A stretch of 64,000 nt of DNA, taken from positions 3,052,339 to 3,116,338 of the forward strand of contig CM049316.1 in the NCBI GenBank assembly GCA_026874595.1, in the 5' to 3' direction. The stretch is from Sipunculus nudus. Lineage: Eukaryota > Annelida > Sipuncula > Golfingiida > Sipunculidae. The position numbers were made by a program, and so were the translations under genes. Numbering within the stretch: position 1 is the first letter of the stretch; every line of letters begins with the position of its first letter. The notes beneath the pieces are model-generated. The model did not search any database and was not told the origin of the DNA. It worked only from the letters and a program-made list of their open reading frames with translations. Below, in pieces: positions 1 to 64,000 of the stretch.

Positions 1-472
1 AATACATGTCCACCAACAGTCACTTCAGCTGGGTCACAAAGTAGTTAAATACATGCCCACCCATAGTCACCTCAGCTGGGTCACACAGTAGTGAAATACA
101 TGCCCACCCACAGTCACCTCAGCGGAGTCACACAGTAATGAAATACATGCCCACCCACAGTCACCTTAGCTGGGTCACACAGTAGTGAAATACATGTCCA
201 CCCATAGTCACCTCAGCTGGGTCACACAGTAGGGAAATACATGTCCACCCACAGTCACCTCAGCTCGGTCACACAGTAGGGAAATACATGCCCGCCCACA
301 GTCACCTCAGCGGAGTCACACAGTAATGAAATACATGCCCACCCACAGTCACCTCAGCTGGGTCACACAGTAGTGAAATACATGTCCACCCACAGTCACT
401 TCAGCTGGGTCACACAGAAGTGAAATACATGCCCACCCATAGTCACCTAAGCTAGGTCACACAGTAGTGAAA
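1..472. repeat. 47-bp tandem repeat, about 10 copies
   Basis: Units start with AATACATG(C/T)CCACCCA and contain CAGTCACCTCAGCTGGGTCA. The period is 47 bp, and the array enters from the left edge of the window. Units differ at a few positions (C/T in CATGCC, CTCGG, GCGGAG). Not coding. Confidence 0.95.
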
Positions 473-1225
473 ACAAAGTGACCTCTGCTTGATTGTAGAA
501 TAAAATGTGCCCTCAACCTTGATCAGTTTGATGATACATGTTAGACATGTTGAATGATAGATGTAGTAAAATATAGTTTTCAGACATGGCGCATGGATTA
601 TTGAAGCACAATCAAAACTACGGGTCAAGGTGTTTGTCAAATATAGCAGGTAGATGGTGGAAAGAGAATGATGTCTGTTTACTTCAGAGTCAGGGTTTAG
701 CAATGTTAAATTGCACAATGGAGACAGACCATGAAAAAACATTTTCTAGACCATTAATTCATATTTGAAACCTAACGCCAAAAAATGAATAAGGTTTTTT
801 TTTCAAAAATTAATGCGGGCGGGCGTTTTTTTTTTTTATTTTTTATTTTTTTGTATGTTTCAATAAAAAGGTCAAATGATTAGGGAAAAGCATGAAAATA
901 ACAGATTTATTTTGCAAAACAAGTAAAAGCACTATACATAACAAAAAAAATTTTATCAAAATTGTCTGATTTTATCTTCTTGGAAGAAATGTCTGAGTGG
1001 CTGGATCTCAAAATTGTTAAGTTTCTGTTGAAAATCAAAATAAAATTTTTTGATTGGGGGTTTAAAATTGACGCGGGCGGTGCCTGAGAACCATACCTTT
1101 ATATTTTTTTGGGCCTAATATAAAGAAGACTGCAGTAGTACTCCTACTCATAATCACCTAATAAATAAATATAAACTTCAAATATAATATAAAACAATTT
1201 CTAAGGGTTACTTTTTAGTTTTATT
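473..1225. other. intron, AT-rich, no gene seen
   Basis: Between the 47-bp array and element E1a. Two diverged copies of a GCGGGCGG-containing motif (about 813-826 and 1070-1085) sit in T/A-rich DNA and may be remnants of an unrecognised repeat. Short open frames here show no recognisable protein. Confidence 0.5.
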
Positions 1226-4027
1226 AGCTCAGCTGACTGTAAGTCATCTGAGCTATAGCAATCACTCTTTGTCCGTCGTCCGTCTGTCTGTCTGTCCGTC
1301 CGTCCATCCGTCTGTCCGTTAACCTGGCACAAATCTTAACCGCTGGACCTAGAATCGTGTAACTTTACATTCTGAGAGGTCCATGAAAAATTTCCTTGGA
1401 AACCAGAAATTAGGTCTCTGTTACCCATATCCTTCGAGCCATGGGGCCCCAAAGTACCCCCCCCCCCAGAATATTCAAAAATTTCATACAAAAACTTCAA
1501 GATCTCATTAACTACATCACTGACGGTCATGATTTTTTGGATACATATTGATCATGAGAAGTTTCATCAGTTCCTGCAGACTGGTGACGCCACCTGTATT
1601 TTTCGATTCTTTACGAATTTTTTTCTCTATTTTTGAGACCTTAAAAAATGTGTACATTTGTTAACAGGGCACAAATTGTAAAGACTGGACCTAGAATCTT
1701 CATTCTTGACACACTGAGAGACCTATTAAAGGTCTCCATGGAATCCAGAAATTAGGTCTCTGTTACCCATATCCTTCGAGCTATGGGGCCCCAAAGTACC
1801 CCCCCCCCCCCAGAATAGTAAAAAATTTCATACAAAAACTTCAATATCTCATTAACTACATCACTGATGGTCATTATTTTTTGCATACATATTGATCATA
1901 AGATGTTCCATCAGTTCCTGCACACTGGTGGCGCCACCTGTATTTTTCGATTTTTTTACAAATTTTTTTCTCTATTTTTGAGACCTTTAAAAATGTGAAC
2001 ATCTGTTTACAGGGCACAAATTGTAAAGACTGGACCTAGAATCTTATTATGATTTTTGCATACATATTGATCAAGATGTGTTCCATCAGTTCCTGCAGAC
2101 TGGTGGTGCCACTTGTATTTTTAGCGAACCTGTGAGCTTATGCAATGGTGCAGCGGCGTCCGTTATGTGTCGTGCGTCGTCTGTACGTTAACCATAGCTA
2201 TCTCGAAAACGGCAGGAGCTAGCATCACCAAATTTTTTGCAAATAATCAGTCATCCAAAAAACTTTGTCAGATTTTGTTTATTTTTTTTCTAACTGCATT
2301 TCTTAGATTTTATAGGGAAAAAGCTAAAAAAGCTTTAAAAATCTTCTTCTCTGAAACTGTCCAGCCAAATTGTCCAATATTTCACAGAAATGATCCCTTG
2401 AACAATCTTTCTCAAGTTTGTTCGAATGGTTCCAGTTGGAAGATTTTTGGCCGAGTTATAGGAGGTTGAACTTTGTTAACTGTGCAAAAAAGCATATTAA
2501 AATTTAAATCTCAGAAACGGTTGGAGCTTTCATCACCAAATTTTATGCCAATGTTGGTCACATAGGTCATATCTGAAATTGAGGTATTGGTGGCGCCACC
2601 TGCATCGGCCTTTTTTGTACGGGGTCATTAGTGCCTGTATCACACTGAGGGCTACAAAAAACTTCTTTTCTGAAACCATATGGCCAAAATGTTTAATATC
2701 GCACAGAAGTGATCCTAGGGTAGTGCTTTCTGAAGTTTGTTCAAATGGTCTCTTTTCAGTGACTTTTGGCTAAGTAATGGGAAGCTGAATTTAGTCATAT
2801 GCCATATAACAGCTCATTTTAGCTCAGTGGCTACAAAGATCTTCTTCTCAAAAACTGCAGGGCCAAATTCTTAAATCTCACACATTAATTATCCTCAGAT
2901 GTTGATAATTCAAGTTTGTTCAAATGGTTTTGGTTCAGTGCTTTTTGGCTGAGTTACGGGAAGCTGAACTTAGCCAGTTTGCTGTATCTTCCTATATGAG
3001 TTATAAACTTGCGAAACTTTTTTTGACTGATTCCACTATAGCCAGTTTGTTAAATATTTTACAAGAATAATCCCTACAATATTTCTTATAATAATTGTCA
3101 TTAATGGTTCCACATGAATGATTTTTGGCTGAATTATGGAGATTGAATTGAGTCATTTTACCATATATGTTAGCTGTGTGATGATGTTACATCTAGCCTG
3201 GCACCAGTTTATCAGCATCTATTACATCATGCCACTAGACATTTAGATTTCAGGTTATATTTGGTTAATATTGACAAGAAAGTTTTGTTAAAAGCTTTTA
3301 AAAAATTTAGATTTATGATTTAAGTTTTCAATGTTACAATCATGGATATTGAGCTCTCTGTGGCTATATAAAGACAACTGTACATGGATTATAAATTATT
3401 GGTATCCCTACTCAACTTAATTCAAGAATTTGCCATCAGTAATACATATCTGTATTTTAATTTTGCATTCAGTATGCATCCGTAATAATTTTACATATAT
3501 TCCTGATTTCTTTTTTATAAAAAGTCAGCTGAAAAGCATTTTGTATTGGGAAAATAAATTTCAAAGTTATTTCAAGTAGGGACCACTTTTGTGTACAGAT
3601 GGCAGCACTTGGTTTACCATTGGCAGATTGCCAGTGCCTTGATGTTGGCCATTACCCAATATGATGTCAGCTCTGTAAATAGTTTTGGCACAGAGCCAGG
3701 ATTGGAAGAAGTGCAACCAGGTATAGGTCAAGAGTTCACTCAGTGCAGTTGCTGCATTCTATTTATAGATTTTGCAGACTGCTCACTGCATCATATTTGG
3801 CACCAAAGTTCAGCCTGAATCTGTTTATAGCTTTGGCAGACTGCCAACTGTGTCAGATTATGCAACAGATCAAGAGTTCACTCAGTGCAGCCAGGTACAA
3901 GTCAAAAGTTCATTCAGTCTAGCCAGGTGCAGGTCAAGAGTTCACTCAGTGCAGTAGCTTGAGGCAGCAATTTGTCACAGGTCTCTCGGGGGCAACTGCC
4001 TTACTCACCTAATTAAGCCTTGTCAGC

Positions 4028-6245
4028 CCAATGCATCAAACTCTGGGGAAGTTTGATGTATTGGACTGAGACCTGTCTATGCGTCTGTGATGGTATTGTC
4101 ATTTACAAGACAGAAGGTGCCACCTACATTGACTTTTGCAGTGTATGCGCCTGCTTATTTTCTACAGAGGAATTTGATACATCAGCCTAAAATAGGGTAT
4201 GTTTATACATATCGGGCAGCTTTATAGTGTACAAGACTGGTGGCGCCACCTACAATATTTTTTGCTCAGTGTATGTCCCTGCTTATTTCACAGGGGGGGT
4301 TTGACATATCAGTCTGACATTGGGCATATGTATATATCTCTTCGTTGTATATAAGACTGGTGGTGCCAGCTACAATCATTGTATCCGACAAAACAGAGTT
4401 TTGCAGATACTATGTTTTCAGTTGGACGCCAACGCTGCCGCCATCTACGTTTCTGGAGAACTCCTTCATAACCACTGGGCAGAGTTTTTTTAAATTCTGA
4501 ATTATGATCAGTCACATGTGAACTGCTGTGCCCTCATTTTTGGTTGACCTCTGACCTTTCCTCTCTGCCCAGCGTCCATTTGTGCGCCTGTTTCCACACA
4601 CAAACCCACATATCTCGGGAACTGTTTGACTGATAAGGCTAAAGATTATACACAAATGTAGCCCTTAAAAAGCTTTATAACATACACTAAAATGGTGGCA
4701 CCACCTGCAACCATTTTTGCACAGTGTCCATCTGTTCATCTGCCATGGGATAAAAACACTCATATCTCTGCATTGGTTGGACTGATCTACCTGAAATTTT
4801 GCATGTGTATACATCCTGGACAGCTTTCTTGATTTTATGACAGGTGGCGCCACCTACTTTCACGTTTAAGCTGCAGACATCCAAGCTCATATCTGGGGAA
4901 CCGTTAGGCCAGTTTGGCCAAAATTTTGCATGTGTATAGATCTCCCATAGCTCTTTATTTTACGCAAATTGGTGGTGCAACCTGCAATCATTTTTGCACA
5001 GCGTCCATCTCTTCATCTGCCTTGGGATAAAAATCGCTCATATCTCTGCATTGGTTTGACTTATCCACCTGAAATTTTGCATGTGTATACATCCTGGACG
5101 GCTTTTTTGATTTTATGACAGGTGGCGCCACCTACATTCACATTTAAACTGCAGACATCCAAGCTCATATCTGGGGAACCGTTAGGCCAGTTGGGCCAAA
5201 ATTTTGCATGTGTATAGATCTCCCATAGCTCTTTATTATACGCAAAATGGTGGCACCACCTGCAACCATTTTTGCACAGCGTCCATCTGTTCATCTGCCA
5301 TGGGATAAAAATCGCTCATATCTCTGCATTGGTTGGACTGATCTACCTGAAATTTTGCATGTGTATACATCCTGGACGGCTTTTTTGATTTTATGACAGG
5401 TGGCGCCACCTACATTCACATTTAAACTGCAGACATCCAAGCTCATATCTGGGGAACCGTTAGGCCAGTTGGGCCAATTTTGCATGTGTATAGATCTCCC
5501 ATAGCTCTTTATTATACGCAAATTGGTGGTGCCACCTGCAATCATTTTTGCACAGCGTCCATCTCTTCATCTGCCTTGGGATAAAAATCGCTCATATCTC
5601 TGCATTGGTTTGACTTATCCACCTGAAATTTTGCATGTGTATACATCCTGGACGGCTTTTTTGATTTTATGACAGGTGGCGCCACCTACATTCATATTTA
5701 AACTGCAGATATCCAAGCTCATATCTGGGGAACAGTTTGACCAGTTGGGCCAAAATTTTGCATGTGTATAGATCTCCCATAGCTCTTTATCATACGCAAA
5801 ACTGGTGGCGCCACCTGCAATAATTTTTGCACAGCGTCCATCTGTTCATCTGCCTTGGGATGAAATCACTCATATCTTGGCAGTGGTTTTGCATGTTTAT
5901 ACATCCTTGACAGCTTTCTGGATTTTGTGGTAGGTGGAGCAACCTACATACACATTTCGGCTGCAGACATCCAGGCTATTATGGAACACACCTCACTCTT
6001 TTTCCCCTTGCCACTCAATCCATGCCTCACTTCACCTTTCCTACTCTTATTTTGGCGGATACATGTAGTCACTTGTTGACCACCCATATTCTAGTTTTTG
6101 TGTTGTGTGCACCCATGCCAGAATTGCAGCAGTGATGTGTGTTTAATTGTTTCTTTTTCTAATTGTTTAGTACTTGCATTGTTCATATACAGGTTACACA
6201 TGTTCTTGAAAAAGTAATGGTCCAGCATCGAAGCATTATACCTAG
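4028..6245 (+). mobile_element. Element E8, nested in E7; 3' end uncertain
   Basis: The start is marked by a near-perfect hairpin at about 4029-4065 (AATGCATCAAACT … AGTTTGATGTATT). Units with GGTGGCGCCACCTAC and 'TTTTTGCTCAGTGTATGTCC' follow at about 4100-4375. After E2a the same unit resumes at 6095 (TTTTTGTG…GTGTGCACCCATGCC). The 3' end is not clear; CTAG at 6242-6245 after a decayed inverse arm is a candidate. Confidence 0.45.
4379..6094 (+). mobile_element. Element E2a, innermost of the first nest
   Basis: Start hairpin GTATCCGACAAAAC … GTTTTGCAGATAC at 4381-4410. The inverse arm ATTTTGGCGGATAC is near 6050-6063 and the end is CTAG (6091-6094) followed by TTTTT. The interior has about four copies of a 281-bp dimeric unit (4700-5930). 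Each half is about 140 bp and ends in a GGTGGCGCCACC or GGTGGTGCCACC palindrome. Copies at 5103, 5384 and 5664 are nearly identical, so the expansion is recent. Short minus-strand frames here are by-products of the repeat. Confidence 0.75.
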
Positions 6246-6809
6246 TGAAGAGTCATTGCACAGGTTCGCATTAAGCCTGTAGGCCTTGTTTCAAATTTTT
6301 TAAATTTTTTTCCTCTATTTTGAGACCTTTAAGGATGTAGTTATCTATCAACAGGGCACAAATTTTAACAACAGGACCTAGAATCTTCATTCTTGTCATG
6401 CAAGGAGGCCCATGAAAAATGTCTGTGGAAACCTGAAATTAGGTCTCTGTTATCCATATCCTTCAAGCTATAGGACTCTGAAGTATCCCTTAGAATAATG
6501 GAAAATTTGATACAAAAGCTGAAGTATCTGAACAACTAATGCAGAGATCAGCATCATTCTTTGCATGGATATTGAGTATTAAGTGTTTTTATTAGTTTCT
6601 GCAGACTGGTGGAACAACCTGTATTTTTTTTTAAAGTTTATGCATTTTTCTCTATTTTTGAGATATATAAATACAGTCACAATCTTGGCCTGTTGGTTAA
6701 TCTGTTTGATGCTTCAGTTGAATGGGTATATACTACCATTCAGATGATAAAATTTCCTTTGGCGAATCTCTTCCCAGTCAGCTGAGCATCATGACCCATG
6801 GGTCACTTG

Positions 6810-7483
6810 TATAAGTTAGCTCTTTATTGATATTTTAAGATTATACCCATCTTATTTACATTCAAAACTAATGGCTCAGAGCACGACTATCATTATAGAA
6901 TTAAATTGTTTGTGTGTATAATCGTCTTTACATTACAGGATTATATTTTAATGGCATTTATTCATGTGTATAATACAATGTGTTTTCAGTCAGGTTTTGT
7001 ATGCCTGTCATTTTCTGTATAGATTGTAGCCTAAGTCCAGATCTATGCCTCACTAATGGTACAGATGTGACAGGAATCTATTATGTGGAGTGCATGACTG
7101 TTGTGCTCGTTTTTACATCATTGTCTGTGTGGGAGATGTCCTGTGTTCAGTTCATAGACTTTAATAGAACCTTTCAGTATTGTACATATTCATAAATTTT
7201 GATGTGTGGGTGTTTTAATTTCACGTGGGTGGTAATTTAGATGACACATGTACAGAAGTTTGTCTGTCAATGTCAACTTGAACAATATGTAATTGTCATT
7301 AAATTCAACATTGCTATTTTAAGTAAAGATCTTTTTTGGAAGATTAAATCAAGATAGTGTAGATTTTCTGTTGCTAGAAATCATTCACTTTTTAAAAGGA
7401 TAAAAGCATGGTATTCTTTGTAGTTACAGGTGTTTTAAAGTTTGTGATAATGGTTTATATAGATGTTTTAATTCTTGTTTCAG
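6810..7483 (+). other. intron upstream of first exon, no feature seen
   Basis: AT-rich unique-looking sequence between the end of E1a and the exon at 7484. No protein match recognised in the short frames. Confidence 0.5.
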
Positions 7484-7555
7484 AAGCTGCAGGTTGATGT
7501 TGAGCTGCGGGATGAAGAAAGAGCCAGCTTGGAAGAGCTGCAAAGAGCTGACTGG
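7484..7555 (+). CDS. spire: spire exon 1 of window: linker between KIND and WH2-A
   Basis: 72 nt, phase 0 at both ends, 24 codons. A pyrimidine-rich acceptor ending in TTTCAG precedes it, and the donor is GTCAGT after TGG. It encodes a charged helix ending LEELQRADW, which runs straight into ARLW of the next exon; the ADWARLW junction is characteristic of Spire proteins. At least one KIND-encoding exon must lie upstream of the window. Confidence 0.92.
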
Positions 7556-10500
7556 GTCAGTTTATACTTGTATTTGTTATGGGAAGTAGCTTAGTGGATA
7601 AGACTTAGGTCCAGCATTATTTAAAACCCTGCCAGCATCTGAAAGGCCAAATGATGAAATCTTGAATAATCTCAGATTCCCTTAAATGTGTTAAGCACAA
7701 GTTTTGACCTACAAGAGTTGGTGTCAGATGTTTAAATTTGGAGCAGGATGCACACTGCGATAACATGCTCTCATTGGTCTGAATACAGTTCTTTGCTCTA
7801 TGCCAACCCATGTTATGGAACCCAGAGATTTTTAGTTCACTCTGTGAACTTTTGCCATGGCGAAGCATCCGCTGTCCACTTTCTACCGTCCACCATCTGT
7901 TACCAAATATCTCAACAGCCACAGCAGCTACCTTCATGAAACTTTGCAGAATTACTGATCTTGGGATGGACATCTAAAAATAAACAAAAATAAGCTTTTG
8001 GTGGCGCCACCTATGTTTACCTACTTTCTGCTGGATGAAATGGTCTTTAAAAATTTCCACTTCCTCCGAGATAAGTCATAAAGTATTAATATTTTGGCCT
8101 TCATGTCATAGTCAACATTTCCTTAGAGGAAGGGGAATAATTTGAGTATAAATTCAGTAAAGTCATTTTCAAGATGGCTTCCCTGTGGAACTTCAAATTG
8201 TGTTGATCGCAAAATTTGATTATTGATGTGTTTCCATACAGGATGTATTGTCTGTTACCAAATATCTTAGGAACTGCTGCAGCCTTCAGTTTCAAATTTC
8301 ACTGGAATATTGATCATGTGACTGCTAAATGATTTTGACCTCCAGGTGGCACCACCTGTGTTGACCTACTTCTTGTGGGACAAAATTTTCTTTTCAACTT
8401 CTTCCAAGATAAGTCATAAAGTATTAATATTTTGGCCTTCATATCATAGTCAACTGTTCCTTAGAGGAAGTAGAATAATTTGAGTATAAATTCAGTCAAG
8501 TCGTTTTCAAGATGACATCTATACGGAACTTCAAATTGTGTCGATCACAAAATTTGACAACTTGATGTGTTTCTATACATGATGTATTGTCTGTTACCAA
8601 ATATTTTAGGAACTGCTGCAACTTTCAGTTTCAAATTTCACAGGAATATTGATCATGTGACTGCTAAATGATTTTGACCTCCAGGTGGTGCCACCTGTGT
8701 TGACCTACTTTCTACAGACTGTAATGGTCATTTCCACTTCTTCCAAGATATGTCATAAAGTATAAATACTTTGGCTTTCATATCATAGTCAGCAGTTCCT
8801 TAGGGGAAGGGGAATAATATGAGTATAAATTCAGTCAAGTCATTTTCAAGATGGCATCTCTACGAAACTTCAAATTGTGTCTACAAAAAATTTGACTATT
8901 TATGTGTTTCTACACATGATGTATTTTCTGTTACCAAATATCTCAGGAACTGATGCGGCCTTCAGTTTCAAATTTCACAGGAATATTGATCATGTGACTG
9001 CTAAATGATTTTGACCTCCAGGTGGTGCCACCTGTGTTGACCTACTTTCTAAAGGTTGTAATGGTCATTTCCACTTCTTCCAAGATGTCATAAAGTATAA
9101 ATACTTTGGCTTTCATATCATAGTCAGCAGTTCCTTAGAGGAAGGGGAATAATCTGAGTATAAATTCAGTCAAGTCATTTTCAAGATGGCATATCTACAG
9201 AACTGCAAATTGTGTAGATCGCAATATTTGACAACTTGATGTGCTTCTATACATGATGTATTCTCTATTACCAAATATCTTAGGAAATGCTGCAGCCTTC
9301 AGTTTCAAATTTCACAGGAATATTGATCATGTGACTGCTTAATGATGGTGACCTGCAGGTGGCGCTACCTGTGTTTAGCTACTTTCAGCAGGCTTTGATG
9401 GTCTTTTCTGCTTTATCGAATATATGTCATTAAGTATTTATTTGTTATAATCCGTAAAAACAGAGTCTCCTCTGAGACCCTTGGACAGATGTTTCTGAAA
9501 CCCAACATACTTGCTCCCTCAGTTATGTAGTAGTAGGTAACAATGATGAGTGACCTTCTGTGCAGTACAAACCTGGGTGTCGTTTAGATAACAGCCCAAA
9601 TCTCAGGAGTGATTCAACATATTGAGCTGAAATTGGGCATATTCAAACATCTTGGACACTTCCATCTTGTACTCAAGACTGGTGGCGCCATCTGCAATCG
9701 TTTTCCCATGAAGTCAGTTGGTACATTTGCTGTGGGTGAAAATTGCTCATATCTCAGAAGTGGTTGAAGTTATTGGTCTGAAATTTGGCATGTCCATCCA
9801 TCTTGGAAAGTTTTCTTAAAAACCAGACAGGTGGCACCACCTACATTCTTGTTTTTGTAGAATAAATTAATGCCTTTTCTGAGGAGTGATTTGCCATATT
9901 GGCCTGAAATTGCACATCTCCATAGATCTTGGACTCCTCAAACTTACACTCACGACTGGTGGCGCCATCTGCAATCATTTTCCTGTAGCATCCATCCGTA
10001 CATTTGCTTTGGGTGAAAATTACTCACATCTCAGGACTTGTTCAATGTATTGGTCTGAAATTTGGCATGTCCATCCATCTTGAAAAGTTTTCTTGTAAAC
10101 CAGACAGGTGGCGCCATCTACAGTACTTTTTGTAGAGTGTCCATCTTTGCATTTGCCATCTGTTCCTCTTAGTGGTTGTTCAGTGTATTGTGTTGAAATT
10201 GTGCATGTTCATAGATCCTCGACACCTCCATCTCGTAAACAAGACTGGTGGCGCCATCTGAAATTGTTTTCCTGTTTTGTCCATTTGTACATTTGCTTTT
10301 TGTGAAAATTGCTCATATCTCAGGAGTATTGGTCTGAAATTTGACATGTACTTCCATCTTCGAAAGTTTTTTTTCACAAACCAGACAGATGGTGCCACCT
10401 ACCTTGTGCAGTAGGCGTGTCTACTTGGAAAGGAATGAATGGTATTTTCACATTCACCTTTTTTCTTTTTAATCAACCGCCTTCATGCACAGTAATTCAC

Positions 10501-12880
10501 AGAGTGAACATTAGACCCCTGGATCTCTTGTAGTTAATAAACTAGAGGTTAAAGCCAAGGAGTGCTATAACTACTTCAGTGCATTACTGCTGTGTGAGGA
10601 GGGTACAGGAGCCTACTCAAACTGAATTGTTGTTATCTTGTCCCAATCCCTAATTAGTAGTTTACTCACAATTTGTTCCTGCAGCACACAATAACTGTGC
10701 AATCATCAGGTGCCTTAGATGAGTCTCAGAGATGTTTGTTTTGATTTTAAAAATTAATATCATTTGTTTATCATATGCTGAGATCATGAAATTAAACTTT
10801 CAAATGCCATGGCTTTTATGATGGTCACAAATAATATAAAGCCATTGGATGGATTTTGATAAAACTCAATAGAAATATTAATCAATAAAATATATCATGT
10901 ATGTTTGATTTCCATCAAAATCCATGCATATTTAATTAGGTCAGAGATCCCTGCACTTTGTTGGCACCACCCTGACTTACCAAAAATCTGATGGATTTTC
11001 ATATAACTCATGATGAGTATTAACCAATACAGTTTCTGAATTACAATCACAACAAATTCATGCATAATTAATGAGGTCAGAGGTCACAAAATATGCAACT
11101 TGAGTATTAGGCACCATTTGCTCTGCTGTTGTAGTTTCAAATGTATTCATTTTAAATTATATTATTTGTCCTGTGTTATTTTCACAGGCACGGTTATGGT
11201 TACAAGTGATGCGTTCACTCAGACAGGGAGTCAAACTAAAAAAGGTCCAGGCCACAGAGATGCATCCGTACGAGTTTGAGCTGACACCATACGAAATGCT
11301 GATGGACGATATCCGAGCTCGTCGCTACTGCTTAAACAAAATAATGGTGAGTAACATAGCTTGTTAACTGTGTGTTTTTATATATAATGCTCATTCTCAT
11401 TACAGGGCTATAACTCATCATACAATGGAGCTCTTTTTCTATATGAATACTTGTGAATTAGACTTTCTTTTCAGTTCTTTACATTAAAATCAGGTCACTG
11501 TGGCCTAGTTTTATAATGTCCTGCTAGTCAAAGCCAGTGCTGTTCTAAAACCTTACTTGATAGAGTCCAAAAAATATTTCAGTTCACTACTTCATGTATA
11601 TTTTACTTTTTCACTGGTAGCTGACACTGCCTGTAGTGCAGTATAGTTTACATGTGACTTTTGCTATTTTCAAACTGTGGTAAATCCAGCAATCCTTGAT
11701 CTGATTATTAGAAATTAAAAAGGGAGACACATGACGACCATATATAATTCTGTCATCTTCCAATGCTTGAAGACAACTTGACTTTCTTTGGTCACTGAAA
11801 TTACAAAACATGTCCCAAAAAAAAGCACAATACATTGTCAAAATGTCATCACATTATCTCTGTATTTGCTGGATTTTGTCGTCATACTGGCCATGGTTAT
11901 TGATTGAATTTGATTCTAACAAGCCTTCCACTGTTTTACAGTATGTGCTGCCAGCTCAATTTTCCATGTTTACTGTCAATTTTTCTTCAAAACAGCCTTC
12001 CTGAAGAAAGTTTTGTCAATGTATTCAAGGTTATTTTCCCAATTACCACTCCTGTTTCGCTATATCCACTTCAGAGTTTTGTTACATTTGACTACAGTCT
12101 CTGCATCATTACAGACTTGTCACCAGTCAAGGCCTTCTTCCATTGAATCTTTTCTTTATCCTACTTGTGAAAAAAAACTGAGTATTTATTTGAAAAAAAT
12201 TTTAATCCTAGCACTTCATTTTGTGTATCTTTTCACAAATGAACCCTTAGTTGTAACCTGAATCTTCAAACTGAATGAATCAAAGTCAATGTTGTCATTA
12301 ACCAAGCAGCTCATCTGCCAGTCACTGCACTGGTATTATTGTATCCGCCAAAACAATGTTTTGTGGATACTATGTTTTTGACCTTGTTCCACTTCTGCCA
12401 CCATCGCCGAATTCATTTCCGGAGAACTCCTCTGAGATTACTTGACCAATTTTTTCAAAACTTAACTCAATTATTACATGTGAACTGGTGCCTAACCATT
12501 TGGCATCAACCTCTGACCTTTCCTCTCTCCAGTGTGTCCATCTGTGTGTCTGTTTGACACATTAACCCAATTATCTTTGGACTCTTTTGACAAATCAGGA
12601 AAAAATTTTTGCACAAATGTAACCCTTGAATAGCTTTATAACAGGTGGCACCACCTACAATTATGTTTACGTGGTAGACATCCATGCTAATATGTAACAC
12701 AATTAACTCTTGTTTTCCCTTGCTACTCAATCCATGCCTGACTTCACCTGTCCTACCCGTCCTGATTTTGGCAGATACAGGAAGTCGCTTGTCAACTACC
12801 TGTATTTTAGTTTAATTATAATTTCTCTTAATTGCAGGGCTAATGCCTTATATAATATTTGTAATACAAATGTTGTAATG

Positions 12881-12935
<55 letters not shown>

Positions 12936-15900
12936 ATTCACATACATTCATGATTGCAGCTTGTATGATTTATTTATGTGTCAGTATATTATATTGATCC
13001 TAGTGGATAGCTTTAGTAAATATAATAGCTCCAAAAATGGTCAATACCATAATGAGGAAAGATATCAGTTTATTTTCAGTCTGAATGGAAACTCCCAGGA
13101 CGAATAAAGGCAGATTAAATGTAATTGAAACATATATTCTTTCTTTTGTCTTATTGATCAATAATAAAAATAATAACAAATACTAATAAACACAAAATAA
13201 TTAAGGGCTTATTAATGGAGTATAGATGGTGTATAAATAATCCTTGTTTTAAATTTCCCTTCATAAATTACCTGTATGTGAACTTTTAACATTGTATTTA
13301 TGATATTACTCTTTTTCCATAGCCTGAGCTTCATTAACTAACTATGAGTGCCATGTTGTGGATCATGTTTGTTCATGTTTTATTTGATTGTGTTTTTTTG
13401 CCTCCAGGTTAACGGTGACATCCCCCCTCAAACAAAGCAGGATGCTCACTCTGTCATCCTGGAGTTCATCCGATCCAGACCCCCTCTCCATCCAGTAAGT
13501 GCACTGTTAACAACGTGACCTGGTTTACTGTGTAGTTGTTGAGATGACTCTGATAAGTTTTTACCAGGACAAATATGGGTGGAATTCATGTGGTCCTGCG
13601 ACAGTTATTTGTACACTTTATAAAGCATTTAATGATCACCATGCCAATCACCATATTTGAACCTGGGGATGGGGGATAGGATTATTGGTACCTTTTATAA
13701 AGTATTAACAGATCACCATGCCAATCACCATATTTGAACCTGGGGATGGGGGATAGGATTATTGGTACCTTTTATAAAGTATTAACAGATCACCATGCCA
13801 GTCACCATATTTGAACCTGGGGGTGGGGGATAGGATTATTGGTACCTTTTATAAAGTATTAACAGATCACCATGCCAAACCCCATATTTGGACTAGGGGG
13901 GTGGGGGATAGGATTATTGGTACCTTTTATAAAGTATTAACAGATCACCATGCCAAACCCCATATTTGGACTGGGGGGGGTGGGGGATAGGATTATTGGT
14001 ACCTTTTATAAAGTATTAACAGATCACCATGCCAGTCACCATATTTGAACCTGGGGGGTGGGGGATAGGATTATTGGTACCTTTTATAAAGTATTAACAG
14101 ATCACCATGCCAAACCCCATATTTGGACTAGGGGGTGGGGGATAGGATTATTGGTACCTTTTATAAAGTATTAACAGATCACCATGCCAAACCCCATATT
14201 TGGACTAGGCTGGTGGGGATAGGATTATTGGTACCTTTTATAAAGTATTAACAGATCACCATGCCAAACCCCATATTTGGACTAGGGGGGATGGGGATCG
14301 GATTATTGGTACCTTTTATAAAGTATTAACAGATCACCATGCCAAACCCCATATTTGGACTAGGGGGGTGGGGGAATAGGATTATTGGTACCTTTTATAA
14401 AGTATTAACAGATCACCATGCCAAACCCCATATTTGGACTAGGGGGGGTGGGGGATAGGATTATTGGTACCTTTTATAAAGTATTAACAGATCACCATGC
14501 CAAACCCCATATTTGGACTAGGGGGGGTGGGGGATATGATTATTGGTACCTTTTATCATGTATTAAACTGATCACCCTGCCAGTCACCATATTTGGACTA
14601 GGGGGGGGGGGATAAGATGTAGCCTAGGGATTGAGGCATTTCACTTGATTTCATGTTTTATATACATAGGGTTGTTATTAAGACAGAACAAATGTTTCAT
14701 TTGAAGCCCCACTGGTGTTTAAACTGAGGACCTCCGACGAAGTGCAAAGCCTTAACCATTATACTTTGTTCTTCCCCCTAGTGTTGCTTGTAGATGATAG
14801 AAGCCACACTGTTACCCCTCTTTACAACAGGGCAGCACCTGTCTGGTTGATTTTAGGAATACTCCCTTTGATGCCTCAGTTTTGTACTTTTCCATGATAT
14901 AAGTGTTCCTGCAGGTGCCTCCATCCTTTCTTATTTGATAACTGTAGAACTTTTCTGGGTGCCTTGGCGTTCTCTTTGTTAATTATACATCACTCAGAGG
15001 TCCCCTAGGTGGCTGCTTAATTCTGGTTGTCATGTTGTGAGAGCCGTTTTAAGTGTCCCATTACCCAGACTTTTAAAATGAGCAGGGAAGCATGGTTTCT
15101 TTGTGAGAGGGACTTGTCAATTATGTATCACATGCCTGCTGTGTAGGTTTTATGATCTTTCCGTGCTTTTAGTGAAATTATTCTGCAAGTTTTTGAGTTT
15201 AGTGTTAGTTTTTAGCCCTCAGTCTTAAAGGCTGAAGGCTATTGTTATCGCCCAAGCTGTTTGTCCATCCGTCTGGCCAGCATCTATTAACTTTAACCTT
15301 GTGAGCAGGATATCTCTAAAATGCTTCACTGTAGGAATTTTATTTCTTCGGTGCAGATGTATATTAACAAAACCTCAGTCAAGTTTAAAGATGAGTGACC
15401 TTGACATATTTCTCAATGTATCAGAGCTAATTATAGAAAAAAGCTTAGAAGCTTATTTCTCAGGAATCACTGGGTGGAATATTATAAAACATGCTACGAC
15501 TAATGACGCTGATGATCTCCAAGTGCTGCACAAGTTTGGAGGCGCCACCTACAATTTCTGATTTTAAATGATTTCATTATCAGCTTTTTCACTCCTGGCC
15601 TTGTTAGCGGGATATCTTCAATAGTATTCAACACAGGAACTTTATTTCTTCAGTGCTAATGAATATCAACAAAACCATGACCAAATTTGAAGATGGGTGA
15701 CCTTGACCTATTTTTTCAAGGTCACAGAGCTTATAATAGAAAAAACTTGGGAGGGTATTTCTCAGGAACAACCGGGCTGATTGTTATGAAACATGGTGTG
15801 GTTATTTGCCTTGATACTCTCTAAGTGCTACATGAGTTTGGGGCTGTCAGACTTGTAAAATACTACATACCTTTCTTGTTCAAATTTATAACTTGTTTAT

Positions 15901-18900
15901 GTACAGATATACATCCATGTCAGAAAAAATATTTCATACTTGTTGGTTGTAACTGTTACCATCCATAAACACTGTTCTTTTGGCTGAGGGCTTTTGTCAG
16001 CCTTAGCTGATATTCTGGTTGAGTTTGGTGTGGTCCTGTGTTAATCTTATTTAGCCATTTAAAAGTCATGTCTAAATGAAGTTTTTAATAACCACACCTA
16101 AAACAGGTGACAGCTATACAGTTTTCATATATATAGCTATGTCTTTTATTATCTAATTAAGTACAGTTTACATATTTATTTAAATCCCAGATCATGCTGG
16201 TGCAAACCATGCAAGATAATTCCTCATGCATTAGTGTATGGAAATTCAATTTAGAAACAAGACCCTGAATTACCCTGTTGTAAATGCATTATGCATACAG
16301 TTTTTAATGATATATTAATATTTGAAAAATTATAGTATGTGTAACATATTGAAACAATAATATATGATACATATTTAACCATATTCATAGTGTTTAGGTT
16401 ATTATATTACAGGTATTCAAGACTGTTTACAAATTTTTTAAAATTTACCTGAGTATAGTGTGCTTGTCACATGAGCATAATTCCCAAAATTATTGCCCAA
16501 GCACTAAGTCATGTCAAATTATTATTATATATTCAGAGCAGGGTAGGTTGAATACATTTGTTCAAGTCAGATATTTCTTTTAGCATGAATAAGAAAATAG
16601 ATATTTATGTAGAAACCCCAATGTTGTGAAGAACAGACAAAAAATGGCTCTGGGTAGAACACAAATTACTGCTACTGGGACACTCAAACTAATGTAAGAG
16701 AAAGGGAAACGGAAAATTGATTTCTACAGTATATAAGTGTTTTCTGTCCAGTTAAACTGTCAACCTTTTCAGTGTGCTTTGCTGTATTATTACACTTTAT
16801 GCTAAATTCTTAAAAACTTAAAATCAGCATAATTTAAGAAAACCCGTCTAACAAGTTCTTAATAATCATCAGTACACTGAACAATTATATAAACAACCAG
16901 CACATAATATTATAATAATGCAATATGCAGCCGGTGCTCTGCATCAGTTTTGTGACTCTGAGACACCAAGAGGTTTCCATTAAAACTTTTTGCTGCCACC
17001 TACCACCTAAACAAAAATAATCTCAGAAGAAAGACAAAACCTTTTAAAACATATATTTATAATTTTCTTTTGTCAGGTGCCTTGAATAATAAGACAACAC
17101 TTTCTTAATAAAGCAAATACTGTGGAACCTCCCATTTACAGAAGAGTGATGGATTTTGGCTACAATAGAGAGATGTTCATATTATAGAGGTTATCTACTT
17201 ATCATGTGACTGCCTCAAGGGACTGCAAAAGAAAGTGTCTGTAATAGGGAGGCATCTTCAAACGAAGATTCCCTGTTTTAACAAGAAGATAACTATTTAA
17301 TAATAACCAGTTCTGGGAAATAGGATTAAAAACTTTGCTGCTTCAATATGACTGTTGATGACAATTTGGACCATGCCTGAGTGGCTGATGTTTTGATATC
17401 ATTTTGGTCTCCCTGCAGATGTAATATGGTCACCCCAATTTCATATTGTTATTCTAATTTATCGCAAATTAAATGCTGTTGATAGTCCTGGCACACTGTA
17501 ACTGCCTTACACCAGCGATCATTATACATAATAACTGGTCTACTATATGTATGAGCAAAATATTCACTAGATTGGGTCCTGTTTTTGCAAACTTCCTAAT
17601 TTGAGTAAATTAATAAAGTTGTACAAGCCATCATGTGAAATTAAAAAAAATGTCATATTTTAGATCAGACATAAATTCAGTGAATTAAATTTTCATCATC
17701 AGACTGACTGCTTTTACTGTAATTAAATCATCTCTTGTATGATGACCTTTTATGTTCTGTTCCCCAACTTCTGTGAACCCACACATCCTCCTCCCCCAGT
17801 CAGGATACATGTAACAATGAGCCTTTTATCCTGCTACTCCAGCTCCTATTAAATACTGCACACTTGATGGGTTTTAACGTGAGGGGGTGGTATACTGACT
17901 GAGTCTGAGGTCACAGCATCATGTTGCAGTTCTTAAAACGAATCAGTATTCTTTTGAAATCCAGGAGTAAGGTAAGATTTTACTTAAAAATTTAGTTAAT
18001 TTGTTTAATGTATAAATGCTGACATACTTGTAATTCTTAAATGATAGCCCATGTTAACCAAATACATGTATTAAAAAAAATAATTCATTGACAGACAACT
18101 GACCAGATCAACTTAAAAATGTAATTAACTTTTTTTTATCTTAAGACCAGCCATCATTTCATTAATGATTTATAACTTTTTTGACACTTTGTGCTCTGTC
18201 AGGTACACAGACACATAAAAAGGCACACAGGTACAGAATAACAGATGATGACGTTATCTCCTCCCAGCATATTGATGATAGTGCATGTTATGATGAAATA
18301 ATTAATATTTTATTCTTTACTTCAGTTTTCGTGATGATTACAAAGACCTGTGGTAACATATCACAATATTGTTACAGGAACTATTTGTTAGATAATGCAC
18401 GCTCAGCGACCACAGATATCCTCGATGTCCATGATAATAACCTCAGTGATAACACACGTGTGGTTAGTTATAAATGCTCAGTTACTATCTTCTGGGCACA
18501 TTGTATTTACAAGCAGTATAATTATATTCTAATCAATACCCTCTTTTGTTCATCATGTTAATATTATATGGGTATTCTGGCAGTATTTCTGTTTATAATT
18601 GTATCCCCAGACAAAGTCGGCATACTATGGTTTCATGACGGTCCCCCCGCCGCCCCCCCCGCAGAAAAACCTTGTGAGTGGGATAACTCAAAAAATATTT
18701 CACTGATCTTTTTCAAACTTTACATTTGTATAGATATAGGAAAGGGGACGAAGCCTTTTTTAAAATGGGGTCATGACCTTTGCTAGGAGAGTGACCTTGA
18801 CCTTGAATAGGTCCATTTTTGCCGAAAATAACACAAATTCTTAAATATCTCAAGTAAGCTTGCATGGACTGGTCCAAAAATCAAGGTGACCGACGATCGC

Positions 18901-21900
18901 GGATAGCCTTGTGATATACCGTAAACTGGTGGCGCCACCTATTATCCTTTTCTTGTTTTTACGCCTTTTAATACCCCCATAATTTCCACTTGACAGTACT
19001 GTAAGCATTATAAGTCAAAAACTAATGGACAGATTTCTTTCATATTATGCACATGTAGAGAGATGGGTTATGGGATGAGGTCTATTTATATTTGGGTCAT
19101 GACCTTTATCATGAGAGTGGCCTTGACCTTTAATGTATCCATATTTGGTGAAAATCACACACCTCTTATGATATCTCAAGTGTTGATAGCCATATGGATT
19201 TCAAACGTGACTTATGTATGGCCCACCACTAAAGTAAGAACCCTGTAGGTTCTAGGGTCATGAGGTCAAAGGTCAAGGTCACTGGTCTCGCATCTTAAAA
19301 GATACTGTGGATGCATTTTAAGCCAAACTTTCATCCCAGGTTTTCCATCTTGAATATATAGCTCGCTTGCTAATAGTGGATGATCCATATATCAATTTTG
19401 GGGTCACAAGGTCAAAGGTCAAGGCCACAGGAGCTATCTGTCAAAAATTAGTTTCTGGATGATAATTCCTGCTTTTATTGATGTATTGATTTCAAACTTG
19501 ACTTATATATGTCCCACTGAAAAAGCAAGACCCCAATTGATTTAGGGTTAATGAGGTCAAAGGTCAAGGTCACAGGACACATCTTTAAAAAGATTGTGGA
19601 TGCATTTTCAGCCAAACAACTCATCTCAGACCTTTCATCTTGCACATATAGTTCATCTGCCAATAGAGGAAGACACCTATAAATTTTGAGGTCACAAGGT
19701 CAAAGGTGAAGGTCACAGGAGCCATCTGTCCAAAAATTAGTTTCTGGATGATAATTCCTGCTTTTATTGATGTATAGATTTCAAACTTGACTTGTATATG
19801 TCCCATTGGAAAAGCAAGACCCGAATTTATTTTTGGGTCATGAGGTCAAAGGTCAAGGTCACAGGACACATCTTTAAAAAGATTGTGGATGCATTTTTCA
19901 GCCAAACATTTCATCTCAGACATTTCATCTTGCACATACAGTTCCCCTGCCAATAGAGGAAGATGCCTGTCAATTGTGAGGTCACAAGGTCAAAGGTGAA
20001 GGTCACAGGAGCCATCTGTCCAAAAATTAGTTCCCGAGATGATAATTCAAGCTTGGATTAATATATGGATTTCAAACCTGACTTATATATGGCCCATCAA
20101 TAAATCTAAGACCTCTATTGATTTATATATAAAAGTGGATGATCAATATCAATTTTGGGGTCACAAGGTCAAAGGTTAAGGCCACAGGAGCCATCTGTCA
20201 AAAAATTAGTTTCTGGATGATAATTCCTGCTTTTATTGATGTATAGATTTCAAACTTGACATATATGTCCCATTGAAAAAGCAAGACCCCAATTGATTTT
20301 GGGGTCATGAGGTCAAAGGTCAAGGTCACAGGACCAACATCTTCAAAAAGATTGTGGATTGATAGATGGAAGAAACAATAATTGCTTGCCAAGTGTCAGT
20401 ATATGCTGCTAAAAATGGGGGCCTATTCTTAAAGGGGGGGGGGGGGGCCGTACTATGTCTGGGGATACTCTGGCACCTGTGATGCCAAGAAATGTCTAGT
20501 TTTCTTAGCTGACTTGCAGCACCTGCTGTCTTCAATCTGTCTGTGTGTCCTGTTTCTACATCCACCTGTCTGTGTGTCCTGTGTCTACATCCATCTGTCT
20601 ATGTGTCCTTTTTCTACATCCATCTGTCTGTGTGTCCTGTTTCTACATCCATCTGTCTGTGTGTCCTGTTTCTACATCCATCTGTCTGTGTGTCCTGTAT
20701 CTATATCAGATAAACGAGCATAGCTTACCTGTATACATGTGGCAGGAAATCATCAATAGTCAGAAGCCTTGTCAGAATAACATTAGTATAATTTACTGTC
20801 CAGCTTCATTATCCCAGTGTGATCCAAAGCAGGGGTATTGAATTTGGTCAGTTCTGTGTGTGTCCACCTGATATCTGAATTAAACGTTCAGGAATTTCAG
20901 TAAAACTTTCAGGACCTCCATCTGTTTTGTCAGTGTGTAAAAGTGATCCTGTGTCTGAATCAGTGTGGTGTGTGAACCCACATCTCAATCACCCTCAGGC
21001 ACACTGGTTCCTGCTGATGATGAAATCTCAAATTAAAAGTTTCTCGCTATCATTCAGATAAAGAGTTCTAGGCATGGTTTAACTGTCTGTATGGGGATAA
21101 AGGCGGCATACAGAGGTTCCGCACAGAGTGGGCGTTGCTGCTGGTGCTCTGCTTTCTCGTCCTATTTCACTTCTTGGACTCCGGGTGTGTGGCATTCTAG
21201 AGCTGACCTGGGAAGGCGTCTTGGACCTCTTTGCACTTTGCTTGGTGTGGCATTCTCAACAATTTTCATAGACATCGCTTCTATTTTCTCCTTAAATATC
21301 CTGAAAGCCAAATTACTGGAAACAAACTCTACTCTCCTGTTTTGTTGTTGGTGAGGGAGCTGGTGTGGGTCCTCATAGGGCTATACATGATCAGCTTGAG
21401 CCCTGACTCCACTTTTCTGCTGCTGCTGCTGGGATTGGTTCCAGTGGTAGGCAGATTAGTTTACAACATTCTCACCAGAGGGCTGTAGTCTTATCACACC
21501 ATGATCATGATGTCACCATTAAACAGGACCTGTGACATAGAGAGTAATGACGTCACATACAGCCTGCTGCACAGTGACATAAAAGGTGCAGATCTGACTA
21601 CACGGCCCTTTATAGTTGTTATTTGTAACATGATAAAAATTTGAATTTCAGGTCAAAGACAGAAAGTTGGCAGAGCGACCACCAAGATTACCTGACCTCC
21701 GAGAGCAGTTAATGAATGACATCAGAACAGATCACAAGTTACGACCAACGCCATACAAAAAAGGTAAGCCTTCCACACTCTTATAAAATCTGAGTCATTC
21801 CAGTGGTGTAACAGATGAGAAATACCTAATAAAAAGGTTAACAACCATTTTCTTACAGGTGAAGTGATTGGTTACAGATTGTTTGAATGTTATTTTAAGG

Positions 21901-24900
21901 ATTTCAACATCATGGCTGTCTGAGTTATTATGGCCAGTGAAAAGTTGATTCTGAGATTGTTCTGTCTTTGTCAGTACAGTTTGGTGCTATTTGATTTAAG
22001 CAAGGCATTATGGATCCCAGAGTGTGTTACTACTGAATTCCCTGATATTTTAAATTTTTGTCAGAGTTATTATACTCCGTAACTTTTTATCATATGTTAG
22101 ACATTTCTTTAGGGACCTTTATGAATTGGAATCTAGTAATTTGCTGGCAAAAATGTGTAATATTCAATCTGAATATGAACCAGCATGTGAATTAATAGTA
22201 GTTTGTAGAATGCTGAGAGCAGATCACCCCTGTGTTTACTTACACCTAAACTAGAAAGTGCAGAATGTACCTTCACACAAGTTAGACCTGTTTGTAATAT
22301 TGTGTCAATATGACTGGCGTAAGTACTTCTCCAGCACAGGTTGAGATGTGTATGGGTCTTTAGAGACTGTTCTGCAAAGAGAGGATTTCCCAAGAGATAA
22401 TTCCTGTTTTCTGTATGCATGAAGAGGTGCCAGTGCAGCACAGAGGATTTATTCTAGTGGTAGCATACAGGAAAATTTATTTGTGAGAGATTATCCATTT
22501 GATCCATTATTTTAATTGTCTTTGTGGCAACAGGACAACTACTCCCAGACAATTACCCCCTGGACAATTACCCCCAGACAATTACCCCCGAGGACAATTA
22601 CCCTCTCGGACAACTTCCCCTGAGACAACTTCCCCCCCGGACAATTAACCCCCCCCGGTACAACTACCCCCTGGACAATTACCCCCATGGTATAAATTAC
22701 ACATTTAAAGTACACGTTATACATTTAAATATATTCTGTGTTGCTAATGAGTAGTTCAGAATGCCAAAGAAATAAATAAAATTAATTGCAAACAAAAAAT
22801 AAAAAGAAAATCACTTTAGATAATAATATCATGCTATTACTTATTTTGATATAACTTATAGAGACTAGTAAGAATTTATCAGTATGAATGGTATTCCCTA
22901 TTTGAATAGAATTATATTGTAAGCTTGCGGGTGGTTATATGGACCATATGTTTACAAAGCTTTCGTTTTACAACTTGCCAGTGTGAAACATATTTCATAT
23001 AATTGACTATAACCATATATTTACTATATTTTACAATACATAATACAATCATCTGAGAGGCATTGCCTAGAACTAGTAAACAGCTACTGAAAACTTGATG
23101 TAATGGATTTTTTAGCTCAGCTGACTGAAAGTCATCTGAGCTATAGCGATCACTCTTTGTCCGTCGTCCGTCTCTCCGTCTGTCTGTCCGTCTGTCCGTC
23201 CGTTAACCAGGCACAAATCGTAACCGCTGGACCTAGAACCTTGTAACTTGGGATTCTGAGAGGTCTATAAAAAATCTCCTTGGAAACCAGAAATTAGGTC
23301 TCTGTTACCCATATCCTTTGAGCTATGTGGCCCCAAAGTACCCCCCAGAAAAGTCAAAAATTTCATACAAAAACTTCAATATCTCATTAACTACTTGACT
23401 GATGGTCATGATTTTTGGCATACATATTGATCATGAGATGTTACATCACTTCCTGCAGACTGGTGGCGCCACCTGTATTTTTCGATTTTTTACGAATTTT
23501 TTTCTCTATTTTTGAGACCTTTAAAAATGTGAACATCTGTTAACAAGGCACAAATCATAAAGACTGGACTTAGAATCTTAATTCTTGACACACTGAGAGG
23601 TCCATGAAAAATCTCCTTGGAAACCAGAAATTAGGTCTCTGTTACCCATATCCTTTGAGCTATGGGGCCCCAAAGTACCCCCCAGAATAGTAAAAAATTT
23701 CATACAAAAACTTCAATATCTCAATAACTACATCAGTGATGGTCTTCATTTTTGGCATACATATTGATCATGAGATGTTCGATCAGTTCCTGCAGACTGG
23801 TGGCGCCACCTGTACTGTTTGATTTTTTACGATTTTTTTCCTCTATTTTTGAGACCTTTGAGGATGCTGTCATCTGTTAGCGTGGCACAAATCGTAATGA
23901 CTGGACCTAGAATCTTCATTTTCGACACACTGAGAGACCTATGAAAAGTCTCCATGGAAACCAGAAATTAGGTCTCTGTTACCCATATCCTTCGAGCTAT
24001 GGGGCCAAAAATTACCCCCCAGAAAAGTAAAAAATTTCATATAAAAACTTCAATATCTCATTAACTACATCACTGATGGTCATGATTTTCGACATACATA
24101 TTGATCATGAGATGTTTCATCAGTTTGTGCAGACTGGTGGCGCCACCTGTATTTTTCAATGTTCACGAATTGTTTTCTCCATTTTTGAGACCTTTAAGGA
24201 TGTAGTTATCTGTCACAGGGTACAAATCGTAACGACTGGACCTAGAATCTTCGTTCTTGACACACAGGGAGACCCATGATAAGTCTCCATGGAAACCTGA
24301 AATTTGGTCTCTGTTACCCATATCCTTTGAGCTATGGCACTCCAAAGTACAGCTCAGAATAATGGAAAATTTGATACAAAAGCTAAAGTATCTGAACAAC
24401 TAATGCAGAAATAACCATAATTGTTTGCATGGATATTGATCATGGAGTGTTTCATAAGTTTCTGCAGACTGTTGGCACCACCTGTATTTGTTCGGTTTTT
24501 TTTACTAAATTTTTCTGTATTTTTGAGACCTTTAAAGATATGAACATCTGTTAACAGGGCACAAATCATAAAAACTGGACCAAGAATCTTCATTCTTGAC
24601 ACACAGGGAGACCTATGAAAAGTCTCCATGGAAACTTGAAATTAGGTCTCTGTTACCCATATTCTTTAAGCTGTATGGGTCCAAAATACCCCCCCCCCCC
24701 CCAGAATAATGGAAAATTTGATACAAAAACTGCAGTATTTAAATAACTACAACACTGACGGTCATGATTTTCGGCATACATATTGATCATGAGCTGTTCC
24801 ATCAGTTTCTGCAGACTGGGTGTGCCACCTCTATTTTTTTTTCAAATTTTTACGAATTTTTTTCTTTTTTTTGAGACCTTTAAAGATGTGGTTATCTGTC

Positions 24901-27900
24901 AACAGGGTACAAATCGCAACAACTGGACCTAGAATCTTCATTCTTGTCATGCAAGGAGGCCCATGAAAGGTGCCTGTGGAAACTTGAAATTAGGTCTCTG
25001 TTACCCATATCCTTCAAGCTATAGGACTCCGAAGTATCCTTCAGAATAATGGACAATTTGATACAAAAACTGAAGTATCTGAACAACTAATGCAGAGATC
25101 ACCATGATTTTTTGCATGGATATTGACCATTAAGTGTTTTTATTAGTTTCTGCAGACTGGTGGAGCCACCTGTATTTTTGTATCCGCCAAAACGAAGTTT
25201 TGCGGATACTATGTTTTTGACCGAGTTCCTCCGCCGCGGCGGCGTTTGTTTCCAGAGAGCTCCTCGGAGACTAATGGACCGATTTTTCCCAAACTTACAC
25301 CTATTATCGGGTCACATGTGAACTGGTGCCTAACCAATTTGCATTGACCTCTGACCTTTCCTCTCTATCCAGTGTCCATTTGTGGGTCTGTTTCCACTCA
25401 TAAACCCTCATATCTCGGGAACCGTTTGACCGATCAGGAAATAAAATTGATACAAATGTAGCCCTTGGATTGCTTTATAACATACACAAAAAATGGTGGC
25501 GCCACCTGTAACCATGTTTGCACAGTGTCCATCTGTTCATCTGCCTTGGGTTAAAATCACTCATATCTCTGCAGTGAATTGATTAATTCACCTGAAATTC
25601 GTCATGTGTATACATCCAGGATAGCGTTCTTGATTTTATGACAGGTGGCGCCACCTACGTTCACGTTCACGCTGATGACATCCAAGCTTATATCTAGGGA
25701 ACCGTTTTTACTGATCAGGAAATAAAATTTATACAAATGTAGCCCTTTGATAGCTCTGTAACATACACAAAAAATGGTGGCGCCACCTGTAACAATGTTT
25801 GCACAGCGTCTGTCTGTTAGTCTGCCGTGGCCTTAAATTACTCATTTCTCTGTAGTGGTTCGACATAACTGCCTAAAATTTTGCAGGTTTATACATCGTG
25901 GACAGCTTTCTTGATTTTATGACAGGTGGCGCCTCCTACATTCTAGTTAACGCTGGACACATCCAAGCTCATATCTCAGGAACCATTTGACCGATTGGGC
26001 CAAAATTGTGCATGTGTTTAGATCTCACATAGGTCTTTATCATACACAAAACTGGAGGGGTTACCTGCAAAGATTTTTGCACAGTGTTTGTCTGCCATGG
26101 GCAAAAATCGCTCATATACATGTAGTGGTTTGACTTTTCTGCCTAAAATTTTGCAGGTGAATACAACTTGGACAGCTTTCTGGATTTGTGGTAGGTGGCA
26201 CAACCTACATACACATTTAGGCTGCAGACATCCATGCTAATATGCAACATACCGCACTCTATTTCCCCATGCCACTCAATCCATGCCTCACTATCCGATT
26301 TTGGCAGATACATGTAGTCACTTGTCGGTTACCCGCATTCTAGTTTTAAAAGTTTACACATTTTTCTCTATTTTTTGTGATATATAAATACAGACTAAAT
26401 CTTGGCCTGTTGGTTAATCTGTTTGATGCTTCAGTTGAATGGGTATATACTACCATTCTGATGATAAAATTTCCTTTTGCGAATCTCTTCCCAGTCAGCT
26501 GAGCGTCATGACCCATGGGTCACTTGTTTTTCTATTATTACAATACACATGATGTATGAACCTGTGCTTGGTTTGAAATATATTATCACCAGTATTTGTT
26601 TTACTTACAATCAGAATATTTTACTTTAAGTTTGTACAATGTGTACTTTAAAAGTGTTATTATACCATGGGGGTAGTTGTCCGGGGGGTAGTTGTCTGGG
26701 GGGTAGTTGTCTGGGGGGGGGGGGGTAGTTGTCCTAGAGCCGTCTTTATATCACCATGGCTGCTGTTCTCTGTATCTGGGATTTCTGTTAACTTATGTAT
26801 TTGTTTGAGAAACTGCCTGGTGATACAGCTAGTCCTGTAAACATCAAGCAAATATGTAACTTTAAGAATCCAAATAATAGTTCAGCATATATGGTACAAT
26901 ATGTACAGGGTTCCAACATTCCTTAAATGCTATAGAAATCTGAGAATTTATAACTGTAGAAAAAATACACCAAAACATCCTCATTGCTTTAGTTAAGTCC
27001 TCAAAAGTCCATTTTGTGGGTGTGAAAGTTTTGTGACTCAGTTTTCTGACTGTTTCTAAATAAAAAATAATTAACTGTAAAAATGTTTGTATATTACTGG
27101 TTGGCCTGCTTTACCTTTGAAATGTGATGGCTGTATTGTCCCATAAAAGTCCTAAAAAGTTTCTAAAATTTGTTTTTAGGTTTCCAGTTGGATCCAGGTA
27201 CCATTATCTGGTAGTTTGATAAATCCTAACCAGTCTTGGTAGTTAAACAGTTAACATATCTGACATCTTAGCCAGCCAGGGTTGCTCAGGAAGGCATGGG
27301 TTTGGTATCAGCCCTCGCTCAACATTCATAAAGTCTTAATATAAAAAGCTAAAGGAAATAGAATCAGGTATGCATGCCTACTGATATAATTTTGGATATG
27401 GTTAACCCACTAAAAGCGGATTGCAAGTGGCAAACTGTGGGATCATCATAGTTAGTGTCTGCTTAAAATAAATGTACTGGTGGTTTGTCAGTTTGCTCAG
27501 ACAAGGGTCAGTCGGCCCAGGGAGACAACAGGGACACATAAGAACAGGAAAGAGCTCTGATAGAAAAGTGACAAAATGCTGTTCTTCACAAGAAAAACTT
27601 AGTCTCTGATTAATTAAGGTGAATTTAAAAAAAGGAGACTAGAACCTCTCACAGAAATCTTCAAAAAATACATACACCATGTAGACAAAATGTATTACCT
27701 GCAGCCAAGATGTACTGCCTCGACCAAAGACAGGGTCGTTGAGATTAATTTTGTCACAGCTGAAGTTTATTGTGGTTACAAAGTAGCTCATGAATAAGAA
27801 AGAACTGCTGTCTGAGCCACTACAAGATATATCCTATCAGCCGCAGTCTGCAGGAAATTACTTGTCTAAAATTTGAGTTCTGAGGCTTTAGGGCTGCTTT

Positions 27901-30900
27901 AATGAAAAAAAAAAACAACAGGAAAACCCAAGAAGACTGAATTTCCTCAGCAACTGCTGTAATAAGTCTGAAAAAGTGGAACATTCCTCACTCACCATGG
28001 GCTCTGTTACTGTAAAGTCTCAAGTACAAGCCAGAAAATTTGTTCTCAAATAGCATGGTCTAAAATCCAGTCCTGCTTATGCACAGGCCTAAGAATTTTG
28101 CCATGATCTGCCGGTAAACGCCAACGAACCAGTCTAACAAACTGCCTTGTCACAGAGGTGACTGATGTGTTGTTAACATTATCACACATTAAATAAATAA
28201 AAAAAAAATGAATTTATATGCCAGTCTTATTGTAGTTTATGAAATTGTACATTTTGTTTTGTGACAAGCTCATATTTAAAATGGAACATGTAAGACTTTG
28301 AGAACCCCTGTGATATTCCAATGTGCTTATCCCTAACATGCACTTGGAATTTGCCCTACAAATTTTATAAAAGCTGACCTAACTATCTCACTAGTGAAGC
28401 TTGCTTTTCTAGCAAAATGGTTGTAACGCCAAATACCTGCACCACCAACTTGGGTTTGAATCTAGGATCGGCCCATTATTTCCCCTGAGCAAAATGTTTA
28501 TGTAACAGTATATATGAACAGTGTGATTTTCAATGACTCCCTCAAGAATAAGTGCTATTATCAATGTCTCTTGCAAGAATCTATGCCGGCATTCCTGCCT
28601 GCTTTGGCAAGAACAAATATAAAAAAATGAATGCAGTCTTCATTAACTGGAAAAGCCACAGAAGTTTTCTGGTCAGCTTTGAAAACATTGCAACTTAGAT
28701 TGTGAGAATCTATAAAGATTATTATAAGGCTGAGTAAATGCAGAAACAAGTCTACAGTCTCTTTTCATCAAGTCTGTTTATGCCCAGGGCTACTGTTTAG
28801 ATAAACTTTACTGACTCTTAGTATAATGATTGTCATTGTAGTTATATTGATATATTGATGTGATTAATTTATTGCTGATAATTTATATTAAAATTTCTCC
28901 TGATTTTATCAGTGATTGATTGCTAATCATTTGTATTTGCATTATAAATAAAAATGATAATTTATTAATTCATATAGCAAAGCCATAAATATTTTAATGC
29001 ACTTTACAACATGCTAAAAAGCCTATACAGTTTAAGATATAGCTCTGATATTCAGGTTGTACAAGATTATTGGACACTAAGTGTGTTACAGTGTCGACAA
29101 GGATGTGTTATAAAAGACAGCTCAAGTTAAATAGATGTTCCAGACTATACCATACTTTACACTTTGCCTTTAAAATGCCACTGAGGAGCCTCTAGCTGCG
29201 AGTCCTGGCTCTGACTGGTCTGGTAAACAGCAGTTAATGCAGCCAGCCTTTTAGTAAAGCCAGATGTTAATCTTGTGTGCTGGTTGTTTCAGTTGAAACA
29301 CGGCTGGACGAGGAGGATTCTCCGATGTTGGCACGCAAAGTCATCAAACCGGATATATCATTACTCTTGGACAACAGTGAGGTAGGTGTATTTTACAGCA
29401 TTGATATCTCATTACTATTGGACAACAGTGAGGTAGATGTATTTTACATCATTGATATCTGGTTACTATTGGACAACAGTGAGGTAGATGTATTTTACAT
29501 AATTGATATATCATTACTCTTGGACAACAGTGAGGTAGATGTATTTTACATCATTGACATCTCATTACTTTTGGACAACAGTGAAGTAGATGTGTTTTAC
29601 ATCATTGATATCTCATTACTCCTGGACACAGTGAGGTAGATGTATTTTACATCATTGATATCTTATTACTATTGGACAACAGTGAGGTAGATGTATTTTA
29701 CATCATTGATATCTGGTTACTATTGGACAACAGTGATGTAGATGTATTTTACATCATTGATATCTGGTTACTCTTGGACAGCAGTGAGGTAGATGTATTT
29801 TACATCATCGATATCTCATTACTCTTGGACAACAGTGAGGTAGATGTATTTTACATCATTGATATATCATTACTCTTGGACAACAGTGAGGTAGGTGTAT
29901 TTTACATCATTGATATCTCATTACTATTGGACAACAGTGAGGTAGATGTATTTTACATCATTGATATCTCATTACTATTGAACAACAGTGAGGTAGATGT
30001 ATTTTACATCATTGATATCTCATTACTATTGGACAACAGTGAGGTAGGTGTATTTTACATCATTGATATCTCATTACTATTGGACAACAGTGAGGTAGAT
30101 GTATTTTACATCATTGATATCTCATTACTATTGGACAACAGTGAGGTAGATGTATTTTACATCATTGACATCTCATTACTCTTGGACAACAGTGAGGTAG
30201 ATGCATTTTACATCATTGATATATCATTACTCTTGGACAACAGTGAGGTAGGTGTATTTTACATCATTGATATCTTATTACTATTGGACAACAGTGAGGT
30301 AGATGTATTTTACATCATTGATATATCATTACTCTTGGACAACAGTGAGGCAGGTGTATTTTACATCATTGATATCTCATTACACCTGGACAAAAGTGAG
30401 GTAGGTGTATTTTACATCATTGATATCTCATTACTATTGGACAACAGTGAGGTAGATGTATTTTACATCATTGATATATCATTACTCTTGGACAACAGTG
30501 AGGCAGGTGTATTTTACATCATTGATATCTCATTACTATTGGACAACAGTGAGGTAGATGTATTTTACATCATTGACATCTCATTACTCCTGGACAACAG
30601 TGAGGTAGATGTATTTTACATCATTGATATATCATTACTCTTGGACAACAGTGAGGTAGGTGTATTTTACATCATTGATATCTCATTACTATTGGACAAC
30701 AGTGAGGTAGATGTATTTTACATCATTGATATCTCATTACTATTGGACAACAGTGAGGTAGATGTATTTTACATCATTGACATCTCATTACTCTTGGACA
30801 ACAGTGAGGTAGATGTATTTTACATCATTGATATCTGGTTACTATTGGACAACAGTGAGGTAGATGTATTTTACATCATTGATATCTCATTACTCCTGGA

Positions 30901-33900
30901 CAACAGTGAGGTAGATGTATTTCAATCATTGATATATCATTACTATTGGACAACAGTGAGGTAGATGTATCTTACATCATTGATATATCATTACTCTTGG
31001 ACAACAGTGAGGTAGATGTATTTTACATCATTGATATATCATAACTCTTAGACAACAGTGAGGTAGATGTATTTTACATCATTGATATATCGTTTCTATT
31101 GGACAACAGTGAGGTAGATGTATTTTACATCATTGATATCTCATTACTCCTGGACAACAGTGAGGTAGATGTATTTTACATCATTGATATATCATTACTA
31201 TTGGACAACAGTGAGGTAGATGTATCTTACATCATTGATATATCATTACTCTTGGACAACAGTGAGGTAGATGTATTTTACATCATTGATATATCATAAC
31301 TCTTAGACAACAGTGAGGTAGATGTATTTTACATCATTGATATATCATTTCTATTGGACAACATTGAGGTAGATGTATTTTACATCATTAATATATCATT
31401 ACTCCTGGACAACAGTGAGGTAGGTGTATTTTACATCATTGATATCTCATTACTCTTAGACAACAGTGAGGTAGATGTATTTTACATCATTGATATATCA
31501 TTACTCTTAGACAACAGTGAGGTAGATGTATTTTACATCATTGATATATCATTACTATTGGACAACAGTGAGGTAGATGTATTTTACATCATTGATATCT
31601 CATTACTCCTGGACAACAGTGAGGTAGATGTATTTTACATTATTGATATATCATTACTATTGGACAACAGTGAGGTAGATGTATTTTACATCATTGATAT
31701 ATCATTACTCTTAGACAACAGTGAGGTAGATGTATTTTACATCATTGATATATCATTACTCTTAGACAACAGTGAGGTAGATGTATTTTACATCATTGAT
31801 ATCTCATTACTCTTAGACAACAGTGAGGTAGATGTATTTTACATCATTGATATATCATTACTCTTAGACAACAGTGAGGTAGATGTATTTTACATCATTG
31901 ACATCTCATTACTCCTGGACAACAGTGAGGTAGATGTATTTTACATCATTGATATATCATTACTCTTGGACAACAGTGAGGTAGGTGTATTTTACATCAT
32001 TGATATCTCATTACTATTGGACAACAGTGAGGTAGATGTATTTTACATCATTGATATCTCATTACTATTGGACAACAGTGAGGTAGATGTATTTTATATC
32101 ATTGACATCTCATTACTCTTGGACAACAGTGAGGTAGATGTATTTTACATCATTGATATCTGGTTACTATTGGACAACAGTGAGGTAGATGTATTTTACA
32201 TCATTGATATCTCATTACTCCTGGACAACAGTGAGGTAGATGTATTTTACATCATTGATATATCATTACTATTGGACAACAGTGAGGTAGATGTATCTTA
32301 CATCATTGATATATCATTACTCTTGGACAACAGTGAGGTAGATGTATTTTACATCATTGATATCTTATTACTATTGGACAACAGTGAGGTAGATGTATTT
32401 TACATCATTGATATCTGGTTACTATTGGACAACAGTGATGTAGATGTATTTTACATCATTGATATCTGGTTACTCTTGGACAGCAGTGAGGTAGATGTAT
32501 TTTACATCATTGATATCTCATTACTCTTGGACAACAGTGAGGTAGATGTATTTTACATCGTTGATATATCATTACTCTTGGACAACAGTGAGGTAGGTGT
32601 ATTTTACATCATTGATATCTCATTACTATTGGACAACAGTGAGGTAGATGTATTTTACATCATTGATATCTCATTACTATTGGACAACAGTGAGGTAGAT
32701 GTATTTTACATCATTGATATCTCATTACTATTGGACAACAGTGAGGTAGATGTATTTTACATCATTGACATCTCATTACTCTTGGACAACAGTGAGGTAG
32801 ATGCATTTTACATCATTGATATATCATTACTCTTGGACAACAGTGAGGTAGGTGTATTTTACATCATTGATATCTTATTACTATTGGACAACAGTGAGGT
32901 AGATGTATTTTACATCATTGATATATCATTACTCTTGGACAACAGTGAGGCAGGTGTATTTTACATCATTGATATCTCATTACACCTGGACAAAAGTGAG
33001 GCAGGTGTATTTTACATCATTGATATCTCATTACTATTGGACAACAGTGAGGTAGATGTATTTTACATCATTGATATATCATTACTCTTGGACAACAGTG
33101 AGGCAGGTGTATTTTACATCATTGATATCTCATTACTATTGGACAACAGTGAGGTAGATGTATTTTACATCATTGACATCTCATTACTCCTGGACAACAG
33201 TGAGGTAGATGTATTTTACATCATTGATATATCATTACTCTTGGACAACAGTGAGGTAGGTGTATTTTACATCATTGATATCTCATTACTATTGGACAAC
33301 AGTGAGGTAGATGTATTTTACATCATTGACATCTCATTACTCTTGGACAACAGTGAGGTAGATGTATTTTACATCATTGACATCTCGTTACTATTGGACA
33401 ACAGTGAGGTAGATGTATTTTACATCATTGATATCTCATTACTCCTGGACAACAGTGAGGTAGATGTATTTTACATCATTGATATATCATTACTATTGGA
33501 CAACAGTGAGGTAGATGTATCTTACATCATTGATATATCATTACTCTTGGACAACAGTGAGGTAGATGTATTTTACATCATTGATATATCATTACTCTTA
33601 GACAACAGTGAGGTAGATGTATTTTACATCATTGATATATCATAACTCTTAGACAACAGTGAGGTAGATGTATTTTACATCATTGATGTATCATTTCTAT
33701 TGGACAACATTGAGGTAGATGTATTTTACATCATTGATATATCATTACTCCTGGACAACAGTGAGGTAGGTGTATTTTACATCATTGATATCTCATTACT
33801 CTTAGACAACAGTGAGGTAGATGTATTTTACATCATTGATATATCATTACTCTTAGACAACAGTGAGGTAGATGTATTTTACATCATTGATATATCATTA

Positions 33901-36900
33901 CTATTGGACAACAGTGAGGTAGATGTATTTTACATCATTGATATCTCATTACTCCTGGACAACAGTGAGGTAGATGTATTTTACATTATTGATATATCAT
34001 TACTATTGGACAACAGTGAGGTAGATGTATTTTACATCATTGATATATCATTACTCTTAGACAACAGTGAGGTAGATGTATTTTACATCATTGATATATC
34101 ATTACTCTTAGACAACAGTGAGGTAGATGTATTTTACATCATTGATATCTCATTACTCTTAGACAACAGTGAGGTAGATGTATTTTACATCATTGATATA
34201 TCATTACTCTTAGACAACAGTGAGGTAGATGTATTTTACATCATTGACATCTCATTACTCCTGGACAACAGTGAGGTAGATGTATTTTACATCATTGATA
34301 TATCATTACTCTTGGACAAAAGTGAGGTAGGTGTATTTTACATCATTGATATCTCATTACTATTGGACAACAGTGAGGTAGATGTATTTTACATCATTGA
34401 TATCTCATTACTATTGGACAACAGTGAGGTAGATGTATTTTATATCATTGACATCTCATTACTCTTGGACAACAGTGAGGTAGATGTATTTTACATCATT
34501 GATATCTGGTTACTATTGGACAACAGTGAGGTAGATGTATTTTACATCAATGATATATCATTACTCTTGGACAACAGTGAGGTAGATGTATTTTACATCA
34601 TTGATATCTCAATACTATTTGACAACAGTGAGGTAGATGTATTTTACATTATTGATATATCATTACTATTGGACAACAGTGAGGTAGATGTATTTTACAT
34701 CATTGATATATCATTACTCTTAGACAACAGTGAGGTAGATGTATTTTACATCATTGATATATCATTACTCTTAGACAACAGTGAGGTAGATGTATTTTAC
34801 ATCATTGATATCTCATTACTCTTAGACAACAGTGAGGTAGATGTATTTTACATCATTGATATATCATTACTCTTAGACAACAGTGAGGTAGATGTATTTT
34901 ACATCATTGACATCTCATTACTCCTGGACAACAGTGAGGTAGATGTATTTTACATCATTGATATATCATTACTCTTGGACAACAGTGAGGTAGGTGTATT
35001 TTACATCATTGATATCTCATTACTATTGGACAACAGTGAGGTAGATGTATTTTACATCATTGATATCTCATTACTATTGGACAACAGTGAGGTAGATGTA
35101 TTTTATATCATTGACATCTCATTACTCTTGGACAACAGTGAGGTAGATGTATTTTACATCATTGATATCTGGTTACTATTGGACAACAGTGAGGTAGATG
35201 TATTTTACATCATTGATATCTCATTACTCCTGGACAACAGTGAGGTAGATGTATTTTACATCATTGATATATCATTACTCTTAGACAACAGTGAGGTAGA
35301 TGTATCTTACATCATTGATATATCATTACTCTTGGACAACAGTGAGGTAGATGTATTTTACATCATTGATATCTTATTACTATTGGACAACAGTGAGGTA
35401 GATGTATTTTACATCATTGATATCTGGTTACTATTGGACAACAGTGATGTAGATGTATTTTACATCATTGATATCTGGTTACTCTTGGACAGCAGTGAGG
35501 TAGATGTATTTTACATCATCCATATCTCATTACTCTTGGACAACAGTGAGGTAGATGTATTTTACATCATTGATATATCATTACTCTTGGACAACAGTGA
35601 GGTAGGTGTATTTTACATCATTGATATCTCATTACTATTGGACAACAGTGAGGTAGATGTATTTTACATCATTGATATCTCATTACTATTGGACAACAGT
35701 GAGGTAGATGTATTTTACATCATTGATATCTCATTACTATTGGACAACAGTGAGGTAGATGTATTTTACATCATTGACATCTCATTACTCTTGGACAACA
35801 GTGAGGTAGATGCATTTTACATCATTGATATATCATTACTCTTGGACAACAGTGAGGTAGGTGTATTTTACATCATTGATATCTTATTACTATTGGACAA
35901 CAGTGAGGTAGATGTATTTTACATCATTGATATATCATTACTCTTGGACAACAGTGAGGCAGGTGTATTTTACATCATTGAAATCTCATTACACCTGGAC
36001 AAAAGTGAGGTAGGTGTATTTTACATCATTGATATCTCATTACTATTGGACAACAGTGAGGTAGATGTATTTTACATCATTGATATATCATTACTCTTGG
36101 ACAACAGTGAGGCAGGTGTATTTTACATCATTGATATCTCATTACTATTGGACAACAGTGAGGTAGATGTATTTTACATCATTGACATCTCATTACTCCT
36201 GGACAACAGTGAGGTAGATGTATTTTACATCATTGATATATCATTACTCTTGGACAACAGTGAGGTAGGTGTATTTTACATCATTGATATCTCATTACTA
36301 TTGGACAACAGTGAGGTAGATGTATTTTACATCATTGATATCTCATTACTATTGGACAACAGTGAGGTAGATGTATTTTACATCATTGACATCTCATTAC
36401 TCTTGGACAACAGTGAGGTAGATGTATTTTACATCATTGATATCTGGTTACTATTGGACAACAGTGAGGTAGATGTATTTTACATCATTGATATCTCATT
36501 ACTCCTGGACAACAGTGAGGTAGATGTATTTTACATCATTGATATATCATTACTATTGGACAACAGTGAGGTAGATGTATCTTACATCATTGATATATCA
36601 TTACTCTTGGACAACAGTGAGGTAGATGTATTTTACATCATTGATATATCATTACTCTTAGACAACAGTGAGGTAGATGTATTTTACATCATTGATATAT
36701 CATAACTCTTAGACAACAGTGAGGTAGATGTATTTTACATCATTGATATATCATTTCTATTGGACAACATTGAGGTAGATGTATTTTACATCATTGATAT
36801 ATCATTACTCCTGGACAACAGTGAGGTAGGTGTATTTTACATCATTGATATCTCATTACTCTTAGACAACAGTGAGGTAGATGTATTTTACATCATTGAT

Positions 36901-39900
36901 ATATCATTACTCTTAGACAACAGTGAGGTAGATGTATTTTACATCATTGATATATCATTACTATTGGACAACAGTGAGGTAGATGTATTTTACATCATTG
37001 ATATCTCATTACTCCTGGACAACAGTGAGGTAGATGTATTTTACATTATTGATATATCATTACTATTGGACAACAGTGAGGTAGATGTATTTTACATCAT
37101 TGATATATCATTACTCTTAGACAACAGTGAGGTAGATGTATTTTACATCATTGATATATCATTACTCTTAGACAACAGTGAGGTAGATGTATTTTACATA
37201 ATTGATATCTCATTACTCTTAGACAACAGTGAGGTAGATGTATTTTACATCATTGATATATCATTACTCTTAGACAACAGTGAGGTAGATGTATTTTACA
37301 TCATTGACATCTCATTACTCCTGGACAACAGTGAGGTAGATGTATTTTACATCATTGATATATCATTACTCTTGGACAACAGTGAGGTAGGTGTATTTTA
37401 CATCATTGATATCTCATTACTATTGGACAACAGTGAGGTAGATGTATTTTACATCATTGATATCTCATTACTATTGGACAACAGTGAGGTAGATGTATTT
37501 TATATCATTGACATCTCATTACTCTTGGACAACAGTGAGGTAGATGTATTTTACATCATTGATATCTGGTTACTATTGGACAACAGTGAGGTAGATGTAT
37601 TTTACATCATTGATATCTCATTACTCCTGGACAACAGTGAGGTAGATGTATTTTACATCATTGATATATCATTACTATTGGACAACAGTGAGGTAGATGT
37701 ATCTTACATCATTGATATCTCATTACTCCTGGACAACAGTGAGGTAGATGTATTTTACATCATTGATATATCATTACTCTTGGACAACAGTGAGGTAGAT
37801 GTATTTTACATCATTGATATATCATAACTCTTAGACAACAGTGAGGTAGATGTATTTTACATCATTGATATATCATTTCTATTGGACAACATTGAGGTAG
37901 ATGTATTTTACATCATTGATATATCATTACTCTTAGACAACAGTGAGGTAGATGTATTTTACATCATTGATATCTCATTACTCTTAGACAACATTGAGGT
38001 AGATGTATTTTACATCATTGATATATCATTACTCCTGGACAACAGTGAGGTAGGTGTATTTTACATCATTGATATCTCATTACTCTTAGACAACAGTGAG
38101 GTAGATGTATTTTACATCATTGATATATCATTACTCTTAGACAACAGTGAGGTAGATGTATTTTACATCATTGATATATCATTACTATTGGACAACAGTG
38201 AGGTAGATGTATTTTACATCATTGATATCTCATTACTCCTGGACAACAGTGAGGTAGATGTATTTTACATCATTGATATATCATTACTATTGGACAACAG
38301 TGAGGTAGATGTATTTTACATCATTGATATATCATTACTCTTGGACAACAGTGAGGTAGATGTATTTTACATCATTGATATATCATTACTCTTAGACAAC
38401 AGTGAGGTAGATGTATTTTACATCATTGATATCTCAATACTCTTAGACAACAGTGAGGTAGATGTATTTTACATCATTGATATATCATTACTCTTAGACA
38501 ACATTGAGGTAGATGTATTTTACATCATTGATATATCATTACTATTGGACAACAGTGAGGTAGATGTATTTTACATCATTGATATATCATTACTCCTGGA
38601 CAAAAGTGAGGTAGATGTATTTTACATCATTGATATATCATTACTCTTGGACAACAGTGAGGTAGATGTATTTTACATCATTGATATATCATTACTCTTG
38701 GACAACAGTGGGGTAGGTGTATTTTACATCATTGATATATCATTACTCTTGGACAACAGTGAGGTAGATGTATTTTACATCATTGATATCTCATTACTCC
38801 TGGACAACAGTGAGGTAGGTGTATTTTACATCATTGATATCTCATTACTATTGGACAACAGTGAGGTAGATGTATTTTACATCATTGATATATCATTACT
38901 CTTGGACAACAGTGAGGTAGATGTATTTTACATCATTGATATCTCATTACTATTGGACAACAGTGAGGTAGATGTATTTTACATCATTGATATCTCATTA
39001 CTTTTGGACAACAGTGAGGTAGATGTATTTTACATCATTGATATCTCATTACTCTTGGACAACAGTGAGGTAGATGTATTTTACATCATTGATATATCAT
39101 TACTCCTGGACAACAGTGAGGTAGATGTATTTCACATCATTGATATATCATTACTATTGGACAACAGTAAGGTAGATGTATTTTACATCATTGATATATC
39201 ATTACTATTGGACAACAGTGAGGTAGATGTATTTTACATCATTGATATCTCATTACTCCTGGACAACAGTATGTAGGTGTATTTTACATCATTGATATCT
39301 CATTACTATTGGAAAACAGTGAGGTAGATGTATTTTACATCATTGATATCTCATTATTATTGGACAACAGTGAGGTAGATGTATTTTACATCATTGATAT
39401 CTGGTTACTCTTGGACAACAGTGAGGTAGATGTATTTTACATCATCGATATCTTATTACTCTTGGACAACAGTGAGGTAGATGTATTTTACATCATTGAT
39501 ATATCATTACTATTGGACAACAGTGAGGTAGGTGTATTTTACATCATTGATATCTCATTACTATTGGACAACAGTGAGGTAGATGTATTTTACATCATTG
39601 ATATCTCATTACTAGTGGACAACAGTGAGGTAGATGTATTTTACATCATTGATATCTCATTACTATTGGACAACAGTGAGGTAGATGTATTTTACATCAT
39701 TGACATCTCATTACTCTTGGACAACAGTGAGGTAGATGTATTTTACATCATTGATATCTGGTTACTCTTGGACAACAGTGAGGTAGATGTATTTTACATC
39801 ATTGATATCTCATTACTATTGGACAACAGTGAGGTAGATGTATTTTACATCATTGATATCTCATTACTCTTGGACAACAGTGAGGTAGATGTATTTTACA

Positions 39901-42900
39901 TCATTAATATCTCATTACTCTTGGACAACAGTGAGGTAGATGTATTTTACATCATTGATATATCATTACTCTTAGACAACAGTGATGTAGGTGTATTTTA
40001 CATCATTGATATCTCATTACTCCTGGACAACAGTGAGGTAGATGTATTTTACATCATTGATATATCATTACTCCTGGACAACAGTGAGGTAGATGTATTT
40101 TACATCATTGATATATCATTACTCTTAGACAACAGTGAGGTACGTGTATTTTACATCATTGATATCTCATTACTCCTGGACAACAGTGAGGTAGATGTAT
40201 TTTACATCATTGATATATCATTACTCCTGGACAACAGTGAGGTAGATGTATTTTACATCATTGATATATCATTACTCTTGGACAACAGTGAGGTAGATGT
40301 ATTTTACATCATTGATATCTCATTACTATTGGACAACAGTGAGGTAGATGTATTTTACATCATTGATATCTCATTACTCTTGGACAACAGTGAGGTAGAT
40401 GTATTTTACATCATTGATATCTCATTACTATTGGACAACAGTGAGGTAGATGTATTTTACATCATTGATATATCATTACTCTTGGACAACAGTGAGGTAG
40501 ATGTATTTTACATCATTGATATATCATTACTCTTGGACAACAGTGAGGTAGATGTATTTTACATCATTGATATCTCATAACTATTTGACAACAGTGAGGT
40601 AGATGTATTTTACATCATTGACATCTCATTACTTTTGGACAACAGTGAAATAGATGTGTTTTACATCATTGATATCTCATTACTCCTGGACACAGTGAGG
40701 TAGATGTATTTTACATCATTGATATCTCGTTACTATTTGACAACAGTGAGGTAGATGTATTTTACTTTGTTCACAGACAGGATATGTATATAAGTTACAG
40801 TTATGACCTTTATGTAATACCAAAAATCTCAGGCATGCATAGGACATAACAAAGGGGCTATGTCATTGATCTTTATAGCTGAAGGTACCTTGTATGAACC
40901 TTGCGCGAGATCCCCACAGGGAAACAGACTGAACAGCACATAAAAAATCATGAAATCCACAGGACTTAATATTGGTCTAGAAAACTGCATTCTATGGAAT
41001 GCATGAATCCATTATTTTTTATTATTATTGGGGGTCCCTATTATTGATTGCTCCCCAAAAAAAGTTTGCATTCACTTATTTTCCCCATATTTCAAGGTGC
41101 ATTCATGCACAAGTGACTGTACATTTGTGAATATTCTTTGATGATGTTTCCTGAATCTGGATCATAGGCCAGATCCACATTAAAATCTAATCAATTATTC
41201 ATTGGCCTATTGCTGAAATGCCCTGACAATTTCAAGAGATACCACTCATGATTGCGTGAATTATGTTGTGAACAAACACACATGAACGAGGCAGAGGAAG
41301 TGTTCATTCTTTTCATATGCATGTTTCATCATATTCTTCCATTAGATAGTGACACCTGCAGGGCATGGACCTTTACATAAAAATAGATTTAGATAACTGT
41401 TAACGTGAAACCAGCATCCTGCCAATCCACTCAGCTGTAAGTTTGCAGTTAAGGAGGCTGAGAGGATAAAATGGCCGTGTGAAAGGCTGCTTTCTTCACT
41501 GAGTGAGAGTGACCTTTAAACACGAGTCTTGGACTAAATTCATACAAGAACGTGGCATTGAATGCAGGCACTGTGGGAGTAACTTGAAAGTGGCGGTGAC
41601 CTTCATCCAAGGAAAACTCTCTCTGTGACCTGGATCATTCCTAGATGTAATGTTGGGGCACTGGGTTCTGAGAATTTGGCTTGTATTACATCAGCAAAAT
41701 TCTTAAGCTGGGTAATGTGTTTTTAAGCTGTGTAACTGAACTCTTATATCATGCTCTCCTTTTGAAACCTTATTATTTCTACAGAAGCATAGTACCAAAC
41801 TAGACGACCTGAGGTCGAACGCTTGCCGGAAGTGACCTGAAATAAGACAGCGAAATAGATGGACAGTTACTAGGCAGACAGACAGGGAACATTTGGATCT
41901 GATCAAATGAAAAACCTCTATCATTGGGGAAACAGAAGCACATATGAATAAGGTCTTGCTCATTTTCAAAAGTCAAAGAGGAGTAGACAGACAGACAGAC
42001 GGACAGACAGATAGAGACATTAATAGTGTTATTATTAGTAGCCATCCTATAGAGGACAATCCATTTTTGGACAGAAATAAAAATAATGGAAGTCCAACTG
42101 AATCCTTGGCAGTTCTTCTAATCTTTAGTGCTGGAAATAAGAAAAAGCGATGAAAATGAAACTTGAAGAGTTGAACGTCCAGAATGCCGAAATGCAAGCG
42201 AAGCCGCGTTCTTGTGAGACAGAGACCCGACCTCTGGGTCTGGGAGACTTGACCTTTCATTCCTGGACAAGCTAGGTGCCTATCTAGACCATCCTTTAAG
42301 GTCTCGGCTTAAATTAGGGCTGTCCATGAAGAAAAAAGGTAGCCGGTCAGCCTGCGTCCGGGAATTATAAAATTCCAAGAAGTCCTGCCCATCACGGATT
42401 AACTGTAATGTCCCCTTCGTGTAAGTTATCTGTAATGTTAAATTTAATATATGTTAAAAATCGGAATCTTTGGTTAAAAAAGGAAAGCAGGGATTTTTAA
42501 GGAGTCTGAAGTGGCAGGTAACCCGATAAAAAATTGTGAGGCCCTAGTTCCGTGGTGGGTTAGGACTTCATATATAAAAACTATTTACTGGCATCCGAAA
42601 GGGGTGCTGTCAAATTTTTTTTGCGCCTGCCGCACGTTTGTGAATAAAAACGGTACACTTGACAGGGGCGCGATGGAAATTTAAGAGGAAAGGTGGTAAT
42701 CCCAAGCCGTAGTTGAGTTGTTTTGACCCCAGACTTTGCAGTCCTAGCTGAAATAGGCATGGGACGGGCTCTTTTTTAAACCCGGAACGCCAGAAGAGGC
42801 TGGAGATTGAATGAAGGATTGGGCCATTTTTTATCCGAAAAACCTGGGAATTGGCAATTTAAAAAAATGACAGGGACCTTCTTAGCCCGTTCCAGCTCAG

Positions 42901-45900
42901 GGAACGGTCATTAGAATATTGTCGGGAATCCTTATTATCCTACCTGTGGGCTGGGACGGTCCAGAAAACCGCACTTACACGGGTATCCATAAAATTGTAT
43001 GTCACTTTTTGTCATTAATAAATACATATATATCTATAACGCGGGCAGCTGGAGAATTCATCATGATGATATCATTAAATGTGAGCAAAGGTACAATTTA
43101 TGTTTTGTACCATATTTCCTTAAGAACCTGTAAATTTGATATCCTGCATGGTTTTGTTACGGTTTGCACAGTAAACTGCTGAAACAATATATAGTGTTTA
43201 GCGTTTTCGTCTTATGTAAGATCGGTAGTCAATGTTAGCTGGTGTTCCAGATTGGTGTTAGTGGCAGTCCCACATTGTTTGCGCTGGTTATTATTTCGGT
43301 AATTTAACAGTGAATAAATGTCTTAAGAGTTATATAGTGTTAGATTTTAAATGATTTTAACGTGTAATTAAAAGTATCATTGAATATAAAAGCTCTCTGG
43401 AAAATCTCCGTGAATTCTCCGGGAATTCCCCGCGTTTACGTATATACGCATTATCAGCCGTATGAAAGTTTTGTCCGCTTTCATGATGTTTGGCGAGCCC
43501 CGGACACAAATTTCAGACGAGATGGACTAAACCCCGCCCCGGTAGGATAGTTTGGACTCTGAAGAAACGAACCCTCGCAGGAAATGCGGTGGGACGGGCT
43601 TTTTCTTATTCGATGAACGCTCGAACAGGGTGGTGAATGGTTGAAAAAATAGGGTCATTTTCACTGTCATCTTGAATACCAGAATAAATATTTTTTTTTA
43701 AATTCACAGAGACTTGCTCATCCATTAACAGCAGAAAAAAATGTTCATTCAAATGTTGTTTGGTGTCCATTGTACCCTCGCCCACCGCCGGGATCCAAAG
43801 AGAAGCCTGGATTTTACTGACAAAACACAACCACCCCCCCCCCCCCCAAAAAAACAAAACTTTTATTCATTTTATTTTCATTTTTTATTGCTGGATGTAG
43901 TTGAATATCATGGTTTATTTATAAAAAAATAAGATGCAATTCATTGGATGAAAAGAGATTTTATTAAATATATTGATACATGTTTATAACAGTTTGATAT
44001 TTGATTTTTTTTTAATTTATAGACAGACAATTTGTTACCTCAAATCTGTACTCATGGTCCAACATGCATGTTTTTGGTGTCCTCAGGGCCATTTTAGGGT
44101 GTATATCCATGATAACAAGATAATATTACCTTGTTCCCACCAGCAAACATTTCAAGCCCCCAGAAAGCTGATTTCAGCTGAGGACAGTAATATGGCTTAT
44201 TATACACAGGCAAATAGTGTTTTGGACCACCTCATCTCCACCAGACTCATCACACACACCTGGTTTGGCTATCATTGCAATCCATTTACACCCACTGGCT
44301 GGAATCTCAAAGCATTTGGTTCAAATCCCTCAGAAAAAAAATTAGGGCCAGTTTGAATTTCCAAATCTGTACACAGTGGACATAGTGATATACAGGGAAA
44401 ATCCATTTTTTACCTCAAATCTGTAATGATGGTCCCACAAACATGGTTTAGGTGTCATTAGGCACAATTCAGGGTGTATATACAGGGAAACAAGATAATA
44501 TTACCCTGCAGACACAAACAAAAATTTCAAGCCCCCAGAAACCTGATTTCAGGCCAGTTTATGCTTATACACAGTCAAATAGGTTTTGGCCCCCTTCATC
44601 TCCACCAGACTCTTCACACACACCTGGTTTGGGTTTCATTGTAATCCATCACACCCACTGGCTGGCATCTCCAAGCATATAGCTCAACTTCTTCAGAAAA
44701 AAATATAGACCACTTTAAAGTTTTTCAAATCTGGTCATAGTGGTTTATGCAGAAATCAATTGTTCTGATCTCAAATCTGAAATAGTGGTCATAGAACATT
44801 GGTTGGTTCTTGTATGATTTTATTCAATTTACAATCAATATGCAGGAAAACATGGCATTTTATTTTACTTCAATACACCAACAATAAACAATCTAAGGAC
44901 AAGTGAACAGGCTACCATACATATCTCAGGTAAAGGAAAACAGCAAATGTTGTTTACATTGAGGACACATGGCAACCAGGTGGTTGGCGCTGGTCTGTGA
45001 AGCTTACGAAGCAACAATCAAAGGAAGACGATAACAGCACAATAGAAGTCTTCTTCATGGGCCATCGCACACCCATAGAACATGGCTCCAACTGTCAAGT
45101 GTAATGCCCCTGCCGACATTTACTATCACATACTGCCGCCACTTATGGTCACGGCAATAGCATGTACTTGTTTATTTGAAGAAAAAATGATCCCAGATTT
45201 GACGAAACTTACAATATAATCGAGATGTGACCGAGAGTGTTAGACGCTATCGAATGCTGAAAACCAAAGGTCTTCAGCATTTAAATAACAAAATTATATG
45301 TGTATCTTTGAATGGTCCCATGTTCTCGTTTGACAAGAAATGGTGCGAGATATGACGAGATATTCAATTTTGTCACTTCAAACTAGTCAAGTGAATCTTG
45401 AACAAAAGAAAAATAAAATCTCTGGCATTAAAATGACAGAGATATACACATTTGTTCGAATTCTCGAATATTCTCGTTTGGCGGGAGATGATACGAGATG
45501 TGGCGAGATGTAAGTTATTATCATGTTAAGCTTCCAAAATGCAACAAAATGCTGAAAACTGCTCCTCTTTAGCCGAAAAGGTGACCGAGTTATTAGCATT
45601 TCTGTGAAATCTCGTAATTTCTCGTTTGACGGTAAACCGAGCAAAATTAGACGAGACTTGCAATTGAATGACTTAGAACCAAGGGGAAGCAGCCTTATGC
45701 AAAAAACTAGACCCTTGAAACATAAATATTAACCGAGATAGAAGCCAAAAACTGCATATTTTCAGATCGTCAAGTTTAACCCACAAATTTGGTAACCATG
45801 GTAAAGGCAGCACAAAGCTACATGTGCGGAGGAATAAGCCAATGTTCCTAGTTTCAGATACAACGATAAAAATAGTGCCATGTTTAAAATTATTTTAGAT

Positions 45901-48900
45901 ATTGCAGAAAAATGATATGTTACAGTGTTTCAGGTACCACGCCCCCTGGTGGCTATTTCCAAAAAATGAAAAATTGATTTCGAGATATTTATAAATAACA
46001 CAAAATATATCAATTTCAAAGCCATTGTTAAAAAAATGCAACCTGTAGGTCATATTTAATGAAATCTCGAAGACTCTCGTTTGACGAGAAACGGTGCGAG
46101 ATTTTGCAAGATTTTTGATTGGATCACCGAGAACTTACCAAGGGCTACAAGATGCAAAAAAATTGACCTCTCCAGCATAAAAACTGACAGAGTTAGAAGC
46201 TGAAAACTGCATATTTTCAAAATTCAAAAGTTTTACCCCAAAAATAGAGAAATCTGGCAATAGCGCACTTTGGCACCTATGCGCAAAAATAGGCCCATGG
46301 ACCCAAGTTGAAGGTGCTGTGATGGAAATGGCCCAATGTTTAATAGTTCTGGAGGTATAGCACCAAAACAAATTTTCATGTTTTTTCATCTGCAACGCCC
46401 CCTGGCGGCCATTTCCAAAATCTGAAAAAACAATTTCGAGATATTCTTGTGTTACATAAAATATCTCAGAATCAGTACGATTGCTGCAAATTTGAAAAAT
46501 ATCACGAAATTCCATGATTTCTCCCCAAAATTGCGTAACCATGGTAACAGCAAATTTAAGTAAGCTACATGTCAAAAGAAAGGCCAGGTGATGACGAAAA
46601 AAATGAGCTATTGCAGAAGTGGATAAGCCTATTTATGGCGAAGTTATAGTGCAAAAACCGTTAACCATACCTGTCGTGACCTTGACCTTGACCTTTGACC
46701 TATTTTAACCAAAAACAATAGGGCACCTAGAAATTATGTTTTTCATCATCCCTGTAAGTTTCAAGGTGATTGTGGCAAAATTGTGGCCAGGAGAGTGCAG
46801 ACAAACAAACAAACAGACAAACAGACATATGCAACTGAGTAATATGCTTGCCGAAATCTTTGATTCCGGCAAGCAAAAAACAAGAAAACTGATATATTCG
46901 GATCTTTAACCGGCCACTGTTTGGAGTCACATGATGAGTAAAGAAATATTTTGATGGTCTAGTAAAGAAACCCTGCATTTTTCATCCTGCCAATATTAAA
47001 CCTACCTGAATCAATCTTCCCATTGATAGCACTCATAGCCCTCAGACCATTGATACAGCCTAACAGGCAGTAGATCTTGCAAAAGTATTTGCTCCTTATT
47101 TTAGGGGACAATAATCAACATCAGTGTGTCATTATTGTGGCTGCATTGTTTATTAATTCCAGTTCATTTTTGTGTCTATGAGATTTTCATCTGGCCTCTC
47201 ACTCTCCAGTACTACTACTCATTTTAATAGATTTCCTTTATTGGTACAGTGCTCAAGGTGTGAGAGACATATTGGACGGGACAAACACAAAGAATAAGCA
47301 AGAGTGCTTCTTTGTACTTTTGTTATTGCCTCATTGTATTTTAGTTCATATTTTGTTCACAAGTTGGCAGCACTGTCCATTCAGGCCATGAAACATTTTA
47401 TAATGTTAAACATTTCCCCCAGGAGATACTGTAATATTAAAAGAATCCTATCTGTTATCTCATTTTCAGCAAAGAAGTATCAGTCTAAGGAATTTTCCAA
47501 ATATCACATCCTTCTGGCTTTAATTTTAAAGATTAAGTTTAAGAGGAGCATGTGTACAGATAGAGTGCTATAGTTTTGGGGTATTTAATGGGATATGTGT
47601 AGGGTCTCATTAAAAATTGTGTAGTCCGTCTATATTTTGATCATATTCTGTGTATCAGACCTATCATTTCATCAATGGTGGTGTCCATGTCAGGGATACT
47701 CATAAATAGGGCTTGATGGATATTTCCACAGCCCTGTCATTAGATACATGGAGAATTCTAGTGGGACTGTCCTGGTTTGTACCACACCTATGTCTTGTCA
47801 GACCAGTTTATCTATTTCCAACAGGGATAGTTTTGTTTGTACCACACCAAAGCCCTATCAGACCAGGTTATTTATGTCCACCAGGGATAGTTATGTTTGT
47901 ACCCCACCAGTGCCCTGTCAGACAAGGTTATTTTATGTCCCCGAGGGATAGTTATGTTTGTACCATATCAAACGCCTTCTCAGACCAGGTTATTTATGTC
48001 CACCAGGGATAGTTATGTTTGTACTGCACCAATGCCCTGTCAGACCAGGTTATTTATGTCTGCAAGGGATATTTATGTTTGTACAACACCAGTGCCCTGT
48101 CAGACCAGGTTATTTTTTGTCCACCAGGGATAGTTATGTTTGTGCCACACCAACGCCTTGTCAGACCAGGTTATTTATGTCCACCAGGGATAGTTATGTT
48201 TGTACCACACCAATGCCCTGTCAGACCAGGTTATTTATGTCCACCAGGGATAGTTAAGTTTGTACTGCACCAATGCCCTGTCAGACCAGGTTATTTATGT
48301 CCACCAGGGATAGTTATGTTTGTACCGCACCAATGCCCTGTCAGACCAGGTTATTTATGTCCACCAGGGATAGTTAGGTTTGTACCACACCAATGCCCTG
48401 TCATACCAGGTTATTTATGTCCACCAGGGATAGTTATGTTTGTACCACACCAATGCCCTGTCAGACCAGGTTATTTATGTCCACCAGGGACAGTTAGGTT
48501 TGTACTGCACCAATGCCCTGTCAGACCAGGTTATTTATGTCCACCAGGGATAGTTAGGTTTGTACTGCACCAATGCCCTGTCAGACCAGGTTATTTATGT
48601 CCACCAGGGATAGTTATGTTTGTACTGCACCATCGCCCTGTCAGACCAGGTTATTTATGTCCACCAGGGATAGTTAAGTTTGTACTGCACCAATGCCCTG
48701 TTAGACCAGGTTATTTATGTCCACCAGGGATAGTTAGGTTTGTACCACACCAATGCCCTGTCAGACCAGGTTATTTATGTCCACCAGGGATAGTTAGGTT
48801 TGTACTGCACCAACACAGGATATCCTGAACCTGTATTATGTGGCAACTATATGCGGCAACTATATGCTGAGTATAAAAGATACTTGATAGATGTTCCTGC

Positions 48901-51900
48901 TAAGAACCTAATGTTTCTCAGTTTTATACTTTCAACATTGCTGGATAAATAGCTACAAAAGGTATCATTTTAATTTCTTTACCTTGTCATCTAGAGGTTG
49001 GTTAATAACATTGATCAATAATTCTTTAGCATAAGGCCTAGCAATAGAGCACATCAAATTGACTTTATTGTACCCTTGTAGGGCAGACTGTTGTTTTGTC
49101 CTTGCTGGTTCAATCTGTCCTAGACAACCACTTGGAAAATGAGACCATTTTATCGAGGTCCTGTGTTTGGTCAGAATTTCGTGATTTGTCTGTATATCAT
49201 TGTGTGCAGATTTACTGAAAAGTATGTTCATAGATTTATAAGAAGTTGATATTCCTGCATACTTTTTTTTACATATTCAGCTTAGATGACTGTAAGTTGA
49301 CTGAACCATAGTAATGACAATTACACTTACTTTTTCAAACAAACCCATTTCTTTGCATAAGGATCTGATAAATTTATGATCATAGACAGCCTGTCAGCCT
49401 CAGCTGAGCACCATGACCCATGCGTCCCTTGTTCAGTAAAACTCTAGTCTAACTGGTAGTAGGACCGCCTGGGTCATTATATTTGGGCACCTGGTTGGTC
49501 TTGGTCCCGTCACATCACAGGATACAGCAGTTCCTGTGGGAGGAACAAAAAACGGATTGCTTTATGCATGAAATATCACATCATTTTGGAGGCCAGCTGG
49601 ATGGCCCCCAGTGGCTGTCCCATGTTGGTTATGGCTGCTCAGTATTCACCGTGTCTAGGGTGTCCATTTAAACAGGTTTCGTGTGAGCAGATACAGTCAG
49701 ACAGATTGAATGTCTGGAGCACTAGGAGTGAGACTGCCATGTCAGTATGTTGTTTAGTTTGTATATTTGTGCCTGTTTGCCCTTTTGGTTTGGATTCCGT
49801 TAAAACGTCAATCAGGATATAGTGGCATTCAGAAGGTGGGCCATTAAGAGAGTGTACAATCTTCAGGTGTCCTTGCCTGCTGCATCTGTTGCTGACTGAA
49901 GGCTTTAGGGCTGTGCTGCTTCTGTCATGCAAGAGCTGTGTTTCTTTCTGCAAAGTCTAACAGTTTCATATGATAGATTTAAAATATTGTGGTTTCTCCA
50001 TAAGGCTGATGCAGCTTGTGAGGCTGTTCACTTTGTTGATTTTTGTTGAGTCAAACCACAGGAAAGTCAAATATTTCTGATCATTAAGTCAAATCTAGGG
50101 TGAAGTCTTGAGCCATCAACTAACTCAATTTTCTAACAGGCATGATCTGTTTTAGGTAGTAAGGGTTTTGTGATATCAGAATCAAAATTATAATTAATTG
50201 TTGTAAAGTATGCTGTAGAGTAACATGATTTTTTTTATATTTTTTAAGCCTATTAATTAAAAAAGCATCTTGATTGAGCTTTAATTCTACATTTGTCTGA
50301 CAAAAATTCTTAGGTTAATAAAAATTGATAGCCCACAAAATGGTGCATGATGGGAGCATAGTGGACTGATCCTTAGAGTACTGACATTGTTCTGATGGTC
50401 TTCTTTTTAAGACCCTAGCCATGGTCTTAACCACAAGGGTACAACCTCCCCACCTATGAATCAGTGGGTACTGGTCATTGGAGGGAGGCAAATGTAGAAA
50501 TGACCTAGCACCCACAATGGCTGCTGAATGTGTATGCTCTCTAGAGGAAAAATAAAGCTACAAGAATGACCAGGTCCAAGAGAGCAGGAAGACAGTGTGT
50601 AAAGCAGGATGAGACAAACATCGTCAGTGATTCTGGAGTGTAATGGTGTTTTGCAAAGGTGCTGGACTTGTGATCAAGCGGTCATGGGTTCAAATCCCGT
50701 AACCTCTAACTTCTTCGCTAAGACCAGGTCTCAGCCACAAGTGTGCTCACCGGTATGTCTACCCAGCATTACAAATGGGTACCAGATTAAATGCCAACTG
50801 TGTATGGTAGGCCCTGGCAACATAAAAAAAATGTGTGTAGTCTCTGTAGTGTCCTCAGAGAGCTACCACTGGGAAGTAAAATTGTAAAGTCTTCTGAGCC
50901 AGTTATTGGGAAGGGGACCTGCAACTTTAATTTTTATCAGACTATTTAAACCAAACATTTCACTTCTGTCAAAATCCATGAAATCAAATTTCCATGAATT
51001 CTTAAATCTTCAGTATTTGAGGACCAAGGGAAGGGTGCATCTGTGTTACAAGATGTCTTATGATTCAAGTTAGGCAGATTGATTCACCTGATGAATATTC
51101 ATTACTTATCACAGGATGATGATGATGATGATGATGATGAAGAAGAGGTTGATGGGGCTGCAGATGATGATGATGATGTATTTGAGGATAAAAACAAAGT
51201 GACACCCAGCCCGCTGTCTCCACTCACGCCCCTCTCACCCCCACCACTTACCCCTCAGCCTTCACCGTGGAACAAGCCAGGTAGGACTAAACAACAGTGA
51301 TTATGTTGATTTAAGATAAGCTTAATCCTTAAGGTGAAGATATATGAATAATTTCCATTTCACAACTAAAGATAAAGAATATGTCTATCCTCAGTTATAG
51401 ACTGAAATATACTGTCCATCTATAACTATAGATTGACAGTGTACTGTCCATCAGCAACAGTAGGTTGAGAGTAAAAAAACTAAAGTGTTCACCCCAACTA
51501 GAGGCTGACAGTATAATGTACATTGGTAACTATAGATTGACAGTATAGTGTGTGACTTTAAATTGACAGTATGGTGTCCATCTGTAACTATAAATTGATA
51601 GAATGATGTCCATCTATGACTATATAATGACAGTATAATGTCCATCTGTAACTATAGGTTGACAATATGATGTCAATATGTATTTATAAATTGACAGCAT
51701 AGTGTCCATCTGTAACTATAAATTGACAGTATAATGTCAATCTGTAACTATAAATTGACAGTATGATGTCCATCTGTAACTATAAATTGACAGTATAATG
51801 TCCATCTGTTATTGGTTGACAGTATAATGTCTGTCTGTAACTAAAGATTTAAGAGTAAAATGTGCATCAGGAACTATAGATTGACAGTATAATGACCATC

Positions 51901-54900
51901 ATCAACTAGAGTGACAGTATAATGTCCATCAGCAACTATAGATTGGCAAAAATATGTCTATCAGCAACTATAGATAGACCTATATTGTCCATCAGCAATT
52001 ATAGATTGACAGTATAATGTCCATCATCAACTAGAGTGACAGTATAATGTCCATCAGCAACTATAGATTGGCAAAAATATGTCTATCAGCAACTATAGAT
52101 AGACGTATATTGTCCATCAGCAATTATAGATTGACAGTATAATGTCCATCATCAACTAGAGTGACAGTATAATGTCAATCAGCAACTATAGATTGGCAAA
52201 AATATGTCTATCAGCAACTATAGATAGACGTATATTGTCCATCAGCAATTATAGATTGACAGTATAATGTCAATCATCAACTAGAGTGACAGTATAATGT
52301 CCATCAGCAACTATAGATTGGCAAAAATATGTCTATCAGCAACTATAGATAGACGTATATTGTCCATCAGCAATTATAGATTGACAGTATTATGTCCATG
52401 AGCAACTGTTGATTGACAGTATAATGTCCATAAAAAATGTAAATTTAGAGAATATTACCCGCTGAGTTGGAGTATTCAGTATTGCTGTGACCACATATGT
52501 GTATTATGTTTGTGTGTGTCTATGTATGCTTATGCTTACGCAACAGAAATTAGATTATACAGAGTATATGCCAGAGTTTATTGGTAAATCCTGTTCCTTT
52601 CAAGATAAAAACATGAAATCAATGCAAATTATAAATGCCTGTATGGTCTGACAGTAGAGCGTTTACTGTTGACCGTTCCCACTGTAAAAGCACATAGTCT
52701 GCTTTTTGTTACTGTCTGGCTGTCTGGATGGTGCAGTAAGTATATTAAATATTCATTGATTTATTCATAACTTATTAATCCTGGGAGTTTATTTAAACCA
52801 ATAAGAGTATGAGGAAGTACAACACTGTTCTTATATACATAATGATAGCGTGCAGTGACCATGTGAGTTATACACCAGAGACATTCATATATGCCAGACC
52901 TGTATAATCAATATAATATAGGGAGCAGTGGGCAGGTTGACAGGTCCGACGGCTGGTCTGGTACTGCAGCTGATCTGGCCACTGTCTGTGAAGTCCTGCA
53001 GCAGATACCACATCATCGCTTCAGCCTCCCTGTCTGTGAAGGGCTGGATAAGGTAGCTCCACAGCATGGCATCAGGTGAAGGGTTCAAAACTGGACTGTC
53101 AGCTCAGTGTGCATGATGTAGTGAGACAGTACAGTGCTTATCTAGCTACACTGTCAGCCTGTGATATGAGCGGTGATGCTCTGTGTATGTGACAGGGACC
53201 AATACTTACTGCTGCTCATTCTATGTACTCTTTTATGAATGCTAATTCTCTGCATGTCCAGGAAACAGGATGAGTACTTCAAGCTGCTTATATAAATCTG
53301 TTAGTGATCTATATACTGGTCATCCAGGATATGGTGATGATTACTTCAAGCTGCTTATATAAAAATGTTAGTGATCCGGATTCAGTTCATCCAGGATATG
53401 GTGATGAGTACTTCAAGCTGCTAATATAAATCTGTTAGTGATTCTTATTCTGTTCATCCAGGATATGGTGATGAGTACTTCAAGCTGCTCATATAAATCT
53501 GTTATTGATCCTTATTCTATTTATCCAGGATATGGTGATGAGAACTTCAAGCTGCTTATAATATAAATCTGTTAGGGATCCTTATTTTGTTCATCCAGGA
53601 TACAGTGATTAGTACTTCAAGCTGCTCATATAAACCTGTTAGTGATCCTCATTCTGTTCATCCAGGTTACAGTTAAGAGCACTTGAAGCTGCTCTTACAA
53701 ACATGTTAGTGATCCTTATTCTGTTCATCCAGGATACGGTGATGAGTACTTCAAGCTGCTCATATAAACCTGTTAGTGATCCTTATTCTGTTCATCCAGG
53801 ATATGGTGATGAGTACTTCAAGCTGCTCATATAAACCTGTTAGTGATCCTGATTCTGTTCATCCAGGATATGGTGATGAGTACTTCAAGATGCTTATATA
53901 ATCTGTTAGTGATCCTGATTCTGTTCATCCAGGATATGGTGATGAGTACTTCAAGCTGCTCATATAAATCTTTTAGTGATCCTTATTCTGTTCATCCAGG
54001 ATATGGTGATGAGTACTTCAAACTGCTCATATAAATCTCTAGGTGATCCTTATTCTGTTTATCCAGGATAAGGTGGTGATTACTTCAAGCTGCTTATAAT
54101 ATAAATCTGTTAGGGATCCTTATTCTTTTCATCCAGGATACGGTGTTGAGTACTTCAAGCTGCTCATATACACCTGTTAGTGATCCTTATTCTGTTCATC
54201 CAGGATATGGTGATGAGTACTTCAGGATGCTCATATAAATCTGTAAGTGATCCTTATTCTGTTCATCAAGGATATGGTGATGAGTACTTAAGCTGCTCAT
54301 ATAAATCTGTAGGTGATCGTATTCTGTTTATCCAGGATACGGTGATGATTACTTCAAGCTGCTTATAATATAAATCTTTTAGGGATTCTTATTTTGTTCA
54401 TCCAGGATACAGTGATGAGTACTTCAAGCTGCTCATATAAACCTATTAGTGATCCTTATTCTGTTCATCCAGGATATGGTTATGAGTACTTCAAGCTGCT
54501 CATATAAATCTGTAAGTGATCCTTATTTTGTTCATCCAGGATATGGTGATGAGTACTTCAAGCTGCTCATATAAACCAGTTAGTGATCCTGATTCTGTTC
54601 ATCCAGGATATGGTGATGAGTACTTCAAGCTGCTTATATAAATCTGTTAGTGATCCTGATTCTGTTCATCCAGGATATGGTGATGAGTACTTCAAGCTGC
54701 TCATATAAATATGTAAGTGAACCTTATTCTGTTCATCCAGGATATGGTGATGAGTACTTCAAGCTGCTCATATAAACCTGTTTGTGATCCTGATTCTGTT
54801 CATCCAGGATATGGTGATGAGTACTTCAAGCTGCTCATATAAATCTGTTAGTGATCCTTATTCTGTTCATCCAGGATATGGTGATGAGTACTTCAAGCTG

Positions 54901-57900
54901 CTCATATAAATCTGTTAGTGATTCTTATTCTGTTCATCAAGGATACGGTGATGAGTATTTCAAGCTGCTCATATAAATCTGTTAGTGATCCTTATTCTGT
55001 TCATCCAGGATATGGTGATGAGTACTTCAAGCTGCTTATATAAATCTGTAGGTGATCCTTATTCTGTTCATCCAGAATACGGTTATGAGTACTTCAAGCT
55101 GCTCATACAAACCTGTTAGTGATCCTTATTCTGTTCATCCAGGATATGGTGATGAGTACTTTAGCTGCTCATATAAATCTGTAGGTGATCGTATTCTGTT
55201 CATCCAGGATACGGTGATGAGTACTTCAAGCTGCTTATAATATAAATCTGTTAGGGATCCTTATTTTGTTCATCCAGGATACAGTGATTAGTACTTCAAG
55301 CTGCTCATATAAACCTGTTAGTGATCCTTATTCTGTTCATCCAGGATATGGTTATGAGTACTTCAAGCTGCTCATATAAATCTGTAAGTGATCCTTATTC
55401 TGTTCATCCAGGATATGGTGATGAGTACTTCAGGATGCTCATATAAATCTGTAAGTGATCCTTATTCTGTTCATCAAGGATATGGTGATGAGTACTTAAG
55501 CTGCTCATATAAATCTGTAGGTGATCGTATTCTGTTCATCCAGGATACGGTGATGAGTACTTCAAGCTGCTTATAATATAAATCTGTTAGGGATCCTTAT
55601 TTTGTTCATCCAGGATACAGTGATTAGTACTTCAAGCTGCTCATATAAACCTGTTAGTGATCCTTATTCTGTTCATCCAGGATATGGTTATGAGTACTTC
55701 AAGCTGCTCATATAAATCTGTAAGTGATCCTTATTCTGTTCATCCAGGATATGGTGATGAGTACTTCAAGCTGCTCATACAAACCTGTTAGTGATCTTTA
55801 TTCTGTTCATCCAGGATACGGTGTTGAGTACTTCAAGCTGCTCATATAAACCTGTTAGTGATCCTTATTCTGTTCACCCAGGATATGGTGATGAGTACTT
55901 CAAGCTGCTCATATAAATCTGTAAGTGATCCTTATTCTGTTCATCAAGGATATGGTGATGAGTAATTCAAGCTGCTCATATAAACCTGTTAGTGATCCTT
56001 ATTCTGTTCATCCAGGATATGGTGATGAGTACTTCATGATGCTTATATAAATCTGTTAGTGATCCTTATTCTGTTCATCAAAGATAAGGTGATGAGTATT
56101 TCAAGCTGCTCATATAAATCTGTTAGTTATCCTGATTCTGTGTATCCAGGATACAGTAACGAGTGCTCAAGGGTTTGCTCTTATAAGAATGTTTATGCTG
56201 TGTGCTTAAGAGATACAATAATGAGTACTTAAAGCTACTCACCTGAGGTAACTCATTAACAGATGCTTATATCATATAAATAATAAGCATGAGATGAGTA
56301 CCTAAGGCAACTCAGTTTTACTTATTCAGTGATCTTTAGGCTCTAAACATTCATGATACAAAGAGGAACACCCAACGCTGCTCACTTTCAATCATTTAAG
56401 AATGCTTGTTCTCTGTGCATTAGAGGAAGAATTATGAGAGCTGAAAGCTACTCAACTGAATTAACTCATTAAGATTGCTTTTACAATGTATCATTGTGAT
56501 AAAAATGAGTACCTAAGGCTTCTCAGTGTTACTCTTTTAGGGATGTTTATTCTCTGGTAGAGTGATTACTACATAAGGCCACTTACATGAATGTGCTCAT
56601 TTAGTGATGCTTGCTCTGTATAGCATAAGGGACAGAGATGATACCTTGCAGCTGCTCACTTCATGCTTATTATCGGTACATCCAAGATGCAAAGATGAGT
56701 AATTATAGCTGCTCCTTATTCTATATTAAGGGTGCTTATTCTGTTGGAACAACATTGAGTACTCCCTCGGGTCACTTATTCATGTCAGGATTATTGCTCT
56801 GATTTAGTCAGGGTAACATGGGTAAGTACTTATGGCTGCTCACATGAGAACACAGGATTTTTACTGTGTATGAGGATGACAAATATGTGCACTTGAGGTT
56901 CCTTACATGAGTTATCGAGATTCTTATACTGAGCAAATGGAGGTCCAAATAAAAGTGCTTAAGGCTACTCACATGAGTTATCAGAATTCTTACTCTGAGC
57001 AAGTAAGAGGTACAATGTATAAGTGCTTAAGGCTACTCACATGAGTTATCAGGATTCTTACTCTGAGCAAGTAAGAGGTACAAATATGAGTACTTAAGGC
57101 TACTCACATGAGTTATCAGGATTCTTACTCTGAGCAAGTAAGAGGTACAAATATAAGTGCTTAAGGCTACTCACATGAGTTATCAGGATTCTTACTCTGA
57201 GCAAGTAAGAGGTACAAATATGAGTGCTTAAGGCTTCTCACATGAGTTATCAGGATTCTTACTCTGAGCAAGTTAGAGGTACAAATATAAGTGCTTAAGG
57301 CTACTCACATGAGTTATCAGGATTCTTACTCTGAGCAAGTTAGAGGTACAAATATGAGTGCTTAAGGCTACTCACATGAGTTATCAGGATTCTTACTCTG
57401 AGCAAGTAAGAGGTACAATGTATAAGTGCTTAAGGCTACTCACATGAGTTATCAGGATTCTTACTCTGAGCAAGTAAGAGGTACAAATATGAGTACTTAA
57501 GGCTACTCACATGAATTATCAGGATTCTTACTCTGAGCAAGTAAGAGGTACAAATATAAGTGCTTAAGGCTACTCACATGAGTTATCAGGATTCTTACTC
57601 TGAGCAAGTAAGAGGTACAAATATGAGTGCTTAAGGCTTCTCACATGAGTTATCAGGATTCTTACTCTGAGCAAGTTAGAGGTACAAATATAAGTGCTTA
57701 AGGCTACTCACATGAGTTATCAGGATTCTTACTCTGAGCAAGTTAGAGGTACAAATATGAGTGCTTAAGGCTACTCACATGAGTTATCAGGATTCTTACT
57801 CTGAGCAAGTTAGAGGTACAAATATAAGTGCTTAAGGCTACTCACATGAGTTATCAGGATTCTTACTCTGAGCAAGTTAGAGGTACAAATATGAGTGCTT

Positions 57901-58949
57901 AAGGCTGCTGATTGGTGATACTGATACAATGAATCAGACCATGTCACTGTCAATAGTGAGGCATGTATCATGTCTCTTGTAGAACACACAGCATCCGTCA
58001 GGAGAGATCCCTCTTGATTTCCCCGAGGATGTATACAAGTAATTAGGAATCAAGAAAGAAACTCCAAAAGGAAGACAATATCTGAGTCTGCTCAAAGGAT
58101 TGTAATGATCCACAAAATTTATTGGAGCTATTTGGTATCAGACTCAAATAATTCACCAACTGAAATTTCTGTTTCTATGTATTTTTTTTACATTTCTAGT
58201 GAAAGCAAACTAACAGCCCAACACACAAATTATCAGGTACAACATAAACATCCTGTCAGTTATTAAAAAACTCACATATTCAAGTTTAATAGTGTTCAGT
58301 TTGTGTTTCTCATAAATTTATATTTATATTTATTGTACTCGCAAGTCTCAGAAACAAAAAGCTGTTGACTAAAACAGGCTGACAGTTATGACAAGCTGCT
58401 CCAGTAGATCTTTTCAAGACATTTGAGATATACCGGGAACACATAAATCTTTCTTTGTCCGTATGGTAGACCTGAACATTTGGTTTCAATAATCACAGAT
58501 AGATGTAGTTAGTGGAATGAAAAGGTTGTTATCAAATACTGACCACTTGGCTTATCTCAAAATATTTAGTTACTTGTAGAGACTTGAGAGTAGTTGAATT
58601 TGAAGGTCACAGATAAAGGTCAAGATCATGGCATGTGTGCATGTTTTTATTTCAGTTGCTATGGATATATCATCAGGACAAGTGAGTTTTGTACCTGAAC
58701 GCCGACACAGTATTACAATCTGCGAGTCCCCAACCAGTACAGAGGTGTCGCCACCTGGGTCTAACACCAGCCAACCCAACGGACATAGTCAACCAAACGG
58801 ATCTGCTATGGATATCCTTCCTGACCCGGCCAGGCCTGGCGTGAGTGACTGGACAATTGATTTAGATTTATTCATGAAATGAAATTTGCATACTGATGTT
58901 GTGCTTTGGAATAGAACCCTAAACTGGTTGAACACCTCAGAGTTACTCC

Positions 58950-58980
<31 letters not shown>

Positions 58981-61900
58981 ATCCTATTTTGTACAGGGAA
59001 CGAAACTGCATGTAGGATATTAAATGTATGAAAGAGTTTTTGAGAAGGATCCCCTTGACCAAGGTCATAACCACAAAGGTGCAAGAGTTGAACGGGTTTT
59101 GTAATTACCGGTAGTGACAAGCATGATGTCTTGAAGCTTATGCATGGGTAGGTGATGGTTACATGAAAATTCATACTCTTCACCAGCATGGGATACTCCT
59201 GTCATGTCAGTTTTCACTGCTGTTAAAAATAAACATATTTTATTCAATTGTCTAATGGTCCCCAGTAATGTTTGAAACAGGGGACATAGTTTTTAGCTGA
59301 GTCTATATGTACATACTTCATTTAAATTTTGTGACCTTGACAGTTATCAAGTAAGGTCTTGATGGGGTTGCTCCATCCTGGTTAACACGAAGAACAATTT
59401 GACCAATATCATTTGTGTTTGGTACCAAGCTTTTAAGTAAGGATATGCAGACTCTAGTTGATTAAGTGACCATGACCTAATTTTTGGTTTGGATCAGTAA
59501 CAGATCAGTAGCACTTATACAACTTGCTAGAGATAGCAATATGACATACCCTTTTCTTGAACATAAATAACATCTATTCCTATAAATTTCATCACTGTAC
59601 TTAGTGTACTGTCATATTTTTCTCTACTCTAATGGAGATTCCATTTGACCTTTTGCTTTAACATTAACTTCTTGAGACTCGTATTGCTTAAATGGCAGCA
59701 ATGACTTGTTTTATCAAGCATTTACATGTTTGAGCAAAGAGAAGGAGTGGTTTATTTTCAGTTCAACATGCATTTTTTTTTTTTTCTTTATTTGCAAAAT
59801 TTGTAAGATTTTAAATGCATTAACATAACTGAAAAGGCTGAAAAACACATTCATTTACATGATGTATTCACCAAATTGAAAATATTTTATTTATATAAGA
59901 GAAATAATGGGGCTATGGTCTGGCTGTATTTCCTTTTGTATATTTATCTGATTAGTCATCAGACGTATGGATGAATGTATGTTAGATTTTATATTAAAGT
60001 GTTCATTTATCTGTCATTTCAATACAAGGACAGTCACAAATCAGTTAACTCATTGAAAATCAGCTGTCCTATATTGATTAGTGCATTTATCAGTAGTTTC
60101 AAAACATTTAAGTTTCATTACTTGCCTAAATAAAAATTGTTTAGTAAAAGTAATACCTGTTGAATGCCCTGTTAGTTGCCAAGTACCATGCTAAAATATG
60201 AACACATAAAATGATTTTGCCATTGACACATTCTAGCAGCATCAGAAAGAAACTAAATCACTATAGCTGAGAGATTGTCCAAATAATTACCTAATCAAAT
60301 TAAAAAATTGTATGATTTGTCTTTATTATGAATATTCTTACAATATTAATGATATTTTTATATTTAATTGTCAGGTGAAGCCGTCTCTGGAATGTTTGTC
60401 CTTGACCATAGAGGAGGTCATGCATATCCGGAGCGTCCTAACCAAGGCGGAGCTCGAGAGTTTACTGGTCGACCCTGAACTCCATGAGTTAGTCGATAAA
60501 GCCAAGGTAAGGTCATTATGAGCTGGGTGGTACAGGTTATGTCCAAAATCATTTGATGTGTTTATTAAAGACAGGGTTTGGTTAAGTACATTGGGTTAAG
60601 TACAAGTACTTCAAAGTTTGACTGCTGCAAGTCTAGGGATTCTGTAGTGTCTTTCAGTACATGTATAAGCAAGGTATTCTTAATTTGAGTACAACTACAT
60701 TTCTAATTATTTTAGTTCAATTGTATGCAAGTAAAATTTGTTCTTAAGATCTAATCTCTGAATCCCAGTGGGTTTATATAATTCATTCTGGAGAGCATGT
60801 CTTAATCCATCAGTCTGTGTGTGCTGTTTGTGTATTGATGCTGTTATATGGTCATGGTGCTAGGATAATCTGAACATTCTGGGGTCTCCTATTGCTATGT
60901 TTTTAATAGTTTACCTGAGGCTCATTACTTACGGTTTGAAAAGACATTGCCTGTACTTGACCAGTGGTTGAAATGTAGTTAATTTTTTCAAGTGTATTTG
61001 TGGTAAGTAAAAGTACAGTGCACAGTGTTTAAAGTGCCACATGCAAGTACCATTAATTTTGTATTTGAGTTTTATTATCAAATTCATGCATTTGATCCAG
61101 TATTGTGAATCCAGCAAAGGTAACCACAGGTACATCTGTAAAGGAATACATGTACATCTGTAAATCACATGAGCAGTGACAATACAGTGGCTTAAGTATG
61201 AGCCAGAAAAGTTTAGTTTGCTGGGCTATCTTGTTGCTTGAACCAGAAGTGTGCCCTCTGACTGGTGCTGCCACCTGTGATATGGTGTCTACACTAAACA
61301 TCACTGACAAATGATGTTACCGTGTATTGCAGATATCCTTTGTAAGATGCTTGTGAGCTGGATCTTTTCAATCATCACAATAAATTATTTTGGCTGATAC
61401 ACAGTGGAATGAATTTTGTTGATCAGAGTATCATCATAATTGGTATATGCTGATTCAATGGAGAATTTATCAATTAGTGTGATTAGTTGATACTAGGTGG
61501 CAGCACTGTACTTCTAGTACACAATCACCAAAACTTATTGATTCATTCAACAAAATAAGTTCTTATATTCAGCCATGTGGCCAAACGCTTGCAGATTCAT
61601 AAACATGGCCTTCATTACATCTCAGTTACACCATGAAGGGAGCTGAGACAGTCATATAGACTGACTGAAGATGACATTCACTTTCTGTTGTTTTCTGAAA
61701 ATGAACATGGGGAATAATTTTTGTTTAGCCCATCTGCTGGACGCCTTTATTGTGGGGATTCAGTGGATTTCTTGCTTTGAATGTTCACCACAAACATGCC
61801 TCAGCTGAGTATGATGCTCCGCAAAATCTGTACATATTAAGTGAGGTCCAAAGTCATCAGACTTCAGATACCTGCAGTGTTATTTTTACTTCATATCATA

Positions 61901-63886
61901 TTACTTTACATCATATTTGCAGAGTACCTCTGTATATTTTTTAAGGCCCATATTTATTTGTATAAAATCCTCTTAAAAAATTTGCATTTGTATTATATTA
62001 TTGAGGTACTAATTATTTAATTATATATTACCTGTAATTTGTTTTTATTAAAGTTAATATTTTTCTACACCAATAATGTGATAATAATGAACCTTTTGTT
62101 TTCTTTAAAGGTGTGTTTTAGGTGTAAGAAGAATAAATTTTCACTGTTTGGTCACTGGGCCACAAAGTGTAAATTCTGTGGGCGTAGTGTGTGTTCCAAA
62201 TGTTTTACAAAAGTAAGTATTGTAATATGTTTCTCCTGTTTTAAGACTTTATCTAATGTTTAAAATAATTATGTAGAATAGTATGACTGACATGTTGTGT
62301 ATACATTGTTTTATCACCATTACTTATAAACCTGGTTAAAGGGTTACTATTTTTATAGACAGAACCATAAAAACTGAAGCCTAAAAACTTAATGAAATCC
62401 CCAGAATGCTGTGTTTACGATACATAGGGTGATCTCTGTCGCCATTATCCAGACTCCCGTAAATCACTTCTGAGAGCTTTTTCGCACAGACAAATGCATC
62501 AAAATTCATCAGTGCACCTTTATGTTCCATATATATATTGTTTCAAAGTAAAAAGAAGGCCTTGGCATACTTTGTTCCACGTATAGAAGGTATATGATGG
62601 ATTGCAGATAATGCCTGTCAAACACTTGAGATATGAAAGAGTGGCTTTATGCTGTTATTAATACTAGACACTATAGAAGATGAGATACCAAGTCTTAAAT
62701 GATGAATGTAGTACACTTCGAAATACATATATCAACTCAGCTGAGTGTATTTCAATGAGTCCTCCTTTCTGTGTATTTTAATGGTTTTCCATCTTGAACA
62801 GCATTCATGAATAGAATAGGCAGAACTGGAAAATCCTATCTTAGAGTAATCAAATCACCCTTAGATAAAGCAATGCTTCATTTCAGCAAACAAGTTACAC
62901 AACTTTATTTATCTTTGCCTGACCTGTTTCAGGGTCTGCCTGTCCTTAATCTTTATGTAGGCCTCACTACAGCTGTAGGACAAATGCATTTTAGACACAA
63001 AGGATGTAGTACTGCGTGCATATGCTGTTTTACACATTTGGATAACTGTTGTTTATGCTTGTTTACAGATGCGTATTCCCACAGAACACTTCGAGCATAT
63101 CCCAGTGTACACCTTGAGTCCTAGTCCATTAACCCCCGGCAGCAATAAGTTCGATTTTATTCTACCCCTGGAAAAGTTAGTAAAACTTATGAAATATATC
63201 ATTACATTTATGCAGTGGACTGTAATTATCCAGACGTCAATTATCTGAAAACTGAACCAGAATTATGACAGTTTATCTGAATATTGTTAGAAAACCAAGA
63301 TTGGCAATGGTAAGCTGCAACATGAGGTTAATGTTGTGCTTTACAGTATAAAATAAAACCTGCTTTGTGTTTAGCCTTGCATATTTCTACTTTTTTATGT
63401 CAGTCTGTTAAACTAAAACACTGTATGTATATGTTAGGTTTCATATATAACATTTTATTCTGAATCCGCATCTCATTAGTTTTATATTCTCCACACAGAA
63501 CAGGATCTGCTCCATCATCTCCGATTGACAAACCTCCGATATCAAGATTAGGTGTCCGCCCGAAACTGCGGCCGCAATCGACACTGTGTGCCCCGACGTT
63601 CAGACCACAGGAAAGCACATGTGACTCTGTTAATAATAATGCAGCGAAGAGGCGAGCACTGCTCCAGCGATCCAAAACTGTCACCAGACCACCGCCACCA
63701 AAATCTCTCCAAGGACCAATGATGAACGTTTGTAAAGATTGTAAAGCAATGATTGTAAACGTCATACGGGCCAGTCGATATTCACTGTCAGCGTCTGCTC
63801 CTAAACGAGACAGACCCATCATTGATTATCCTTCAAGGAAAGCATTGAGGAATTTTCACCTTGATCTCAAACCTGTTTACAAATGA
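7484..63886 (+). CDS. spire: Spire-family actin nucleator, 3' part of gene (11 exons)
   Basis: Spliced CDS: 7484-7555, 11188-11346, 13408-13494, 21652-21763, 29293-29381, 51115-51280, 58656-58840, 60375-60506, 62111-62212, 63069-63175, 63499-63886. All introns are GT-AG, all phases fit, and the joined frame is open for 532 codons to TGA. Spire proteins nucleate unbranched actin filaments through tandem WH2 motifs, working with formins on vesicle membranes. Four WH2 motifs are seen (exons 2, 2-3, 3, 4), then an acidic linker, the Spir-box (exon 8), and a FYVE-related zinc finger whose cysteine pairs CFRC, CKFC and CSKC lie in exon 9 and CKDC in exon 11. The N-terminal KIND domain, which binds formins, is not in the window; the first exon starts in the linker after it. 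The order of motifs and the intact frame point to a functional gene. A myosin V tail-binding motif was not identified. Introns range from 0.3 to 21.7 kb. Other actin nucleators such as Cobl lack the Spir-box and zinc finger. Confidence 0.96.
7834..10530 (+). mobile_element. Element E9, Helentron/HINE-like
   Basis: TTTTTAGTTCACTCTGTGAA forms a short 5' hairpin. The inverse arm TTCACAGAGTGAACA is at 10496-10510 and the end is CTCTTG (10530) followed by T. The first part (7880-9430) has four units of about 338 bp, each ending with CCAGGTGG(C/T)(A/G)CCACCTGTG before TTGACCTACTT. The second part (9540-10400) has about three dimeric units of roughly 285 bp with GGTGGCGCCATCT and CAGGTGGC(A/G)CCACCT alternating. 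The abrupt change of unit near 9440-9540 may mark a further fusion or nested element. Confidence 0.7.
10531..11187 (+). other. intron 1, 3' part, with a degenerate ~180-bp duplication
   Basis: About 10840-11085 holds two diverged copies of a unit containing 'GATGGATTTT(G/C)ATA(A/T)AACTCA' and ending in TTAAT(T/G)AGGTCAGAG. No coding sequence before the acceptor of exon 2. Confidence 0.5.
11188..11346 (+). CDS. spire: spire exon 2: WH2-A and most of WH2-B
   Basis: 159 nt, phase 0 to 0, 53 codons, between TTTTCACAG and GTGAGT. Residues 1-20 contain WH2-A, with an amphipathic helix and the basic LKKV-type motif (QGVKLKKV). After a short linker comes WH2-B ([19 protein letters not shown]), cut by the splice site after its final hydrophobic residues. 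WH2 motifs each bind one actin monomer, and tandem copies line actin up into a nucleus. This exon is among the most conserved parts of the family, so homology is certain here. Confidence 0.97.
11347..12338 (+). other. intron 2, 5' part, no feature seen
   Basis: AT-rich. Several short overlapping frames (to 82 codons) show no recognisable domain and no codon signature. Confidence 0.5.
12339..12810 (+). mobile_element. Element E2c, short copy of the E2 family
   Basis: Start TTGTATCCGCCAAAAC with hairpin partner GTTTTGTGGATAC at about 12358-12370. A single palindrome half (AGGTGGCACCACCT) is at about 12644, the inverse arm ATTTTGGCAGATAC near 12765-12778, and the end is TTAG followed by TTT. 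It lacks the expanded 281-bp units seen in E2a and so shows the minimal element, about 472 bp. Confidence 0.7.
12882..12932. repeat. (AT)n microsatellite
   Basis: About 25 uninterrupted AT dinucleotides in intron 2. Confidence 0.98.
13408..13494 (+). CDS. spire: spire exon 3: WH2-C
   Basis: 87 nt, phase 0 to 0, 29 codons, between CCTCCAG and GTAAGT. It encodes VNGDIPP, which finishes the WH2-B linker, then WH2-C ([17 protein letters not shown]). The FIRSRPPL segment replaces the usual LKKV-type motif, as in other Spire WH2-C motifs. Confidence 0.97.
13601..14618. repeat. 77-80-bp tandem repeat, about 13 copies
   Basis: Starts about 100 bp after the donor of exon 3. Each unit has TTATTGGTACCTTTTATAAA, ATTAACAGATCACCATGCC and a CATATTTG(A/G)AC … GGGGGTGGGGGAT G-rich stretch. 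Length varies mainly in the G-run. Early copies read CAATCACC or CAGTCACC and later ones CAAACCCC, so there are two subtypes. Confidence 0.95.
14696..14785 (-). mobile_element. tRNA-derived SINE head, minus strand (tentative)
   Basis: On the minus strand the segment reads GTATAATGGTTAAGGC (A-box-like), GCACTTCGTCGGAGGTCC, then CAGTTTAAACACCAG (weak B-box-like). This is the layout of a tRNA-derived polymerase III promoter. The cloverleaf is incomplete, so this is not a tRNA gene. Confidence 0.35.
15209..16006 (+). mobile_element. Element E3, Helentron/HINE-like
   Basis: Start TTTTTAGCCCTCAG with hairpin partner CTGAAGGCT at about 15232-15240. Two diverged units of about 300 bp contain 'GATG(A/G)GTGACCTTGACATA'-like text, one with GGAGGCGCCACCT at about 15538. 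The inverse arm CTGAGGGCT is at 15984-15992, ending near CCTTAG (16006). Confidence 0.65.
16007..18598 (+). other. intron 3 interior, no gene recognised
   Basis: AT-rich, apparently low-copy sequence. A frame of 126 codons at 18181-18561 shows no domain, signal or conserved motif I recognise and has the base composition of the surrounding intron. Confidence 0.5.
18599..20499 (+). mobile_element. Element E4, Helentron/HINE-like, rich in AGGTCA half-sites
   Basis: Start GTATCCCCAGACAAAGTC with imperfect hairpin partner GTCGGCATAC. The inverse arm ATGTCTGGGGATAC is at 20454-20467 and the end is CTAG (20496-20499) followed by TTTT. Internal units of about 145 bp (alternating A/B, 19100-20340) each carry AGGTCAAAGGTCAAGGTCA or a close variant, with the palindrome GGTGGCGCCACCT once at about 18930. 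A G-run lies at about 20437-20448. Confidence 0.75.
20538..20706. repeat. 29-bp tandem repeat, about 6 copies
   Basis: Units of TGTCTGTGTGTCCTGTTTCT followed by ACATCCATC. Since 29 is not a multiple of three, all three frames read a similar Cys/Leu-rich peptide; the apparent frames of 69 and 98 codons are artefacts of this. Confidence 0.95.
21091..21488 (+). pseudogene. possible degenerate membrane-protein fragment
   Basis: More GC-rich than its surroundings. Overlapping frames give hydrophobic segments typical of membrane helices: [15 protein letters not shown], then after a frame change [15 protein letters not shown], then [14 protein letters not shown] and [15 protein letters not shown], ending at TAG (21486-21488). 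Stops and frame changes break it, so if it was coding it is a remnant, perhaps a retrocopy. The family is not recognised. It lies in intron 3, 163 bp before exon 4. Chance open frame remains possible. Confidence 0.25.
21652..21763 (+). CDS. spire: spire exon 4: WH2-D
   Basis: 112 nt, phase 0 start, phase 1 end, between TTTCAG and GTAAGC. It encodes a proline-rich linker (AERPPRLP) followed by WH2-D ([17 protein letters not shown]), the fourth actin-binding motif. The last base G is joined to TT of the next exon to make valine. Confidence 0.96.
21764..22531 (+). other. intron 4, 5' part, no feature seen
   Basis: AT-rich unique-looking intron between the exon 4 donor and element E5. A minus-strand frame of 102 codons (22133-22441) has no recognised domain. 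Confidence 0.45.
23114..26526 (+). mobile_element. Element E1b, nested in E5
   Basis: Second full copy of E1. AGCTCAGCTGACTG is at 23114 with the CTGAGCT hairpin partner, then a (GTCC)n-like stretch (23158-23203). About six internal units of roughly 340 bp start GGCACAAATC (23209, 23547, 23885, 24218, 24558, 24904). The first three read GGTGGCGCCACCTG near their ends. The inverse arm CAGTCAGCTGAGC is near 26492-26504 and the end is CACTTG then T at 26526. Interrupted by E2b at 25178-26343. Confidence 0.8.
25178..26343 (+). mobile_element. Element E2b, nested in E1b
   Basis: Start hairpin GTATCCGCCAAAAC … GTTTTGCGGATAC (25180-25209), inverse arm near 26298-26311, and end CTAG (26340-26343) followed by TTTT. 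The palindromes GGTGGCGCCACC at about 25497, 25646 and 25780 and GGTGGCGCCTCC at about 25926 mark the half-units. Flanking E1 sequence joins directly across it, matching the uninterrupted E1a sequence at 6601-6680, so both borders are defined by an empty site. Confidence 0.82.
26736..29292 (+). other. intron 4, 3' part, with a possible SINE-like segment
   Basis: AT-rich. At about 28405-28470, TAGCAAAATGGTTGTAACG (A-box-like) and GGGTTTGAATCTAGG (B-box-like) are spaced as in a tRNA-derived SINE. No gene is recognised; a minus-strand frame (28561-28749) has no known motif. Confidence 0.4.
29293..29381 (+). CDS. spire: spire exon 5: linker exon whose 3' end seeds the 51-bp array
   Basis: 89 nt, phase 1 start, phase 0 end. 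The acceptor is GTTTCAG and the donor is GAG followed by GTAGGT. It encodes [19 protein letters not shown] then [11 protein letters not shown], a segment at the place where vertebrate Spires have a short hydrophobic/acidic stretch before their Glu/Ser-rich linker. Bases 29352-29381 ([10 protein letters not shown]) are the first copy of the 30-nt exon-derived part of the 51-bp satellite that follows. About 200 further GAG-GT donors lie downstream, so the true exon end may vary between transcripts. The frame stays open to the stop at 29637-29639, so donors in about the first five or six units could be used without a stop. Confidence 0.9.
29352..40765 (+). repeat. 51-bp megasatellite spanning the exon 5 splice donor, about 224 copies
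   Basis: Each unit is a 30-nt copy of the end of exon 5 (encoding [10 protein letters not shown]) followed by 21 nt copied from the start of intron 5 (GTAGATGTATTTTACATCAT plus T). The first unit is the real exon end. 51 = 3 x 17, so units read [17 protein letters not shown] end to end, and frames of 355, 423, 430, 464, 763 and 1001 codons result. Occasional TAA (ATATCATAA) and single-base deletions (GGACACAGTG at 29626 and about 40688) break the frame. Variants include GTAGGT or GCAGGT in place of GTAGAT, TGG or TTA for TCA, and ATTGAG for AGTGAG. Blocks of 46-60 units are themselves duplicated. The array ends at TTTAC (40765), before unique intron. Confidence 0.98.
40766..41799 (+). other. 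intron 5, unique stretch after the megasatellite
   Basis: Mixed-composition intron without recognisable genes. The boundary with the array is sharp: the last unit stops at TTTAC and continues TTTGTTCACAGACAGG. Confidence 0.5.
44020..44830. repeat. ~360-375-bp repeat, about 2.3 diverged copies
   Basis: ACCTCAAATCTGTA starts at about 44037 and 44412, with a weaker third copy at about 44770. Each is followed by GG(G)TGTATAT, ACAAGATAATATTACC and TTTCAAGCCCCCAGAAA. Lies inside E6. Confidence 0.75.
45300..46110. repeat. interspersed hairpin motif CTCGTTTGACGAGA inside E6
   Basis: TTCTCGTTTGACAAGAAATG, TTCTCGTTTGGCGGGAGATG, TTCTCGTTTGACGGTAAACC and TCTCGTTTGACGAGAAACGG occur at about 45323, 45473, 45618 and 46075, each followed by a CGAGAT- or GCGAGATTT-type stretch. 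The motif is an imperfect palindrome. It marks diverged units of about 150 bp. Confidence 0.65.
46882..47761 (+). other. intron 5, no feature seen
   Basis: AT-rich unique-looking sequence between E6 and the 60-bp array. Confidence 0.5.
47762..48815. repeat. 60-bp tandem repeat, about 17.5 copies
   Basis: Units of exactly 60 bp with CAGACCAGGTTATTTATGTC, CACCAGGGATAGTTATGTTT and GTACCACACCAATGCCCTG. As 60 is a multiple of three, one frame stays open (269 codons, period [20 protein letters not shown]), but the first copies (47762-48020) are diverged and out of frame, and no splice sites or homology support translation. Middle copies 48170-48780 are nearly identical. Confidence 0.96.
49276..49431 (+). 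mobile_element. Element E1c, short decayed copy of the E1 family
   Basis: Starts CAGCTTAGATGACTGTAAG after a T-run and ends with CAGCTGAGCACCATGACCCA … CCCTTG followed by T. These match the two ends of E1a and E1b. The interior is only about 100 bp and has no repeat units. Confidence 0.6.
50350..50850 (+). mobile_element. two SINE-like copies in the same orientation (tentative)
   Basis: Second copy (about 50640-50850): a tRNA-like head (GTGCTGGACTTGTGATCAAG … GGGTTCAAATCCCG, a good B-box), then AGACCAGGTCTCAGCCACAA, CCCAGCATTACAAATGGGTA and a short A-run. First copy (about 50350-50520): CCATGGTCTTAACCACAAG … CCACCTATGAATCAGTGGGT, the same central domain with a decayed head. No autonomous partner is present. 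Confidence 0.45.
51115..51280 (+). CDS. spire: spire exon 6: acidic and proline/serine-rich linker
   Basis: 166 nt, phase 0 start, phase 1 end, between TTATCACAG and GTAGGA. It opens with eight GAT codons (Asp8), then [17 protein letters not shown] and a Ser/Pro/Leu-rich segment ending PSPWNKPG. Low-complexity acidic linkers occur at this position in Spire proteins. The GAT run is a coding microsatellite directly after the splice acceptor. The reading frame continues into exon 7 as valine. Confidence 0.93.
51395..52440. repeat. 33-37-bp tandem repeat with a 125-bp higher-order unit
   Basis: Monomers read (A/C)AACTATAGATTGACAGTA followed by TAATGTCCATC. From 51896 a 125-bp composite of several monomer variants (ATCATCAACTAGAGTGACAG, GATTGGCAAAAATATGTC, GATAGAC(C/G)TATATTGTCC) recurs at 51896, 52021, 52146 and 52271. 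Begins about 115 bp after the exon 6 donor. Confidence 0.92.
52885..53088 (-). other. GC-richer open segment on both strands, unidentified
   Basis: The minus strand is open for 67 codons and includes [20 protein letters not shown] followed by DFTDSGQ; the plus strand is open for 62 codons over the same bases. Base composition is coding-like compared with the intron. No family recognised. It could be an exon remnant of another gene or chance. Confidence 0.2.
53190..56165. repeat. 67-bp tandem repeat, array A, about 43 copies
   Basis: Units contain GATCCTTATTCTGTTCATCC, AGGATATGGTGATGAGTACT and TCAAGCTGCTCATATAAA. Since 67 is not a multiple of three, short frames of about 62 codons appear repeatedly by chance. 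The phrase TTATTCTGTTCATCCAG looks like a splice acceptor in every unit. Units at the 5' edge (53190-53270) are diverged. Confidence 0.95.
56166..56900. repeat. degenerate zone between the two 67-bp arrays
   Basis: Motifs of the GAGTACTTAAAGCTACTCAC type recur at irregular spacing (for example about 56223, 56299, 56502), each followed by ATGCTTATTCT-like text. This looks like decayed copies of the same unit family that builds arrays A and B. Confidence 0.7.
56900..57905. repeat. 67-bp tandem repeat, array B, about 15 copies
   Basis: Units contain GTGCTTAAGGCTACTCACAT, GAGTTATCAGGATTCTTACT and CTGAGCAAGTAAGAGGTACA. The period is 66-67 bp. A two-unit alternation (ATATAAGTG / ATATGAGTG) and a duplicated five- to six-unit block (from about 57010 and again from about 57415) are visible. 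Alignable with array A. Confidence 0.94.
57983..58042 (+). other. possible orphan or alternative terminal exon
   Basis: After a fair acceptor (TGTCTCTTGTAG) a frame reads [19 protein letters not shown] and stops at TAA 58040-58042. In the phase that exon 6 would impose, a stop comes after 12 codons, so it cannot follow exon 6 in this frame. It could follow a phase-0 exon such as exon 5. No homology recognised; may be chance. Confidence 0.2.
58656..58840 (+). CDS. spire: spire exon 7: linker with RRHSI motif
   Basis: 185 nt, phase 1 start, phase 0 end, between TTTATTTCAG and GTGAGT. It encodes a polar linker of about 62 residues. PERRHSIT resembles the RRHSI segment upstream of the Spir-box in vertebrate Spires and could be a basophilic kinase site (inference). 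The rest ([18 protein letters not shown]) is Ser/Asn/Pro/Gly-rich and probably disordered. Confidence 0.92.
58948..58981. repeat. poly(C) tract of about 23 followed by poly(A)
   Basis: Homopolymer C then A run in intron 7. Length is likely variable and error-prone in sequencing. Confidence 0.95.
58982..60374 (+). other. intron 7, no gene seen
   Basis: AT-rich. At 59290-59560, TTTTTAGCTGAGTC and several GTGACC(T/A)TGAC motifs suggest a decayed element of the E-type, but its ends cannot be defined. The rest looks unique. Confidence 0.4.
60375..60506 (+). CDS. spire: spire exon 8: Spir-box
   Basis: 132 nt, phase 0 to 0, 44 codons, between TTGTCAG and GTAAGG. It contains the family-defining Spir-box ([20 protein letters not shown]), then a charged helix ([11 protein letters not shown]) leading into the zinc finger. 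The Spir-box resembles Rab-binding helices in rabphilin-type proteins and, with the adjacent FYVE-like finger, helps direct Spire to vesicle membranes. Confidence 0.97.
60507..62110 (+). other. intron 8, no gene seen
   Basis: Unique-looking AT-rich intron. Isolated relics of the palindrome family occur (GGTGCTGCCACCT at about 61264, AGGTGGCAGCAC at about 61495). Short frames have no recognised domain. Confidence 0.45.
62111..62212 (+). CDS. spire: spire exon 9: first three CxxC pairs of the FYVE-like zinc finger
   Basis: 102 nt, phase 0 to 0, 34 codons, between CTTTAAAG and GTAAGT. The cysteine pairs are CFRC (residues 2-5), CKFC and CSKC, with aromatic residues FSLFGHW between the first and second. 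The fourth pair lies two exons on. This matches the FYVE-related domain of Spire, which binds membranes but lacks a canonical PI3P pocket. Confidence 0.97.
62213..63068 (+). other. intron 9, no feature seen
   Basis: AT-rich intron. The 105-codon frame 62807-63124 overlaps exon 10 out of phase and has no recognised motif. Confidence 0.5.
63069..63175 (+). CDS. spire: spire exon 10: insertion loop within the zinc finger
   Basis: 107 nt, phase 0 start, phase 2 end. The acceptor is TTTACAG and the donor GTTAGT follows GAAAA. It encodes [20 protein letters not shown] and then a short polar stretch. The start corresponds to the MRLP-type start of the long loop that splits the zinc finger in Spire proteins. 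The donor is less canonical than the others but is the one that keeps phase with exon 11. Confidence 0.9.
63499..63886 (+). CDS. spire: spire exon 11: terminal exon with last CxxC and C terminus
   Basis: 388 nt coding, phase 2 start, ending at TGA 63884-63886; the acceptor is TCCACACAG. It encodes a basic, proline-rich loop ([23 protein letters not shown]), the last zinc pair in [16 protein letters not shown], then a basic Arg/Ser tail ([16 protein letters not shown]) and the C-terminal end DLKPVYK. The CxDCKxxI segment followed by a basic stretch is the usual C-terminal end of the FYVE-like domain in Spire. Confidence 0.96.
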
Positions 63887-64000
63887 CTAACATTCTCATC
63901 CCCATCATCACAAACTGCTGTTAGTCAAGTTGGCATGTAGTAGGTCGTTCATCATTACCCGATATTATCAATAACATCAATAATCAATATCAAACACAGA
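63887..64000 (+). other. spire: spire 3' UTR, incomplete
   Basis: 114 bases follow the stop codon to the window edge. No AATAAA-type polyadenylation signal is seen, so the UTR continues beyond the window. Confidence 0.7.

Follow-up and report, generated by a model that had tools for sequence, protein, structure and literature searches.

The spire gene and the array at one of its exon ends

We analyzed a 64,000-nt window of Sipunculus nudus DNA (GCA_026874595.1, contig CM049316.1, 3,052,339–3,116,338, forward strand), and all positions below are counted within this window. The exons of spire were searched for by tblastn, using a fragment of human SPIRE1 as the query. Ten exons with AG/GT borders form a single open frame when joined (only part of the last was read):

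7484–7555, + strand: spire exon; AG/GT borders, open joined frame, weak tblastn match
11188–11346, + strand: spire exon (WH2 region); tblastn, 64% identity to the human SPIRE1 fragment; frame
13408–13494, + strand: spire exon (WH2 region); tblastn, frame, PDB match to "Protein spire"
21652–21763, + strand: spire exon (WH2 region), phase 1 at its end; tblastn, frame, PDB
29293–29381, + strand: array-bearing spire exon, 89 nt, phase 1 to 0
51115–51280, + strand: next spire exon (acidic run), phase 0 to 1; acceptor, frame
58656–58840, + strand: spire exon (linker); borders and frame only
60375–60506, + strand: spire exon (Spir-box); tblastn, frame
62111–62212, + strand: spire exon (FYVE-like zinc finger); tblastn, frame; Pfam FYVE E 6.5e-4, below the cut-off
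63069–63169, + strand: spire exon, start only; tblastn, frame

The KIND, WH2, Spir-box, and FYVE-like exons lie in spire order, which identifies the gene as spire; KIND is represented by three exon matches upstream of the window on the same contig, giving one KIND locus for the gene. The PDB match of the WH2 region was to 3ue5_B (E 1.7e-10, query residues 85–138), and the Pfam matches in the window, FYVE at 20.2 bits (cut-off 27.8) and WH2 at 13.8 bits (cut-off 23.1), were both under the cut-off. Because the joined frame stays open across all ten exons, the array-bearing exon/donor border is well supported, and skipping the exon at 29293–29381 leads to a stop in the joined frame. The initial annotation had named this exon spire exon 5; it is the fifth spire exon within the window, but not the fifth of the gene, as KIND exon matches lie upstream. 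The acceptor placed at 51115 is present (CACAG/GATGAT), and the phases agree.

The array described at the end of this exon proved to be real: TRF found it with period 51, 223.9 copies, 94% matches, and a score of 19678.

29352–40765, + strand: 51-bp minisatellite, 223 parsed units plus a shortened last copy
40751–40765, + strand: donor 224 and the final 15 array bases; unrelated intron sequence begins after them

Our own parse from 29382 gave 223 units (219 of 51 bp and four of 50 bp), 65 of them distinct. The first, partial copy is the exon tail GATATATCATTACTCTTGGACAACAGTGAG (30 nt). The unit had been described as 30 exon nt plus 21 intron nt; the exon tail and the donor are borne out, but the right edge repeats only the first 15 bases of the intron start, GTAGATGTATTTTAC, before continuing as TTTGTTCACAG, so the ATCATT of the unit lies outside the intron bases that recur there. 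Megasatellites have units above about 135 bp, and the earlier term megasatellite does not suit a 51-bp unit. Repeated 223.9 times, it has the size of a minisatellite, a head-to-tail repeat with units of 15–100 bp (PMC3618361).

Within the array, a block of about 59–60 units recurs, and the longest exact repeat is 659 bp. That the length or presence of the array is an assembly artefact is extremely improbable: the window contains no N, the longest exact repeat is short compared with ordinary long reads, the 65 distinct units form ordered blocks, and independent junction arrays occur elsewhere in the assembly. The unit comprises 17 codons and is open in the frame of the spire exon, a point absent from the initial annotation. 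A coding repeat exon was rejected, as four frameshifted (50-bp) and six TAA-bearing units of the array break the frame, which argues that the array is not kept as protein. A known structured RNA was rejected, as Rfam gave no match at the gathering threshold within the window.

In the 1.43-Gb genome, all 90 matches to the exact unit pattern lay inside the array, with none on the other strand; a reversed-pattern control gave no match in the genome, and the upstream flank matched once. Because the exact pattern detects 90 of the approximately 224 array copies, it could overlook divergent copies at other loci. A dispersed satellite inserted at the exon was rejected on the absence of exact unit copies elsewhere, and judging from these sequence matches, the monomer most likely arose at the spire exon/donor border.

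Donor strength and reading frame along the array

Two features bear on how the array could be read from the exon:

29382–29387, + strand: donor 1, GAG/GTAGGT; U1 pairing
29637–29639, + strand: first in-frame stop (TAG) on read-through from the exon; donor-by-donor frame reading

Counting the shortened last copy, there are 224 donors between 29382 and 40751 (216 GT, seven GC, and one AT). No array donor pairs with U1 more strongly than donor 1 (−12.3 kcal/mol), although 22 others equal it; it also ranks first in U1 pairing among eight spire donors evaluated across the window. The initial annotation had spoken of roughly 200 near-identical donors before one acceptor; more than 200 potential donors are indeed present, but 184 of the 224, at −6.6 kcal/mol, pair with U1 more weakly than donor 1. 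Among the first ten, donor 1 alone has +5G, and it keeps the frame. Donors 2–5 (−6.6, −6.6, −6.6, and −3.3 kcal/mol) are stop-free, and splicing from them would insert 17 residues per unit in frame. The frame is lost at donor 6, and donors 7–224 (218 of 224) lie behind the stop, which results from the 50-bp unit starting at 29586. After donor 1, the next donor with +5G is donor 11 at 29891; splicing there would extend the exon to 598 nt. From the strength of donor 1, the 89-nt exon, and the frame, we infer splicing from donor 1, with the array removed as part of the intron. Between a preferred first donor and a heterogeneous transcript population, the two outcomes considered in the initial annotation, the former fits the sequence better.

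It is quite unlikely that donors 1–5 are all used to produce graded isoforms with zero to four 17-residue inserts. The 17-codon unit and the stop-free, in-frame donors 1–5 would allow this, the array exon belongs to the linker that separates the WH2 domains from the Spir-box, at the position of the mammalian myosin V binding motif, and the residue order (basic, hydrophobic, acidic) is the same as that given for the mammalian motif (PMC5021521, PMC11231147). The genome also contains exons for a DIL domain, which is found in myosin V tails. Most of the inserts end in one 10-residue sequence or a close variant; if this were the core of the motif, donor choice would set the number of partial motifs. 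However, donors 2–5 are weak, the inserts are without the basic half of the motif, and the likeness to 5JCY, the solved Spire-2 peptide, is not significant. The best register against 5JCY ranked joint 6th of 382 windows and 2nd of 128 in the linker, the register first proposed scored 0 (rank 27), and phmmer of the region did not list 5JCY. On this likeness, no clear myosin V-binding site (GTBM) is assigned to the array exon, whose position and residue order would nonetheless suit one.

The later donors might alternatively capture some transcripts, which would be frameshifted or stopped and then decay, so that repeat number would tune spire output. The 218 donors behind the stop, the out-of-frame donor 6, and the 22 later donors matching donor 1 in U1 pairing are consistent with this, and in the human CBS gene, higher repeat numbers are reported to accompany lower enzyme activity (PMC5188458), so a junction array of this sort is not necessarily harmless. 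Nevertheless, the earliest +5G competitor is donor 11 with its 598-nt exon, and we regard such dampening as unlikely.

Junction arrays elsewhere in the genome and variation among units

Near 153 kinase and myosin exon matches, we found six further arrays with a splice junction in the unit, four at donors and two at acceptors:

Donor arrays: L056; L088/L139; L074; L063/L140
Acceptor arrays: L039; L135

The sample comprised 153 of the 213 listed matches, chosen by score and by convenience; for the last 18, the criterion was fixed beforehand, and one case (L135) was found. L063 was counted by eye, as TRF ends 57 bp short of the domain match; its exon continues beyond that match, and the final bases share CAGCAG/GTAAA with the array. 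Four candidates were left uncounted: L081 adjoins a donor without containing it, L102 is a short array in AT-rich sequence beside the match, L004 sits where an open frame ends, and L131 lies 65 bp before its match, the last two having no junction in the unit. The longest open frames of the 30 top kinase loci contained no array of at least five copies; several of these are probably single-exon genes, judging from their long open frames. In L056, L088, and L074, the first donor pairs with U1 no more strongly than most later ones, so the strength of donor 1 in spire does not extend to all such arrays.

Although junction arrays recur, the counts do not establish that junctions are preferred, and we do not claim a preference. 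From the density of 12 arrays off the exon matches (55 long stretches), 1.05 junction arrays were expected versus six by eye (Poisson P 8e-4); a variant with 93 exons (expected 0.64, P 6e-5) was set aside because that exon number is rough. From the density of the spire window (14 merged arrays of at least three copies in 64 kb), 2.8–3.0 were expected (P 0.065–0.085). When shifts disrupting exons were barred, the mean was 4.5 versus the five found automatically, and 707 of 1500 shifts reached five; with free shifts, the mean was 10.8, and all 1500 did so. Within 60 bp, eight were found against means of 8.0 (no exon disruption) and 12.7 (free shift). Short stretches inflate these shift means. 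It is doubtful that splice junctions are preferred birthplaces of minisatellites in this genome, with several percent of exons carrying a junction-unit array, many genes having competing rows of donors or acceptors, and spire an extreme case in which the exon tail still feeds selected sequence into the array.

The variants among the spire units bear on whether a short array was once fully exonic and became intron only after a frameshift. The unit has 17 open codons, and in its exon-derived part, five of seven common variants are synonymous versus three of 22 rare ones (Fisher p 0.008), although this test was post hoc and varies with the cut-off (p 0.41 at 3, 0.22 at 5, and 0.0005 at 20). In the intron-derived part, however, the sole common variant is an amino acid change that also affects the donor (+5 A/G), and the rare ones are synonymous in four of 12 cases, close to expectation. 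Seeding of the array by a selected exon tail would be expected to give the same pattern. On read-through, the four other donor arrays meet a stop 7–23 codons past the peptide used, so openness is not a rule, and we consider an early coding phase very unlikely.

Proposed origin and comparison with known systems

We consider it probable that the array was seeded by the exon/donor border, keeps its first border intact, is spliced out with the intron, and represents a near-neutral example of a recurring kind. A tandem duplication would have copied a short stretch spanning the spire exon end and the 5' splice site, giving rise to a 51-bp minisatellite that would then have expanded to about 224 units, partly through blocks of dozens of units. 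This account of growth builds on the sequence, the single locus of the exact pattern, and the recurring blocks, all of which are observed; the steps are deduced from them. The first border would have survived the duplication, placing the array inside a 21.7-kb intron that is removed when 29382 joins 51115. The array is most likely near-neutral, tolerated because one good border remains at its front rather than maintained for a function. Junction-seeded arrays are a recurring feature of this minisatellite-rich genome. Against this explanation stand the 22 further donors that equal donor 1 in U1 pairing, the rows in L056, L088, and L074 with a first donor no stronger than most others, the lower enzyme activity associated with more CBS repeats, and the mostly synonymous common variants, which are unexpected for an array with an entirely neutral intronic history.

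Where many near-identical donors precede a single acceptor, they offer a natural experiment on 5' splice site choice, in which position, U1 pairing, and exon length can be compared. The spire intron provides 224 donors of known sequence, the first stronger than most, and L056, L088, and L074 provide contrasting rows in which most later donors pair at least as well as the first. Clean splicing of such rows at the first donor would mean that the choice of the first border is very robust; otherwise, repeat number would be a ready source of heritable expression change.

The initial annotation had regarded this kind of array as undescribed, which does not hold, as a human CBS repeat has the same anatomy (PMC2630376, PMC1395315) and tandem repeats at exon-intron boundaries have been surveyed in human paralogs (PMC2812944). 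The CBS repeat is described as a 31-bp VNTR, c.1444_1467+7(16_21), at exon 13/intron 13 with 16–21 copies. By these coordinates, its unit comprises 24 exon and seven intron bases; as in spire, where homology and frame support the exon as real, the unit spans the exon end and the 5' splice site, and a tandem row of donors results. However, the CBS repeat is about 0.5–0.65 kb, polymorphic in people, and linked to enzyme activity, whereas the spire array has about 224 copies over 11.4 kb with a 17-codon unit that is open in frame, and is known from one assembly.

The human segmental-duplication genes in that survey (PMC2812944) likewise carry minisatellites at exon-intron boundaries, where they are reported to alter splicing. 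The variable repeats given there, exonic ones included, average 30-bp units repeated four times over 160 bp; they vary from one paralog to another, and new introns may arise from them. Spire, in contrast, has one KIND locus and a far longer array. Another reported system (PMC4974935) also multiplies splice signals at an exon edge by tandem duplication, but it involves few copies and a new intron, whereas spire has hundreds of copies of one donor and no sign of a new intron. What is new here is a length far greater than that of the CBS repeat, together with smaller similar arrays in other genes of the same genome.

The spire array and its exon border

Exons for the WH2 region, Spir-box and zinc finger were matched in the window by probes from human SPIRE1, and three matches to the KIND exon lie upstream of the window on the same contig. 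The PDB chain 3ue5_B ("Protein spire") was matched with an E of 1.7e-10, and the Pfam FYVE and WH2 matches were below their cut-offs. Ten window exons with AG/GT borders join into one open frame; of the tenth, the first part was read.

Features of spire in the window
29293-29381, array-bearing exon, 89 nt, phase 1 to 0, placed by AG/GT borders and open frame
29352-40765, 51-bp tandem array
51115-51280, next exon
13605-14618, intron minisatellite, 77 bp x 13
47775-48813, intron minisatellite, 60 bp x 17
53269-56153, intron minisatellite, 67 bp x 43
56905-57906, intron minisatellite, 67 bp x 15

When exon 29293-29381 was omitted, a stop appeared in the joined frame. Because the ten exons join openly, this omission gives a stop and the gene is homologous to spire, the exon/donor border at 29381/29382 is well supported by the sequence. 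The initial annotation called this exon 5; in the window it comes fifth among the spire exons found, and its place in the gene is eighth or later once the three KIND matches are counted. The next exon opens with a run of GAT triplets (51115-51178) encoding an acidic stretch, and none of the four intron minisatellites overlaps the ten exons.

TRF analysis of the window gave a period of 51 bp, 223.9 copies and 94% matches for the array. Parsing from donor 1 (29382, at the exon border, from which the 5' splice sites are counted) yielded 223 units, 219 of 51 bp and four of 50 bp (numbers 5, 31, 194 and 222), with 65 distinct; the truncated final copy brings the donors to 224 (216 GT, 7 GC and 1 AT). 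Copy one is the final 30 nt of the exon. The claim of about 224 copies on an exon/donor border was borne out. The unit had been described as 30 exon and 21 intron nucleotides: the exon part held, but the 15 bases of GTAGATGTATTTTAC, after which unrelated intron begins, are the only intron-derived bases that recur at the right edge, and the other six (ATCATT) are without clear source. Written out as unit types, the array shows a recurring block of about 59-60 units; exact repeats reach 659 bp at most, and the window contains no N bases.

Donor choice and reading frame

Pairing energies were calculated with ViennaRNA against the U1 5' end. Donor 1 scored -12.3 kcal/mol, the top value of the eight window donors of spire that were scored; 23 of the 224 array donors, donor 1 included, have this value, and 184 have -6.6 kcal/mol. 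Among the first ten, only donor 1 has +5G, the next being donor 11 at 29891. Donors 1-5 keep the exon's frame and meet no stop, donor 6 shifts the frame, and a TAG at 29637 precedes donors 7-224 in the frame of the exon. From the U1 strength, the +5G position and the frame and stop pattern, we infer that donor 1 is used and that the array would leave with the 21.7-kb intron.

Read in the frame of the exon, the unit is open over its 17 codons. Of the variants in its exon-derived part that occur in at least 10 units, 5/7 were synonymous against an expectation of about 24% (binomial p 0.011), compared with 3/22 of the rarer ones (Fisher p 0.008). This pattern was noted post hoc and varies with the cut-off (p 0.41 at 3, 0.22 at 5, 0.008 at 8 and 10, 0.0005 at 20). 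In the intron-derived part, 0/1 common and 4/12 rarer variants were synonymous. The bias would fit a former coding phase of the array, and would also fit its seeding from a selected exon tail. Four frameshifted and six TAA-bearing units speak against present-day coding.

The position of the array-bearing exon corresponds to that of the myosin V motif in mammalian Spire (PMC5021521, PMC11231147). This exon has the residue order basic, hydrophobic, acidic, and its likeness to the solved myosin V motif peptide was not significant. DIL-domain exons, as in myosin V, are present in the S. nudus genome.

Origin of the unit and junction arrays elsewhere

The exon tail and donor start were searched for in the 1.43-Gb genome as an exact 34-position pattern with two free positions. 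All 90 matches fall within the spire array; as the pattern finds 90 of the approximately 224 copies, diverged copies elsewhere could escape it. The other strand and a reversed control each gave zero matches in that genome. The upstream flank had one genome match. In the downstream flank, a dispersed repeat starts at about 40977 (scoring covered 40 of 76 candidates). The exon/donor border is the most likely birthplace of the unit.

Of the 213 listed matches to kinases and myosin heads, 153 were covered by 138 stretches of sequence, from which arrays at exon ends (period at least 10, at least three copies) were collected. Beyond spire, the unit holds a splice junction in six, four donor and two acceptor.

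Junction arrays beyond spire (positions within the stretches; L139 extends L088, L140 extends L063)
L056:523-1522, minus, donor ACAG/GTCAGT of a myosin-XVIII-like exon (named from its sequence), 36 bp x 27.8, 27 donor cores
L088:1-361 and L139:116-3501, minus, kinase donor AAG/GTAGAT, 65 bp, about 3.7 kb, 6 + 52 = 58 donor cores
L074, myosin donor ACAG/GTACAT, 4 cores
L063 and L140, myosin donor CAGCAG/GTAAA, 4 + 9 cores at up to 4 substitutions, GT in 11/13
L039:1823-2299, acceptor and exon head upstream of a myosin exon, about 82 bp x 5.8, 4 cores at up to 7 substitutions
L135:521-726, acceptor and exon head upstream of a kinase exon, about 45 bp x 4.4, 3 cores at up to 8 substitutions

The acceptor arrays are more diverged and have fewer copies than the donor arrays. 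In L056, L088 and L074, the first donor's U1 pairing is no better than that of most later donors, and reading on through any of the four donor arrays soon meets a stop. The spire array is exceptional in its length, strong first donor and open unit; it is not so in anatomy, since the same junction-in-unit build recurs in these six.

A preference of arrays for junctions was favoured by a density test (6 seen, 1.05 expected) but weakened when the window's own array density was used (2.8-3.0 expected versus 6, P 0.065-0.085), and a shift test gave no support (5 versus 4.5 expected).

Three further observations were made. Partial units of 33 bp return at intervals in the L088/L139 kinase array. A 42-bp array (L081:1-326) starts a few bases past a kinase donor, the donor itself lying outside the unit. 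Several myosin-head matches at G000:C2:44848559-44854198 overlap almost completely on the profile (about 90-204) and may represent alternative exons in a gene for muscle myosin.

Comparison with known repeats

The initial annotation was not aware of a description of an array with such a monomer, expanded this far; the kind itself is on record. The human CBS repeat is given as c.1444_1467+7(16_21), i.e. 24 exon and 7 intron bases (PMC2630376), tabulated at exon 13-intron 13 (PMC1395315), and described as non-coding sequence at the exon 13 to intron 13 boundary, with lower activity at higher unit numbers (PMC5188458). A human tandem repeat survey reports 27 intron modifications due to exon-intron boundary repeats, its variable repeats overall averaging a 30-bp unit and four copies (PMC2812944); tandem duplication also appears as a route of intron gain (PMC4974935). 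Among the papers listed, mostly open literature, no title or abstract opening announced a splice-junction array this large, which leaves absence unproven.

A near-neutral minisatellite that was seeded on a donor border is the most likely reading of the spire array. In our view, the more useful result is the same anatomy recurring across several genes of the S. nudus genome. In CBS and spire, both units consist of an exon end and 5' splice site, with 24 + 7 bases and 16-21 copies in CBS; the spire array is a real, well placed and striking extreme of a known kind.
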